From positions 1 through 48,343 of the forward strand of contig JASGUU010000049.1 of the NCBI GenBank assembly GCA_030057555.1: a stretch of 48,343 nucleotides of DNA, written 5' to 3'. The notes under the pieces were generated by a model. The model was not told the origin of the DNA, did no database searches, and saw only the letters and a program-made list of their open reading frames with translations. The translations under genes and the position numbers were made by a program. The DNA comes from Bacillota bacterium (GTDB lineage: Bacteria > Bacillota > Clostridia > Saccharofermentanales > Fastidiosipilaceae). Positions 1 through 48,343 of this stretch are shown here, in pieces. The number at the start of each line of letters is the position of its first letter. Positions within the stretch are counted from its first letter, which is position 1.

Positions 1-1
1 T

Positions 2-82
2 CTCGAGATCGAAGCCTGGTTCAAGCGCGTTCACGTGGACACGCTGAGACCGGAAGGTGGTGTGATCGATGAACCGGCATGA
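2..82 (+). CDS. C-terminal end of a phage early protein (partial)
   Basis: An open frame enters from the left edge and ends at a TGA at 80-82. Only the last 26 residues are visible, ending in PEGGVIDEPA. It overlaps the start of the next gene by 14 bases, so the two are probably translationally coupled. In phages of this type the gene just before a DnaC-like loader usually encodes a DnaD-like or HTH replication initiator, and that is the likeliest identity. This is inferred from position only; the visible tail has no diagnostic motif. Confidence 0.5.
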   Translation, partial: LEIEAWFKRVHVDTLRPEGGVIDEPA

Positions 83-1031
83 CTACGAAAAGATGATGCG
101 CGAGGAGCCGGACATCCGGACCTCTAATGTCAGGCTGTTCGAGGAAGGCACCGCGAACGAGTTCACTCCGCCGATCGTCACTTGTGAGCATTGTGGGGCC
201 GTCCTGCCCACCTACGGCCTTATCGGCATCGAGGATCTGGTCGGGTCCATCGCCGGCACTGACCGGGGCGGGATCTTCTGGCGACCTGCCCCGATCCGGT
301 GTAACTGTGAGAAGGCTGTCCGATTCTGGACAACGTACGACATGCTTCAGAAACGGCAACGCGAGGACGCGAGATTGAAGCGCGAGATGCAGCTGCGCGA
401 TGAGCGACTCAGCAGCATGCTGGACCGCTCGGAGCTCCAGAAGACATTTGCCGGCAAGACTTTCGAGTCGCTCAAGCCAACAACTGAGGCCTTCGAGATC
501 GCCGTTACGAAGTGCCGGTGGTATGCGGCGAACTTCGTGAAGCTGCACACGGAAGGCGGCCGCTATCGAGGCACAGGCCTCTATCTCGCAGGCGGAGTCG
601 GGTCCGGAAAGACACACCTGGCTGCTGCGACAGCGCTGGCCATCGTTGAACAGAGCGTCCCTGTTGTTGCTCTACGGTCGGTCGAGCTCTACCAGCGGAT
701 CCGGGCGACATACGAGCGAGGCGCTTTGCTCGATGAAATGGCACTGATGCAGATGCTGACCGAGTCGGATCTCTTGATGATCGATGACCTGGGCAAAGAG
801 CGTCCAACGGATTGGACGCTCGAGAAGCTGTTTGACGTCATTGACCGGAGGTATGCGGAGAAGAAGCCGGTGCTCATCACCTGCAATTACACCGACACGG
901 AGTTGATCGAGCGTCTGGTTGGTGGCCGTGGAGATCGAAAGACAGCAGAAGCCATCGTGAGCCGGATCAAGGGAATGTGCAACGTCATCGACACGGGCTC
1001 GCTTGACTACAGGACTCGAGGTGCAGCATGA
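69..1031 (+). CDS. DnaC-like AAA+ helicase loader (phage replication)
   Basis: A 320-residue ATPase of the DnaC/IstB type that would load the replicative helicase onto phage DNA. The N-terminal part has paired cysteines (C39, C42, C78, C80) that look like a zinc-binding module. The AAA+ core has a Walker A motif GGVGSGKT at 175-182 and a Walker B motif LLMIDD ending at D240. A region rich in charged residues (about 90-125) links the two. The gene overlaps the preceding partial frame by 14 bases and the RusA gene by 4 bases, so it belongs to one early operon. The length is a little above the usual 250-300 residues because of the zinc module. The family is clear; the helicase partner is not in the window. 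Confidence 0.9.
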   Translation: MNRHDYEKMMREEPDIRTSNVRLFEEGTANEFTPPIVTCEHCGAVLPTYGLIGIEDLVGSIAGTDRGGIFWRPAPIRCNCEKAVRFWTTYDMLQKRQREDARLKREMQLRDERLSSMLDRSELQKTFAGKTFESLKPTTEAFEIAVTKCRWYAANFVKLHTEGGRYRGTGLYLAGGVGSGKTHLAAATALAIVEQSVPVVALRSVELYQRIRATYERGALLDEMALMQMLTESDLLMIDDLGKERPTDWTLEKLFDVIDRRYAEKKPVLITCNYTDTELIERLVGGRGDRKTAEAIVSRIKGMCNVIDTGSLDYRTRGAA

Positions 1032-1396
1032 GCCAGGTGTTGATCATCCATGGAACGCTGCCTTCGCTTAACCAGGTGATCAGCGCTGCGAAGGACCACC
1101 GCTCGCGATACGCCAAGTTGAAACGCGAAGCGACTCACCTGGTCGCGCTCGAGTGCCGAGCGCAGGAGCTGCGCCCGGTGGCGAGTTGCGTAAGAGTCGC
1201 CTGCACCTGGTATGCCAAAGACAAGCGGACGGATCCGGATAATCTCGCAAGCGCGAAAAAGATGATCCTCGACGGAATGACAAAGGCGGGCGTGCTGCCG
1301 GATGACTCATGGCGGTGGATCCGAAGCTTTTCGGATGACTTCGAGGTTGACGCAGTACATCCGCGCGTTGAGGTCAGGCTGCTGGAAGCTGGCTGA
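1028..1396 (+). CDS. rusA: RusA-family Holliday junction resolvase
   Basis: A 122-residue protein with the RusA signature: N-terminal GTLPSLNQ, then TDPDNL (about 66-71) and KKMILDGMTKAGVLPDDS. The aspartates in DPDN and in LPDDS match the metal-binding acidic residues of RusA. The enzyme cuts four-way DNA junctions, resolving replication and recombination intermediates before packaging. It overlaps the helicase-loader gene by 4 bases (ATGA), which implies coupling. Length is typical for the family (about 120 residues). Confidence 0.92.
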   Translation: MSQVLIIHGTLPSLNQVISAAKDHRSRYAKLKREATHLVALECRAQELRPVASCVRVACTWYAKDKRTDPDNLASAKKMILDGMTKAGVLPDDSWRWIRSFSDDFEVDAVHPRVEVRLLEAG

Positions 1397-1411
1397 TGAA
1401 GGGAGGACTCG

Positions 1412-1861
1412 ATGACAGCAGTGGAGAGACAGCAGCTCGGGAACGAACTTAGAACTCTGCGCAAGCAGAACTTTATGACGCAACCGGACGTGGCGGAGCT
1501 CATGGGCGTGTGCAGGCAGACGGTAACCAGAATCGAGAATGGTGAGCCGATGGCACTTAAGACACAGCTGAAGCTGCGATTCATCCTCGAAAATCTGCGC
1601 CGTCCTGCTGAAAGCAGTCAGGTGTCCATCTTTGGCACTGATGCTCTGAAACGAATTATCGGGATCAGTGATGACTGCAATGACGTTGCAGGCGCAGTTG
1701 AGTATCTCGCGATGAGGATTGACAAGGTCCCAGACCACGCACTTGCTGAGGCGGGAAGATTCTTCGAAGAATGCGCCGATGCACCTGGTGAGCATCGGGT
1801 GGCTTCCTTCTTAGCAGCTGCGCTGATATTTCGTGAACAGAAGCGGAGGGAGATGAATTGA
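1412..1861 (+). CDS. XRE-type helix-turn-helix protein of the phage early region
   Basis: A 149-residue protein with an N-terminal Cro/C1-type helix-turn-helix at about residues 8-55 (NELRTLRKQNFMTQPDVAELMG, then RQTVTRIENGE). The remaining 90 residues are helical and match nothing I recognise. The ATG is preceded by GGGAGG at 1400-1405. It sits inside the + strand early operon between RusA and small unknown genes, so it may regulate early or middle transcription. Its target cannot be seen. A DNA-binding role is well supported; the specific function is unknown. Confidence 0.75.
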   Translation: MTAVERQQLGNELRTLRKQNFMTQPDVAELMGVCRQTVTRIENGEPMALKTQLKLRFILENLRRPAESSQVSIFGTDALKRIIGISDDCNDVAGAVEYLAMRIDKVPDHALAEAGRFFEECADAPGEHRVASFLAAALIFREQKRREMN

Positions 1862-2130
1862 ACGACTACATCAAGTGGAAGCGCATACGGCAGCAGTTGC
1901 AGCGCCCTGTTGATGATGGCGGTGGCACACTCAGTGTTGAGGAAGCCAAGCAGGCATTGAATGAAGTGCGCAACCTGCTGAAAGAAGCACACGAAAAAGC
2001 CGAGATCGAGGCAGTCGCTGCGCTCGAAGTGGCAAGCCGGATGCTCCGCGACTGGATCTGGGAGCAGGAAGCCGATGATGTTGAGCGATGGCTGGAGATG
2101 CATGAGAAAGACGTGATAAAGCCAGCCTGA
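1858..2130 (+). CDS. Small phage early protein, unknown function
   Basis: A 90-residue acidic, largely helical protein, not recognised. It begins with a TTG codon at 1858-1860 that overlaps the previous stop codon (ATTGA). A strong CGGAGGG ribosome binding site at 1844-1850 sits at the right distance from this TTG, and no ATG does better. The middle (about 25-65, rich in E, K and A) looks like a single long helix or short coiled coil. Tight packing with its neighbours supports it being real. Confidence 0.7.
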   Translation: MNDYIKWKRIRQQLQRPVDDGGGTLSVEEAKQALNEVRNLLKEAHEKAEIEAVAALEVASRMLRDWIWEQEADDVERWLEMHEKDVIKPA

Positions 2131-2151
2131 TGTTGAGAGTGGAGAGAGCGG

Positions 2152-2622
2152 ATGATGGAGCCCATGACTTTCGACTTTGATATCCGCAATGATATGCGCG
2201 AGAGCGCCCGGGAGGATCTCGGGCGCTACCGGCATGCGAAAAAAGACATCGCGCATATTGAATTGATCCTCACACAGCTGCGGGAAGATGCCCAGAAAGT
2301 TACTCACGCCATGAACGAGGATCGGCTACCAGATCTTTCCGACAGAAACCGTACTGAGGATGCGATGGTGCGCTTTGCAGACAAAGCGATTGAGCTCAGC
2401 GAAAAACAGAAGGATGCGGAGCGCATCTGCGAAGAGGTCAAACTGAAGATCGGACGTTTGCAGAACCCACAACACCGCCGAATTCTCCTTTCTCACTGGA
2501 TCTACGGAATCGAGCTGCAAAAGATTGCCGATGCAGAAGAGTGCAGCTACAGCGCCATTCGAGGACATCATCAAACTGCATTGGAGGAATACGGAAAGCT
2601 TTTTGGCGCTGGTTGGCGCTAG
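2152..2622 (+). CDS. ArpU/DUF1492-like late transcription regulator
   Basis: A 156-residue protein with an acidic coiled-coil-like N-terminal part (about 15-110) and a C-terminal helix-turn-helix resembling sigma region 4: HRRILLSHWIYGIELQKIAD, then CSYSAIRGHHQTALEEYG. This architecture and its place directly before the small terminase fit the ArpU/RinA/DUF1492 group, which in Firmicutes phages sits at this spot and is thought to switch on late (packaging, head, tail) genes. Two ATGs are adjacent (2152, 2155) and either may serve. A 10-bp iteron array overlaps its last codons. Activity as a late activator is inferred. Confidence 0.75.
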   Translation: MMEPMTFDFDIRNDMRESAREDLGRYRHAKKDIAHIELILTQLREDAQKVTHAMNEDRLPDLSDRNRTEDAMVRFADKAIELSEKQKDAERICEEVKLKIGRLQNPQHRRILLSHWIYGIELQKIADAEECSYSAIRGHHQTALEEYGKLFGAGWR

Positions 2623-2638
2623 TTGGCGGTGGCTGGCG
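2603..2638 (+). repeat. Four 10-bp iterons upstream of the terminase genes
   Basis: Four copies of the pattern TTGGCGnTnG start at 2603, 2613, 2623 and 2633 (the last begins with C). The spacing is exactly 10 bp, so the copies lie on one face of the helix. They overlap the end of the ArpU-like gene and precede the terminase genes by about 115 bases. This fits a binding array for the regulator, for the small terminase, or for another phage protein. Confidence 0.7.
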
Positions 2639-2654
2639 GTACAAAACCGAAAAA

Positions 2655-2680
2655 ACGTGTTATTTTGTATGTGAACACGT
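2655..2680. promoter_or_regulatory. Inverted repeat between ArpU-like gene and terS
   Basis: A perfect 7-bp inverted repeat, ACGTGTT at 2655-2661 and AACACGT at 2674-2680, is separated by a 12-base AT-rich spacer. No T-run follows, so it is not a factor-independent terminator. Its place between the iterons and the terminase operon suggests an operator or part of the late promoter. No clear -35/-10 pair is visible. Confidence 0.5.
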
Positions 2681-2753
2681 GCGCCACGGCGGGACCCCGC
2701 CGAGGCGTTTTGCTTTTACGGAGGTTTCTGCCAGGGATTGGAGGTGAGATTGT

Positions 2754-3227
2754 GTGGCGAAGGGTAGGTATCATGAATGGCTCGAGCCGGACAACCTCGA
2801 CATCCTCAGCTCCTGGGCTAGGCGCGGTCTCACCGAGGAGCAAATCGCTCAAAATATCGGGATCTCTGTCCGCACTCTTTCCCGGTGGAAGCTGGCTCAT
2901 AGTCCGATCTGTCAGGCCTTAAAAAAGAGCAAAGATCAGGCGGATGCTCTTGTCGAGAATGCGCTGTTCAAGCGTGCTGTTGGCTTCCGCGTGCCGAAAA
3001 AGGTCACAAAGAAGAAAGAGATCGTCAATGCCGCGGGCAAGACGATCCGGACGGAGATCCAAACGCAAGAGAGTTCTGTCTACTATCCGCCCGACCCAAC
3101 CAGCATCGCGATCTGGCTTAACAACCGGCTGCCTCAGCACTGGCGACAGCGCCGTGAGCCGAGTGACATTGACTCGGGTGATCGCCTCGATGCATTGCTC
3201 GAGAAGCTCGATGAGGCAATGGGCTAA
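2754..3227 (+). CDS. terS: Terminase small subunit
   Basis: A 157-residue DNA-recognition subunit of the packaging motor. The N-terminal helix-turn-helix (about 15-45) reads GLTEEQIAQNIGISVRTLSRWK, typical of TerS. It is followed by a helical region and a short C-terminal acidic helix (LDALLEKLDEAMG). The start is GTG at 2754, chosen because GGAGGTGAG at 2740-2748 is correctly spaced. The stop overlaps the ATG of the large subunit by one base. The protein would bind the pac or cos region, possibly the iterons upstream. Confidence 0.87.
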   Translation: MAKGRYHEWLEPDNLDILSSWARRGLTEEQIAQNIGISVRTLSRWKLAHSPICQALKKSKDQADALVENALFKRAVGFRVPKKVTKKKEIVNAAGKTIRTEIQTQESSVYYPPDPTSIAIWLNNRLPQHWRQRREPSDIDSGDRLDALLEKLDEAMG

Positions 3228-4459
3228 TGGCAGCGGCATTTACAGTTAAGCAGCAAGAAGTATGGCGCGAGACCATGCGGAAGCATCATCGCTGGAACTT
3301 CCAGATTGGTGCAGCTAGAAGCGGAAAGACATACCTGGACTACTTCAGGATCCCTGCACGGGTCCGGCGCACAACGGGAAGCGGCCTGATCGTGCTGATG
3401 GGGAACACCAGGGCGACCATCGAACGAAACATCCTCGAACCAATGCGCGGCATCTGGGGGGAAGGGATGATCGGTCGAGTAAGGAGCTCGGGCGAAATCA
3501 ATCTCTTTGGGCGCTCTGCCTGGGCGCTCGGAGCCGACAACATCTCGATGGTGGAGCGGATCCGTGGTAGTTCGATCGAATACTGCTACGGCGATGAAAT
3601 ACCAACTTGGCACAGAGACGTATTTGACATGCTGAAGAGCCGTCTCGACCGTCCGAACTCGACCTTTGACGGGACGGGAAACCCCGCAGCACCTACTCAC
3701 TGGCTGAAAGTGTTCCTCGACTCAGACGCCGACATCTATTCGATGCATTACAGCATCGACGACAACACCTTCCTTGATCCGGTGTTCGTGCGGGAGCTAA
3801 AGAAGGAGTATGCCGGATCAGTCCTGTATGACCGCTACATCGAAGGCCTGTGGGTGGCAGCTGAAGGTGTCATTTACAAGCTGCTGGCTGACAACCCGGA
3901 GCGTTACATCATCGATGAGCTCCCGGAGAGCCTTGCCTTCGGAACGATCGGCATTGACTTCGGTGGAAACAAATCTGGCCACAGCTTCACATTCACGGGG
4001 CTGCCCAGGACGTTGGATCGGGTGGTTACCATTGCAGACCACTATCGGCAGGGCATCATCACGCCCGCGCAGCTGGAGACGGACTTCATCTCGTTTCTAC
4101 TGCGTTGCCAGAGCTACAAGATCCCCATCGTCGACATCCGCGCAGACAGCGCTGAGCAGGTCCTAATCGCCGGGCTGAATTCCGCTCTGATCGCGGCGCG
4201 GATGCCGTACCAGGTACAGAACGCAATCAAAGGGCCGATCATTGATCGGATCCGGCTTTATACGCTGCTGCTGGCGCGAGACCGCTGGCAGATCATGAGA
4301 GATTGCGAGTCGACAATTGGAGCCTTCCGGTCGGCTCTTTATGACAGTAAGTCGATGGATGACAGGCGACTTGATGACGGGACAACGGTGATTGACCCGA
4401 TCGACAGCCAGGAATACAGCACAGAGCCCTACGCAGAGGCTCTTCTTTACGGGAGGTGA
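3227..4459 (+). CDS. terL: Terminase large subunit (packaging ATPase/nuclease)
   Basis: A 410-residue packaging motor protein that pumps DNA into the prohead and cuts genome ends. Walker A is GAARSGKT at 28-35 and Walker B ends at D123-E124 in CYGDEIP. The C-terminal RNase H-like nuclease begins with IGIDFGGNK (D244), with further acidic residues downstream (for example D316 region, RADSAEQ). Length is normal for the group. It overlaps terS by one base and is followed four bases later by the portal gene. Confidence 0.93.
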   Translation: MAAAFTVKQQEVWRETMRKHHRWNFQIGAARSGKTYLDYFRIPARVRRTTGSGLIVLMGNTRATIERNILEPMRGIWGEGMIGRVRSSGEINLFGRSAWALGADNISMVERIRGSSIEYCYGDEIPTWHRDVFDMLKSRLDRPNSTFDGTGNPAAPTHWLKVFLDSDADIYSMHYSIDDNTFLDPVFVRELKKEYAGSVLYDRYIEGLWVAAEGVIYKLLADNPERYIIDELPESLAFGTIGIDFGGNKSGHSFTFTGLPRTLDRVVTIADHYRQGIITPAQLETDFISFLLRCQSYKIPIVDIRADSAEQVLIAGLNSALIAARMPYQVQNAIKGPIIDRIRLYTLLLARDRWQIMRDCESTIGAFRSALYDSKSMDDRRLDDGTTVIDPIDSQEYSTEPYAEALLYGR

Positions 4460-4463
4460 GTGG

Positions 4464-5882
4464 ATGCCAGTCATCGAGTTCCTTCGCAAACAGGGCTTCA
4501 ATCCGGCATCGCCGCCTGAAGAGATGGAGACATGGCTTGCCTGGTACAAAGGCAATACCGAGAGCTTTCATTCATACACGGTCTACAACGGCATCGCGTT
4601 CACTGGGCAGAAGCGGGCGAGCATGCGCATGGCCAAGCAGATCTGCGCCGACTGGGCATCGCTGCTTCTGTCGGAGCGTGTTGAAGTCTCGACCGAAGAT
4701 GAGCGCCTGAACGATCTAGTTCAGCACGTCTTTGAGTTCAATGGCTTCGACTTCAGGGCAAACCAGCTCGTGGAGTTAACATTCGCGCTCGGGACAGGAG
4801 CCTTCGTGGAGTTCTTTGATGCCAGTGGGCAGATCGTCATTGACTACGTGCGGGGCGATTGCATCTACCCGCTTGCCTGGGAGAATGGCGAGATCACTGA
4901 CTGCGCATTTGCGAGCGTTCGGCGTGTGGCCGGGAAGGATCGCTACTACGTCGCGATTCACAGCCTGAAGACTGGTGGGTATGTTGTAACAAACCACCTG
5001 ATCGACAAGGACAGCGGCAAAGAGGTGGCCCTGCCGGATGGCATTGCTCCGGAAGTCCCGACCCGAAGCTCACAGCCCCGATTTCAGATCATGCAGCCGA
5101 ATCTGGTCAACAATGTCGACTTGGACAGCCCCTTTGGAATCTCGGTTTACGCGAACGCAATCGACCGACTGAAGAAGGTCGACCTGATTTTTGATTCAGG
5201 TAATAACGAGTTCCAGCTAGGGAAGAAGCGGATCATCGTGCCGCTCACGATGGCCAGAACAGCGGTTGCAGAGGCACAGAAGAAACCGATCTTTGACCCG
5301 AATGACGTCGCCTTCTATGGCCTTGACCTTGGTGGTGACAGCAGAGAGACCCAGAAACCCATTGATCTGACATCGGATCTCAGGATCGAAGCACATTCTC
5401 AGGGGCTGCAGGACGCTCTGAACTACCTGTCAGACGGGGTCGGCCTCGGGACAGACCGGTACGAATACCAGCGTGGAGGGGGCGGAGTCAAGACTGCGAC
5501 TGAGGTGGTATCGGAGAAGTCAACACTCTATCAGAACCTCCAGCGTCACAAGCTGCCGGTCAGGAAGGCAATCATTGATCTCTGCAAATCGATTGCTGTC
5601 ATGGCGGGCATGAATCCGGATGTCGAGATCTCGGTCAATTTTGATGACAGCATCATCCAGGACGAGACAGCAATCCGACAGAAGGCGATGCTCGAATATC
5701 AGGCCGGCCTCATTGATGAGGTTGCCTACTTCATGGAGACGCGCGGACTGGATGAGGAAACAGCAAAGCGGTTTGTTGCTGACATCAAGGCGCGACAGGG
5801 AGAGACGGTGGAGACGCTGATGTTGCCTCAGGAGCATGCCGAATTCATCGAACCGGAAGACGAGGGCCAAGAGGAGCGTTAA
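4464..5882 (+). CDS. Portal protein (SPP1 Gp6-like)
   Basis: A 472-residue portal, the dodecameric ring at the DNA-entry vertex. The sequence resembles the SPP1 Gp6 group: N-terminal MPVIEFLRKQGFNP, a central region with GTGAFVEFFD and an acidic C-terminal tail (EPEDEGQEER). An upstream in-frame ATG at 4392 lies inside terL; ATG 4464 is preferred because GGGAGGTG at 4451-4458 is ideally spaced and the longer start would overlap terL by 68 bases. It stops directly before the ATG of the minor capsid gene. Confidence 0.9.
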   Translation: MPVIEFLRKQGFNPASPPEEMETWLAWYKGNTESFHSYTVYNGIAFTGQKRASMRMAKQICADWASLLLSERVEVSTEDERLNDLVQHVFEFNGFDFRANQLVELTFALGTGAFVEFFDASGQIVIDYVRGDCIYPLAWENGEITDCAFASVRRVAGKDRYYVAIHSLKTGGYVVTNHLIDKDSGKEVALPDGIAPEVPTRSSQPRFQIMQPNLVNNVDLDSPFGISVYANAIDRLKKVDLIFDSGNNEFQLGKKRIIVPLTMARTAVAEAQKKPIFDPNDVAFYGLDLGGDSRETQKPIDLTSDLRIEAHSQGLQDALNYLSDGVGLGTDRYEYQRGGGGVKTATEVVSEKSTLYQNLQRHKLPVRKAIIDLCKSIAVMAGMNPDVEISVNFDDSIIQDETAIRQKAMLEYQAGLIDEVAYFMETRGLDEETAKRFVADIKARQGETVETLMLPQEHAEFIEPEDEGQEER

Positions 5883-7763
5883 ATGATTGCGCAGGTGGTG
5901 AATGAGGCAATGTCGCTCGAGGAGCTGACACAGCAGCTCGAGGATGATCTCATCGCCAACATCGCAAGGCGCATCAGGGTCGACGATGAAGGGGCCGTTT
6001 CCGGGATCGACAACTGGTACATGGAGAAGCTCCATCAGCTTGGAGCGCTTCACAGAGAGAACGTCGAGATCATTGCACGCTCATCGCCAGCCCAGGAGGA
6101 GGCACTCATTCAGGCGATTCAGGACGCCGGTTATGGAGCAGTCGCGGAGGCTGATCGAATCTTCCGTCAGGCCTATCGCCTCGGGCGGCTTGTGGCCATT
6201 CCGGTGTCGGCAAGTCAGTCGCCACAGATCCGCCGCATCCTGGACGCTGTTGCTGCCAATGCGAGGCAAGAGCTAAACCTGACGAACACTACTGCTCTGC
6301 AGTCCTCCAGGAGGGCCTATCTTGATGCAGTGAATCAGGCTTATTTGTCCGTGGTTACGGGAACGCGCGACTATGGAAGCGCGATCAGACACGCCGTGCA
6401 GCAGCTCGGAGAGCGAGGCATCAAAGGCGCAACGTACCAGGGCATTGACCGAAACGGAAGGCCCTACAGACGCCAGGAGCAACTTGATGTTGCAGTTCGC
6501 CGCAATGTGCTGACATCAAGCGCGCAGGTCACGAACGAGATGCAGTTGACCAGAGCGCAGCAATGGGGCAGCGACCTCGTTGAGGTGTCAAGCCACGTCG
6601 GAGCGCGCCCTTCGCATGCCGAGTGGCAGGGCCGCATCTACAGCATAAGCGGGAAGTCGAGGAAGTATCCGAGTTTCTACCAGGTGACAGGGTACGGAAC
6701 CGCCGGCGGGCTCGGAGGAGTCAACTGCGGCCACACGTTCTACCCATACTTTGAGGGAGTCAGCGAACGGGCCTACCGTCCGGTTCCGATGGAGGAGAAC
6801 AATCGTGTCTATGCCGAAGCCCAGCGACAGAGACAGCTCGAGCGTGACATCCGAAGCGAGAAACGTAAGATTGTCGCTGCTGATGCTGCGGGCGATGATA
6901 CTGGCGTCGCAAATTCGCGTAGACGCCTGGCAGCAAAACAAGCCGAAATGCGCGAGCACGTTAGAACCACTGGACGCACACGGAGGCCGGATCGCGAGCA
7001 CGTTGCAGGCGTGCCGAGATCATCTCCATCGAAGGGACCCTCTACACATCGACCGCCAACCGTGCCGTCAGCGACATCAAAGGCTCCGAAGCCACCAGCG
7101 CCGCCGGTCGTGCGAGATGCAAAGACTCACAGCGAACTTGAGCAGGTGATTACGCAGAGATATTCTGCTGTCTATGATTCTGGATTGAGCCGGAGCGATT
7201 TTGATGCAGTGAAGTCTGTTGTCACTGGCTTCACCGACATCCTGGATGAGTACCCTGACTTGATTCCGGCTTTCACAGAGATTGCACCGGTTGATCGAGG
7301 CGTCATGTGCATGAATCGAATGGGCAGACTTGGCGTGAATCCAAGATATTTCACGAGCATGAAGAATCTGGAGGCGACGGCGAGGAATTGTTCAGCCTCC
7401 AGATTCTGGCCAGCCAACGCGACGCCTGCAAGCATCGGAGCTCATGAGGCGGGACACCTGCTTGAGTCGATTATCATTAATCGAAATGCGACCTACACAT
7501 CAGCGCTTGAACGATCAATGGCGTGGTCGAAATGCACCGAGGCGAAGCGCATCACACGCCAGGCATGGTTGAACGTGCGAGGGGATGCAGTTTACCGTGG
7601 GATGAGCAAAGCGCAGATCACGCAGGACATTTCGAGGTATGCGACGAAGAGCGCATCCGAGTGTCTTGCTGAGGCCGTGGCAGACGTGTACACGAACGGA
7701 ACGAACGCGAAGCGTTACTCACAGGCGATTGTCGACATAATCAGAAAGGAGCTGGCACCATGA
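5883..7763 (+). CDS. Phage minor capsid protein 2 fused to a zincin-like domain
   Basis: A 626-residue fusion. Residues 1 to about 330 are a Phage_min_cap2-type head protein, shown by SSHVGARPSHAEWQG (about 236-250) and GGVNCGHTFYPYFEG (about 278-292). A basic, proline-rich linker follows (about 358-412). The last 200 residues contain HEAGH at 521-525, a gluzincin-like zinc motif with E522 as candidate catalytic residue, and SECLAEAVAD at 592-601, where E593 or E597 could be the third ligand. The usual protein lacks this C-terminal domain. Extra domains on this head protein are often toxins or enzymes carried into the cell with DNA; that role here is inference. It abuts the portal gene and overlaps the next small gene by 4 bases. 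Confidence 0.85.
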   Translation: MIAQVVNEAMSLEELTQQLEDDLIANIARRIRVDDEGAVSGIDNWYMEKLHQLGALHRENVEIIARSSPAQEEALIQAIQDAGYGAVAEADRIFRQAYRLGRLVAIPVSASQSPQIRRILDAVAANARQELNLTNTTALQSSRRAYLDAVNQAYLSVVTGTRDYGSAIRHAVQQLGERGIKGATYQGIDRNGRPYRRQEQLDVAVRRNVLTSSAQVTNEMQLTRAQQWGSDLVEVSSHVGARPSHAEWQGRIYSISGKSRKYPSFYQVTGYGTAGGLGGVNCGHTFYPYFEGVSERAYRPVPMEENNRVYAEAQRQRQLERDIRSEKRKIVAADAAGDDTGVANSRRRLAAKQAEMREHVRTTGRTRRPDREHVAGVPRSSPSKGPSTHRPPTVPSATSKAPKPPAPPVVRDAKTHSELEQVITQRYSAVYDSGLSRSDFDAVKSVVTGFTDILDEYPDLIPAFTEIAPVDRGVMCMNRMGRLGVNPRYFTSMKNLEATARNCSASRFWPANATPASIGAHEAGHLLESIIINRNATYTSALERSMAWSKCTEAKRITRQAWLNVRGDAVYRGMSKAQITQDISRYATKSASECLAEAVADVYTNGTNAKRYSQAIVDIIRKELAP

Positions 7764-7915
7764 TTGAGGAACCGATCTTCTGGGACAAACTCATCTATGA
7801 CGAAGATGGTTTTGTCGCTGGACTGAGCGAAGATGCCACACCTGAAGAGCGGAAGGCCTACGAGGAATACCTCAAAGCGGAACGCTTGGCCGAGGCGGAA
7901 GGCGACAAACTCTAA
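7760..7915 (+). CDS. 51-residue phage protein, unknown function
   Basis: A short frame starting at ATG 7760 overlaps the minor capsid stop (ATGA). AAAGGAG at 7745-7751 provides the ribosome binding site. The product is very acidic (MIEEPIFWDKLIYDEDGF, then TPEERKAYEEYLKAE) and probably helical. Small acidic proteins of this kind are common between the minor capsid and scaffold genes of Firmicutes phages. A strong terminator hairpin begins 23 bases after its stop. Confidence 0.7.
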   Translation: MIEEPIFWDKLIYDEDGFVAGLSEDATPEERKAYEEYLKAERLAEAEGDKL

Positions 7916-7937
7916 GCAAGAGAGAACCATCCAACTG

Positions 7938-7968
7938 GAGCGACAGTCTAAAGGCTGCCGCTCTTTTT
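7938..7968 (+). terminator. Terminator after the portal/minor capsid genes
   Basis: The hairpin pairs GAGCG (7938-7942) with CGCTC (7959-7963) and, inside, CAGTC with GGCTG around a TAAA loop. It is followed by five T residues (7964-7968). This is a good factor-independent terminator shape. It probably lowers transcription ahead of the structured leader of the scaffold gene, or works with antitermination. Confidence 0.75.
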
Positions 7969-7970
7969 AT

Positions 7971-8023
7971 GCCGCGAACTGGTGACACCTGGATTAAGGG
8001 GAGGTTCGATTCCTCATCGCGGC
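7971..8023 (+). ncRNA. tRNA-like structure lacking an anticodon arm
   Basis: A 7-bp acceptor-like stem is formed by GCCGCGA (7971-7977) and TCGCGGC (8017-8023). A T-arm-like hairpin GAGG-TTCGATT-CCTC (8001-8015) stacks next to it, with a loop that closely matches the tRNA T-loop. The remaining 23 bases hold a small GGT/ACC hairpin but no anticodon arm, and the whole is only 53 nt. There is no CCA end. It is therefore a tRNA mimic or part of a larger RNA, not a normal tRNA. It lies in the leader of the scaffold gene. Confidence 0.6.
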
Positions 8024-8095
8024 GGCTCCGAGATTACACGCTGAGCAGACCCCCGCTGCTCACGGCGCACTGGCCGAGGAACAGTGCTCGGAGCC
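8024..8095 (+). ncRNA. Three-way-junction RNA next to the tRNA-like fold
   Basis: A perfect 9-bp closing stem pairs GGCTCCGAG (8024-8032) with CTCGGAGCC (8087-8095). Inside are two hairpins: TGAGCAG/CTGCTCA (8042-8048 with 8056-8062, 7-nt loop) and CACTG/CAGTG (8068-8072 with 8082-8086). The first stem starts on the base after the tRNA-like 3' strand, so the two would stack coaxially. I recall that comparative searches have reported conserved RNAs upstream of GP20-type scaffold genes; I cannot test whether this is one. Confidence 0.6.
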
Positions 8096-8159
8096 ATTTA
8101 TGTCTGGCTGCAGCTGCAGGAGGCGAGCCGGGCTCCAGCGCGATCGCGCACCATCAAAC

Positions 8160-8198
8160 AGCCGATGAGGCTCTAAATCAGCGGACCGATGAGGCCGC
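8160..8198 (+). promoter_or_regulatory. Two hairpins with identical GATGA loops before the scaffold RBS
   Basis: CCGATGAGGC occurs at 8162-8171 and again at 8186-8195. Each forms a hairpin with the same five-base loop GATGA closed by CC/GG: AGCC/GGCT (8160-8172) and GCGG-a-CC/GGCCGC (8181-8198). The second ends directly before the GGGAGG ribosome binding site of the scaffold gene. Twin hairpins with one loop suggest protein-binding translational operators. Confidence 0.5.
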
Positions 8199-8209
8199 GG
8201 GAGGATCCC

Positions 8210-8746
8210 ATGAGTGACGACCAGAACAAGCAGCCCGAAGTCGATGAGACCTCTGGGACGCAGCCCGAAGTCGATGAGACGAAGGGGAAAGAAACCAAAA
8301 CGTACACGCAGGAAGAAGTTGACCGTCTTGTTGCCATTCAGAAGGCCAAGCTGCCGGATAAGAAAGCCTGGGACGAGTTCCAGGCATGGCAACAGGAGAA
8401 GAAAAAGTCCGAGACGCCGAATCCTGAGGCTGATGAAGCCCTGAGGAAGCTGGCGGAGGCCGAGGCGCGGATCCAGATGTTTGAGAACCGCGAGAAAGCG
8501 ATCAAGGCAGGGGTCGCGGCGGAGTTCGCCGATTATGCGACCTATGAAGTCCAGAAGCTCGTCAATGATGACACGGACTTCGACACCGCCCTGATCACCT
8601 GGCTGAAGACGAATGAGCGCTTCAAGACGGGTCAGCAGTCTCCACCCTCATCGGAAGGGATGCGCCATGGTAGTGCTCCTCCGAAAACGGATGGGGTCGA
8701 GGATGCGTTCTTCCGGCGGAATCCGACCCTGAAAGGAAAAGTCTAA
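8210..8746 (+). CDS. Capsid scaffold protein (GP20/DUF4355-like)
   Basis: A 178-residue, highly charged protein. The N-terminus has a tandem 10-residue repeat (QPEVDETSGT, QPEVDETKGK), encoded by a 20-bp direct duplication. A long coiled coil spans about 55-105, and the end FFRRNPTLKG matches the conserved tail of phage scaffold proteins. The scaffold directs capsid assembly and is removed before packaging. An in-frame ATG at 8189 lies within the leader hairpins; ATG 8210 follows GGGAGG and is preferred. It stands 14 bases before the major capsid gene. Its leader carries an unusually structured RNA. Confidence 0.85.
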   Translation: MSDDQNKQPEVDETSGTQPEVDETKGKETKTYTQEEVDRLVAIQKAKLPDKKAWDEFQAWQQEKKKSETPNPEADEALRKLAEAEARIQMFENREKAIKAGVAAEFADYATYEVQKLVNDDTDFDTALITWLKTNERFKTGQQSPPSSEGMRHGSAPPKTDGVEDAFFRRNPTLKGKV

Positions 8747-8760
8747 GGAGGACAAATTAA

Positions 8761-9582
8761 ATGGCACACGCTGCTCAGGATCGCTACGCCAAGCTCGTGC
8801 TGGCAAAGCTCCACGCAACCCTCGTGACGAAGGATAACTTCATCTTCAACAATATCTACGAGGGCACGCCGACCGCTGGCATGGTCAAGATTCCCGTGCG
8901 CGACACCAACCCGTCAGTGCGCGACTACAACAAGGCCACCGGCATTGTTCTTGAAACCGGGACGACCACCTACATGGACCTCCCGATCAACAAGGACAAG
9001 GCCGTGAACGAACTGATCGATGGCTATGATGCTGCCGCTGTCCCGGATGGCATTATTGCCGAACGTCTCGACAGTGCTGGCTATGCGCTCGGTCTCTCCC
9101 TCGATCAGGAAGGCATCACCATGCTCGAGACCGGAGGCACCGCGCTCACGGACACGACAGCATGCACGAAGGCCGATGTGATGACGAAGATCATCGCTGC
9201 ACGCACGGCGCTCGGGAAAGCAAATGTTCCGACGGACAATCGCTATCTGCTCGTCTCCCCGGAGATCATGGGACTCCTGCTCCTGTCCCCGGAATTCATC
9301 AAGTCCGGGGATCTCGCCCAGGAGCTGGTTGCCGCCGGAGTTGTTGGCCGCATCGCGGGCTTCAACGTCTTCGAGACGAACAACTTCTCACGCCCGAAGA
9401 CGGAGTTCATCGCCGGGCATCCTGGCTGGTCTCACCGTGTCATCGACTGGCGCGTGAACCCGTATGTGCAGGACCTGTCTGGTGACGCTCTCTTTGTCGG
9501 TGCATCTGCCGTCAAGGGCCGCATCTGCTACGGCCAGAAGATCAGCCGCGCTCTGACTGTCCAGGTCAAGAAGACGGCGTAG
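8761..9582 (+). CDS. Major capsid protein (HK97-fold)
   Basis: A 273-residue coat protein that forms the icosahedral shell. It follows the scaffold gene and has strong GGAGG (8747-8751) and ATG signals. Text typical of the family includes KIPVRDTNPSVRDY in the extended arm region, IIAARTALGKANVP, and YLLVSPEIMGLLL in the peripheral domain. The length (about 270-300) is usual for coat proteins that have a separate scaffold and no prohead protease; no protease gene is present here. Confidence 0.92.
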   Translation: MAHAAQDRYAKLVLAKLHATLVTKDNFIFNNIYEGTPTAGMVKIPVRDTNPSVRDYNKATGIVLETGTTTYMDLPINKDKAVNELIDGYDAAAVPDGIIAERLDSAGYALGLSLDQEGITMLETGGTALTDTTACTKADVMTKIIAARTALGKANVPTDNRYLLVSPEIMGLLLLSPEFIKSGDLAQELVAAGVVGRIAGFNVFETNNFSRPKTEFIAGHPGWSHRVIDWRVNPYVQDLSGDALFVGASAVKGRICYGQKISRALTVQVKKTA

Positions 9583-9592
9583 GGAGGCTGAT

Positions 9593-9826
9593 GTGCGCAC
9601 GTTTAGGCACGTGACCAGCGGCGAGGTGATGAACGTCTCTGAGCACCAGTCGGTTCTCGACGTGCTCATCGCCTCTCCCAGCTGGGAGGAAACGACACCG
9701 GAGGCTGCTGCATCCGAACCCGCGACCATCGAGAAGGCTCCTGAAGCCGCGACAGTTGCAACGCTCGTCGAACCTGGAGCAACAGTGCAGAAGCCTGCTG
9801 CGAGACGCAGCACCGCGAAGAAGTAG
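9593..9826 (+). CDS. Small protein after the major capsid gene, unknown function
   Basis: A 77-residue protein with a short folded N-terminus (MRTFRHVTSGEVMNVSEHQ) and an Ala/Glu/Pro-rich tail ending in basic residues (RRSTAKK). The start is GTG 9593, with GGGAGG at 9582-9587; the ATG two bases upstream is in another frame and closes at once. Small proteins with basic Ala-rich tails often follow the coat gene in Firmicutes phages. Its role is unknown; a head accessory or DNA-contact role is possible. Confidence 0.7.
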   Translation: MRTFRHVTSGEVMNVSEHQSVLDVLIASPSWEETTPEAAASEPATIEKAPEAATVATLVEPGATVQKPAARRSTAKK

Positions 9827-9841
9827 GAAGGAGGGGCCGAG

Positions 9842-10219
9842 ATGGCATATATCGACGCTGCTTATTACGCAGGGTTCACCGGCCAGCCGGCTCCTGCCGA
9901 CTTCACGCAATTGGAGCAGATGGCTTCGCGCCTGATCAACAGCATCTGCGGCAACCAGATCGGCGAGAAGCTCGATGACTTGCCTGACGAAGATAAGCCG
10001 CTGGTGAAGGATGCAACCGCCGCCCAGGTGGCCTACATGGCAGCTCAGGGTGGTATGGCAGCGCTGCTAAGCTCGAGTGGTGGAGCAAACAAGGTGACAA
10101 TCGGTCGGTTCAGCTATGACAGCACTGCCGGTGCTGTCCATGCAGGGATCCCCGTTTCGCCTCTGCTTGCCTCCATCCTCTGGCCGACAGGCATGCTTTT
10201 TAGAGGTGCTGGGCTATGA
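9842..10219 (+). CDS. Head-tail connector (DNA packaging, gp6/gp15-like)
   Basis: A 125-residue helical protein of the connector adaptor type. It begins MAYIDAAYYAGFTG, with tyrosine and acidic residues typical of adaptor proteins that ring the portal, then a helix-rich middle (LEQMASRLINSICG). The position after the coat protein and before the Minor_capsid genes supports this. It overlaps the next gene by 4 bases (ATGA). The family assignment rests mainly on gene order. Confidence 0.75.
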   Translation: MAYIDAAYYAGFTGQPAPADFTQLEQMASRLINSICGNQIGEKLDDLPDEDKPLVKDATAAQVAYMAAQGGMAALLSSSGGANKVTIGRFSYDSTAGAVHAGIPVSPLLASILWPTGMLFRGAGL

Positions 10220-10551
10220 GGTATGTGCCTCCAATTCCGCTCTATCTGCTTCCGCATACTGCGACACTGCAGGATGTTGTTCTTGACGCATGGCAGATGG
10301 AGGAATCTGCGGGAAGCGTTGAGCTTGAGCATGTCAGGATCGAGCCTAACTCCAGCTTGAAGCTAGATGCCAGTAATCAGCAGGTTCAGCTGAAGGCGGT
10401 GCTCTTCTTCGACCTTGTGAACAGCAGGCCGCTAGGAGCCGAGTTCAAGCTTGGGCAGAAGGTGATTCATGACGGGGCCATTTTTCACGTCGCATCGGTC
10501 GACACTCTGATCGCGTTTGGGCCTCATCATCTGGAAGTGGGGCTGATCTGA
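10216..10551 (+). CDS. Head closure/minor capsid protein (Minor_capsid_1-like)
   Basis: A 111-residue beta-rich protein in the slot of the head-closure protein. The stretch VQLKAVLFFDLVNSRPLGAE, followed by KVIHDGAIFHVASVD, matches the Minor_capsid_1 pattern, in which a short barrel closes the connector after packaging. It is coupled to both neighbours: 4-base overlap upstream, 1-base overlap downstream. Confidence 0.75.
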   Translation: MRYVPPIPLYLLPHTATLQDVVLDAWQMEESAGSVELEHVRIEPNSSLKLDASNQQVQLKAVLFFDLVNSRPLGAEFKLGQKVIHDGAIFHVASVDTLIAFGPHHLEVGLI

Positions 10552-10898
10552 TGGCTGGGAAAGTGACGGTGACCTTCAACAAGAAGGCGGTTGCCGCCAG
10601 GCTGAAGGCTGCCGGAGAAAAGGCGACCCTCATCATGGCCAACGAGTTCCTGAAGGATGCGAACTCTTACGCCCGGCACTACTCAGGTGAGCTGATCGAC
10701 TCATCCATTCGGGCCAGCGACCCCGAGAAGGGTTTGCTCGTTTGGGACACTCCCTACGCCAGGCGCGTCTACTACACCGGGCGACCGAGCACGGACAAGA
10801 ACAAACAGGCCCGGCTTATGTGGGCACACCACGCCTACAAGCTGAACCGCGCGAAGTACATGCGAATGGCACAGAAGGTTGTGCAGGAAGAGGTCTGA
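10551..10898 (+). CDS. Minor capsid protein (Minor_capsid_2-like)
   Basis: A 115-residue protein matching Minor_capsid_2: an N-terminal strand and helix (VTVTFNKKAVAARLK), then LVWDTPYARRVYYTG and WAHHAYKLNRAKYMRMAQ. In related siphoviruses this gene lies in the HK97-gp10-like position, acting at the head-tail junction or as a tail-completion factor. It overlaps the upstream gene by one base and is followed one base later by the next ATG. Confidence 0.83.
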   Translation: MAGKVTVTFNKKAVAARLKAAGEKATLIMANEFLKDANSYARHYSGELIDSSIRASDPEKGLLVWDTPYARRVYYTGRPSTDKNKQARLMWAHHAYKLNRAKYMRMAQKVVQEEV

Positions 10899-10899
10899 C

Positions 10900-11280
10900 A
10901 TGGACTATGGCGAGATGATCTCTGAAATCAGGGAGTGGGTCGCTGCCAAGTCAGGCCAGAGCATCACGATCGGAATCCCTGGGCCTGAAGAAGCGGTGAC
11001 CATCAGCTCCAATGCTGCCGGAGTGCTCAACACCTACTTCGATCGCAGAGAGCTGCGTGACATGACTCTGACTGTCTATGTCAAGCGTGCTTCTCAGATG
11101 GAAGCTGCTGCACTGTGCGACGGCCTTGGACGCCTGATGACCAGGGCTGCCGAGTACCCTTCGGGAGATGGGTGGCGGGTCAAGACAATGCAGTCTGGCG
11201 GTGCAATCCCCGTAGGTCAGGACGAATCAACAAAGCTGTGGCTCTACGTGAACAACGTCGAGATCACATACTACTCGTAA
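10900..11280 (+). CDS. Tail terminator/minor capsid protein (Minor_capsid_3-like)
   Basis: A 126-residue protein in the Minor_capsid_3 slot, probably the ring that ends tail polymerisation and joins the tail to the head. The ATG at 10900 is preferred over an in-frame ATG at 10879, which lies inside the previous gene; AGGAAGAGG just upstream serves as ribosome binding site. Text such as TLTVYVKRASQMEAAALCDGL fits the alpha/beta fold of tail terminators. Confidence 0.77.
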   Translation: MDYGEMISEIREWVAAKSGQSITIGIPGPEEAVTISSNAAGVLNTYFDRRELRDMTLTVYVKRASQMEAAALCDGLGRLMTRAAEYPSGDGWRVKTMQSGGAIPVGQDESTKLWLYVNNVEITYYS

Positions 11281-11292
11281 GGAGAGAGAAGA

Positions 11293-11763
11293 ATGCCTAT
11301 CCCGACTATTCCGAGTCCGCTTCCGGACCTCGAGATCAACAACACAATCAAAGCAGAGCTCGACACCAGAGTTGATGCGGCGGTCGACCCCACCTGGTCC
11401 GACATGGGGGCGTGCTTCAAGAACATTGCGCCCTCGCTCAATGAAATCCTGTTTCAGGCGTCTTACTACGGCGACGGCGGTTGGGGCCGGACGGAGGTCA
11501 CGGGAGGACAGTGGATCTCGACTTTCACTGGCGAGGTCATGCCTGGCGACACCGTGTCTGACTATCTGACGGATCCGGCGAGGCGGTACGGATTCGGAAC
11601 GAAGCGCAAAACGTACATCCGCCTGTCTCGCGGCAATGAGCAGATCATCTGGGCGGTGACGCTCGCGAAGATCACCATGGGCATGGGCGACGCTACTGCA
11701 CCGAACAGCCTCATTGTCGAGATCCACAGCAACGGCCAGCCCAGCATCGGCACCGTGACCTGA
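11293..11763 (+). CDS. Major tail protein
   Basis: A 156-residue protein that would form the hexameric rings of the tail tube. It opens with a proline-rich segment, followed by text typical of tube proteins (VDPTWSDMGACFKNIAPS, and later KRKTYIRLSRGNEQ). It is preceded by AAGGAGAG and is followed by a strong hairpin, as expected for a gene that needs far more product than the downstream tail chaperones. Confidence 0.8.
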   Translation: MPIPTIPSPLPDLEINNTIKAELDTRVDAAVDPTWSDMGACFKNIAPSLNEILFQASYYGDGGWGRTEVTGGQWISTFTGEVMPGDTVSDYLTDPARRYGFGTKRKTYIRLSRGNEQIIWAVTLAKITMGMGDATAPNSLIVEIHSNGQPSIGTVT

Positions 11764-11792
11764 TCACGATCAACAGCAACAACAGAACTGAT

Positions 11793-11821
11793 AGAAGAGG
11801 CGGGTGATCCCCGCCTCTTCT
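11793..11821 (+). terminator. Attenuator hairpin after the major tail protein
   Basis: A perfect 12-bp stem pairs AGAAGAGGCGGG (11793-11804) with CCCGCCTCTTCT (11810-11821) around a 5-base loop (TGATC). Only a weak T-run follows. It is best read as a partial terminator or mRNA-stabilising 3' end that keeps the tail tube transcript more abundant than the chaperone genes. Confidence 0.65.
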
Positions 11822-11842
11822 CATATGCGGGGAGGAACTCAA

Positions 11843-12283
11843 ATGTACAAGCTTCAGCGGACTAAGCGTTTGAAAGAGGAAATCGCGCTCTGCGATGAGG
11901 CCGGCAATACCGTCAGAACGATTCAGGTCGACTTTGATGTTGACCAGCTCGGGAAGGCGTTCAATGAGCGCTGGAACAGCATCATCATGGCCGAACAGAC
12001 GATCAAAAAGGCTACGTCTGACGGAACGCAGACGAATCTCATCGAGGCCTACACGGCCTACGGCAATGCTGTCGTCAACATGGTCCGGCTTGTTTTTGGC
12101 GACGAGAATGCGGAAGTGATCTTTGACCACTATGAGCACAGGCCCACCGAGATCGCGACAGAAGTGTTCCCGTTCCTGATCCAAGTCGTTTTTCCTCGCG
12201 TGACTGCAGCGGCGAAGGAGAAGGCCGACAGGCTGCGCGAGAACTACGGCACATCGAGGGGCATTCTGCCGTTCAGGAAGTGA
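11843..12283 (+). CDS. Tail assembly chaperone (G-like)
   Basis: A 146-residue protein located between the tail tube and the Gp15-type protein, the usual place of the first tail assembly chaperone. An in-frame GTG at 11804 would put the start inside the attenuator hairpin; ATG 11843 with GGGGAGG (11829-11835) is preferred. The product is alpha-helical and charged. I found no convincing slippery sequence at its end, and the Gp15-type gene has its own ATG 7 bases later, so frameshifted fusion is not needed. Confidence 0.72.
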   Translation: MYKLQRTKRLKEEIALCDEAGNTVRTIQVDFDVDQLGKAFNERWNSIIMAEQTIKKATSDGTQTNLIEAYTAYGNAVVNMVRLVFGDENAEVIFDHYEHRPTEIATEVFPFLIQVVFPRVTAAAKEKADRLRENYGTSRGILPFRK

Positions 12284-12290
12284 GGCCGGC

Positions 12291-12884
12291 ATGCTCAGCC
12301 TCACTCGGCCACAGCGCCATGAGGTGAGTCTGGACGGGCGGAGGTTCAAGCTGCGCCTGTCATTTGACCGCGTGCTCCTGGTCTATGAGCTCATGGCTGA
12401 TCCTGAGCCCGATGACGGTCTGAAGCTCGAAATTGCACTTCAGATTCTGGTCTCCGGCAGGCGCTGGAAACGACTCGCCCAAGAGGACCAGCATCGCCTT
12501 CTCTCCGTCATCTTCAGCGAGCACATCCAGACTGATAAGCGGCCTTCCGAAGGCGGCCCGAAGGTCATGGATTACACCGAGGACGCTGCGTATATCTTCG
12601 CAAGCTTCCGGTCCGCATACGGCATCGATCTCCTGCGGGAGCGCGGTCGGATGTCCTGGGCGGAGTTCTCCGCCCTTATGGATGGTTTGCCAGACAACAC
12701 AAAGCTGCGTGAAGTTGTGCGGATCCGTGCAGCTGAAGTGCCGATGCCAGATAAGCACAACGCAAAGTCCCGTGAAGCCCTACTCAAAGCAAAACGATTC
12801 TATGCCCTGAAGGCCGCCCAGGTGAGCTACCAGCAGGGTCTTGAAGCCCTGTTCGCATTCGCGAAATCCGTTTCCAGATCATGA
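12291..12884 (+). CDS. Tail assembly chaperone, Gp15 family
   Basis: A 197-residue member of the Gp15 family (the A118/Listeria phage type). Diagnostic text is DYTEDAAYIFASFRSAYGIDL at about 96-116, then MSWAEFSALMDGLPDNTKLREVV. These proteins coat the tape measure protein before tube assembly. It is encoded directly before the tape measure gene, as in relatives. The basic C-terminus is rich in lysine and alanine. Confidence 0.87.
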   Translation: MLSLTRPQRHEVSLDGRRFKLRLSFDRVLLVYELMADPEPDDGLKLEIALQILVSGRRWKRLAQEDQHRLLSVIFSEHIQTDKRPSEGGPKVMDYTEDAAYIFASFRSAYGIDLLRERGRMSWAEFSALMDGLPDNTKLREVVRIRAAEVPMPDKHNAKSREALLKAKRFYALKAAQVSYQQGLEALFAFAKSVSRS

Positions 12885-12902
12885 GCAAAGGAGGACTGGC
12901 AA

Positions 12903-15515
12903 ATGGCAGATGGCAAAGTCCTCTATGAGCTACGCGCAGACGGCAGCCTGATCGAGCACGATCTCGACCAGGCTAATGCCAAGGTGGAAGGCCGCGCGAG
13001 TCAGTTCGGTGCGACAGCCGCAAAGCTAGGCCTTGCGCTTGGAGCTGGCATCGCTGCGGCTGGAACTGCTGCAATCCGGTTCGGGTCTGACTTCGAACAG
13101 GGCATGGCGAATGCCAGCACGCTGTTTGGCGAGTTCACGCCGAACATGGATGATCTAAACCGGCGCATGCTCGAGCTCTCGAGCAGCACGGGTGTGGCAG
13201 CGAGTGAGCTGACCGATGGCTTCACGCTGGCGCTGTCTTCTGGCATCCCGGCATCTGATGATATGGCAGAGGCTCTGGCGTTCCTCGAGCAGTCGACGAT
13301 GCTGGCCAAGTCGGGCTTCACAACGCTCGACACCGTTGTCGACGCAACAACATCGATCCTCAACGCCTACAAAATGGACGTAACCGAGACATCGCGCGTC
13401 CATGAGATCCTGCAGAAGACACAGGACCTTGGCAAAACAACCGTCGATGAACTTGGGCACAGCCTTGCGCAGGTCACGCCGACTGCTGCAGCCATGAACG
13501 TCAGCTTCGAACAGATCGGTGCCGCACTGTCCGTCATGACAGCCCAGGGTATTCCGACTGCTCAGGCAACGACGAAACTGAACAGCCTCCTCAATGAGCT
13601 TGGCAAGTCTGGCACGAAGGGCAGCGACGCCCTGAAGGCCGCCACGAAGAATACCCAGCATGCCGGCAAGTCCTTCGCGGAACTGATGGCTGAAGGCGTG
13701 CCGCTGTCTGAGCTCCTGACGCTGATCGGCGATCATGCTGAGGCAAACGGCCTGCAAATGGCTGACATGTTCGGAAGCATCGAAGCGGGCTCCGCAGCTC
13801 TGACAATGTCAGGGCAGAATGCCGAGCATTACAGCGAAGTCCTGGCTGAGATGGCAGCTGAGACGGGAGCGGTCGAAGCAGCTTTTGAGAAGGTGACTTC
13901 GACAACCGGCATGCAGTTCGACAAGATGTTGAACGAGCTGAAAAACAGTGCGATCGAGCTCTTCTTTGAGATGCAGCCGTTCATCATGGAGCTGCTGCCT
14001 CAGCTCATGGATGCCCTTCGCGAGATCATGCCGCCTCTCATGGCCGCTGCTGCCGAAGTGGTTCCACTCCTTGGCGAAGCGCTGGTAGAGCTGCTTCCGC
14101 TTCTGGCTGATCTTGCGAGCGGCCTGTTGCCTCCGCTTATCGACCTGTTTTCGCAGCTGATTCCTCCGATCATTGAGATCGCGGAAGCGATTCTGCCGAT
14201 CCTGATTGGAGCGTTCGGGCTTCTGGCAGAGCCATTGCTGGAGCTGGTCGAGTCGCTGATGCCCCTTCTGGTCGATCTCTTTGTCGGCCTCATCGAGCCG
14301 CTGACATCGATGGCCGAGGCACTGCTGCCTGTTCTGGTTGACCTGTTCACGCAGCTCATCCCTGTGATCCTCGAGATCGTGGAGAACGTGCTGCCTGTTC
14401 TGGTAGAACTGTTTGAAATACTGGCACCTATCGTCCAGCGCATAGTTGAGGAACTCCTGCCGCCTCTGCTGCAGCTGTTTATGGACCTGATTCCTCCTCT
14501 GATGGAGATCATCGAGGGCATACTTCCGCCTCTGGCGGAACTGTTCAGCGCCATCATCCCGATTTTGATGGAGATCATCGAGGCAGTGCTGCCTCCGATC
14601 ACAGCTCTCTTTCAGAACCTTATCCCGCCGCTCTTGGAGCTCATTCAGGCCGTTATTCCTCCACTCACGGCGCTGTTTGATGCGATCATTCCTGTTCTTC
14701 GCGAGATCATTAATGCCGTTCTGCCACCGTTAATCAGTCTCTTCGAGGGCTTGATAGAGCCTCTGATGGAATTGATCGGCGCGGTGATCCCGCCCCTGAC
14801 GGAGCTCTTTGATGCGCTCAAGCCTGTGATAGATCAGATATCGGAGGCTGTGCGTCCGCTGATTGAGGTCTGGGGTGAGTATATCGCCCAAATCGTTAAG
14901 GATGCCATGCCGGTCATCGATGCGCTGGCAGAGATTCTAGGTGGAGTTCTTGGCACGGCAATACAGGCCGTTACAGATGCGATTGACCCGCTCATTCAAG
15001 TATTTCAAGGGCTCATTGATTTCATCACAGGCGTTTTCACAGGCAACTGGGAACAGGCCTGGAATGCCGTCAAAAACATCTTCGGAGGAATCTGGGATGG
15101 CCTGGTGGCGTTGGTTAAGATGCCGATCAATACCCTGATTGACCTCATCAACGGATTCCTCGGCGGTCTCAACAACATCCGCATCCCAGATTGGGTGCCC
15201 GCCGTGGGCGGACAAGGATTCAACATTCCGCCGATCCCTCGGCTGCGAGTCGGCATGGAGTATGTGCCGGCAGACGAGTTCCCGGCACTGCTGCACGAAG
15301 GCGAGGCTGTTCTGACAGCTGAGGAGGCCAGGCGCTGGCGCAGAGGATTGCCGCGTTACGAGCTGCCAGCGTTTCCGGAAGCCTCTGGACTCGCACTTGC
15401 CGGGATGCCGGCGATCCAGAATCACATCGAACTCCGAGCGACCATTGATGTTGACGGTTTCACATTGGGTGAAGTCATGTTTCGAAACATGGACGATGTG
15501 AGGGGGCTCAACTAA
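12903..15515 (+). CDS. Tail tape measure protein
   Basis: An 870-residue protein that sets tail length. Residues about 75-340 form a TP901-type PhageMin_Tail domain (FEQGMANASTLFGEF, then helices with Ala/Ser-rich text). Residues about 364-650 are regular 11-residue hydrophobic repeats, usually paired as 22-residue units beginning LPPL or IPPL. A soluble segment follows (about 650-780), with GNWEQAWNAVKNIFGGIWDGL, and a C-terminal tail of about 85 residues. It starts after AAAGGAGG. The stop overlaps the next ATG by one base. At roughly 1.5 angstrom per residue, a tail of about 130 nm would be expected from family knowledge. Confidence 0.92.
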   Translation: MADGKVLYELRADGSLIEHDLDQANAKVEGRASQFGATAAKLGLALGAGIAAAGTAAIRFGSDFEQGMANASTLFGEFTPNMDDLNRRMLELSSSTGVAASELTDGFTLALSSGIPASDDMAEALAFLEQSTMLAKSGFTTLDTVVDATTSILNAYKMDVTETSRVHEILQKTQDLGKTTVDELGHSLAQVTPTAAAMNVSFEQIGAALSVMTAQGIPTAQATTKLNSLLNELGKSGTKGSDALKAATKNTQHAGKSFAELMAEGVPLSELLTLIGDHAEANGLQMADMFGSIEAGSAALTMSGQNAEHYSEVLAEMAAETGAVEAAFEKVTSTTGMQFDKMLNELKNSAIELFFEMQPFIMELLPQLMDALREIMPPLMAAAAEVVPLLGEALVELLPLLADLASGLLPPLIDLFSQLIPPIIEIAEAILPILIGAFGLLAEPLLELVESLMPLLVDLFVGLIEPLTSMAEALLPVLVDLFTQLIPVILEIVENVLPVLVELFEILAPIVQRIVEELLPPLLQLFMDLIPPLMEIIEGILPPLAELFSAIIPILMEIIEAVLPPITALFQNLIPPLLELIQAVIPPLTALFDAIIPVLREIINAVLPPLISLFEGLIEPLMELIGAVIPPLTELFDALKPVIDQISEAVRPLIEVWGEYIAQIVKDAMPVIDALAEILGGVLGTAIQAVTDAIDPLIQVFQGLIDFITGVFTGNWEQAWNAVKNIFGGIWDGLVALVKMPINTLIDLINGFLGGLNNIRIPDWVPAVGGQGFNIPPIPRLRVGMEYVPADEFPALLHEGEAVLTAEEARRWRRGLPRYELPAFPEASGLALAGMPAIQNHIELRATIDVDGFTLGEVMFRNMDDVRGLN
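13994..14850 (+). repeat. Hendecad (11/22-residue) repeat tract in the tape measure gene
   Basis: About 13 units of 66 bp encode 22-residue repeats of the form LPPLxxLFxxLIPPLxEIIEAV. The copies have drifted in DNA sequence, but the phase (P-P every 11 residues) is kept with no insertion. Such hendecads form long straight helices. The tract is a natural site for tail-length variation by unequal recombination. Confidence 0.85.
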
Positions 15516-17014
15516 TGATTGAATGCAGAATCAATGGTGTGCCCTACGCGCTCCAGTTTCCGTTCTCCATCTCGGAGAAGGCAGGGAACAACACGTCATC
15601 AACTATCCTTGTTGAGGTCGCCGATGGCCAGCGAATCCCGGTCGCCGGCGACCTCATTGAGCTGCAAGAAGACGGCGGGACACTGTTTCTGGGCACGTGT
15701 GGGATCCCCACCTCTCCGAAGTTCAAAAGCCCATTGACGCCGCGGATCTACAAGATCGTGTGCGGCAACGGGAACAGCCTTCTGCGGAGGCGCATTGTCA
15801 ATTACGGCACACAAAACAAAACGATCACCGAGATCGTGGAATATCTCTATTCCACCTACATCCAGGCGGAAGGCATTAGCAAGGGGATTGTTTCGGCGAT
15901 CCCCATCACGCTCAATGCCTACACTGCTGCGGACATGGGGCTGCAGGACGTTCTAAATGAGCTCGCTGACTATGTGAGCGGGGCCTGGCAGGTCACGAAT
16001 GACCGTGTCTTCCATTTCATCGCGAAGGATGACTTTGACCACTTCCCTGCAACTGTAACCGGGTCAACGTTCCTGGGTGCGGAAATTCAGACGCAAACCA
16101 AAGATCAGGACACGCGCACGAGCCAGACGGTGAAGGGACTCATGGCGATCACCGACACGCAGACGGAATCTTTCTCTTTCGACGGGGTGAAGGATGTCTT
16201 TGACACCGCCTTCCCGATCGTGCAGAAGCCGACGCAGATCAAACGCGGCGATGGCATAATCCTTCCGCAAGATCGCATAGGGGTGAAAGGCATTGATGAT
16301 CAGAGCCCCAATATGGTGTTTCTGTTTGCGTTCAACAGCCGGGAGCTAACTTATCGGAAAACCTCCAGCTGGTTGGCAGCTGGGCAATCCTTCTCGGTGT
16401 CTTATGCTGGCCAGTTCCCGATCCGTGTCCATAGCTACAACATCCAGAAGATCGCGGAAATCTCCGCTCAGACAGGCACGTCTGGTCTCATTGATCATGT
16501 CCACGAGGACAACACTCTGACAACGATTGAGGACGCGCAGCGGCTTGCTGACAGCCTGATCAGTAACTATGGGGACGCCAGGAGAGAGGTTTCATTCTGG
16601 CTCAGGAGCTCACACCTGGACGCTGCAGACCTGACGCTGGATGACTTCCGCCTGATGCGTCAGTTTACGTTTGCGATGCCGGAGATCGGACTCTCCGGAG
16701 ACTTTGTTGTTACCGAGCGGACGCTTGAGAGCATGTCCGCAGCCATGCCCTTCGAGGATGGTCTGCGGATCAGGCTGAAGCTCGTGGACCGTGGCTTTGT
16801 GCGGAGCTATGGGCAGACGCTGAAGGTGCTGGTCAAGCAGCAGCAGCGGAACATCCGCGAGGATGTGATCGTTGTCACGCAGCAGGAGCTCGAGGATACG
16901 CCGCGTATCTGGGAAGCCCTGGAATGGAGCTACGGTCACCCGGTCTTCTGGCCGGTCGCATCAACCGCAACGGCAAATGACCCATTTGATGGACTGGCAA
17001 TCTATCCGGCTTAG
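15515..17014 (+). CDS. Baseplate/tail hub protein
   Basis: A 499-residue structural protein following the tape measure gene, in the position of the distal tail or hub protein. It is beta-rich in the first 130 residues (ILVEVADGQRIPVAGDLIELQEDG) and again around 290-420 (FLFAFNSRELTYRKTSSW), and ends in an extended tail with tryptophans and prolines. This pattern fits hub proteins of Firmicutes siphoviruses (Gp37-like). There is no clear peptidase motif. The ATG overlaps the tape measure stop by one base. The exact baseplate role is inferred from gene order. Confidence 0.72.
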   Translation: MIECRINGVPYALQFPFSISEKAGNNTSSTILVEVADGQRIPVAGDLIELQEDGGTLFLGTCGIPTSPKFKSPLTPRIYKIVCGNGNSLLRRRIVNYGTQNKTITEIVEYLYSTYIQAEGISKGIVSAIPITLNAYTAADMGLQDVLNELADYVSGAWQVTNDRVFHFIAKDDFDHFPATVTGSTFLGAEIQTQTKDQDTRTSQTVKGLMAITDTQTESFSFDGVKDVFDTAFPIVQKPTQIKRGDGIILPQDRIGVKGIDDQSPNMVFLFAFNSRELTYRKTSSWLAAGQSFSVSYAGQFPIRVHSYNIQKIAEISAQTGTSGLIDHVHEDNTLTTIEDAQRLADSLISNYGDARREVSFWLRSSHLDAADLTLDDFRLMRQFTFAMPEIGLSGDFVVTERTLESMSAAMPFEDGLRIRLKLVDRGFVRSYGQTLKVLVKQQQRNIREDVIVVTQQELEDTPRIWEALEWSYGHPVFWPVASTATANDPFDGLAIYPA

Positions 17015-17028
17015 AAGGAGAGAAGGAC

Positions 17029-17523
17029 ATGTCAATACTGATCGAACCACAAGCATGGGCAGGCCGATACGAAATCGAACTGCTTGACGCTGATACGCTG
17101 GAGCTCATCGAGCGCTGGGAGCTCGAGAATCTGCTGATGGACATGCCGCGGCAGCGCTATCTTAGACAGCTGGCGGGGCAGCTGAATGGGCTGCAGATCA
17201 ATGACCTGACAGTCCGCTATCTCGCAATCGGCGACGGAACATCAGCACCTGCGATCACGCAGACAAAGCTCGACAACGAGCGCTATCGACAGCAGGTGAC
17301 CGCGAAAACCCTTAGCACTGACCGCCTGACAACCATGGTCAGCATCTCCCCTTTCCAGACAGCAGCCAACTTCCGCATCCGAGAGATCGCGATCTTTTGC
17401 GGAGGCGCTGCGACGATGGCGAAGGACAGCGGGCTGATGCTGTCGCGTGCCCTGGTAGATATCGAGAAGAACTCGAACACCATCCTCAATATCATGAGGC
17501 AGGACATCGTCACACTGAACTAA
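17029..17523 (+). CDS. Tail fibre/collar-like baseplate protein
   Basis: A 164-residue protein with a collar-like pattern: VRYLAIGDGTSAPAITQTKLDNE (about 63-85), then NFRIREIAIFCGG. The text 'IGxG(T/S)xAPxxxxTxLxNE...FxIREIxxFxGG' recurs in phage fibre N-terminal domains that plug into the baseplate. It starts after AGAAGGAGAG, and the next fibre gene is 19 bases downstream. It probably links the hub to the fibre. Confidence 0.7.
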   Translation: MSILIEPQAWAGRYEIELLDADTLELIERWELENLLMDMPRQRYLRQLAGQLNGLQINDLTVRYLAIGDGTSAPAITQTKLDNERYRQQVTAKTLSTDRLTTMVSISPFQTAANFRIREIAIFCGGAATMAKDSGLMLSRALVDIEKNSNTILNIMRQDIVTLN

Positions 17524-17542
17524 TAGTAGGGAGGAGGCAGCG

Positions 17543-18664
17543 ATGGCATACACCAAGCATCAATGGCTGAAACGGCTCGGAAGCGGCCTGAACAAGTTCC
17601 GTGACACGATCTCGAATCAGCTGTTCGCGCTGGTCAACGAGCCTGACAGCGTGACCCAGGAGGGCACGCCGCTTCGCGAGGATTGGCTGAATGAGATGGA
17701 GCAGGGCATCTATGACGCCCACGGACTGGCGGGTGCTGCACAGACGGCGGCGGATGCGGCGCAGAGCACGGCTAATGCAGCGCTGCCCGCGTCTAGTTAT
17801 ACAGCCGCTGACGTGCTGGCGAAGATTAAGACCGTGCATGGCAGCGGCAGTGGATTGGATGCCGACAAGCTCGATGGGAAAGAAGGCGCTGCATATCTGG
17901 AGCGATCAGGCGGCGTCATGACAGGCGCCCTAGATATGGGGCTGCAGCGCATTGTGTCGCTTCAGGACCCGGCAAATGAGGCGGATGCGGTGCCGCTCGG
18001 ATTTGTGCGCGACCGGTTCGCGCTCTCAAGCGCTTACAATCACGAGAACGGCTATCTAATCCGGACGCGGATTCCGGCCACATTGTCGACAATGTTGACG
18101 CTGTATGTGTACGGAAACAGTTACACGGGCATCGCGCCCGTTTTGGCAGTGGTTCAGGGTTATCATTATATCCCGAGCGATGCATTCTTGAATACCGGTG
18201 CGGTGGCTACCGGAAACATCGCAGACATCAAGTTCTTTATTTATCAGGACAAAATACATATATGGCTGCGGCAGCAGCGGACATTTACAACGCTGTTTTT
18301 TCATCTACATTCGACCGTATATGGCGTTCGGCGGGAATACAATTGCATCGAAAGCGTCGCGAATGCTGCAATGCCGACATCTGGCGTGACACGGTTGAAA
18401 GCAGTTGACATTGACCCGCTATGGCATGCTCGGAATGACGGAATAGATTCGGGGCTGGATGCTGACAAGTTGGATGGGATGGAGCCAAGCTCTCCCAATG
18501 CTGGAAACACGATCGTGCAGCGTGACGGCAATGGCCGGTTTCTTATATCATCGCCCATATCTGCGGGGCATGCAGCCAACAAAAGCTACGTAGACAGCAA
18601 AATTCTGTCCGGCACGTCGGTTCCGAGCTCGCTTGAACCCGGGCAAATCTTTGTGAAGATTTAG
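17543..18664 (+). CDS. Tail fibre / receptor-binding protein
   Basis: A 373-residue fibre. The N-terminal part is helical and alanine-rich (GAAQTAADAAQSTANAALP, about 63-81). GLDADKLDG occurs twice (about 103 and 310), and GGVMTGALDMGLQRI (about 124-138) is the common phage fibre 'MTGxLxMGxxxI' module. A central domain of about 150 residues, with more aromatic residues and lower GC, lies between the two DADKLDG motifs and is the likely receptor-binding part. The end (AANKSYVDSKI) matches fibre C-termini. Flanking repeated motifs would permit domain swapping by recombination. Confidence 0.8.
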   Translation: MAYTKHQWLKRLGSGLNKFRDTISNQLFALVNEPDSVTQEGTPLREDWLNEMEQGIYDAHGLAGAAQTAADAAQSTANAALPASSYTAADVLAKIKTVHGSGSGLDADKLDGKEGAAYLERSGGVMTGALDMGLQRIVSLQDPANEADAVPLGFVRDRFALSSAYNHENGYLIRTRIPATLSTMLTLYVYGNSYTGIAPVLAVVQGYHYIPSDAFLNTGAVATGNIADIKFFIYQDKIHIWLRQQRTFTTLFFHLHSTVYGVRREYNCIESVANAAMPTSGVTRLKAVDIDPLWHARNDGIDSGLDADKLDGMEPSSPNAGNTIVQRDGNGRFLISSPISAGHAANKSYVDSKILSGTSVPSSLEPGQIFVKI

Positions 18665-18666
18665 CC

Positions 18667-19230
18667 ATGGCTACCGACATTAGAGCGCGCAGCCAAGAGC
18701 TGTCTGATGCATGGGGCGTCGGCTATCGGCCAACATCGGGAATCAGCAGCCGCGTGCGGCTGGCCGGCACGCCCGTCGACAATGGTGACGGCACCTGTAC
18801 CATCGTTTTCGTGATCACGGTTCAGACCAACGCGGCGAGCTTCGGCACGGGCATCACCTATTATGCGGACATTATTATCAGCGGCACGGCCTACCGCAGG
18901 ACGATTAAGAGTTCTTCTACCACGTGGGCGGCCAACCGGACGTACAACGTGCAGCATTCTGTCACGTTTCCGATGACCGGGAATGCGCAGCGCACGGCGC
19001 GGCTGGTGATCACTGGTTCCGGAGGTTCGGCGCTTGATCTCGACAGCCATCCGCAGGGCGGTACCACACTTGATAATGTTCCTGTCTTGGCAGGATATGT
19101 CTACATTCAAGCAGGCAGCTCTGTCGTGAGAGGAGAGGTCTGGATTGGCGACGAGAGCGGCACGCCCGTGCGGGCTAAAGAAGTGTGGATAGGCGACGAG
19201 AGCGGGGTGCCCAGAAAGGCGACGATATGA
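18667..19230 (+). CDS. Tail-associated protein with C-terminal EVWIGDESG repeats
   Basis: A 187-residue protein starting two bases after the fibre stop without a clear ribosome binding site, so it is probably coupled. The main part is beta-rich (IVFVITVQTNAASFGTG, YYADIIISGTAY) and may be an Ig-like or fibre-cap domain. The last 35 residues hold a 15-residue tandem repeat (EVWIGDESGTPVRAK, EVWIGDESGVPRKAT). This resembles the 'VYVGVNGKARKV' beta-hairpin repeats common in Firmicutes phage surface proteins. The function is probably fibre decoration or host binding. Confidence 0.65.
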   Translation: MATDIRARSQELSDAWGVGYRPTSGISSRVRLAGTPVDNGDGTCTIVFVITVQTNAASFGTGITYYADIIISGTAYRRTIKSSSTTWAANRTYNVQHSVTFPMTGNAQRTARLVITGSGGSALDLDSHPQGGTTLDNVPVLAGYVYIQAGSSVVRGEVWIGDESGTPVRAKEVWIGDESGVPRKATI

Positions 19231-19276
19231 AAATGGAGGATGATGGCACAAAAGAGACACGTATGTTACCAAAAGT

Positions 19277-19295
19277 CTGTATACTAAACATACAG
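19277..19295 (+). promoter_or_regulatory. Inverted repeat with -10 element before the Panacea gene
   Basis: CTGTAT (19277-19282) and ATACAG (19290-19295) form a perfect inverted repeat with a 7-base spacer. A -10 like TATACT (19280-19285) lies within it, 42 bases before the ATG. No good -35 is seen. An operator overlapping its promoter fits an autoregulated cassette with its own transcription inside the prophage. Confidence 0.5.
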
Positions 19296-19327
19296 AAGGA
19301 ATAACTGTTCAAGAAGGGAGCAAGGTC

Positions 19328-19849
19328 ATGGCATACTCAGCAGTTGATGTCGCACGCTATGTCGTGAACTATTCCCACGATATAGGGAAGCCTGTGTCAA
19401 ATCTTAAGCTCCAAAAGATTCTCTACTACCTTCAGGGGTACTTTTTTGGATATAAGAACCGCACCTTATTCGATGACAAGATTGAGGCATGGGCTCTTGG
19501 CCCTGTGGTGAGGTCTGTATACCTTGAGTTTTGTGGGCATGGGGGCTTATCAATACCAAAGGTGACATCTGTTCCTGTTCACAGGGCAGATAGAGGATTG
19601 GAATTCGACGATACAATAGATCTGTTTGAAACCAAGCCATATGAGGACGTGATCAAACCTGCGGATGCACATCTCATACGAGAACTAGTGCGTCATCTGT
19701 CTGATTACTCAGCTACAGCTTTAGTAGACGCTACTCACAGCCGAGGACCTTGGAAGGATTACTACCGAGAAGGGCTGAAAGTTGAGATCCCAATGAAAGC
19801 CATTGAGGCATATTTCAAGTCGATTGCGGCAAGAAGAGATAGGACATGA
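19328..19849 (+). CDS. Panacea/SocA (DUF4065)-type antitoxin
   Basis: A 173-residue protein with the Panacea (DUF4065) signature: YSAVDVARYVVNYS, LQKILYYLQGYFFG (about 28-41), and DDKIEAWALGPVVRSVY (about 49-65). Proteins of this family neutralise diverse toxins encoded next to them (for example SocA with SocB). AGGGAG precedes the ATG. The stop overlaps the next start by 4 bases (ATGA), the usual coupling of an antitoxin-toxin pair. It lies between tail fibre and endolysin, a common cargo site, and its base composition is more AT-rich than that of phage structural genes. The antitoxin role is from family knowledge plus context. Confidence 0.82.
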   Translation: MAYSAVDVARYVVNYSHDIGKPVSNLKLQKILYYLQGYFFGYKNRTLFDDKIEAWALGPVVRSVYLEFCGHGGLSIPKVTSVPVHRADRGLEFDDTIDLFETKPYEDVIKPADAHLIRELVRHLSDYSATALVDATHSRGPWKDYYREGLKVEIPMKAIEAYFKSIAARRDRT

Positions 19850-20760
19850 GTATACATATTGATGATGTCTTTGAATTTGGTGATGAGTTCAATCAACCAG
19901 ATAGTATCATCTACTTGTCAGAACGGGATCAGAACATACTCCTAAAACAGCTTGTAAAGTTATTGAAACCAAGCGAGTTCGAGAATATATATAAAGAAAT
20001 CGACCGGATTAGCAGGACGTACGGGCGGTTAAACTACTCTGTCACGACGCAATTCTGCTACACACTCCTTGACGAAAACAACTTGGAGGATCTGCTGGAG
20101 CCAATATGTGAGGAAATTGACTGCTTGTCCCAAAATATAGATAGTCTGCTTCGCGGAATTGATGCTCACGAATCAGATGCTCTCGATGATGAAAGCAAGC
20201 AAAGAATATCACGTAGCCTTCTACGGCTATATGATCATGTTCAGCTAGCATTGGTACAGCATCGTCAAATCCGCACACCTAGCGGGTGGCTGAAGTTACA
20301 AGTTAAAGACGTTGAAAGTCGCGTGGATGACTTGGATAACACGCAGAAGGATCTTCGCGATATGCAGGGGAAAGCACTCGAAGCTCTTGATTCCGCTGAA
20401 AGGAGTATGACGAATCAGATAATTGGAATTGTTGCGATCTTCACCGCACTATCTTTTGTTTTGTTCGGTGGGATCTCCGCGCTATCAACAGTTACTCAAT
20501 TGTTCACAGAGCCTCTGTTCAAGATCATATCCATGGGAGCGATCTGGGGCATCGGAATGTTCAATCTGCTATTAGTATTCGCACATTTTATCAATCGGAT
20601 TATTGGGCGGAATGAGGCTGCGTCTGCGAAGTCACCAGGAGCGGGTACTTACAAGCCAATAAAAGGATTCTGGCGTCAGAATTGGATCTTCTTTGTTGTG
20701 AATGGTTCTCTTCTGCTCTTGCTTTTGATTTCATCTTCCCTGTATTTCCTACTAAAGTGA
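19846..20760 (+). CDS. Coiled-coil membrane protein, candidate toxin/effector paired with Panacea
   Basis: A 304-residue protein not matching a named family I know. An acidic soluble domain covers about 1-145. A charged coiled coil follows (LQVKDVESRVDDLDNTQKDLRDMQ, about 150-190), then three hydrophobic segments (about 191-213, 225-253, 281-303). The arrangement, sensor or regulatory part plus membrane-spanning C-terminus, resembles membrane-disrupting effectors of abortive infection or toxin-antitoxin systems. It overlaps the Panacea gene by 4 bases and is AT-rich, and a terminator closes the two-gene unit. The toxin role is inference; a superinfection-exclusion protein is the alternative. 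Confidence 0.6.
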   Translation: MSIHIDDVFEFGDEFNQPDSIIYLSERDQNILLKQLVKLLKPSEFENIYKEIDRISRTYGRLNYSVTTQFCYTLLDENNLEDLLEPICEEIDCLSQNIDSLLRGIDAHESDALDDESKQRISRSLLRLYDHVQLALVQHRQIRTPSGWLKLQVKDVESRVDDLDNTQKDLRDMQGKALEALDSAERSMTNQIIGIVAIFTALSFVLFGGISALSTVTQLFTEPLFKIISMGAIWGIGMFNLLLVFAHFINRIIGRNEAASAKSPGAGTYKPIKGFWRQNWIFFVVNGSLLLLLLISSSLYFLLK

Positions 20761-20808
20761 GTCTTCTGGAATCTTCTATGAATTGAAAGCAGAATAGCTT
20801 AGGAAACA

Positions 20809-20832
20809 AGCGGCGAAAGGGCCGCTATTTTT
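20809..20832 (+). terminator. Terminator closing the Panacea cassette
   Basis: AGCGGC (20809-20814) pairs with GCCGCT (20821-20826) around GAAAGG, followed by ATTTTT. Directly after it, TGCCCC/GGGGCA (20834-20850) forms a second hairpin that touches the AGGAGG ribosome binding site of the endolysin. The string CCGCTnTTTTTATGCC recurs at 7959-7973 before the scaffold leader. Confidence 0.75.
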
Positions 20833-20865
20833 ATGCCCCGAAAAGGGGCAAGGAGGAACATCAAC

Positions 20866-21822
20866 ATGGCACTTAACAATCTACAGCTCGCCCAAGCCGC
20901 GGAGCAGATGCATCGGGAGAAGTGGGTCTACGTCCGCGGCACGTTCGGGAACGTCGTGACCCCATCCCTGCTTGATTACAAGTGCAGGCAGTACTCATCG
21001 AACGCATCTCAGCGTGCCCTCTTGGACACGTTCCACGGCAGGATAGCCGTTGACTGCATCGGGATCCTCAAGGCCGCCCTCTGGGGCAACATGGCCGGGC
21101 AGGGACGGTACCAGGCCGCCCAGGACCGCAACGACGCCATGAGTCATGCTGCGGCACGTGAAAAAGGGCCTCTGGCCACGATCCCGCGGCAGGTTGGCAT
21201 CACGCTCTGGCATGAGGGGCATGTCGGCTACGTCGTCGATGTAAGCGCAGAGCGCTGGCAGGACTGGATCTTCGTTGATGCCTTCTCCAGCAGGGTCGGG
21301 CTGCGTCGCATGCGCATCGGGGACTATCCACGCTGGCAGGAGTGGTTCCGCGACACCTACGTGGATTACAGCGTGGAGTACCAGCCGCCCGAGCAGACCG
21401 ATGACGTACCCGGTGGCGGCGGAACGATCGGCGATGAGACGCACGAGTTCCACGCCACCTATATCGCAAACCGAGACATCCAGGGCTACGCGGAACCTTT
21501 GTGGCGCGGTGGAACGCGACCGATCATGTTTGAGGGCCAGACCTTCACGATCGACCGCAGGCTCAACAAAGGCGAGGACTACTTCGGTCGGGATGCTGCC
21601 ACCGGCATCTGGTACCACATCCACAGCGAGGAAGCATGGCATGTCCGGGATGCAGAGAACACGGTCACCATCAGCCGGGGCGATACGCTATGGGAGATCG
21701 CGGTGAAGGAGCTGGGAGACGGTAGACGCTGGCCCGAGATTGCAGCCCTGAATCCCGGCATTGATCCCGCGCTGCTGCGTGTCGGGACAGTCCTGCGGAT
21801 TCCGGCATGGGAAATGAGGTGA
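20866..21822 (+). CDS. Endolysin: NlpC/P60-like cysteine peptidase with LysM
   Basis: A 318-residue peptidoglycan hydrolase. The N-terminal domain (about 5-165) has VDCIGILKAALWG with C64 as nucleophile and HEGHVGYVVD with H119, the DCxG and HVGxY pattern of NlpC/P60 peptidases. A Gly-rich linker at about 187-192 separates it from a middle segment that may be SH3-like (about 195-262). The C-terminus is a LysM cell-wall-binding repeat (TISRGDTLWEIAVKELG to VLRIPA, about 268-315). ATG 20866 is chosen over an in-frame ATG at 20833, which lies in the terminator tail, because AGGAGG is at 20851-20856. It opens the lysis module. Confidence 0.88.
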   Translation: MALNNLQLAQAAEQMHREKWVYVRGTFGNVVTPSLLDYKCRQYSSNASQRALLDTFHGRIAVDCIGILKAALWGNMAGQGRYQAAQDRNDAMSHAAAREKGPLATIPRQVGITLWHEGHVGYVVDVSAERWQDWIFVDAFSSRVGLRRMRIGDYPRWQEWFRDTYVDYSVEYQPPEQTDDVPGGGGTIGDETHEFHATYIANRDIQGYAEPLWRGGTRPIMFEGQTFTIDRRLNKGEDYFGRDAATGIWYHIHSEEAWHVRDAENTVTISRGDTLWEIAVKELGDGRRWPEIAALNPGIDPALLRVGTVLRIPAWEMR

Positions 21823-21829
21823 TGCACTG

Positions 21830-22219
21830 ATGATCAACATCGACATCTGGGAGCTCGCCAAGTGGTCGGGAGCCTTGACGGCCATTGCAGGTCTGACCAT
21901 TGGTCTCGGACGCCCGATCGCAAAGATCCTCGTAAAGCTAAACAAGTATTTGTCCACCGCCCAGTACGAGGATCTCGGCGTGCGCACTATCTTGAAATAT
22001 CGCCTCTCCGTCCTGTGTCCGAGGGTGATCAACCGGAACTGGATGACACCTATCGAAGCCGCGATGATCAAAGACGGTCAAGCAAGCTACAAGGGACTCG
22101 CGGGTAATGGGGAGATCGCCGCCCTAGTTGACGCCGCGCTTCAAGTCCCCGTCCGGCATCTGTCCTACGAGGACTACCTCGCCCTGGCTAAGGTCGAGGA
22201 CAAAGATGATATGGAGTGA
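21830..22219 (+). CDS. Lysis-module membrane protein (holin-like)
   Basis: A 129-residue protein with one N-terminal hydrophobic segment (about 11-30, SGALTAIAGLTIGLG) followed by a soluble, charged part. It lies between the endolysin and an LL-H-type holin. It could be a second holin, an antiholin or an accessory lysis protein. The ATG follows GAGGTGATG in the upstream gene end. No specific family is recognised. Confidence 0.6.
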   Translation: MINIDIWELAKWSGALTAIAGLTIGLGRPIAKILVKLNKYLSTAQYEDLGVRTILKYRLSVLCPRVINRNWMTPIEAAMIKDGQASYKGLAGNGEIAALVDAALQVPVRHLSYEDYLALAKVEDKDDME

Positions 22220-22225
22220 AATGAG

Positions 22226-22624
22226 ATGGACATTACTGAAATCATCACCATGATTGTGCAGCTGCTGCTCGTGCCGCTCATCACCTGGGCGGTGGTCGAG
22301 CTGCGGAAGTGGATCCTCTCCCGCACCAAGGCAAGCGAGATCGAGACAGCCCTCATGCTGGCCGAGCGCTCGATCATCGCGGCGGTATCTACTACGGCAC
22401 AGACCTTCGTTGACGATCTCCGGGCGTCCGGAGAGTGGTCTCCGGAGGCTGCCAGCCTTGCCGCGGACAGAGCCTTACAGTTGGCCAGACGTACGATGTC
22501 AGACAGCACTATGGAGATTCTCCGGCAGGTGACCGGAGACGCTAACCAGTGGATTAAGCAGCGCATCGAGGAGGCTGTCCGCGACGATAAGATGGCGGCC
22601 AAAAAGGCCACCATTGAAGGTTAA
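22226..22624 (+). CDS. Holin, LL-H type
   Basis: A 132-residue protein with one N-terminal membrane helix (IITMIVQLLLVPLITWAVV, about 6-24), then a long amphipathic region rich in Ala, Glu and Arg and a lysine-rich C-terminus. This fits the LL-H/superfamily-6 holins. Such proteins time host lysis by forming membrane lesions for the endolysin. It is the last + strand phage gene and is followed by a strong terminator. Confidence 0.8.
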   Translation: MDITEIITMIVQLLLVPLITWAVVELRKWILSRTKASEIETALMLAERSIIAAVSTTAQTFVDDLRASGEWSPEAASLAADRALQLARRTMSDSTMEILRQVTGDANQWIKQRIEEAVRDDKMAAKKATIEG

Positions 22625-22646
22625 CGAAGAATAACGAAGACTTGCA

Positions 22647-22680
22647 GAGCCGCCTGCCCTACGGGGTGGGCGGCTTTTTT
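22647..22680 (+). terminator. Bidirectional terminator at the end of the lysis module
   Basis: AGCCGCC pairs with GGCGGCT across a CCC/GGG inner stem, followed by six T residues (22675-22680). On the minus strand it overlaps the end of a small gene whose TAG (22659-22661) lies inside the hairpin. It thus ends both convergent transcripts. Confidence 0.8.
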
Positions 22681-22826
22681 GATTGCCCAAGAATCTCCGC
22701 AACAAACTCCCTGACCATCTGTAGCAGGACACTGCGCTGCAGCTCGGTGTCGGTGAGCTCCACGAGATCAAGCAGCACGGCAGCTCGGTGCAGGTCGGCG
22801 ATCTGATCATCAGTGAGTACATGCAT
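22659..22826 (-). CDS. Small phage protein opposite the lysis genes
   Basis: A 55-residue, leucine-rich helical protein (MHVLTDDQIADLHRAAVLLDL to the end) on the opposite strand. A GGAGGTGA ribosome binding site lies just before ATG 22824-22826; an upstream ATG at 22845-22847 has none. Its upstream region carries three TGCACCGTCA repeats. It resembles no family I know. A regulator or excision-related role is possible from its place near att. The strong ribosome binding site is the main support. Confidence 0.55.
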   Translation of the reverse strand: MHVLTDDQIADLHRAAVLLDLVELTDTELQRSVLLQMVREFVAEILGQSKKPPTP

Positions 22827-22925
22827 GGCGGTCACCTCCGTCGCCATCGTGGCATGGGCAGCGGTCGGATAGACCTGCCATAATCCGCCCTTACCTGACG
22901 CGATCTGCCGTTACGAGTGTTTGTC

Positions 22926-22960
22926 TGCACCGTCACTCTGCACCGTCATTTGCACCGTCA
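22926..22960. repeat. Three direct TGCACCGTCA repeats near the right att site
   Basis: Identical 10-mers at 22926-22935, 22939-22948 and 22951-22960. The core ACCGTCA also occurs at 40998-41004 next to the other att copy (with CACCGTC at 40985-40991) and three times at 44495-44519. Candidate integrase arm-type sites, or operators for the small minus-strand gene. Confidence 0.6.
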
Positions 22961-23000
22961 CCCGAACATGATCCATATCAAGTCGGACCACCTGAACATA

Positions 23001-23036
23001 AAGAAAACCCCCAGAAACCAGGCGTTTCGGGGGTTC
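23001..23036 (-). terminator. Phage-side terminator downstream of tRNA-Ser
   Basis: Read on the minus strand, AACCCCC-GAAAC pairs with GTTTC-TGGGGGTT and is followed by TTTTCTTT. It lies 21 bases beyond the tRNA 3' end, in phage DNA, and would end the tRNA transcript after integration. Confidence 0.65.
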
Positions 23037-23056
23037 GTCTGTCCGCTCGGAACGGG

Positions 23057-23073
23057 GTGGCGGAGAAGGAGGG
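23057..23073. other. att core (17 bp) at the tRNA-Ser 3' end
   Basis: GTGGCGGAGAAGGAGGG here is repeated exactly at 40903-40919; the match stops at both ends. It corresponds to the last bases of the tRNA acceptor/T-stem, the classic target of tyrosine integrases. Phage DNA lies to the left and host DNA to the right. Confidence 0.8.
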
Positions 23074-23146
23074 ATTCGAACCCTCGCACGCTTGCACGTC
23101 TAACGGTTTAGCAAACCGTCCCCTTCGGCCACTTGGGTACTTCTCC
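23058..23146 (-). tRNA. tRNA-Ser (GCU anticodon)
   Basis: On the minus strand the acceptor GGAGAAG pairs with CTTCTCC, followed by discriminator G and an encoded CCA. The anticodon loop reads TTGCTAA within ACGGT/ACCGT, giving GCU. A long variable arm (ACGTGC...GCGTGC region) is present, as expected for serine. The T-arm is GAGGG-TTCGAAT-CCCTC. The gene is intact: the prophage recombined at its 3' end and restored it. Confidence 0.95.
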
Positions 23147-23168
23147 CTGCTGTTTCCGAGCATCGAAC

Positions 23169-23196
23169 ATTATACCAGCGAAGTACGTCAGCGCAA
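23169..23196 (-). promoter_or_regulatory. Promoter of tRNA-Ser
   Basis: On the minus strand, -35 TTGCGC (23196-23191), a 16-base spacer and -10 TATAAT (23174-23169) preceded by TGG. The tRNA starts 23 bases downstream. Confidence 0.65.
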
Positions 23197-23384
23197 GCTG
23201 TTTCGTAAAGATGCACAGACCCGGATGATTTTGAGGCAGCGATAGAGATCCTGCGGGACGTCGGACGGCGAAGAGAACGGAAAGAGCTTCCCCACTGTTC
23301 ATTAATCAAGCGTAGAATAGGCCATGAAATTACTTTGGGCGGAGACCCGAAGCCGCCGCGATAGTCAGTCAGGAGGAATCATCC

Positions 23385-24404
23385 ATGAAAGCCGTCATCA
23401 TCCCCCAGCCTCACGTACTTGAAATTGCCGATCTGCCGAAGCCCGTTATCAAGGCCGACGACGATGTCCTGATTCGCGTCACCTCCGCCGGCATCTGCGG
23501 CTCGGACATAGGCATTTATCGCGGCACCAACTCCCTCGCTACCTATCCACGTCTCATTGGCCACGAGTTCGGAGGCATCGTCGAGGCAGTGGGCGCGGGG
23601 GTCTCCTCCTGCAAAGTCGGCGACCATGTCGCCGTCGACCCGACAACCGTCTCCGCTACCGACAGCTACGCGATCCGCGTCGGCCGCTATAATGTCGACC
23701 GCTCCCTCCGCGTGATGGGCGTCCACCGCGACGGCGGCTTCGCCGAATATGTCTCTGTCCCGGCCGCGAATGTCCACCGCTTCACAGGACCCTTCGACCC
23801 CGCCCTTCTCGGTGTCGTCGAGCCCTACACGATCGGCTGGCAGATCTGCGAGCGCTCCGGCATCGCAGCCGGCGACCGTGTCCTCATTCTCGGTGCCGGC
23901 CCCATCGGCAGCTGCGCGATGCAGATTGCCCGCTCCCGCGGTGCCCGCGTCATCATCACCGACATCCTGGACCGCCGCCTCGAGCGTGCCGCCGCCGCCG
24001 GCGCTGAAGTGACCGTCAACACGCAGACCGACGACCTCGACGAAGCCATCGCCGCCTTCACCGACGACGAAGGCATCGAGGTCATCGTGGACTCCGTCTG
24101 CCGTCCCGAGACGCTGCGGCAGGCGGTCCTGACCGCTGCGCCCGCCGGCCGTGTCGTCTGCCTGACCACCGCTGCCGACGAGGTGGCCCTGCCCGCTGCC
24201 GAGATTACGAAGAAGGAGCTCACCATCTACGGCTCACGCCTGACCCGCGGCGGCTTCCCCCGAGTCATCGCGGAGATCGAAGCCGGCAGAATTGACCCCT
24301 CCCGTATCGTTTCGCATCACTTCCCGCTGGAGCAGGCAGAGACGGCCATCCGCCAGCTCATCGAAAATCCCGCCGACATGCTCAAGGTCGTGCTGGACTT
24401 CTAG
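23385..24404 (+). CDS. Zinc-type medium-chain alcohol/polyol dehydrogenase
   Basis: A 339-residue MDR-family NAD(P)-dependent dehydrogenase. The catalytic zinc site is present: C38 in ICGSD, H60-E61 in GHEF, and E146. The nucleotide-binding motif is GAGPIG at 170-175. The four structural-zinc cysteines usual near residues 90-105 are all absent (S90, D93, A96 and about V104), while the surrounding VAVDPTTV and GRYNV text is kept. Sequence type is near the RspB/L-threonine/galactitol-phosphate dehydrogenase branch; the substrate is not predictable. AGGAGG lies before the ATG. It is monocistronic, with a strong terminator after it. Confidence 0.85.
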   Translation: MKAVIIPQPHVLEIADLPKPVIKADDDVLIRVTSAGICGSDIGIYRGTNSLATYPRLIGHEFGGIVEAVGAGVSSCKVGDHVAVDPTTVSATDSYAIRVGRYNVDRSLRVMGVHRDGGFAEYVSVPAANVHRFTGPFDPALLGVVEPYTIGWQICERSGIAAGDRVLILGAGPIGSCAMQIARSRGARVIITDILDRRLERAAAAGAEVTVNTQTDDLDEAIAAFTDDEGIEVIVDSVCRPETLRQAVLTAAPAGRVVCLTTAADEVALPAAEITKKELTIYGSRLTRGGFPRVIAEIEAGRIDPSRIVSHHFPLEQAETAIRQLIENPADMLKVVLDF

Positions 24405-24432
24405 CGGGACTTCTCAGCCGGGCCACTGTGAT

Positions 24433-24469
24433 ACGGCCGGAACACCCTGACAGCAGGTGTTTCGGCCGT
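24433..24469. terminator. Terminator between the dehydrogenase and ExbD-like genes
   Basis: ACGGCCG (24433-24439) pairs with CGGCCGT (24463-24469), and inside it AACACC pairs with GGTGTT. The stem is long and GC-rich and could serve both convergent genes. Confidence 0.7.
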
Positions 24470-24530
24470 TGGTCATGTTTCCTGTCCCGGGCCTCGTGGC
24501 CCGGCTGGAGCATTCATCTGCGTTTTCCGC

Positions 24531-25091
24531 TCATGGTATACCTTCCCAATAGCTGATCCGGCGCTCGTCCAGCAGTTCGAGCACCGCCTCGTAGGCGGAC
24601 TTGATGGCGTGGTCATCGAGCAGGCGGACCGTGGAGCCCTCCTCCAGCAGGTCCAGATGCCGGCCCAGCGCCTCGAGACTCATGATTTCATCATTCACAT
24701 GGAAGGTGCGCTCCTGTACCCGGATGACGAGAGGGCCAGCGGTCGTGCCGGCCGTGGTTTCGCTCGTGCCCCGGGTTTCGCTGCTGGACGGGCTGGTCGT
24801 GGCTGTTGCAGCGGGACTCAACGTCGTCGTCATTTCCGCGGCGGCTGTATCCGTCATTCTGGTCGGTACCCGCCCGTCTGTTTCGTCCCCGGCGGCTGTT
24901 GTGTCACCCACGCCGCCCGTACCCGTATTCGCGACATTGCGGAAAAAGGCGGGCATGAAGCCGAGACCATCGTAGATGCCCAGTCCCTTCCCGCCGAAGA
25001 GCAGGAGGGCGGCGAGGGCCGGGAGGAGGGCGAGACTCAGGGGGAGACGCAGTCTGCGCCGCCGCTTCTTCTCAGGTGCGGGATCATGCAT
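24531..25091 (-). CDS. ExbD/TolR-like membrane-anchored protein with Thr/Ser-rich spacer
   Basis: A 186-residue protein. It has a basic N-terminus and one membrane segment (about 15-33, LPLSLALLPALAALLLF), then a Gly/Thr/Ser/Ala-rich spacer (about 55-118) and a C-terminal domain (about 119-186). That domain reads VIRVQERTFHVNDEIMSLEAL, then DDHAIKSAYEAVLELLDE, which matches the periplasmic ExbD/TolR fold. GGAGGAAGG precedes the ATG. It is last in a three-gene minus-strand unit with an ExbD-like and an ExbB-like protein. It may bind peptidoglycan through the long spacer. The family call rests on pattern only. Confidence 0.6.
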   Translation of the reverse strand: MHDPAPEKKRRRRLRLPLSLALLPALAALLLFGGKGLGIYDGLGFMPAFFRNVANTGTGGVGDTTAAGDETDGRVPTRMTDTAAAEMTTTLSPAATATTSPSSSETRGTSETTAGTTAGPLVIRVQERTFHVNDEIMSLEALGRHLDLLEEGSTVRLLDDHAIKSAYEAVLELLDERRISYWEGIP

Positions 25092-25124
25092 GGGTCCTTC
25101 CTCCGTGTTGTTGACGCCGCCTGA

Positions 25125-25775
25125 TCAATTCCGCTCATTATACAGAATGAGCTGCGAGGAGGCGGCGCGCAGCTCCAGCAGGCTGCGGTGCAGCTGCTGG
25201 TAGTCGCGCCAGTAGATGGCCTCGTTGTCGTAGTGCAGGGTGAGCACGACGATGCGCTGTTCGAGGCCGGCAATGACGGGTTCCAGCCATTCGGCGAGGC
25301 TGCTGTCTTTCGGCTGCCTGCCCTGCGGCCGCCCGTTTACCTCAAGGGTGAGTGCTGCGTCCGGATAGCCGCGCGGCACCTTCAGATCGAGGCGGTCGGA
25401 GTTGCGGTCGAAGAGCGCGTAGCGCTCGCTGCTCTCGCGGTCGATGCCGGTGCGGGCCTCGAGCTCGGCCAGGTCCTCAGCGAGATAGCGGCGCTCACGC
25501 TCGAGAATCTCGGCCTCCTGCTCGGCCTCCAGGCGCGCCCGGGCTTCCGCAGCCAGCTGACTCTCGAGACGCAGCAGGGCTTCCTCGTGACCGGCCTCCC
25601 TGGTGGCGAGCTCCGCCTCATGGGCGGCCACACGCGCGGCCTCTTCACGTTCACGCTCGGTCTCGCGGCGGACGGCGGTCTGGCCGGTATAGACCAGCAC
25701 GAGAAAAAGCAGGATCAGGATGACGTCCAGCAGCGGCGTCAGATCGACGCCGAGTTCCCGTTTTCGCCGTGCCAT
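25125..25775 (-). CDS. ExbD/MotB-like protein with long coiled coil
   Basis: A 216-residue protein. The N-terminus (MARRKRELGVDLTPLLDVILILLFLVLVYTG) is the ExbD/TolR signature: a basic start, a conserved Asp (D16 in LLDV) in the single membrane helix, and DLTPLLD just before it. A glutamate-rich coiled coil spans about 40-105, then a C-terminal domain follows (about 110-216). The start is ATG 25775, not upstream codons that would overlap the ExbB-like gene. The Asp would face a proton path made by the ExbB-like partner encoded one base upstream. Confidence 0.8.
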   Translation of the reverse strand: MARRKRELGVDLTPLLDVILILLFLVLVYTGQTAVRRETEREREEAARVAAHEAELATREAGHEEALLRLESQLAAEARARLEAEQEAEILERERRYLAEDLAELEARTGIDRESSERYALFDRNSDRLDLKVPRGYPDAALTLEVNGRPQGRQPKDSSLAEWLEPVIAGLEQRIVVLTLHYDNEAIYWRDYQQLHRSLLELRAASSQLILYNERN

Positions 25776-25776
25776 G

Positions 25777-26472
25777 CTAGTAGTCGAGCCAGCCGGCCGT
25801 ATCGCTGTCGAGGTCATTGGCGGGCAGGTCGAGCTCCGGCGGGGACACGGTGCCCGGCAGGCTTTGCGTCGCGAGCTCATGGGCGATGAGATCCATGTCC
25901 GCCTCCCGTGCGGCGCGGTCGTCCGGCACCGTCCCGGGCGGTCTGGAGCGCTCGGGGGCCGGGTCCAGCAGGCGGGTGTTGCGCTCAAGATAGAGGGCAA
26001 CGGAGTCCTCGCAGAAGTTGATTTCAGCCGCGAGCCAGCCGTTGAGCCCCTTGAAGACAATGGCGAAGACAATGCCCCAGAAGGTCGAGGTCAGCGCGGC
26101 GAAGAAAAGGTTCGTGCTCTCGCCGTCGAGCGCATCTACCATGGGGATCAGGGAGATGACGGTGCCGAGGATGCCCATCAGGGGGAAGAGGGCTGCGATG
26201 TTCTCGTAGAGGGAATAGGAGAGGCCGAGGCGGCGATACTGCCTCGTAATTTCCTCCTCACCCTCGCGGCCGAGATAGTGATCGAAGTGCCGCGCCAGCT
26301 GCCGCTGATTCTCGCGGCCGCCGGGCAGATAGCCGGTGGGATAGAAGAGTTTCTGGATCTGGCGCGCCAGGGTCAGACTGCGGCGCAGCATCAGGAACTC
26401 GACCACGGCGAGAAGGAAGATCAGGAAGTCGAAGTGGATGAAGTTGCGGGCGAAAATATCGATCAGTCTCAT
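25777..26472 (-). CDS. MotA/TolQ/ExbB-family proton channel protein
   Basis: A 231-residue polytopic protein. A first membrane helix is at about 15-32; the conserved channel text NIAALFPLMGILGTVISLIPMVDAL is at about 110-134 and a third helix (TSTFWGIVFAIVFKGL) at about 146-161, as in TolQ/ExbB. The start is ATG 26472 with GGAGGCTGCC before it; upstream in-frame codons would run into the L25 promoter. With the next two genes it forms a proton-driven stator-like unit. These are best known in diderms; the partner driven here is unknown. Confidence 0.82.
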   Translation of the reverse strand: MRLIDIFARNFIHFDFLIFLLAVVEFLMLRRSLTLARQIQKLFYPTGYLPGGRENQRQLARHFDHYLGREGEEEITRQYRRLGLSYSLYENIAALFPLMGILGTVISLIPMVDALDGESTNLFFAALTSTFWGIVFAIVFKGLNGWLAAEINFCEDSVALYLERNTRLLDPAPERSRPPGTVPDDRAAREADMDLIAHELATQSLPGTVSPPELDLPANDLDSDTAGWLDY

Positions 26473-26600
26473 GGCAGCCTCCAAATCACAGCGCTCGGAG
26501 TCTATGGTATCATGATTGGCTGAAAGCCACGAAGCCCGAATGCCCGGCATTTTTACCGAGCGCAGACGGGCTGCACAATACGTATTTTGGAGGTCTACTG

Positions 26601-27209
26601 ATGAGAATCGAAGCGATGCGCCGTGAGGCGACCGGAAGTCCAGCTTCACGCCGCGCGCGCCGCGCCGGCCGCGCCGTTGCCACGGTCTATGGCCGTGGTC
26701 GTGAGTCCATCTCGGTTGAAGTCGACGAGCGGACTATTGAGCATGCCCTGCGCAGTCTTGGCATGAACGGTGTCTTTGAGCTTGCTATTCCCGGCGAGAA
26801 ACCGGTCCAGGCGATGTTCCGCACGGTCAGCCGCAATCCGGTGCGCGGCACCATCCAGAACCTCGAGATCTATGCGCTCGTCGCCGGCCAGACCGTCAAT
26901 GTCCATGTCCCGGTCCTTCTCGAGGGCGTCGAGGCTGTGCAGCAGGGCACTGTTCTGCATATCCTGCAGCAGGTGGAAATCATCGCCGAACCGCAGAACA
27001 TCCCTGCACACTTCAGCATTGACGTCAGTCAGATGGAGATCGGCGATACCCGCAGTGCGGGCGACCTGGAGCTTGCTGCGGGCATCGAGCTGGTGACGGA
27101 TCCGGACGAGACCATCGTTACAGTCGCCGCGCCGACGGTGACGGAGGAAGAAGAGACGGAGGCAGAGGGCGACTCTGACGGCTTCGTCCCGGGAGCAGCC
27201 GAGGACTGA
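26601..27209 (+). CDS. rplY: 50S ribosomal protein L25/general stress protein Ctc
   Basis: A 202-residue L25 of the long TL5/Ctc type. Residues 1-90 are the 5S-rRNA-binding domain (GRAVATVYGRG, NPVRGTIQNLEIYAL); the second beta-domain runs to about 180 (VNVHVPVLLEG, NIPAHFSIDVSQMEIGD), followed by an acidic tail. It binds 5S rRNA in the large subunit and in bacilli is stress-induced. GGAGG precedes the ATG. It diverges from the ExbB-like operon. Confidence 0.92.
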   Translation: MRIEAMRREATGSPASRRARRAGRAVATVYGRGRESISVEVDERTIEHALRSLGMNGVFELAIPGEKPVQAMFRTVSRNPVRGTIQNLEIYALVAGQTVNVHVPVLLEGVEAVQQGTVLHILQQVEIIAEPQNIPAHFSIDVSQMEIGDTRSAGDLELAAGIELVTDPDETIVTVAAPTVTEEEETEAEGDSDGFVPGAAED

Positions 27210-27233
27210 CGGGATTTTTCCAATTCGCGGAAG

Positions 27234-27276
27234 AAACGGCCGAAACGCACTGTTGTCAGCGTTTTGGCCGTTTTTT
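27234..27276 (+). terminator. Terminator of the L25 gene
   Basis: AAACGGCC-g-AAACGC pairs with GCGTTT-t-GGCCGTTT around a 10-base loop, running into a T6 tract. The stem design (ACGGCCGAAAC) is shared with the terminator at 24433. From here to 27452 no gene is convincing; an 80-codon frame at 27349 has a good RBS but overlaps the next gene antisense. Confidence 0.85.
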
Positions 27277-27452
27277 GATCCCCGTATTCTGATGTCGGAG
27301 TGAAGATCATCGCAGCAGCAGATTCTGGCCCGGCAGGAGGAATGTGCCATGTTCCTGTCCCAGGCTATCACGCGGGACTGTCATCTTTTACGGGAAGCGA
27401 CGCGTCAGCCTGGGGCCGATCCGGTTTCGCACCTGACTCTCTCTGAACCGGT

Positions 27453-28304
27453 TCAGGAGCCTGTTGAGCGATACCTCCGCAGCCCTAGCCGCCAGACCAG
27501 CGCCGTGGGGAGAATAAAGAACAGTGCACCCAGCGGGGCGAGTGCATGGAGGATCGAAGTGCTGCGTCCCGTCAGCCAGAGCAGGGGGTAATACTGCACC
27601 AGAGCGAGCGGGACCAGACAGGTCAGAATCTGCAGCACGCGTTTGCCGTAGATGGCGTAGGGATAGGCGCCAAACTCACGGCCGCCGTCGGTGAAGATGT
27701 TCATGAATTCAAGTCCTTCAATCGTGAAGAAACAGATGCCGGCATAGAGTACGAAGAGGCAGGCGAAGACGAAAGTGTTCATCAGCAGCATGAGGGCGAG
27801 GACCGCGACATGTCCCGGAGTCCAGACGACCGCGACACGGGGCAGGGCCCAGCAGAAGACGATGAAACCCTGAACCAGGCGACCGAAGCGCGTGAACTCG
27901 ATCGTCCCGGTCAGCACCTGCAGGATGAGGGGAGCCGGGCGCAGCAGCATGCGGTCGAAGCGACCATCGGCGAGCAGGGCCGGAAACTGGTCGAAACCAC
28001 GGAAAAAGGTCTCGGCCAGGGAGAAGGCCATCAGTACGGAGGCGAAGCACAGCAGCACGTCAGCCTGTGTGAAGCCGGCCACACTGTGGAAGCGCTCCAT
28101 CATGAACCAGACACCGAGCAGCGCGCCGAACGATGTCAGGACCTGGCCCAGAAGCATGAGCCAGAACGAAGAGCGGTACTCAAGCTGGCTGGCCAGCTGG
28201 ATCGCGACAGCATGGCCATAGAGACGCAGGCGGGAAAAGCCCCGGGAAGACGCTCGGGAATGTACCGGGGATGATGTTCGGGAGGGCTGGCCTGGCTCTG
28301 ACAC
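27453..28304 (-). CDS. ABC-2 type transporter permease (DUF990-like)
   Basis: A 283-residue membrane protein with about six hydrophobic helices (for example VLALMLLMNTFVFACLFVLYAGICFF). The motif GRFDRMLLRPAP near 106-117 is typical of the DUF990/ABC-2 export permeases. The start is GTG 28304 with AGGGAGG correctly spaced. It lies 5 bases after the second permease gene. It is the last gene of the six-gene operon. With the ATPase it forms a heterodimeric exporter; the substrate is unknown. Confidence 0.83.
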   Translation of the reverse strand: MSEPGQPSRTSSPVHSRASSRGFSRLRLYGHAVAIQLASQLEYRSSFWLMLLGQVLTSFGALLGVWFMMERFHSVAGFTQADVLLCFASVLMAFSLAETFFRGFDQFPALLADGRFDRMLLRPAPLILQVLTGTIEFTRFGRLVQGFIVFCWALPRVAVVWTPGHVAVLALMLLMNTFVFACLFVLYAGICFFTIEGLEFMNIFTDGGREFGAYPYAIYGKRVLQILTCLVPLALVQYYPLLWLTGRSTSILHALAPLGALFFILPTALVWRLGLRRYRSTGS

Positions 28305-28309
28305 AACAA

Positions 28310-29140
28310 TCAGCCTCCCTGCAGCACAATCGCGCGAAGGGCCCGGCGCATCCAGAGCCAGCCGAGCGCGACCAGGACGACGAGCCAGAAGGCCTGTCGG
28401 GCCAGAGTGACGGGAATCTCCGCCAGCGGAATGTCCCCGCTCCAGAGACGCAGGGGAACATCCTGCATGGAGGCGAAGGGTGTCAGCCCAAGCAGGCGCT
28501 GCAGACCCGGGGACATGAACGGAATCGGGATGATGCCGCCGGTCAGAAAATCGCTGAAACCGAGCAGCAGCGTGCGCGCCCCAAGCGGAGATAGGGCCCG
28601 CAGAGAGGCAATATAGACAAACATGGTAAAGGCGGTGACCAGCAGCAGTGTCAGGATAAGGCTAAATGCAAAGCTTAAGCCGGCGACCGCAGAGACCGGT
28701 GGTCCCAGGCGCCAGCCCGGCGGCAGGCAGACAGCGACGGCGAAGAGCGGCAGGGCTCTGAGAACCGTGGCGGCGAGGCGGCGGCCGATGTTTGCGACGA
28801 ACCAGCTGGTGTAGAGGTCCCAGGGGCGCAGGAGTTCAACGGCGAGCTGGCCGCTCCTGATACCGGCAAAAATCTGATGGTCCAGAAACCAGGGAAACAG
28901 CAGCATCAAAAGCCCCTGCTGCAGCCAGACATAGGCGGCGATGGCAGCGGGCGTCATCGGGAAGGCGGCCGGGTTTGCCTCCAGAAAGGCACGGTACATG
29001 AGCAGCTTCATAAAGCCCCAGGCGAACTGGGTGGCGAGGCCCGCGAGAGCGGCTACGCGGTACTGCAGGCCGCCTGCGAGGCGGATGCGGAAGATCTGGC
29101 GGTAGACCGCGAGGCTTCCCGTGCGGTCAGGCGAGCTCAT
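28310..29140 (-). CDS. ABC-2 type transporter permease (DUF990-like), second subunit
   Basis: A 276-residue membrane protein related to its neighbour. It has a comparable layout: IRSGQLAVELLRPWDLYTSW at about 91-110 matches the conserved 'G.L...LLRP' turn, and about six membrane helices are present. It begins 14 bases inside the ATPase gene, so the two are coupled. Two distinct permeases plus one ATPase is the usual DUF990 arrangement. Confidence 0.83.
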   Translation of the reverse strand: MSSPDRTGSLAVYRQIFRIRLAGGLQYRVAALAGLATQFAWGFMKLLMYRAFLEANPAAFPMTPAAIAAYVWLQQGLLMLLFPWFLDHQIFAGIRSGQLAVELLRPWDLYTSWFVANIGRRLAATVLRALPLFAVAVCLPPGWRLGPPVSAVAGLSFAFSLILTLLLVTAFTMFVYIASLRALSPLGARTLLLGFSDFLTGGIIPIPFMSPGLQRLLGLTPFASMQDVPLRLWSGDIPLAEIPVTLARQAFWLVVLVALGWLWMRRALRAIVLQGG

Positions 29141-29927
29141 AGCGTTGATAGAGTCGGGCGACCAGCTCGTCGAGGTTCCCGTGTCCGGCAGAAGCCTGCT
29201 TCAGCTCGCTGAGGGAGCCGTCGAGGAGGATGCGGCCACGGCCTATGAGCAGGATGCGCCCGGTCAGCGCCTCGATGTCCTGCATGTCGTGGGTGGTCAG
29301 TATGACGGTGGTCCCGTGTTCACGGTTGAGCTCGCGGATGAAGTGGCGCACAGCGAGTTTTGCCGTCGCATCGAGGCCGATGGTCGGCTCGTCGAGGAAG
29401 AGGATACGGGGCCCATGCAGCAGGGCGGCTGCCAGTTCGCAGCGCATACGCTGGCCGAGGCTGAGCTGGCGTGCCGGGGTGCGAAGCAGCTCACCGAGGT
29501 CCAGCAGTTCACTGAGCTCGTCGAGGCGGCGGTGAAAGTCGGCAGCAGGTACCTGATAGAGTTCGCGGATCAGGACGAAGCTGTCGCCGACGGGCACATC
29601 CCACCAGAGCTGGCTGCGCTGGCCAAAGACGACGCCGATCTGGCGCACATGCTCGCGACGCTCGAGCCAGGGGACACGGCCGTCGATCAGACAGGAGCCG
29701 CTGTCGGGCCAGAGAATGCCGGAGAGAATCTTGATCGTGGAGGACTTCCCGGCACCGTTCGGGCCGATATAGCCCACCATCTCGCCATCGGCGATGCGGA
29801 AGCTGACATCGTCGAGCGCCTGGATGACATCATGGGAACGCGAAAAGAACGAGCGCCAGACGGCAGCCGCACCGCTGCCGCGGCGCCGGACATGGTACTC
29901 TTTCGAGAGCCCCCGGACCTCAATCAT
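29127..29927 (-). CDS. ABC transporter ATP-binding protein (export type)
   Basis: A 266-residue ATPase. Walker A GPNGAGKSS is at 55-63, the signature LSLGQRMR at 155-162, Walker B ILFLDEP with D179-E180, and the switch His in TTHDMQDIEAL at about 218. An N-terminal insertion (about 13-33, basic) is seen also in the daunorubicin/polysaccharide export ATPases. It powers the two DUF990-like permeases downstream. It overlaps the YihY gene by 8 bases and the permease by 14. Confidence 0.9.
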   Translation of the reverse strand: MIEVRGLSKEYHVRRRGSGAAAVWRSFFSRSHDVIQALDDVSFRIADGEMVGYIGPNGAGKSSTIKILSGILWPDSGSCLIDGRVPWLERREHVRQIGVVFGQRSQLWWDVPVGDSFVLIRELYQVPAADFHRRLDELSELLDLGELLRTPARQLSLGQRMRCELAAALLHGPRILFLDEPTIGLDATAKLAVRHFIRELNREHGTTVILTTHDMQDIEALTGRILLIGRGRILLDGSLSELKQASAGHGNLDELVARLYQRYELA

Positions 29928-30840
29928 GACGGACTTCGGAGGTCGGCCGGACGCGCATGCCGGTGCTGTCGCGCCCGGAACGCACGGCGATGTAGCTCGC
30001 CGCCACCTCGGCCCCGAGCAGGATGATGGTTGAGGTCAGGTAGAGCCAGATCAGGAGGATGATGACACCGCCGAGCGAGCCGTAGGTGGTGGCAAAGTTG
30101 GTGAAGTTGCTGACATAGAAGCTGAAGCCTGCCGACATCAGGGTCCAGCCGATCGTGGTGAAGACGGCGCCAAGCAGAGCCGGTCCGAAGCCGATGCGTG
30201 AGCCGCGGCGAAACGAGGGACCGAAGAGGTAGAAGGCGGCGAAGACCACGACCATGGTCACCAGCGGGAGCAGGAAGCGGGCAACCGTGCCCAGCAGGTG
30301 CAGGAGCTCGTGATCGCCGAGATGACGCACGAGAAAGTTCATGATCGTCCGGCCGAAGACCTGGCCCAGCAGGGCAATGATCATGGTGATGAGCAGAAGG
30401 AGGGTGGCAAAGATCGCGATCAGGCGCCGCAGGATGAGGTTACGCTGCCGCGGCACATTGAACGCGTGGTCCATCGCCCGCAGCATGTTGGAGATACCGC
30501 TCGAGCCCGACCAGATGGCGAAGGCCAGAGAGGTAGACAGCAGTGCCGTGGAGCGCGAGTCGATGGTTTCGCGGATGATCGGGATCACGACGTTTTCGGC
30601 TTCGTCGGGCAGGATCGAGGCCAGCTGGGCGATCACGCTGTCGGCCGCGAGCGGAGTGTAGGTGAGGAAGGTCAGCAGCGCGATGAAAAAGGGAAAGAGG
30701 CTCAGCAGCAGATAAAAGGCGAGCTGGGCTCCGACCTGCGGCACCTGATCTTCGGTGACACGGCCGATGAACTCGACGATAAAGCGGTAGGCGCCGAGGT
30801 GGCCGAAACGGCGGTTGAGACGTTGGATAAGCGTGTTCAC
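29920..30840 (-). CDS. YihY/BrkB-family membrane protein
   Basis: A 306-residue protein with six predicted membrane helices. Diagnostic YihY/BrkB text includes GAQLAFYLLLSLFPFFIALLT (about 37-57), SGSSGISNMLRAMDHAFNV (about 111-129) and GGVIILLIWLYLTSTIILLGAE (about 257-278). The molecular function of this family is poorly known; it was once mislabelled RNase BN. It overlaps the lipoprotein gene by 4 bases and the ATPase gene by 8, so it is part of the export operon. Confidence 0.87.
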   Translation of the reverse strand: MNTLIQRLNRRFGHLGAYRFIVEFIGRVTEDQVPQVGAQLAFYLLLSLFPFFIALLTFLTYTPLAADSVIAQLASILPDEAENVVIPIIRETIDSRSTALLSTSLAFAIWSGSSGISNMLRAMDHAFNVPRQRNLILRRLIAIFATLLLLITMIIALLGQVFGRTIMNFLVRHLGDHELLHLLGTVARFLLPLVTMVVVFAAFYLFGPSFRRGSRIGFGPALLGAVFTTIGWTLMSAGFSFYVSNFTNFATTYGSLGGVIILLIWLYLTSTIILLGAEVAASYIAVRSGRDSTGMRVRPTSEVRHD

Positions 30841-31592
30841 CCGGGCGTCTCCGTCGTGGTGGGAGCCGTCTCACCGGGCAGCCACAGCGAGGCGAGGAGG
30901 TTGCGCGCTTCATCTTCGTACGTCTCCAGCTGTTCGGCTGTCGCCCAGAGATCGAGCTCGTAGACCAGGTCGCCGCGCACGACACAGGCTGTGAAGTGGC
31001 GGATCTTTATACCCTGCCGGTTTTTGTAGGCAAAGTGCGCCACCTGCACCGGCCGCCCGGACATGCGCAGTTCCTCGTAGGGCTGGAGTTCGAGTTCCAG
31101 CTCGGGGTCGTCCAGCAGGGGCTGGAGGCGGCGCTCGAGATAGATTTCCTGCAGCAGCAGGAGATAGTCGTCATCCGAAATCCGCTTCCCGGCGAGGACC
31201 GGCTCGAGGCGCTGACGCACGCGCTCACCGTAGGCGATTTCGAGTCGGGCTTCGGTCTGGCTGCGATCCGTGGCGGCATATTCTTCGAGCCGGCTCAGAA
31301 AGTCCGCCAGCTGATCGAGCTCGGCGCCCGCCTCCCGGATGCGCAGCGTGAAGTAGCCCGTCTCGCCGCGGTCGCGTCCCAGCGCCAGGGAGATGCTGGC
31401 ACGGTCAGTCAGTTCATCCTCGTACAGTCCGTCATAGGCGGCCGGGGCGAACTGCGACCAGGGTCCGTGGATGGTGATGGTGGCGCCGTTGTCGCCCGTG
31501 AAATGCTGCGTAGCCACGCCGCAGGACACGGCGCAGAGAAGCATGAGCAGCAGACAGCCGGGTCGGAGGCGGCGGAAAGCAGAGCGGAACAT
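30837..31592 (-). CDS. Lipoprotein in the export operon
   Basis: A 251-residue protein with a basic N-terminus, a hydrophobic core and a lipobox LCAVSC, giving lipidation at C24. The mature part is acidic and helical (LSRLEEYAATDRSQTEARLE) and begins with a beta segment (ATITIHGPWSQFAP). No family is recognised. It follows the C39-like gene by 3 bases and overlaps YihY by 4 (ATGA). It would sit on the outer face of the membrane near the exporter. Confidence 0.75.
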   Translation of the reverse strand: MFRSAFRRLRPGCLLLMLLCAVSCGVATQHFTGDNGATITIHGPWSQFAPAAYDGLYEDELTDRASISLALGRDRGETGYFTLRIREAGAELDQLADFLSRLEEYAATDRSQTEARLEIAYGERVRQRLEPVLAGKRISDDDYLLLLQEIYLERRLQPLLDDPELELELQPYEELRMSGRPVQVAHFAYKNRQGIKIRHFTACVVRGDLVYELDLWATAEQLETYEDEARNLLASLWLPGETAPTTTETPG

Positions 31593-31595
31593 GGC

Positions 31596-32294
31596 TCAGG
31601 CACCAGTCGTGTCGGCCGCCGCCTGCCGATTGGCTGCGGCTGCCTGCGGGCAGTCGGCACGGGGACAGTCGGGCGGACAGGCGCCGGGTATGCAGGCGTT
31701 GGAGAGCAGAATACATTCGCGGCTGTCCCTGGATCCCAAAGCGTAGAGACCGCGGTTTTCGCGTTCGAGCAGACTCCAGGAGACGCGGCGGTTCCAGCGG
31801 TGGGGAGCGTCGTTGAGAATCTTCATGTGCCTGCCGCGCTCGCGCAGGCTGGCATCGTAATAGGGATCGAAGAGATACAGTGTCTCGTTGCTGCTGTCAA
31901 TGGCCGTGAAGAGCACATAGTGCGGACAGCCGTGATAGACGCGGGCCACGGCCACGGCACCCTGTTCCAGACCGCGGACGAGGGGGCTTCCCGCAGCGAC
32001 ATGGATGTCCTCCGGAGCCAGCACTTCGCAGCAGATCGGCCAGCGGCGCGCCCGGGCGAACTGGTTGAACGTGTTCGCCAGAAAGACCATCGCGAGCTCG
32101 CTGGTACCGGCCCGTCCGAGTTGACCACGGCGATCGATGCCGTCAAGTGCATAGGTATAGATATGCTTGATGATGTCCGGCGGGATCTGCTTCCGGGGCA
32201 TGAGGACCGAGATGGCGTTGAGCAGCGTCGTCGGGCCGCAGTCGTATTCTGAAAGCTGATAGCGCAGGGGCGTGTTCAATGGGCTCCACCTCAT
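31596..32294 (-). CDS. C39-like cysteine peptidase family protein
   Basis: A 232-residue papain-fold protein with Q13 and C19 in YQLSEYDCGPTTLL, H125 in CPHYVLFTAID and D143 in LFDPYYD, matching the C39 Gln-Cys-His-Asp set. There is no signal peptide or membrane segment and no fused ABC domain, unlike bacteriocin exporters. The C-terminus is cysteine-rich (C201, C206, C210, C215 within CIPGACPPDCPRADCP), perhaps a metal site. It opens the six-gene export operon. It may process an exported peptide in the cytoplasm or act as a degenerate regulator. Confidence 0.75.
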   Translation of the reverse strand: MRWSPLNTPLRYQLSEYDCGPTTLLNAISVLMPRKQIPPDIIKHIYTYALDGIDRRGQLGRAGTSELAMVFLANTFNQFARARRWPICCEVLAPEDIHVAAGSPLVRGLEQGAVAVARVYHGCPHYVLFTAIDSSNETLYLFDPYYDASLRERGRHMKILNDAPHRWNRRVSWSLLERENRGLYALGSRDSRECILLSNACIPGACPPDCPRADCPQAAAANRQAAADTTGA

Positions 32295-32508
32295 AACATG
32301 CTGAATAGATGCTTTTTGTTCAGAAAAGCGGCGGACTGGCGTACATCTATGACAGTAAAGTTAATAATAGTACATTTGCTACGGAACTGAAAAGAAAAGA
32401 GGGGCTATTATAATCAAGATTGCTTTTGTTTCCACCCACCACGGGTGGTCCCGGCCATGTTGCCGGCGGCCGCTCTGGAAATGAATGCCCGCATCTGGAG
32501 GAAATGTG
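32295..32508. promoter_or_regulatory. Divergent promoter region between the export and peptide-import operons
   Basis: The 214 bases hold a TATAAT -10 at 32409-32414 for the + strand importer genes, without a good -35. AT-rich text around 32360 may hold the minus-strand promoter. Two small hairpins lie before the importer: CCACC/GGTGG at about 32437-32449 and CCGGC/GCCGG at about 32452-32467. GGAGG at 32498-32502 is the ribosome binding site of the next gene. Confidence 0.5.
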
Positions 32509-34194
32509 ATGACCAACAAGTATCTGACCAAGTGGATGGCCGTCCTGCTGGGCGTGCTCCTGCTGCTGCTGCCACTGGCTGCCTGCGGCGGCTCGTCCGC
32601 CACGACCGCGGCTCCGGAGAAGGAGGCCGACGCGACTGAGACCGCGGCCGGAACGGAGCAGGAGACAACGTCCGCCGAGGGCGACAGCGTCGTCAACATC
32701 GGTGTCACCAATAAGCTGTCAACCTTCAACCCTCTGCTGCTGGATGCGACCGAGGTGGCGAAATACGCGCAGGGACTGAGCTTTCTGCCGCTCGTCGAGC
32801 TCGATTCCCAGCTCAACTTTGTCCCCCTGCTGGCGAGCTCCGTCGAGACCGAGGACAACATCACCTTCACCGTCACGCTGGACGAGAAGGCCGTCTGGTC
32901 CGATGGCGTACCGGTCACGTCCGATGACGTCATCTGGTTCATTCTCAACCTGATGAGCGAGACGATTGGCAACTCCTCGTTCAGCACCTTCTACATGTTC
33001 AAGGGCTTCGACGACGAAACGGGCCAGGTGCCGGATGGAACGACGGAGGTCGAGGGACTCGTCCGCGTCGACGAGAAGACGCTGCAGTTTGTGGCGAAGA
33101 TGCCGATCTCTCTGGAAACCTTCCAGAACACCTTCATCCGCTATATTCTGCCGCTGCCGAAGCATGTCCTCGGTGAGATGTCGCCCGAGGAGCTGAAGAC
33201 CACTACCTGGTTCAATCAGCCGGAGGTTGTCAGCGGTCCCTACCGCATGACGGAGATAGACCCGGCCCACTATGTCTCCTATGTAGCCAACGACAACTAT
33301 TTCCGCGGCCGGCCGAAGATCGACCGCCTCAACATCCGCGTGCGCACCCCGAGCCAGATTCTCTCAGGACTGAAGTCGGGTGAAATCGACTTCGTCCAGA
33401 ACACGATGGCCGCGGTGCCGCAGGAGGACTTTGCAGCCATAGCGGAGCTGGACAACGTCGAAGTGGCTTTCGACAATCCGGTGACCAGCAACCTCATCTT
33501 CATCAATACGAAAAAGATTCCGGATGTCAACATGCGCCGCGCGATGCTGCTCGCGATTGACCGGCAGCAGCTGGTGGACGGCCTGCTGCTCGGCAACGGC
33601 GAGATCGCGGACGGCTTCCTGACCTCGGCCAGTCCCTATAATGATGGCTCGCTCGAGCCCGTGGCCTACGATCTCGAGGCGGCGAAGGAACTGATGGCCC
33701 AGGTGGACTGGGACGAGAGCCGCGTCCTTGATTTCAAGGTCAACTCCGGCGATCAGACCTTCGTCAACGGCGCCAACGTCATCGCCGCCCAGCTCGCGGA
33801 AATCGGCATCAAGGTCCAGGTGACTCCGCTCGACATCGACACGCTGCTGACCGACGCCGCGAATCACGACTGCGACATGATGGCCGTGCAGTATACGCTG
33901 GCTCCGGTCGACCCCTTCCCCGACATCGAGTGGCTGGTCGCCTACGGCGACGACAGCTGGACCTGCTATGACAACCCGGAGGTGACGCGTCTGCTCGGTC
34001 TGACGCAGCAGGCGAGCCGCGAAGAGCTGACCGAATACTACATGGCAATCGACCGCATCATGCAGGACGAGGTGCCTATCATCAATACCTATGTGCTGGC
34101 CTCCTTCGGCGCCAGCGCCAAACGTCTCGTAAATGCCAAAGCCTCCGTCTACGGCTTCTTCAACGCGATCGAGACCTGGGAACTCGTTCCCTGA
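32509..34194 (+). CDS. Peptide/nickel-type ABC transporter substrate-binding lipoprotein
   Basis: A 561-residue SBP_bac_5 protein. It has a lipoprotein signal with LPLAAC (C26), an Ala/Thr/Glu-rich linker to about 70, then the binding domain with NKLSTFNPLLLDA, KAVWSDGVPVTSDDVIWF (about 126-143) and ANDNYFRGRPKIDRLNIRV (about 256-274), all typical of OppA/DppA. The start is ATG 32509 with GGAGGAA; an in-frame ATG at 32485 lies upstream without a site. The ligand, likely an oligopeptide, is not readable from sequence. Confidence 0.9.
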   Translation: MTNKYLTKWMAVLLGVLLLLLPLAACGGSSATTAAPEKEADATETAAGTEQETTSAEGDSVVNIGVTNKLSTFNPLLLDATEVAKYAQGLSFLPLVELDSQLNFVPLLASSVETEDNITFTVTLDEKAVWSDGVPVTSDDVIWFILNLMSETIGNSSFSTFYMFKGFDDETGQVPDGTTEVEGLVRVDEKTLQFVAKMPISLETFQNTFIRYILPLPKHVLGEMSPEELKTTTWFNQPEVVSGPYRMTEIDPAHYVSYVANDNYFRGRPKIDRLNIRVRTPSQILSGLKSGEIDFVQNTMAAVPQEDFAAIAELDNVEVAFDNPVTSNLIFINTKKIPDVNMRRAMLLAIDRQQLVDGLLLGNGEIADGFLTSASPYNDGSLEPVAYDLEAAKELMAQVDWDESRVLDFKVNSGDQTFVNGANVIAAQLAEIGIKVQVTPLDIDTLLTDAANHDCDMMAVQYTLAPVDPFPDIEWLVAYGDDSWTCYDNPEVTRLLGLTQQASREELTEYYMAIDRIMQDEVPIINTYVLASFGASAKRLVNAKASVYGFFNAIETWELVP

Positions 34195-34208
34195 GGTGAA
34201 GAGGGAAG

Positions 34209-35261
34209 ATGACGAGACTGCTTGACGTCCGCAGCCTGGAGACGACGTTTAGCAGCGACTTCGGTGAAAAGACCGTACTGAACGAGGTCAGCTTCCAGAT
34301 CGACAAAGGCGAAATACTCGGCATAGTCGGCGAATCCGGATCGGGGAAGAGCGTGACGGCGCTCTCAATCATGGGCCTGCTCGCGGCCAATGGCCGTGTT
34401 TCGCAGGGCGAAGTCTACTTTCAGGGCGTTGATCTCCTCGCACTCGACGAGAAGGAACTCGATCGGGTGCGGGGCAACCGCCTGACCATGGTTTTTCAGG
34501 ACGCCCTGTCCTCGCTCGATCCGGTCTTTACGATCGGCAGCCAGATCATGGAGTCCATCCGCGCCCATCTCAGGCTGCCGCGGCAGGAGGCCTGGCGGCG
34601 CGCCGTTGGTCTGCTGGATCAGGTCGGGCTGACGGATCCCGAGCGGATCATGGCGGCCTATCCCCACACGCTTTCGGGAGGCATGCGCCAGCGGGCCATG
34701 ATCGCCATCGCGCTGGCCTGCGATCCCGATCTGCTGATTGCCGATGAACCGACGACGGCGCTGGATGTCACGATTCAGGCCCAGATCATGGCTCTGCTCG
34801 GGCGCCTGCGCCGCGATACCGGCATGGGCCTCATCCTGATCACCCATGATATCGGCCTGATCGCCGAGATGGCGGACCGCGTCCTCGTGATGTACGCCGG
34901 CCAGGTGGTGGAGCAGAGCGATGTCCATACCCTCTTCGACCAGCCGGCCCATCCCTATACCCGGGCACTGATGCTGGCCGTGCCCACGCTGCTGGACAGC
35001 CGCGAGCGCCGTCTGCGGCCCATCGCCGGCGTAGTTCCGGAGAATTACGAGTCCATGACGGGCTGCCGCTTTCGCGACCGCTGCCGCTACGCCGTCTCCG
35101 CCTGTGCCGAACCACAGGCGCTGGAGGCTTTCTCCCTGCAGGCAGGGGAGAGGCTTCCCGATCCCGGCCATCTCGTGCGCTGTCACCGTGCGGCGGCGGG
35201 AGAGCTGCCGACGACCGAGTCCGTGCTGCTGCAGCCCGCCGCGGCGGTGGTGTCCCCATGA
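34209..35261 (+). CDS. oppD: Oligopeptide ABC importer ATPase OppD-like
   Basis: A 350-residue ATPase. Walker A GESGSGKS is at about 38-45, the Q-loop in [11 protein letters not shown], the signature [12 protein letters not shown], Walker B LLIADEPT and the switch [12 protein letters not shown]. The C-terminal oligopeptide domain has [14 protein letters not shown], with cysteines that in OppD-type proteins can hold an iron-sulphur cluster. It starts 15 bases after the binding-protein gene and overlaps the next gene by 4. Confidence 0.92.
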
Positions 35262-36325
35262 CGGGCGACCGTCCGCTGCCGGGCCTCGCGACGCCGGCCT
35301 ACGACGACAGCCCCCTGCTGACCGTCAGCGAGCTGCGCCGCCATTACTATGCCCGCAGCCGCCGTCTCTTCGCGTCCAGACAGACGATCCGCGCTGTCGA
35401 CGACGTCTCCTTCAATCTCTATGAGGGTGAGACGCTCGGTCTGGTGGGCGAATCCGGATCCGGGAAGTCCACTCTGGGGCGCCAGCTGGTCGGGCTCGAG
35501 CGCCCGACCGCGGGCAGCATCCACTACCGGGGTCATGTGCTCTCGCGCCTCGACGCCCGCGAGATGGCGCCGATCCGCACAGACCTCCAGATGATTTTCC
35601 AGGATGCGTATGCGTCGCTGAATCCGCGCAAGCCCATCTTCGACATTCTCGCCGCCCCGCTGCTCTACCATCGTCTCGAGACCAGAAAGACCGTCGAGCG
35701 CCGCGTCGATGAACTGCTGGCGATGGTCGGTCTCGCCGCAGGTGCGAAGGCGCGCTATCCCCATGAGTTCTCGGGCGGCCAGCGCCAGCGCCTCGGCATC
35801 GCCCGCGCCATCTCGGTGAAGCCCCGCGTCATCGTCTGCGACGAACCGGTGTCGGCCCTGGATGTCTCGATTCAGGCGCAGATCCTGAATCTGCTGCTCG
35901 ACCTGCAGGACGAGCTCGGTCTGACCTACCTTTTTATCGGTCACGGCCTTCCGGTCGTCAACTACATGAGTGACCGTATCGCGGTCATGTATCTGGGCAA
36001 AATTGTCGAGCTCGCCCCCGCGGAGGAGCTCTTCCGCCGGCCCCTGCACCCCTATACCCGGGCGCTGATTGCCGCCGCCCCGGTCCCCGACCCCCGTCTG
36101 CGCCGCTCCGATGTCGAGCTGCTCGAGGGCGATATCGCCTCGAATGTCACGCCGCCCGGCGGCTGCAGCTTCCATCCGCGCTGTCCGCTGGCGGAGGCGG
36201 GCTGCCGGCTCGAGGAGCCGGCGCTGACGATGGTGCGCAGCTATGGTGAACGCCCGGCGGACAGGCATCTGCTCGCCTGTCCGGTGGCGGCCCGCGATCT
36301 CATGACAAAGGAGGCGGTGACGTGA
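35258..36325 (+). CDS. oppF: Oligopeptide ABC importer ATPase OppF-like
   Basis: A 355-residue ATPase paired with OppD. Walker [10 protein letters not shown] is at about 65-73, the Q-loop in [12 protein letters not shown], the signature [14 protein letters not shown] and Walker [13 protein letters not shown]. The switch region reads [15 protein letters not shown] where most OppF proteins have ISHDLSVV; the histidine is kept, the following Asp is Gly. The C-terminal [14 protein letters not shown] is the usual OppF tail. It overlaps both neighbours by 4 bases. Confidence 0.92.
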
Positions 36326-37269
36326 CCAAGTACATCCTGAAACGCATCCTGATCGCCATCCCCGTTCTGATCGGCATCACGCTCGTGGACTACCTGATCA
36401 TGAGCATGGCCGGCTCCCCGCTCGACATGATGCGCGGCCCGCGCGTCTCGCAGGCGGCCATCGACGCCCGGGCGATTCAGCTCGGCCTGGACCAGCCCTG
36501 GGTCGTGCAGTATTTCGTCTGGCTGCGCCAGCTTCTTCGCGGCAATCTCGGCTACTCGATCCGCGGCCACGAGGCGGTCCTCGCCATGATCGGCCGCAGC
36601 ATCGGGCCAACCCTGCTGCTGATGGGGACCTCGCTCGCCATCACACTCCTGATCGCGATTCCGGTTGGCATCTACAGCGCCGTCCACCAGTACTCGATCG
36701 GCGACTACGCCGCTGTCACGCTCTCCTTTGTTGGCTCCTCGATTCCGGGCTTCTTTCTCGCCCTGGTGCTGATCTATATCTTCACCGTCCGCCTCGGCTG
36801 GCTGCCCTCAAGCGATATGGTGACGCGGGGCGCGGAGGGAGGTGCGCTCGATCTCATACGCCACATGGTGATGCCGGTCACGGTGCTGGTCTTCTCGAGC
36901 GTCGGCTCGAACATTCGCTACATCCGCTCCGCCGTCCTCGAAATTCTGCAGCAGGACTATATGCGTACCGCCCGTGCCAAGGGTATCGGCCGCTTTCTCG
37001 TCATCTACAAGCACGGTCTGAGAAACGCCCTGCTGCCGATTGTGACCGTCATCGGCATGCAGATTCCGACGCTCTTCGGCGGCGCCGTGATCGTGGAGCA
37101 GGTCTTCGCCTGGCCCGGCCTCGGCCTGATGACGATGTCGGCCATTCTGCAGCGCGATTACCCCGTCATCATGGGGATCGCCCTGCTCTCGGCCGTCGTG
37201 GTGCTGGTGGCGAATCTGATCACCGACGTGCTCTATGCCGTCGTCAATCCGGCGATTACCTATGAATAG
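36322..37269 (+). CDS. oppB: Oligopeptide ABC importer permease OppB-like
   Basis: A 315-residue permease. The N-terminus (ILKRILIAIPVLIGITLVDYLIM) is the OppB/DppB start and the EAA loop is RTARAKGIGRFLVIYKHGLRNALLPIVT (about 214-241). Six membrane helices are expected. The start codon is GTG 36322, overlapping the OppF stop (GTGA). The operon order is binding protein-D-F-B-C, not the commoner A-B-C-D-F. Confidence 0.92.
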   Translation: MTKYILKRILIAIPVLIGITLVDYLIMSMAGSPLDMMRGPRVSQAAIDARAIQLGLDQPWVVQYFVWLRQLLRGNLGYSIRGHEAVLAMIGRSIGPTLLLMGTSLAITLLIAIPVGIYSAVHQYSIGDYAAVTLSFVGSSIPGFFLALVLIYIFTVRLGWLPSSDMVTRGAEGGALDLIRHMVMPVTVLVFSSVGSNIRYIRSAVLEILQQDYMRTARAKGIGRFLVIYKHGLRNALLPIVTVIGMQIPTLFGGAVIVEQVFAWPGLGLMTMSAILQRDYPVIMGIALLSAVVVLVANLITDVLYAVVNPAITYE

Positions 37270-38308
37270 CCGGAAACGCGCCCGGCCCTGTCGCCTGGGC
37301 TCCGCACTCGCCGCCTGGGCCGACCGCAGCCGACAGGTGACAAGCCGCCGGGCCACGGCAGCGGCCGCCGGCGACCGGCAGCGTGAGAGGTCGACCGCAG
37401 CTCCCGCTCCCGGCGGAGGACCCGCTGGAGCCATGCCTCCGGCCGCCCCGAGCGAGCGCTACCTCGCGACGGTCTGGCGGCGCTTTCGCCACCACCGCCT
37501 CGGCACCATCAGTCTCGCTGTCCTGCTCCTGCTCCTCGTCGTCTCCCTGCTCGCGCCGGTGATTGCGCCCTATTCCCCTGCCGCGATTACCGGGAAGTTC
37601 CACAGCGGCCCCAGTCCCGAGCACTGGCTCGGCACGGATGCATCGAGCCGCGACGTCTTCAGCCGCCTGCTCTACGGGATGCAGACCTCGATGCTGGTGG
37701 GCTTCCTCGTGACCATCATCACGACCGTGGTCGGCGTTCTGCTGGGACTCATTTCCGGCTACTTCGGAGGCCTCGTTGACATCATCATCATGCGTATCAC
37801 CGACATTGTGATGTCCTTCCCCTATCTGCTGCTGGTGCTGGTAGCGGCTGCCATCTTCTCACCGGGCCTGTGGTCCATCATCCTGATCCTGGGCTTTGTC
37901 AACTGGCCTGGCCTCGCCCGGCTGGTTCGTGGCAACGTCCTCGCCCTGCGCGAGTCCAGCTTCGTTCAGGGGGCGATTGTGGCCGGTCTGCCGCGGCGGC
38001 ACATCCTCTTCTCGGAAATCCTGCCCAACACCGTGGCGCCCGTGCTGATCTATGCGACCTCGGTGCTTTCGCTTTCGATTCTCGATGAGGCTGCCCTCTC
38101 CTATCTTGGTCAGGGTGTGCAGCCCCCGATGGCCTCGCTCGGCAACATGCTGGGCGGCGCCGAATCTCTGACCATTCTGACTTCGCGCCCCTGGATCTGG
38201 CTGCCGCCCGGCATCATGATCATCGTCCTGGTGGTGGCCATAAACTTCGTCGGCGACGCCCTCCGCGACGCTCTCGATCCCTCGCGCACCGAAGGTTCCA
38301 GAAGCTGA
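37262..38308 (+). CDS. oppC: Oligopeptide ABC importer permease OppC-like
   Basis: A 348-residue permease that overlaps oppB by 8 bases. The core has WRRFRHHRLGTISLAVLLLLLVVSLLAP (first helix), LGTDASSRDVFSRLLYGMQTS and the EAA loop FVQGAIVAGLPRRHILFSEILPN. An unusual cytoplasmic extension of about 65 residues, rich in Arg, Ala, Gly and Pro, precedes the core; the family normally starts 20-30 residues before the first helix. A start nearer the core (the Met at about residue 58) is possible, but ATG 37262 is at the operon junction. Confidence 0.88.
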   Translation: MNSRKRARPCRLGSALAAWADRSRQVTSRRATAAAAGDRQRERSTAAPAPGGGPAGAMPPAAPSERYLATVWRRFRHHRLGTISLAVLLLLLVVSLLAPVIAPYSPAAITGKFHSGPSPEHWLGTDASSRDVFSRLLYGMQTSMLVGFLVTIITTVVGVLLGLISGYFGGLVDIIIMRITDIVMSFPYLLLVLVAAAIFSPGLWSIILILGFVNWPGLARLVRGNVLALRESSFVQGAIVAGLPRRHILFSEILPNTVAPVLIYATSVLSLSILDEAALSYLGQGVQPPMASLGNMLGGAESLTILTSRPWIWLPPGIMIIVLVVAINFVGDALRDALDPSRTEGSRS

Positions 38309-38536
38309 AATGAACGGGGCGGAGGCTGCGTCAGCACAGGGCGGTACGCCGGAGCCCGGTCCCGGCTCTTTACGGAAGACCTTGTTTTCGTATGCCTGTA
38401 ATTCCGGCTGCTCGCCTGGATCAGGGAGAAATCTGGCACATGCAGAGCGATCCAGGTTCTGTAGCCCAGATGCCGTGTGATAAAGGCGATCCCGACAAGC
38501 AGTGCGCCGCACAGCAGCGTGCGCGCCCTTCTTCAT
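38309..38536. other. Intergenic stretch with remnant of a signal-peptide gene
   Basis: No intact gene. On the minus strand a start at 38536 (MKKG...) is followed, one reading frame over, by TLLCGALLVGIAFI, a good membrane or signal segment. The combination suggests the 5' end of a frameshifted gene, cut off by the hairpin array. Weak evidence. Confidence 0.35.
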
Positions 38537-39015
38537 GGTCAGGATGTGGACTTTTCCAAATCTTTTTTTGGATTACTCTTCGTTTTGACCAGAAACGGCC
38601 CCTTTTTGGTCAGGATGGCGAGTAATCCAAATTGTTTTTTGGATTACTCCCAAAGTTGACCAGAAACGCCCCCTTTGTGGTCAGGATGGCGAGTAATCCA
38701 AATCTTTTTTTGGATTACTCCTCGTTTTGACCAGAAACAGCCCCTTTGTGGTCAAGATGGCGAGTAATCCAAATTGTTTTTTGGATTACTCCCAAAGTTG
38801 ACCAGAAACGCCCCCTTTGTGGTCAGGATAGGGACTTTTCCAACTCTTTTTTTGGATTACTCCTCGTTTTGACCAGAAACAGCCCCTTTGTGGTCAAGAT
38901 GGCGAGTAATCCAAATCTTTTTTTGGATAACTCCTCGTTTTGACCAGAACCGGCCCTTTTGTGGTCAAGATAGCGAGAAATCCAAATTATTTTTGGATAA
39001 CTCTTCATTTTGACC
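38537..39015. repeat. Array of seven hairpins with an exact 71-bp period
   Basis: Units start with GGTCA at 38537, 38608, 38679, 38750, 38821, 38892 and 38963, exactly 71 bp apart. Each is a palindrome of about 54 bp, GGTCA...GAGTAATCCAAA-n-TTTGGATTACTC...TGACC, separated by a 17-bp spacer like AGAAACnGCCCCTTTGT. Units 1 and 5 share a variant left arm (GGACTTTTCCAA) that no longer pairs with its right arm. Spacer-side variants partly alternate, suggesting a 142-bp higher-order unit. Open frames through it are chance. Confidence 0.9.
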
Positions 39016-39413
39016 ACCAGAAGTCCGCAGGCTTTTTTCCCTGCCAGCCGTCCTTCTGGCATGCACCCCCGTTTCCCGCCCGGGTGCGCCTCCTGCCGTT
39101 CTCTGTCGTGGTTTCAGACAGGTTGTCTAATTCCTGCAGTCTCATCTCAGGGGTGCCAGACGTGTAACGTACTCTTCACCCAGGTCATGCCACAATATTC
39201 GCCGCTCCATCAATGGTCCTGGGGGTCTGGTGCTTCACTGCCACGTTGAACCACAGCTTCTGCCGCATCCGGCTTCGAGCTGATCTGAAAAAGGGATAGA
39301 CCGGGTCTGGTGTTGCCTGACTTCACCCAGAAGTGGACGATTTGACGCTTCAACACTTCAAGTGATAGATAAGCAACAGCATACCTGTCTATCTTTTCTA
39401 AACCGTAAACATA
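39016..39413. other. Gene-poor stretch
   Basis: Roughly 400 bases without a convincing gene. On the minus strand a 27-codon frame (about 39272-39189) starts MRQKLWFNVAVKH and could be a fragment of a decayed gene, possibly a transposase. No terminal inverted repeats or flanking duplications are visible. Confidence 0.35.
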
Positions 39414-39833
39414 TCAATGCTTCGTTGACGCAATCTCATTTCTCCACTCAAGAAACGAGTCGTGAGGTGAAAATTCCGCTGTGTCGTTTGTTTCATATGT
39501 ATAATCAGCAGTGAATTTTTTCGTTTTACAGTTATAGTACATTCTCATTTCAACAGGACACATTGTCTCATATTCAACACATATTGAACGCAGTTTTTCC
39601 AGGTCATGTGTTCCATATTTCAGCGCTTGAGAAAGTAAGCCACTATCTTGAATCAGCTTGTAAGCTGGAAAAATGGAACCATTACGTTCAAAAAACATAT
39701 TGAACATGGAACTGCCCTCTCCTATATACGCATAGGCGTAAACCACATCGGTATTCATGGATACAGCCTCAAGGCATAATGAAATGAGCCCTATCTGAAT
39801 ATCGGTAAATTCCTTTTCAAAACCTGCTTTCAT
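39414..39833 (-). CDS. DUF600/YezG-type immunity protein (orphan)
   Basis: A 139-residue protein resembling the DUF600 (YezG) immunity family: an N-terminal helix KAGFEKEFTDIQIGLISLCLEAV, a strand segment VYAYAYIGEGSSMFNMFFE, and near the end KKFTADYTYETNDTAEFSPHDSFLEWRNEI, which matches the 'F..dy.ye' plus trailing helix pattern. Such proteins protect against polymorphic toxins (often LXG/Rhs nuclease types). No toxin gene is nearby, so it is an orphan. It is much more AT-rich than flanking genes, suggesting transfer. The start at 39833 has AGGGGTGGG ahead of it. Confidence 0.62.
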   Translation of the reverse strand: MKAGFEKEFTDIQIGLISLCLEAVSMNTDVVYAYAYIGEGSSMFNMFFERNGSIFPAYKLIQDSGLLSQALKYGTHDLEKLRSICVEYETMCPVEMRMYYNCKTKKFTADYTYETNDTAEFSPHDSFLEWRNEIASTKH

Positions 39834-40239
39834 GTACCCACCCCTGTGTCAAAGAAGGGACCCCTCAGAATCTGCGCCACCTGACTCTGTAACCTGTTCT
39901 GCCTGTCCTCACAGCGTCCTGGCGATCACGAATCGCAGTAACTGTGACTTCCAGCCGTATCATACATGCTTTGCTGTACAAAAAGATGAATCTGCGTGCT
40001 TCTGCATGGGTTCTAATCCTAAAGCGGTTTAACCACCTTCTCAAAATCAGAGCATAAGATGATGCCATACATGTATTTCCCCGAAGGGCTGGTCTTCTGC
40101 GAACAACCAGAATCAGTAATGCCAGGTGCCCTGTAATAGGCGTCACTGACATAGTGGGAACCACAATCTATATGGTGAATAAGGGCTTCGCTGTTCCTCT
40201 CTTCCATCTTCACGTTTGACATGCAACAAGTATAGCTAT
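39834..40239. other. Gene-poor stretch with one doubtful small frame
   Basis: No well-supported gene. On the minus strand ATG 40222 to 40019 gives 67 residues (MSNVKMEERNSEALIHH to the end) with three cysteines, but no ribosome binding site precedes it. It may be a decayed gene. Confidence 0.3.
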
Positions 40240-40500
40240 ATGGCGCTGAGCAACACAAGGAACTACGTGCCGTCGAGTGACGGCACGGACACAGTCCTGG
40301 ACCAGCTCCGTCAGGATCTGTGAGATGCAGGAGAGCTGCAACAGGCCGGGAAGCGATTTGCTGAGACTGCAATGACCATGAAAACGCTGTCTGAAGATCG
40401 GGTAAACGGAATCATTGATGTTTCTGACTTTCGCGAATTGAAGTCCCGCTTCGATTCGAAAGAACTGACCCTTCAAGAGCGTATTCGGGCTTTGAGATAA
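40240..40500 (+). pseudogene. Interrupted small gene, unknown
   Basis: From ATG 40240 the frame reads MALSNTRNYVPSSDGTDTVL..., meets TGA at 40321-40323, then continues in the same frame through DAGELQQAGKRFAETAMTMK to a TAA at 40498-40500. Both parts have protein-like composition. TGA is a normal stop elsewhere in this window, so a nonsense mutation is likelier than recoding. Alternatively the second half starts at ATG 40372 or 40378. No family is recognised. From 40501 to 40862 I see no supportable gene. Confidence 0.4.
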
Positions 40501-40862
40501 AACTCATCATGAGCCTGATTGACTGCAGATGTTATGTCGTTTCGCTGTGGCCAGAGTGTCCGCAGACCGCCTGTCCAGTGTGATTGCCGGAGGGGATCTG
40601 CGACGACAGCAGTTAAAAGGAGGAGGAAGACTGAAAGATGTGTGCGGTCATGGTCTCAATTCAGGCGGATTTGCGAATCAGATGCGCAGCCGCCATTCGA
40701 TGCGTGAGTGTACGCGCAATCGTCTGCAGGAGATTCTTGACGACTTCCTGCCTTCCTGTGCCAGCTTTCCCCTTTTCCCGGCCGCTTTCGTGCTCTCTAT
40801 GCATATTTCGACAGGCAGGAGAAATAAAATGCCTTCGAATAATTGAATTTCAGATAACAAAA

Positions 40863-40898
40863 TGTCCGAAAACCCTTTTTCTTCAGGGTTTTCGGACA
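40863..40898 (-). terminator. tRNA-type terminator adjoining the left att core
   Basis: A perfect 13-bp stem, TGTCCGAAAACCC (40863-40875) with GGGTTTTCGGACA (40886-40898), and on the minus strand TTTTGTT follows. It stands 4 bases from the att core, where the terminator of a minus-strand tRNA would be before prophage insertion. Confidence 0.75.
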
Positions 40899-40902
40899 AA
40901 TT

Positions 40903-40919
40903 GTGGCGGAGAAGGAGGG
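40903..40919. other. att core, second copy
   Basis: GTGGCGGAGAAGGAGGG, identical to 23057-23073. No tRNA body follows here; instead phage DNA with the integrase gene begins. This is a hybrid att site (bacterial left arm, phage right arm). Confidence 0.8.
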
Positions 40920-40993
40920 TCACATCCGGGAAACGCCTGTAATGACTGCGGCAGCGTGGTTACGGGAGTTCTGCCTTTCCACAGCACCGTCGT

Positions 40994-42187
40994 TTATACC
41001 GTCATTGCGTCAAGGATGCGCTCAAAAACGCTGTTTATGGCCTCTGCTTCAGCGAGTGCCTTTGCGTCTCTCTTTCGTTGATCTTCCGGAAGCAGATCGA
41101 TCTCATGATTGTATGTCCGGTCTGTTGACATTTGTTCCGTGTGTCCGACCAGTAGTTTGATGTCCTCTTCCGAGACGCCGGCAAGTTGCCTGCCGTAGCT
41201 CACGAAAGTATGCCGCAGATGATGAAGCGTCACAGTTATGCCATGCGCAGACGCGAAGAAGCGCCAGGCATCGCTCAGGCGTCGAGGCTTGAGCAGCCCT
41301 CCATCCGCGTCCGGGAATAAGTAAACAGGCTTACTTACACGGCCTGTATCCTTGGCACGTGCGATGTGAGCGTCTAGCTCTATCTGGGCAAGTCTCCCGA
41401 GTGTGATAACGCGCCCTTTATGGATGGACTTCCCGTCAGTCACGTCCAGATCATGACTGATGGACTCGTTAATAATGATCTGCCCAGGACTGCTCTCAGT
41501 CGGTGGGCGATAGTCGCGGCTGGCCTTGAGTGCGCAGAATTCGCCGCGGCGAATTCCGGTTAAGGCGATGAAGCGGAAGCAATGGATATACCAGCTTGCA
41601 TCATCGGTCTCCGGTGAAAGCAAAAGGGCTAGCTGCGAAGGCTGGAGGATCTGAGCTTTCTTGGGCGGTGTGCGGACTGGGTAATCGAAGTAGATCGGGA
41701 CATCGATATCTGCGATCCATCCGCGCCCGGCAGCGAACTTGCAGAATCCCCGGATTGTGGTGGCGATGCCCTCAAGTGTCTCGCGCGATGCACCATGCCC
41801 AGTCTTCTTCTTTATCCTGACGTTCGCCTGGTCAATGATGCGCTGCCAGTCTGCCTTTGTGATCTCCGACAGCTTCTTGTTCTTCAGCGGTCGGAGCAGG
41901 TGTGCGGCGCCTCGGGTACGGAGTCCCTTCCAACTTGTTACTTTGTTTTTTATGCGGTACCAGTCCAGGTACTCCTGCCAAGCATCAGAAAAGAAGATCC
42001 CTTCGGGCTGATCGACGCTTTCAATCCATTCAAGATACTTCTGCCGGCATTCCGCAGGGCCGCGCTTCCCTGATGCGATTTTGGAATAGAACGTTTTCCG
42101 CTTGCCCTTATACCTTGCGTCCATCTTCCAATACTGGCGGTTCTCATCCCAGCGCGGTGTTGGCATGTCAGCCGCGCGCCTAGCCAT
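40994..42187 (-). CDS. int: Phage tyrosine integrase
   Basis: A 397-residue tyrosine recombinase. An N-terminal AP2-like arm-binding part (RWDENRQYWKMDARYKGKRKTF) is followed by a SAM-like core-binding domain (about 63-165). The catalytic domain has R213 (TGIRRGE), K about 258, H322 and R325 (HHLRHTF), H349 (VGHT) and Y359 (DRTYNH). All key residues are present. It is transcribed toward the att core 75 bases away and overlaps the ImmA-like gene by 8 bases. The target is the tRNA-Ser 3' end. Confidence 0.95.
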   Translation of the reverse strand: MARRAADMPTPRWDENRQYWKMDARYKGKRKTFYSKIASGKRGPAECRQKYLEWIESVDQPEGIFFSDAWQEYLDWYRIKNKVTSWKGLRTRGAAHLLRPLKNKKLSEITKADWQRIIDQANVRIKKKTGHGASRETLEGIATTIRGFCKFAAGRGWIADIDVPIYFDYPVRTPPKKAQILQPSQLALLLSPETDDASWYIHCFRFIALTGIRRGEFCALKASRDYRPPTESSPGQIIINESISHDLDVTDGKSIHKGRVITLGRLAQIELDAHIARAKDTGRVSKPVYLFPDADGGLLKPRRLSDAWRFFASAHGITVTLHHLRHTFVSYGRQLAGVSEEDIKLLVGHTEQMSTDRTYNHEIDLLPEDQRKRDAKALAEAEAINSVFERILDAMTV

Positions 42188-42569
42188 AGAATCCCCAACG
42201 CTTCACGGCAGCCTCCATGAAGTGGACCGGTACATCGAAGTGCTCTGCGACATCTGCAACACTCAGGCCCTGGCAAAAGAGCTGAACGGCCTTGTGCCAG
42301 TCAAGCAGCAGCTCCATTGCGACCTTCATCGCACGGCCTTCCGTCCATCGGATGTTGCTGGGATTTTTTGAACGGACAGTATCACCGCCTCCGGTCATGT
42401 AATGCCCGATCTCCTCTGCAAGGACACAGCGCATCTCCCTGTTCGACAGGGAAGGGTCCAGGAAGATCGTTCGATCTGCGAGTATCCCGCTGACCGATTG
42501 CAGAGGAGTCTCCACAACCTTCAGGCCTTTTTCCTCCGCAAGCATGATTAGCTCGTCCAACGTCTTCAT
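42180..42569 (-). CDS. ImmA/IrrE-like protein (anti-repressor peptidase)
   Basis: A 129-residue protein of the ImmA group, with VLAEEIGHYMTG (about 49-60), where the first zinc histidine of HExxH is Glu; this E-variant is seen in other phage ImmA-like proteins. ImmA proteins cleave or inactivate the phage repressor after DNA damage. It lies in one transcript with the integrase (8-base overlap), with AGGAGG before its ATG and a LexA-box-like site upstream. The likely target is the repressor at 43522. Catalysis is uncertain because of the changed ligand. Confidence 0.8.
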   Translation of the reverse strand: MKTLDELIMLAEEKGLKVVETPLQSVSGILADRTIFLDPSLSNREMRCVLAEEIGHYMTGGGDTVRSKNPSNIRWTEGRAMKVAMELLLDWHKAVQLFCQGLSVADVAEHFDVPVHFMEAAVKRWGFYG

Positions 42570-42584
42570 TTTTACCTCCTAAAA

Positions 42585-42598
42585 GGAAAATATGTTCG
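42585..42598 (-). promoter_or_regulatory. LexA(DinR)-box-like site and -10 before immA-int
   Basis: On the minus strand CGAACATATTTTCC matches the Gram-positive LexA consensus CGAACRNRYGTTYC at 13 of 14 positions (T replaces the G). A TATAAT -10 lies just upstream (42604-42599), and AGGAGG follows at 42581-42576. A LexA site here would tie immA and int to the SOS response. Confidence 0.5.
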
Positions 42599-42604
42599 AT
42601 TATA

Positions 42605-42637
42605 AGCCAAAAGAGGCGGCTCCGGAGAGCCGCTCTT
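42605..42637 (-). terminator. Terminator of the phage lipoprotein gene
   Basis: On the minus strand AAGAGCGGCTC pairs with GAGCCG-C-CTCTT around TCCG, followed by TTGGCTTA. It separates the lipoprotein transcript from the immA-int unit. Confidence 0.65.
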
Positions 42638-42660
42638 AGTCTCTCAGCAGTAGGCGAAGT

Positions 42661-43512
42661 TCACTCGACTATGTAGGGAATCGACGCTTTGTTGCGATGG
42701 GAATCAAATACAGTTACTGTTCCTGTCCCTGTTTTGGTGCTTCCGCCAACCCTCCAAGACCATGAAACTGTGCCTGAATCATCTGCAACCTGTGCATCAA
42801 GGCCATCAGCCTCTAGCGAATTGCCGGACGGAGACATTACATTGATGGAATACCGTTCACCTGGGACACCAATTATTGTGACTGTCGCAGTCATGTTCCT
42901 AGATGTCCGAACTTCCGTCGACGAAAAAGAGAACATAGGGAATGGTTCTGTTGATGGTTCTGTAACAGTGATTTCTGTAGTTGGTGTGATCACAGATGAT
43001 TGTTCTGTAGTTGAAGGCGTCGCGGAAGTCAGCGCTGGCGTCCTCTCGCCTATCGCTGTTTCATAAGTGTCATCTTTGAGGATGTATGCGACCTCCTCTT
43101 TCTGAACAATACCTTCATAATCAATCTTTCCGTACGAGCCTATCTCGATCATGCTTCCAGGAAAGCTCAAACCATATCCATTAGATATCGTGATAGTGAA
43201 CCATTTGTGCCCAGAACCTTTGATCACTCTTTTAGCATAGTCCGCCAGCATTTCAGGAGTAGTTCTCTCAAAGTCGAGAGGGCTGATATAGATATAGCCT
43301 CGTGTGCCAATTACTTCACCGAGACCGTTTTTGACATCACGTTGGCGAACAGAGTAGAAGTCGAGGGGATTGCGTGGCGCTTTGGTCGTAGTGGCTTTTA
43401 CTGTTGTTTGTCCTACAGCTGGATCGTCTCTATTAATTGTGGTTGCAGCATCTGTGCACCCAGTTACTGCCAGTATTACCAATATGATGATTAGCGCTTT
43501 CAGTCTTTTCAT
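42661..43512 (-). CDS. Prophage lipoprotein (lysogenic conversion candidate)
   Basis: A 283-residue protein with a signal peptide and lipobox LAVTGC (C19). A Thr-rich linker follows (about 22-48), then a domain to about 155 (GYIYISPLDFERTTPEMLADY), a Ser/Thr/Pro-rich spacer (about 160-190) and a C-terminal Ig-like beta domain (about 195-283, NMTATVTIIGVPGERYSINV). It lies between repressor and immA, a usual place for genes expressed in the lysogen. It is more AT-rich than phage core genes. Surface lipoproteins at this spot often block superinfection; that role is inferred. Confidence 0.7.
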   Translation of the reverse strand: MKRLKALIIILVILAVTGCTDAATTINRDDPAVGQTTVKATTTKAPRNPLDFYSVRQRDVKNGLGEVIGTRGYIYISPLDFERTTPEMLADYAKRVIKGSGHKWFTITISNGYGLSFPGSMIEIGSYGKIDYEGIVQKEEVAYILKDDTYETAIGERTPALTSATPSTTEQSSVITPTTEITVTEPSTEPFPMFSFSSTEVRTSRNMTATVTIIGVPGERYSINVMSPSGNSLEADGLDAQVADDSGTVSWSWRVGGSTKTGTGTVTVFDSHRNKASIPYIVE

Positions 43513-43521
43513 TCTCTCTCC

Positions 43522-43872
43522 CTAAAGATCTAAAATTTTCCTCTTTGCCGCGGCGAATTCGGTGTCGGTAAGAAGCCCCTCGCGGTGCATATCGACAATG
43601 ACCTGAAGTCGTTTGACCAGATCAATATCCTCTTGAGCGACTTCTGTGACACCGTCGCGACGGTGAGCGTGGAATTCCGTGGGTTCTTGCAAGCCGAGGA
43701 GCTGGTCGGCAGTGACATTGAAGAGCTCGCAAATGGCGGGCAAGAATTCACTGCCAATGGGATATTGGTCGTTCTCCCAACTGGAGATAGTAGCCTGCGA
43801 CACACCGACCCTATTCGCTAGTTCGGCTTGCTTCATGCCTGCTTCGAGCCGAAGTCGGCGCAATTCACTCAT
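43522..43872 (-). CDS. Phage repressor: XRE helix-turn-helix with SHOCT tail
   Basis: A 116-residue regulator. The helix-turn-helix (about 3-55) reads LRRLRLEAGMKQAELANRVG, then SQATISSWENDQYP. The C-terminus (DLVKRLQVIVDMHREGLLTDTEF, about 83-110) is a SHOCT domain, an oligomerisation motif. There is no LexA-type self-cleaving domain, which fits control through the ImmA-like protein. ATG 43872 with AGGAGAG is preferred over upstream in-frame ATGs. It diverges from the Cro-like gene across an operator region. Confidence 0.85.
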   Translation of the reverse strand: MSELRRLRLEAGMKQAELANRVGVSQATISSWENDQYPIGSEFLPAICELFNVTADQLLGLQEPTEFHAHRRDGVTEVAQEDIDLVKRLQVIVDMHREGLLTDTEFAAAKRKILDL

Positions 43873-43941
43873 GCGTCTCTCCTGTTTCATATCGTAATAG
43901 TAATACGGCAAAGCCAACAAAGCCACATGTAAAGAAAATCC

Positions 43942-43979
43942 AATACGGTATTGACTATTTAATAATGCCCCTGTATGAT
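43942..43979 (+). promoter_or_regulatory. Early rightward promoter with operator palindrome
   Basis: -35 TTGACT (43951-43956), a 17-base spacer and -10 TATGAT (43974-43979). The palindrome AATACGGTATT (43942-43952) overlaps the -35, and a half site AATACGG lies at 43902-43908 near the repressor start. This is the expected lysis/lysogeny switch operator. Confidence 0.75.
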
Positions 43980-44018
43980 ATCAGCAAACCTATATCAGAA
44001 TAGGCAGGAGGTGTCACA

Positions 44019-44234
44019 GTGCTGGAGTTCAAAATACTTCGCATTCGATCTGGTCTTAAGCAAGCTGAATTAGCCAAGCGCGCTAGCGTATCGCAGTCCA
44101 TGATTTCTGCGTATGAGCGCGGAGAGGCAATGCCAGGCATGGCAGTCCTTAGTCGACTGGCAAGCGCTCTCGGTACATCTGTGGATGAAGTCATCCGTAG
44201 TCTTACGCCATCCTCAGGCGGAGATGCGGCATGA
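44019..44234 (+). CDS. Cro-like XRE regulator
   Basis: A 71-residue helix-turn-helix protein (ILRIRSGLKQAELAKRASVSQSMISAYERGE, about 5-36), the usual size for Cro. The start is GTG 44019 with CAGGAGGTG just before it. It is the first gene under the rightward early promoter and probably competes with the repressor for AATACGGTATT. It overlaps the next gene by 4 bases. Confidence 0.83.
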   Translation: MLEFKILRIRSGLKQAELAKRASVSQSMISAYERGEAMPGMAVLSRLASALGTSVDEVIRSLTPSSGGDAA

Positions 44235-44476
44235 AAATTCCACGGATCGCCAAGCGTTACTACCGCGAACTGCGCGGCGAGATGGCTCTGCGAGGACTGC
44301 GCCAAACAGACATCGCAAAAGCCATAGGCCGGTCGCCGAACTACGTCGACAGGATCATGGCGGGTCATGGAAGCTTTCTCGTTCAAGAAGCCGTCGAGAT
44401 CCTTCAGTTCCTCGAGCTGGATGAATGTGAGTTTGTGCGGCTGTTTGTCCGCGACATCGACAGCGCAGCCGCCTAA
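44231..44476 (+). CDS. Small helix-turn-helix protein
   Basis: An 81-residue protein with a Cro/C1-like fold: YRELRGEMALRGLRQTDIAKAIG, then RSPNYVDRIMAGHGSFLVQEAVEIL. It overlaps the Cro-like gene (ATGA) and so is co-expressed early. It could be a second early regulator (antirepressor or CII-like). The specific role is unknown. Confidence 0.72.
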   Translation: MKIPRIAKRYYRELRGEMALRGLRQTDIAKAIGRSPNYVDRIMAGHGSFLVQEAVEILQFLELDECEFVRLFVRDIDSAAA

Positions 44477-44494
44477 TTCAATTGTCAAGGTTCT

Positions 44495-44519
44495 ACACCG
44501 TCACTGTACCGTCACCGTC
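44495..44519. repeat. ACCGTCA repeats upstream of an early gene
   Basis: CACCGTCA, TACCGTCA and CACCGTC follow in 25 bases just before the ribosome binding site of the gene at 44539. They match the repeats near both att sites, supporting common recognition by one phage protein. Confidence 0.5.
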
Positions 44520-44538
44520 TGAAGGAGACCACCAGAGA

Positions 44539-45006
44539 ATGAACACCGTTAAGGAGCAGAACATCTACCGCCGAGCGAGGAAAGCCGCAGCAGAACGAGA
44601 TGAGCGGCTCGCATCGATCTGGAGCGCAGCTGATGTTGTCGGCTGCCATGAGCGGACGCTCGGCGATTACGAAACGTGGGTCAATCGTCCACCTGTAGAG
44701 ACAGTTGTCAGGCTTGCAGAAGTCTACGGAGCACCTGAGCTCCTGCCGCAGTACTGCGCAGAAGAATGCCCGATTGGCCGTGCCCGCGGCCTGAAATCAG
44801 TCGTTGGTCTGGACGTATGCCAGACCGCATTGCAAGCACTTCACACGCTCCAGAGCGCTGAAGACATGGGGAAATCACTTCTCGCGGTCGTCCATGACGG
44901 TCGCATTGATGAGCACGAAGAAGAGACGATCAAAGAGATCGTGGGCTGGATCGACCACCTGGCCAGTATTGGAGAGGAGCTGAAGAGGTCGCTCAGAAGC
45001 AAATAA
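44539..45006 (+). CDS. HTH-like early phage protein
   Basis: A 155-residue protein. The N-terminal part reads RLASIWSAADVVGCHERTLGDYETWVNRPP, with a helix-turn-helix-like pattern, then ETVVRLAEVYGAPELLPQYC as in phage XRE proteins. The C-terminus (about 88-155) is a long helical segment. ATG 44539 has AAGGAG 12 bases ahead; an in-frame ATG at 44482 would lie upstream of the ACCGTCA repeats and lacks a site. A regulatory function is likely; the target is unknown. Confidence 0.65.
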   Translation: MNTVKEQNIYRRARKAAAERDERLASIWSAADVVGCHERTLGDYETWVNRPPVETVVRLAEVYGAPELLPQYCAEECPIGRARGLKSVVGLDVCQTALQALHTLQSAEDMGKSLLAVVHDGRIDEHEEETIKEIVGWIDHLASIGEELKRSLRSK

Positions 45007-45055
45007 GAAGGACCGCCCAACGCCCGGACGGCCCAGCGATAGAAAGGATCTTCGC

Positions 45056-45268
45056 ATGGATAAGTATATCAGCATTCTGGTCGCTATGTCCACGCTCCTC
45101 GGTTCCCTGATAGGTGCCGGAGGCACGGTCATTTACTTCCAGATCCGTGAACTGAGGCGTCTGCGTGACGCACAGGAACACGCGCGTCAGCAGGAGCGCT
45201 ACGCAGCGCTCCGCAGGGACATCAGAAGAAACATCAGAGTTATTGGAGGTTCTAAGCCATGCGCCTGA
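45056..45268 (+). CDS. Small single-pass membrane protein
   Basis: A 70-residue protein with one N-terminal membrane helix (ISILVAMSTLLGSLIGAGGTVIYF, about 5-28) and an Arg-rich, helical cytoplasmic tail. AAAGGA precedes the ATG. It overlaps the Rad50-like gene by 10 bases. Small early membrane proteins in phages often affect superinfection or replication anchoring; no family is recognised. Confidence 0.55.
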   Translation: MDKYISILVAMSTLLGSLIGAGGTVIYFQIRELRRLRDAQEHARQQERYAALRRDIRRNIRVIGGSKPCA

Positions 45269-47235
45269 TCACGATCAAGCTGGAGAACTTCCAGCGTTTC
45301 CAGAAGCTCGATGTCCGGCTGGATGGGCGCGATGCCGCCATCATCGGCCAGAACGAAACAGGGAAGAGCACCATCGCGAACGCGATCACTTGGGTGCTCA
45401 CTGACAAGCCCTATACCGACGAGCCGGGTTATACGCCCAAGAGCATCAAGGGCAAGGATTTTGCCCACAACCTCGACCACAGCGCGACGCTTATCTACGA
45501 GCTCGAGAACGGAAGGCAGATCGAGCTGAAGAAGACACTCCGCGAAACGTGGACAAAGAAGCGCGGATCAACGACGGCTGAGATGACTGGCCACACAACA
45601 TCCTACTGGATCGATGACCTGCCTCTTGCGATGAAAGACTACAACAGTCGCATCGCGGAACTGTTTGGAGACTCTGAAACGATCCAGCTGCTGACACGGC
45701 CAGATTTCTTCTCATCCGCAATGCCCTGGGCAAAGCGCAGGCATCTGCTCCTGGACATCTGTGGTGACATCTCTGATGAAGATGTGGTCCGTTCGGACAA
45801 GGATCTGCAGCCGCTCCTGGAACTCATTGCAGATCGCACGATTGATGAGATCTCTCAGATCGCCAGGCAGCGCGCGAAAAAATGCAACGATGAGCTGCAG
45901 CTGCTCCCGGCACGCATCGATGAGGCACTGCGCTCAATTCCGGCGGATCTTCCGGATGAGGAAGACCTCGAGGAGAGGATCCGTAAGGCCGTTTCCGCGC
46001 TCAAATCAATGCGCCAGGAGCTCGCAGGACTGTCCACCACAGCCGGCGCGAGCGATGAGCTCATGGGACAACTGAAAGCCGCCAGACGCGCCTACAGCGA
46101 CGCCAGGGAGCAGCACGAAAGCGCTGAACGCAAAGCGAAGCTTGACCACAAAGCGCGGAGACGCGAACTCGAGGACGTGATTGACGAGATCAAAGCACGA
46201 CTCCGTCGCGAGAAATGGTCGTTCGAGCAGACAACCACTGAGCGGGATAACATCGCTGCGCGACGTCAGAAACTGGTCGAAGAGATCGAAGCTCTGGTTG
46301 CTTCCAGGTACACCGGAGAAACGGTCTGCCCGGTCTGTAAGCAGGATCTCCCCGCGGATCAGGTGGAGGCCTCCATCGCTGCCTGGAATGAGCAGCGCGC
46401 AAAGAAAATCGAACGCCTGACGGAAGAGGGCAAGCAGCGCTACAGCGCTGCAGCGATCCGGGAGCTTCAGGCAAAGATCGATGAGATTGCTGAAGCTATC
46501 AACGCTCTCAAGCGAGAGCTAACTGAGGCTGAGATGAGGCTGAGTGAGCATCTGGATGAACGGGTTGAGACAGTGCCGTTCGAGCTCACACCTGAAGAGA
46601 CGCCGCTGCGCGAAAGCGTAGAGCGCCTCGATCGTCTGGTTGAAGAAGCCAATGCGGATGATCCGGTGATCGTAGAGGCGCGCGGGACGATGGAGGAGAA
46701 GATCAGGAAGGAAGAGGAGTACCTGGGCGAACTGCAGCGTCTCCAGCAGCAGAAAGACCTCGCTGCCAGACAGAAGGATCGTGTCGCCGAACTGGAGGCC
46801 CGAGAGAAAGAGCTGGCCACCGAGTTCGAAGCACAGCAGAAGATCGTAAGGCTCTGCGAAACCTTCGTGCAGCGGAAGGCTGAACTGTTGACGGACAGCA
46901 TCAACAGTCGATTCAAGCACCTTCGCTTCCGCCTGTTCGTTGAACAGATCAATGGCGGCCTGAAGGAAGACTGCGAAGTCCTGATCCCGTCCGAGACGGG
47001 AAACCTTGTTCCTTACAAGTCCGCCAACACGGGCGGACGCATCCTCGCCGGCGTCGAGATCATCGGTGTCCTGGGTGAGTTCTTTGATTGCCATCTACCG
47101 ATCGTGATCGACAACGCCGAATCCGTCACAAATCCTATCCGCACTTCCGCCCAGGTGATCCGCCTCATTGCAAGGCCGGACACGCCTGAGCTGATCATTG
47201 AGCTCGATGAAAGCAGAGAAAGCGAGGCTGCATAA
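45259..47235 (+). CDS. Rad50/SMC-like AAA ATPase (phage recombination)
   Basis: A 658-residue ATPase with Walker A GQNETGKST at 30-38, two long coiled-coil arms (about 190-330 and 375-545) around a zinc-hook-like CPVCKQD at 357-363, and a Walker B region PIVIDNAE at about 612-619. The pattern is that of Rad50/SbcC, shortened as in phage versions. It starts after TTGGAGG at 45242-45248 and abuts recT. With RecT and the downstream MBL hydrolase it probably forms a phage recombination/end-processing module. Confidence 0.9.
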   Translation: MRLITIKLENFQRFQKLDVRLDGRDAAIIGQNETGKSTIANAITWVLTDKPYTDEPGYTPKSIKGKDFAHNLDHSATLIYELENGRQIELKKTLRETWTKKRGSTTAEMTGHTTSYWIDDLPLAMKDYNSRIAELFGDSETIQLLTRPDFFSSAMPWAKRRHLLLDICGDISDEDVVRSDKDLQPLLELIADRTIDEISQIARQRAKKCNDELQLLPARIDEALRSIPADLPDEEDLEERIRKAVSALKSMRQELAGLSTTAGASDELMGQLKAARRAYSDAREQHESAERKAKLDHKARRRELEDVIDEIKARLRREKWSFEQTTTERDNIAARRQKLVEEIEALVASRYTGETVCPVCKQDLPADQVEASIAAWNEQRAKKIERLTEEGKQRYSAAAIRELQAKIDEIAEAINALKRELTEAEMRLSEHLDERVETVPFELTPEETPLRESVERLDRLVEEANADDPVIVEARGTMEEKIRKEEEYLGELQRLQQQKDLAARQKDRVAELEAREKELATEFEAQQKIVRLCETFVQRKAELLTDSINSRFKHLRFRLFVEQINGGLKEDCEVLIPSETGNLVPYKSANTGGRILAGVEIIGVLGEFFDCHLPIVIDNAESVTNPIRTSAQVIRLIARPDTPELIIELDESRESEAA

Positions 47236-48231
47236 ATGGCTGTTCAGAACCTGAATCAGAGCCATACGGCTCAGCCCAGCCGTCTGAATCGCATGGCGAC
47301 CCAGATCGCCGAGACCGTCATGAAGGGCATCGATGTCAATAACGGAGTTGTCTCCGCCGGCGAGGCGAAGCGGCTCGCCCTGAACCTCTTTGTCCGAGCG
47401 AATGCCGCCCTCGAAGAGTCAAAGATCGTTCTGGATGGCGGAAGGCCGGCAGGTTGGGGGGATGTCGACGCGCCGAAGTTTGTCATGGACGCGATGAAGA
47501 TTGTTAGCATCGGTCTCGACGCCGGGAACAATGAGGCGTATGCGATCCCTTACAGAAACACCAAAACCGGAAGGGTCGAGCTGCAGTGCAGTCCTTCCGC
47601 CTGGGGCCTCCGGAAGCTCGTCATCCAGCATTCCATCGGCAAGCCGATCAGCGACATCAGACCTTTCATCATCCGCGAAGGCGACAGGTTCACCGTGCGC
47701 CACACGCCGAAGGATGACATCTGGGAGCTCTCTTCCGATCCCTTTAACTCCGGTGAAATTCTTGGCTATGTGACGATCGCGCTCTATGAGGATGGAACCT
47801 CGCAGGTCATGACTCACACGCTGGATGACATCAAGAGATTGCGGGAAGCCTCGAAGTCGCCGAATTCTCCCGCGTGGACAAAGTGGGGGCCTGAGATGGC
47901 GATCGCCAAGGCCATTCGACGTCACGCGAAGCGAATCACGTGGAAGCTGCCGCAGTCCGCCCAGGATGCTTTCAATGCTCTCGAGAGCGATGAAGCAGCT
48001 GCCACGCTCGAGATCGAAGCGAACGCAGGGAGTCAGGTTGTCGACCTGACTCCCGCGCCGCGGGCGGAGATCGAGACGCCTCAGCCTTTCCGCAGGCCTG
48101 AACCCGAACTGGAGTATCTGGATGCTCAGAACGCGACTGCAGCACAAGAAGAGGTTCTCGAGCCTTCGTATGATGATGGCTTCGCAGAAGACCTGCCGTT
48201 TGACCTCGGAGCAGAAAGGTATGGGTTCTAG
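47236..48231 (+). CDS. recT: RecT-family single-strand annealing protein
   Basis: A 331-residue RecT. Family text includes NRMATQIAETVMKGIDVNNG, MKIVSIGLDAGNNEAYAIPYRNTKTGRVELQCSP split across about 86-118, and AWTKWGPEMAIAKAIRRHAKRI. It anneals single-stranded DNA during phage recombination. An acidic C-terminal tail (about 260-331) is longer than in Rac RecT and may contact SSB-like or replication proteins. It begins on the base after the ATPase stop. Confidence 0.92.
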   Translation: MAVQNLNQSHTAQPSRLNRMATQIAETVMKGIDVNNGVVSAGEAKRLALNLFVRANAALEESKIVLDGGRPAGWGDVDAPKFVMDAMKIVSIGLDAGNNEAYAIPYRNTKTGRVELQCSPSAWGLRKLVIQHSIGKPISDIRPFIIREGDRFTVRHTPKDDIWELSSDPFNSGEILGYVTIALYEDGTSQVMTHTLDDIKRLREASKSPNSPAWTKWGPEMAIAKAIRRHAKRITWKLPQSAQDAFNALESDEAAATLEIEANAGSQVVDLTPAPRAEIETPQPFRRPEPELEYLDAQNATAAQEEVLEPSYDDGFAEDLPFDLGAERYGF

Positions 48232-48233
48232 CC

Positions 48234-48343
48234 ATGCTGTTCCGTCCGATTGCATCCGGGTCATCCGGCAACTGCTACTACATCGAAGCAGGAGGTTGCC
48301 GTCTCCTGCTCGATGCAGGCATTCCATTCTCCCACATCCAGGA
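48234..48343 (+). CDS. MBL-fold hydrolase, N-terminus only (partial)
   Basis: The first 36 codons of a gene cut by the window edge. The text LFRPIASGSSGNCYYIEAGG, then LLLDAGIPFSHIQ, is the N-terminus of YycJ/WalJ-like metallo-beta-lactamase-fold hydrolases, which occur next to RecT and Rad50-like ATPases in Firmicutes phages as candidate exonucleases. It follows recT by two bases. The zinc motif HxHxDH would lie beyond the edge. Confidence 0.8.
   Translation, partial: MLFRPIASGSSGNCYYIEAGGCRLLLDAGIPFSHIQ

What the first reader, a model, noticed from the sequence alone, without database searches (positions are those of the whole stretch)
7938..8095. tRNA-like fold plus three-way junction in the scaffold leader
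Between minor capsid and scaffold genes, about 290 non-coding bases carry a terminator, a 53-nt tRNA-like fold (7-bp acceptor GCCGCGA/TCGCGGC and a textbook T-arm with TTCGATT loop, but no anticodon arm), and directly after it a three-way junction with a perfect 9-bp closing stem and two internal hairpins. Stems of 7, 9, 7 and 5 bp in close order are unlikely by chance. Possible jobs: timing of scaffold/capsid expression, tRNA mimicry (RNase P, EF-Tu or synthetase binding), RNA cleavage, or a packaged RNA. I recall that conserved RNAs upstream of GP20 genes have been reported; whether this is one needs testing.
Basis: partly seen in the sequence, partly recalled or inferred. Interest (0 to 1): 0.85.

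Follow-up and report, generated by a model that had tools for sequence, protein, structure and literature searches.

The report
Armless tRNA-like element before phage scaffold
Just before the capsid-building genes of this bacterial virus lies a stripped-down tRNA shape, in the very spot where related viruses keep ordinary or oddly shaped tRNAs; this suggests, but does not prove, that the tRNA shape marks where the viral message is cut in two.

Summary
At 7971-8023 lies a 53-nt tRNA-like fold: 7/7 Watson-Crick acceptor, T-arm 4 of 5 pairs, canonical TTCGATT loop, no anticodon arm. It starts 2 nt after a terminator's U-run and abuts a three-way junction (8024-8095). Chance expectation is about 3e-5 per leader. 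The 82-aa ORF over it looks non-coding. It is not an Rfam tRNA, mascRNA or GP20-b RNA.

The new fact is where it sits. In 140 unique loci (860 kb) around relatives of this capsid gene, every ARAGORN tRNA lies in one place: plus strand, between the minor-capsid and scaffold genes. With a strict tRNA-shape descriptor, 10 of 11 distinct hits lie there. The occupants change identity (Trp, Gln, Ser, Met, Ala) and include non-canonical forms. One D-armless pair (L066/L072) keeps all 17 base pairs with 5 double compensatory changes.

So the window element is a reduced tRNA in a conserved pre-scaffold tRNA slot. My preferred function is "punctuation": RNase P cuts here, splitting portal mRNA from scaffold-capsid mRNA. 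That is inferred, not shown. A decaying cargo tRNA is the main rival. The window TLS and three-way junction have no diverged homologue, so their own selection cannot be tested.

The parts
5883..7763 (+). phage minor capsid protein (Phage_min_cap2), upstream gene
   Evidence: Pfam PF06152 E=2.5e-90, PHROG 581
7760..7915 (+). 51-aa ORF of unknown function before the leader
   Evidence: no Pfam or PHROG match
7937..7968 (+). intrinsic-terminator-like hairpin with U-run 7964-7968, ending 2 nt before the TLS
   Evidence: fold z -3.5; terminator scan; same hairpin + U-run 2-3 nt 5' of slot tRNAs in relatives
7971..8023 (+). tRNA-like element (TLS): acceptor 7971-7977/8017-8023, T-stem 8000-8004/8012-8016, T-loop 8005-8011 TTCGATT; no anticodon arm, no encoded CCA
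   Evidence: chance 4 per 40 Mb; sub-threshold mascRNA 19.6 and tRNA-Sec 18.7 bits
8024..8095 (+). three-way junction: closing stem 8024-8032/8087-8095, hairpin 1 8039-8067, hairpin 2 8068-8086; abuts the acceptor stem with no linker
   Evidence: fold z -4.0; no homologue in 65 loci or 391 genomes
8161..8171 (+). GCC-GATGA-GGC hairpin, possible counterpart of the N3-GACR-N3 hairpin before the scaffold Shine-Dalgarno in relatives
   Evidence: relatives 28 of 123 leaders against 0-2 for control loops
8210..8746 (+). head scaffolding protein, Shine-Dalgarno GGAGG at about 8200-8204
   Evidence: PHROG 2303 E=8.9e-14
8761..9582 (+). major capsid protein used to collect relatives
   Evidence: PHROG 267 E=2e-32, Pfam PF25209

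Best explanation
The element is a reduced tRNA (acceptor + T-arm minihelix) in a pre-scaffold tRNA slot shared by this family of phages, whose named hosts are mostly Clostridia. Shown: the fold, its non-chance nature, the slot, the changing tRNA identity in the slot, and structural conservation of a D-armless relative in the same slot. Inferred: in the late transcript, made by reading through the terminator, the minihelix is recognised by host RNase P, which cuts between U7970 and G7971. The cut leaves the terminase-portal-minor-capsid mRNA with a terminator hairpin sealing its 3' end. It leaves the scaffold-capsid mRNA with a 5' end held in the TLS and backed by the three-way junction. The two halves can then decay and be translated independently, giving much more scaffold and capsid than portal. 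In short, phage 'tRNA punctuation', mechanistically like the tRNA-like mascRNA cut from MALAT1.
For: Positional: all ARAGORN tRNAs in 140 unique loci (860 kb) lie in this slot, plus strand. Strict descriptor: 10 of 11 distinct hits fall in the slot, which is 9.7% of strand-bases, binomial about 7e-10. A follow-up scan by scaffold protein, plus a GenBank gut phage, added tRNA-Trp and tRNA-Ala in the slot and none elsewhere. Identity is not conserved (Trp, Gln, Ser, Met, Ala) while tRNA shape and place are, which favours shape over decoding. L066/L072 D-armless elements: 17/17 pairs kept, 5 double compensatory changes, none when the structure is slid by 1-2 columns. The U-run ends 2-3 nt before the tRNA/TLS in window, L060, L136, L138, L163 and L187, also L276 and L336; this leaves no room for a promoter, so the TLS is reached only by read-through. 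A stable hairpin lies directly 5' in 9 of 12 loci, z < -2. ORF 7969-8217 has flat codon-position GC (0.63/0.62/0.63, against about 0.6/0.4/0.7 in neighbours) and no Shine-Dalgarno.
Against: No RNA or enzyme data. The window TLS lacks the 3' RCC(A) that helps RNase P, and its discriminator is locked in the next stem. The only other copy is 99.94% identical, so selection on this TLS is untested. In the MFE of the whole leader the TLS does not form. Only about 15 of 140 unique loci hold a tRNA or TLS in the slot, so it is not essential to this capsid module. The slot is also a place for small inserted genes and terminators, and may be the main intergenic space of the module, so tRNAs there may be plain cargo. 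tRNAs also occur 5-6 kb upstream, near the packaging genes, in some records.
Confidence: 0.4

Rival explanations
1. Decaying cargo tRNA. The slot is a spot where phages pick up tRNA genes that help decoding or resist tRNA-cutting defences; the window copy lost its D and anticodon arms by deletion and now does nothing.
For: Intact tRNAs with CCA in the same slot; the slot also holds small ORFs; the middle of the TLS matches host tRNA-Leu(UAG) locally (GACAC-CTGGATTnAGG; 2.3% of shuffles as good), as a two-deletion derivative would.
Against: The acceptor is 7/7 WC and the T-loop canonical, more perfect than many intact slot tRNAs; the L066/L072 pair shows that a non-canonical form can be kept with compensatory changes; the global match to host tRNAs is not significant.
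Confidence: 0.33
2. Leader regulator. The TLS and three-way junction form one structured 5' leader that controls translation or stability of scaffold-capsid mRNA, perhaps by binding a tRNA-binding or phage protein, as one may suspect for GP20 RNAs.
For: Known GP20-b RNA occupies the same leader in L061 and L162; three-way junction z -4.0; zero-nt linker between acceptor and closing stem allows stacking; a GACR-loop hairpin precedes the scaffold Shine-Dalgarno in 28 of 123 leaders.
Against: The window is not GP20-b; the three-way junction is found in no relative; intact tRNAs in the slot are more easily explained by tRNA processing enzymes.
Confidence: 0.17
3. A protein-coding stretch: the 82-aa ORF 7969-8217, which overlaps the scaffold start, is the real feature and the pairings are incidental.
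For: ATG at 7969, open to 8217 with an ATGAGTGA overlap.
Against: No Shine-Dalgarno (U-run precedes the ATG), flat codon-position GC, pairings beyond chance.
Confidence: 0.03

Closest known systems
Phage-encoded tRNA genes (Rfam RF00005)
   Same: acceptor stem, T-arm and T-loop; same slot as intact tRNAs in related phages
   Different: no anticodon arm, no D-arm consensus, no CCA; RF00005 finds no match at E<=1 in the record of the identical copy L021
mascRNA/menRNA (RF01684), the tRNA-like RNA cut from MALAT1 and MEN-beta by RNase P (its biology is from memory)
   Same: small tRNA-like fold with shrunken D and anticodon arms; would work as an RNase P cut site whose upstream product has a protected 3' end
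   Different: 19.6 bits against a cut-off of 42.5; bacterial virus, terminator hairpin instead of a triple helix; cleavage unproven
Mitochondrial tRNA punctuation (tRNAs between genes mark cuts in a polycistronic RNA; named in the abstract of PMC8601606)
   Same: tRNA-shaped units, same strand, between protein genes of one operon; armless forms occur in both
   Different: one slot, not many; bacterial enzymes; processing not shown
GP20-b RNA (RF03003)
   Same: lies in the leader of the phage scaffold gene; present just after the slot tRNA in L061
   Different: different structure; window scores nothing
C4 RNA of P1/P7 and M3 RNA of phi80 (RNase P substrates of phages; from memory, not tested here)
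   Same: phage RNA processed through a tRNA-like fold
   Different: C4 is an antisense repressor; no sequence or location link tested

Membership tests
tRNA (RF00005) | 7-bp acceptor and T-arm with TTCRANN loop | tested here: met
   T-stem 4 of 5 pairs
tRNA (RF00005) | anticodon arm with 7-nt loop, D-arm | tested here: not met
   22 nt between acceptor and T-arm, only 3-bp hairpins possible; ARAGORN finds none
tRNA (RF00005) | score over the family cut-off | tested here: not met
mascRNA-menRNA (RF01684) | score over the gathering cut-off 42.5 | tested here: not met
   19.6 bits
mascRNA-menRNA (RF01684) | cleavage by RNase P | not testable with these tools
   needs biochemistry
GP20-b RNA (RF03003) | score over cut-off 36.2 in the scaffold leader | tested here: not met
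   no match in window or own genome at E<=1, nor up to E 10 in 7700-8300
tRNA punctuation | tRNA-shaped unit between protein genes, same strand, recurrent position | tested here: met
tRNA punctuation | transcript cut at both ends of the tRNA | not testable with these tools
   no RNA data
RNase P substrate (bacterial) | stacked acceptor/T-stem of about 12 bp | tested here: met
   7 + 4(5) bp, contiguous 3' strands
RNase P substrate (bacterial) | 3' RCC(A) | tested here: not met
   3' of the acceptor reads GGCT; helpful but not always required (general knowledge)

The most novel reading that the evidence does not exclude
Phages of this family use tRNA shape rather than tRNA identity as a punctuation mark before the scaffold-capsid genes. 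Intact tRNAs, D-armless forms and an anticodon-armless form are interchangeable RNase P cut sites that decouple portal from capsid mRNA: tRNA punctuation in a DNA virus of bacteria.
Probability: 0.33. Interest if true: 0.8.

Novelty: new variant of a known kind. Interest (0 to 1): 0.6.

Why it matters
Phage tRNAs are usually explained by decoding or defence evasion. A fixed slot where identity varies, and where forms that cannot decode or look unfit for it are kept, points to another use: making RNA ends at the boundary where capsid genes need far higher output than portal. It is directly testable and would give a clean bacterial parallel to mitochondrial tRNA punctuation and to MALAT1 processing.

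Tried and rejected
DNA similarity to phages and to 98 genomes from the same genus, family and order: no relative of the leader. Rfam at gathering and relaxed thresholds: no family. Covariance model of TLS + three-way junction against 65 loci and 391 genomes: only the window itself; L136/L138 at E about 1 come from the tRNA T-arm and a nearby hairpin. Searches with minor capsid and portal proteins: only a 99.94% identical copy, so covariation for the window element is impossible. Parent tRNA: T-arm closest to slot tRNA-Trp (15 of 17), middle closest to host tRNA-Leu(UAG), but the global test was not significant, so parentage is left open. The idea that hairpins ending in ACCA in L055 and L171 are further reduced tRNAs was considered and not adopted, because similar hairpins in L133 and L065 are plain terminators. 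Three-way-junction homology to leader hairpins of L060/L163 was considered from loop similarity (GGAGAA against GAGGAA) and not established. RF03002 was tried as a guess for GP20-a but is another family. More genomes of the phylum and of one other order gave no new loci. Unresolved discrepancy: the L113 tRNA scores 49 bits in the genome search but cmscan did not list it.

Full report
WHAT IS THERE. The window is one contig of a bacterial genome and holds a prophage: TerL 3227-4459, portal 4392-5882, minor capsid 5883-7763, a 51-aa ORF 7760-7915, scaffold 8210-8746 and MCP 8761-9582. The leader 7916-8209 holds a terminator-like hairpin (7937-7964, U-run to 7968), the TLS (7971-8023) and a three-way junction (8024-8095) as described, with one addition: the T-stem pairs 4 of 5, the outermost pair being a G-A mismatch. 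Simulation gives 4 such TLS in 40 Mb. The three-way junction has z -4.0. The ORF over the whole region has flat codon-position GC and no Shine-Dalgarno, so the leader is most likely non-coding. A caution: in the full 301-nt MFE the TLS strands pair elsewhere, so the TLS would have to fold locally and early.

KNOWN FAMILIES. ARAGORN and Rfam at gathering score see only the tRNA-Ser at 23058-23146. Below threshold the best matches are mascRNA-menRNA (19.6 bits) and tRNA-Sec (18.7). GP20-b, the known RNA of phage scaffold leaders, is present in relatives L061 (42.1 bits, directly between a tRNA-Gln and the scaffold start) and L162 (57.6) and sub-threshold in L069, but not here.

RELATIVES. MCP searches gave 252 loci, 140 unique by MCP segment, 860 kb. 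Apart from a 99.94% identical metagenomic copy those compared with the window are at about 45-56% MCP identity, and none carries this TLS or three-way junction. But every ARAGORN tRNA in these loci lies in the same place, plus strand, between minor capsid and scaffold: tRNA-Trp (L060, L136, L138, L163), Gln (L061), Ser (L026), Met (L187) and an element with an 8-nt anticodon loop (L111, L113, L115, L122); a D-reduced tRNA (L043) joins them through the descriptor and Rfam. A stricter descriptor finds 11 distinct hits on both strands, 10 in the slot, against 9.7% expected. That null ignores the fact that tRNAs need intergenic space, which is scarce in these modules. An additional scan by scaffold protein gave two further loci with a whole tRNA-Trp in the slot (L323, L336), another copy of the L136 type (L314) and one cut at the contig end (L334), and a GenBank gut phage (L276) has tRNA-Ala there; ARAGORN found none elsewhere. 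In whole records, other tRNAs occur mainly about 5-6 kb upstream near the packaging genes, so the slot is one of two favoured places.

SHAPE UNDER SELECTION. L066 and L072 carry a homologous 64-66 nt element with no D-arm, T-loop TGCRAWT and loop TTCGTRG, about 1 kb before the scaffold with a small ORF between. Flanking DNA is about 91% identical. The element differs more, yet all 17 pairs are kept with 5 double changes, against 0 double changes and about a third of cells paired when the structure is slid by 1-2 columns. It is only two sequences, but it argues that a non-canonical tRNA shape in this slot is maintained rather than decaying.

ARCHITECTURE. In window, L060, L136, L138, L163 and L187 the U-run of a terminator ends 2-3 nt before the tRNA/TLS, also visible in L276 and L336. 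A stable hairpin directly 5' is seen in 9 of 12 loci, including L066/L072, which have no U-run. No sigma-70-like promoter is found from 7600 to 8800 (other promoter types are not covered), and there is no room for one between terminator and TLS. So the TLS must be transcribed by reading through the terminator.

MECHANISM. Cutting such a read-through transcript at the tRNA 5' end would leave an upstream mRNA ending in a hairpin and a downstream mRNA starting in the TLS. RNase P recognises stacked acceptor/T stems (general knowledge). In the window the acceptor abuts the junction stem with no linker and there is no CCA, so RNase Z may not cut and the TLS may stay as a 5' cap; this is inference. 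The strongest argument for shape over decoding is that identity varies while place and shape persist. The strongest argument against is that the slot also takes ordinary cargo and most phages lack any tRNA there.

VERDICT. Real; tRNA-related with high confidence (about 0.9 by shape plus slot); function as processing punctuation moderately likely (0.4); relic of cargo tRNA the main rival (0.33). New variant of a known kind.

Noticed in passing
L022, L026, L029, L040, L043, L044, L045, L056, L057, L066, L078, L084, L087, L108, L119, L186, L205, L270 and others, last 60 nt before the scaffold ATG; window 8161-8171: A small hairpin N3-GAC(G/A)-N3 lies just before the scaffold Shine-Dalgarno in 28 of 123 leaders (GCC/GGC, GCT/AGC, GTC/GAC, GTT/AAC stems), against 0-2 for control loops. 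The window has a GCC-GATGA-GGC version. Possibly a protein-binding or translational control site.
   Followed up: partly
L044, L060, L063, L086, L101, L105, L204 and others; window 7964-7973 and 20828-20837: A recurrent junction at module borders: terminator hairpin, T5-7, then (C)ATRCC. Overlapping-match counts in 860 kb: 113 forward against 1-12 for permuted controls; 66 non-overlapping places. Slot tRNA-Trp genes and the window TLS start inside it.
   Followed up: partly
L022, L025, L026, L029, L043, L066, L072 (about 50-200 nt before the scaffold): A promoter-like TTGACT...TATAAT followed by a terminator hairpin with U-run nested inside an outer stem with differing but pairing sequences; looks like a conserved attenuator-type leader.
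   Followed up: no
window 23057-23073 and 40903-40919: A 17-bp direct repeat (GTGGCGGAGAAGGAGGG) joins the tRNA-Ser 3' end and a site next to the integrase (40994-42187): likely att sites. They bracket a 17.8-kb host-like segment, so the prophage appears split in this contig, as if circularly permuted or misassembled.
   Followed up: partly
window 38536-39016: Tandem array, 71-bp unit, 6.8 copies, 83% matches, with an inverted-repeat core (GAGTAATCCAAA..TTTGGATTACTC).
   Followed up: no
L111, L113, L115, L122 slot element: tRNA-like element with C1-A72 mismatch and an 8-nt anticodon loop (ARAGORN: tRNA-???, catt); possibly an initiator-like or frameshift-type tRNA.
   Followed up: no
L055 and L171, slot: Hairpins ending GGC-ACCA stand where close relatives have a tRNA ending in GCCA, with the same downstream DNA.
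   Followed up: partly
L045 2199-2293: Skipping-rope RNA (RF02924, 49.5 bits) upstream in the same module.
   Followed up: no

Follow-up and report, generated by a model that had tools for sequence, protein, structure and literature searches.

Between the genes of enterobacteria, the BIME/REP sequences associated with the RAYT transposase form tandem imperfect palindromes. The BOX elements of Streptococcus pneumoniae, as presented in PMC3049150, are modular repeats of the form boxA-boxB(n)-boxC with terminal inverted repeats (TIRs) and target-site duplications (TSDs); about 125 copies of 67–637 bp occur in one genome, the fold of boxB is largely independent of boxA and boxC, and the elements are probably parasitic and sometimes transcribed. 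The same paper describes the Correia elements of Neisseria, which carry no more than 156 bp of internal sequence between 26-bp inverted repeats; further background on MITEs, or non-autonomous DNA transposons, was taken from PMC4853749. The window analysed here, a 48,343-bp stretch of Bacillota DNA (contig JASGUU010000049.1, bp 1–48343), contains an array of seven hairpins that is the internal part of a larger, dispersed, non-coding element and not a stand-alone site. With BOX it has in common two end modules that enclose, in fixed order, internal hairpin modules of variable number, an internal module whose fold is largely independent, the presence of TIRs and TSDs, a dispersed and non-coding nature and a restriction to close relatives, whereas the present element differs in its 71-bp unit, a left module of about 300 bp, a 9-bp TSD, a size of 362–840 bp (against 67–637 bp) and its occurrence in another lineage of Bacillota. 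With Correia elements and other bacterial MITEs it shares being TIR-bounded, non-coding, intergenic, multi-copy and structured if transcribed, but the Correia elements described there are without an internal tandem hairpin array. The element is best classed as a modular bacterial MITE that is BOX-like by architecture alone, and it is not filed as a BOX element. Compared with BIME/REP sequences, it comes without RAYT, its units are direct, and TIRs and TSDs are present.

The array is located at bp 38536–39016 on the + strand, where TRF gave a period of 71 bp, 6.8 copies, 83% matches and 0% indels. An earlier note, made from the sequence of the window, had described seven hairpins at an exact 71-bp period; both the period and the position (within one base) were confirmed, with parts of the element now found to flank the array on either side. 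Cutting at 71 bp yielded six full units, each with a 56-nt hairpin and a 15-bp spacer, and a final hairpin of 55 nt; the absence of indels therefore holds for the spacing of unit starts but not for the hairpin of unit 7, which is one base short. The arms that had been attributed to all hairpins, GAGTAATCCAAA/TTTGGATTACTC, are perfect over 12 bp only in unit 2 (bp 38607–38677, with a right-side variant, CCCAAAG; fold z −7.3), unit 3 (bp 38678–38748, −32.5 kcal/mol on the + strand) and unit 4 (bp 38749–38819), whereas the other four units carry variants: unit 1 (bp 38536–38606) and unit 5 (bp 38820–38890) have in common the left arm GACTTTTCC, as had been noticed before, the right arm of unit 6 (bp 38891–38961) is GGATAACTC, and the arms of unit 7 (bp 38962–39016, without a spacer) are GAGAAATCC/GGATAACTC. 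All seven units were read on the + strand. Folding of three hairpins on both strands gave z values from −5.8 to −9.4, and 0/200 shuffles were as stable in each of the six folds. Comparison of the units revealed a single difference in 71 bases between units 2 and 4 and six differences between units 1 and 5, and the TRF score at period 142 (724) exceeded that at period 71 (654). The higher score at 142 and the near identity of units 2 and 4 indicate that two-unit blocks were duplicated, in line with the growth by multi-unit duplication proposed earlier. The 15-bp spacer is conserved (consensus GAAACGGCCCCTTTG, per-position majority 0.58–1.00) and not unique to each interval, which agrees with the array not being CRISPR-like.

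A search of the genome to which the window belongs (G000; 2.9 Mb in 90 contigs) returned at least 82 matches, and 40 of 95 candidates were scored. Orientation of the array flanks revealed a common left and a common right flank, the alignment of which defined two parts, L (about 300 bp) and R (about 85 bp), so that the element consists of L, 1–7 hairpin units and R. Its ends are 24-bp TIRs, GGGTGCACGTCAnnnnTGTCGGGA (the end sequence is also written GGGTGCACGTCA); L starts with GGGTGCACGTCATATTTGTCGGGA and has a GC-rich palindromic stretch at its end; the end of R is the inverse of GGGTGCACGTCAnnnnTGTCGGGA. Separate profiles for L, unit and R were used to examine 61 copies with 181 units in this genome, and there are further copies beyond the 61, for example at C26, C10 and C64:14709. 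The order L-U(n)-R was observed in 61/61 copies, both L and R being present in 38 of them; 12 copies had one unit, 10 had two, 20 had three, 10 had four, six had five, two had six and one had seven. Units were direct in 60/61 copies, with a reverse-strand unit in one (L066), and 101/110 intervals between units measured 71 bp. No Pfam match was found in L at E 10 in 5/6 frames of the consensus, one of these frames having been scanned in part, and folding of the L consensus gave only 23 pairs, of which five had changed on both sides, with a covariation term of −0.96, so that no conclusion is based on this fold. The GC-rich palindrome at the border of L and the array (about GCGCGCCGCGCAGCGGCGTGCGC; e.g. 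L050:3180–3234) varies in length and in tandem copy number; it was also found between hairpins in L010 and L013 of a sister species (see below) and is possibly a further small repeat family.

The copy in the window, truncated on the left and rearranged on the right, has the longest array among the 61 copies examined. On its left side, bp 38432–38530 (+) correspond to the 3′ third of L (profile positions 206–315; nhmmer, 66.5 bits), homology to other copies extending only about 90 bp from the array and the left TIR and first two thirds of L being missing; direct reading placed the GC-rich palindromic end of L, variable in length in the L alignment, at approximately bp 38503–38526 (+). On its right side, bp 39017–39078 (+) were identified with the R profile (positions 1–67 of 85; nhmmer, 48.8 bits) and by alignment as a truncated R lacking the right TIR. 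Joined to this R at bp 39069–39166 (+) are remnants of a second repeat, T2, in two pieces (about bp 39069–39112 and 39104–39166), recognized by blastn against other copies and by right-flank alignment; the same junction of truncated R with T2 recurs in L042, L055 and L057. T2 is itself a dispersed repeat of about 45 + 727 bp with the ends GTCCGGCACCC (L031:2660–2699 and 3418–4140), and its left end is present in 15 further loci. It often contains the hairpin element at one same point, with CCATTTTG duplicated, and T2 may have carried the hairpin element as cargo.

With up to three mismatches allowed, the TIR pattern was found at 70 places in G000 (28 forward and 42 reverse) and a reversed control at none. 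In the loci searched, all pairs of TIRs within 6 kb bound elements of 362–840 bp. Both TIRs were present in 29 elements among the loci tested, and after seven in a T2 context had been set aside beforehand, 22 were used in the test for TSDs. The 9-mers flanking these elements matched at 0.556 per base at zero offset, compared with about 0.31 at other offsets or for longer words, and the mean best 8-mer agreement was 6.09, compared with 4.26 (sd 0.21) in re-pairings, 0/2000 of which reached the observed value. An exact 9-bp duplication was retained in 2/22 elements (L081 and L089), most being degenerate. The flank comparisons establish 9-bp target-site duplications, now decayed, around the elements, and together with the TIRs these point to a DDE transposase.

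Insertion history was approached through a tree of 52 L parts, in which the 38 from G000 formed one clade (support 0.903) with the 14 from the sister species outside, meaning either that the element multiplied in this lineage once the two had separated or that its copies were homogenised. In two gene gaps that could be matched between the species by both flanks, each species had a copy, and the pairs concerned (L032/L111 and L052/L150) were rejected as orthologous insertions because the strands show opposite orientations; rather, they would be independent insertions into the same gaps. L080 and L027 had one flank only in common. At the level of sequence, these data are taken to establish the architecture, the TIRs, the 9-bp TSDs, the at least 61 copies and a lineage-specific amplification (or homogenisation).

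The sister species (G001; it matches Bacillota MAG JASGUW01, isolate MAG87_KBP), the nearest relative sequenced and the only other member of the genus among the genomes searched, shares the L and R parts, the TIR and the period with G000, and copies of the element are likewise scattered through it by the dozen. The earlier note had named random decay of the palindromes in sister strains as an outcome that would speak against the array; no such decay was seen, the 71-bp period being kept in 52/56 unit intervals of G001. The hairpin arms of G001 have diverged from those of G000. Blastn with part of the array matched 3/58 genomes, namely both members of the genus and G026, in which a single 24-bp hit was taken as chance. 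A covariance model of the hairpin matched 2/12 genomes of the family, both of this genus with at least 150 matches each, and none of the 10 further family genomes; likewise, the L part was detected in 2/188 genomes of the order and in none of the others among these 188. When the exact TIR pattern was searched across one genome per species (84,980 species), eight stretches were found, seven of them in JASGUW01 and one in a planctomycete MAG. The latter (L092:2669–2692) matches the 20 fixed TIR bases exactly, is without L, unit or R, and is probably a chance match. Viral contigs contained no match to the unit or TIR patterns, and no paper describing this hairpin element was found in the literature searched.

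Positions relative to genes were determined with our own simple gene caller, trained on 179 long ORFs, which is rough since it missed genes at 39–45 kb of the window. By this caller, an overlap of more than 40 bp with a gene was seen in 0/61 copies. For the 50 copies with a called gene on either side, the two neighbours were divergent in 16 cases, both on the same strand as the element in 15, both on the opposite strand in 11 and convergent in eight, and 59 element-free gaps were divergent in 13, tandem in 38 and convergent in eight. Unlike terminator-like repeats, the 61 copies were not enriched at gene 3′ ends as called. Other features were noticed in the window. Prophage structural genes (terminase large subunit, minor head protein, tape measure and endolysin-like protein; PHROGs) occupy bp 3227–21822. 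About 2 kb to the right of the array, a phage-type tyrosine integrase gene adjoins an IrrE-like peptidase gene (bp 40994–42187 and 42180–42569, both on the − strand), a pair that is likely a separate integrated element. At bp 45259–48231, an AAA ATPase gene (best PADLOC hits LmuB and AriA, both weak) is followed by a gene for 331 aa without a PADLOC match; the two form a possible defence locus.

Taken together, we consider it very likely that the array in the window belongs to a modular MITE, here present in truncated form and presumably mobilised in trans by a DDE transposase. The element is probably a parasite of the genome and not a site with a specialised role. In such a case, the transposase would recognise the TIRs and insert the element into intergenic DNA, while slippage or unequal exchange, as the block structure suggests, would add or remove hairpin units with the unit length preserved. 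By analogy with BOX, a copy landing in a transcript would equip it with a series of strong hairpins, which may attenuate transcription, stabilise the RNA or invite its cleavage, with no dedicated host function implied. Several observations count against this reading. Elements of 362–840 bp are longer than most bacterial MITEs, the conserved 300-bp L exceeds what the ends require for transposition and could have a function, most TSDs are degenerate, no clean empty site was seen, and an autonomous partner with the same TIRs was not found in the draft genomes searched. In the search for such a partner, the Mutator/IS256-type transposase (PF00872) was absent from G000 and G001, the ISL3-type (PF01610) was represented only by two 73-aa fragments in G001 with no full-length source, and the search for the ISLre2-type (PF06782), which also gave no full-length source, was uninformative because the control genomes were silent too. 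The surroundings of 19 DDE_Tnp_1 matches were checked for the TIRs, and none had such ends of its own; the only full TIR match near one of them (L133) belongs to a neighbouring copy already known as L069. T2 was rejected as the autonomous partner on account of its different ends, the lack of any Pfam domain and the weakness of its tblastn hits to DDE_Tnp_1 transposases of G001 (e.g. 19 aa at E 8.6e-4). The mobilising partner may have been lost, may belong to another family or may lie in an assembly gap.

The earlier note had also offered a BIME-like element and a segregation, replication or protein-binding site as possibilities. The former comes close in that a dispersed, intergenic family of tandem palindromes with imperfect stems was found, as expected of BIME/REP-type elements spread by RAYT (an HUH Y1 transposase), but the units are direct and not alternately inverted in 60/61 copies, they lie inside a TIR-bounded element whose 9-bp TSDs indicate a DDE transposase, and Y1_Tnp (PF01797) gave 0 matches in G000 while the control was positive in 5/14 genomes; the array is thus not a BIME, and spread by RAYT is very improbable and largely refuted. 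A site for chromosome segregation, replication or a nucleoid protein would fit the regular period, the dyad symmetry and the intergenic position. However, it is hardly probable in view of at least 61 scattered intergenic copies with 1–7 units, no clear orientation bias and a distribution limited, in the genomes searched, to a single genus. Moreover, with 10.5 bp per helical turn the 71-bp period corresponds to 6.8 turns, which would keep successive dyads from lying on one face. As to the array being an artefact of a metagenome-assembled genome, the draft has 90 contigs and several copies (L043, L044, L073 and L080) are at contig ends; contigs starting or ending in or near arrays imply that the family breaks the draft assembly and that unit counts may be compressed. 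Nevertheless, the unit sequences differ within and between arrays, arrays are embedded in unique flanks, and an independent genome has the same architecture, leaving this explanation with next to no probability: as far as the family's existence is concerned it has been refuted, whereas the count of seven could still change.

A further question was whether the array is a functional RNA module (a transcription attenuator, an mRNA 3′-end stabiliser or a multi-hairpin RNA) that selection maintains, the element being no more than its carrier, which we regard as unlikely. The + strand folds better in 125/141 distinct hairpins of G000 and 47/60 of the sister species, and G-U cells exceed A-C cells (457:91 and 135:29, respectively); these counts and those of arm pairing refer to hairpins of exactly 56 nt (157/169 in G000 and 67/71 in the sister species, 141 and 60 of them distinct). 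The G-U excess arises, however, from a few shared positions (8, 10 and 12 in G000; 9 and 10 in the sister species) and not from many independent changes, and it was discarded as strong evidence for a strand, being weak at the position level and opposed by the arm test within the genome. Among 64 hairpins picked for diversity out of 201 distinct ones from both species, 83.1% of cells pair, and the covariation score (0.196) was higher than that of shuffled sets (0.156; 0/500) and above all slid controls, whereas pairs with two-sided change (10 vs. 9.0) and further pair types (29 vs. 29.6) did not stand out. In the sister species, the core switches on both sides, from CCA/TGG to GGC/GCC, and the arms of G001 formed 1285/1500 pairs compared with 1239 ± 5.4 after shuffling (0/300). 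In G000, by contrast, arms pair less than under random re-pairing (3023/3525 vs. a mean of 3068.7, sd 9.1; 300/300 shuffles reached this number or more), chiefly at pairs 18–39 and 19–38, where arm variants co-occur in mismatching combinations, as though there were a bias against perfect palindromes or recombination of arms at the dyad. One hairpin in G001 (L019:1508–1563) is a hybrid in which a left arm of one subtype (ATCCAAA) is combined with a right arm from another (TTGCCAT), suggesting that exchange took place at the centre of the dyad. Gaps per substitution were lower in units (0.099) than in L (0.180) or R (0.187), a difference that a length constraint or homogenisation could explain. 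Further against an RNA module, no clear orientation bias to genes was seen (downstream gene on the same strand in 33 cases and on the opposite strand in 23), nor was a promoter-like site or an excess of terminator-like sites, and the Rfam search with the array and one complete copy yielded nothing credible, just chance matches below the threshold to miRNA-type and similar families. In its outline the hairpin is ancient and has been conserved, and the evidence for selection on pairing is mixed, since arms covary between species and under-pair inside G000. It is also conceivable, at a low probability, that the 71-bp array is itself under selection as a quantised device, acting as RNA or single-strand DNA, and the MITE a vehicle that spreads tunable chains of 1–7 units between genes; this is suggested by the unit length of 71 bp in both species despite two-sided change of the arms and by the better folding of the + strand, and the under-pairing in G000 would in that case result from selection against long, perfect palindromes at the DNA level.

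In practical terms, draft assemblies tend to be interrupted at such arrays, and unit counts obtained from them are unreliable. Should the array be no more than parasitic, the family would be an ordinary though neat case. As a probable modular MITE, it adds an independently recognisable BOX-like element, with ends, target duplication and unit defined, in a poorly known lineage of Bacillota, and what internal hairpin arrays do in MITEs of this kind can now be compared across unrelated families. The two related genomes with diverged arms provide a natural test of whether the pairing is kept or only the repeat.
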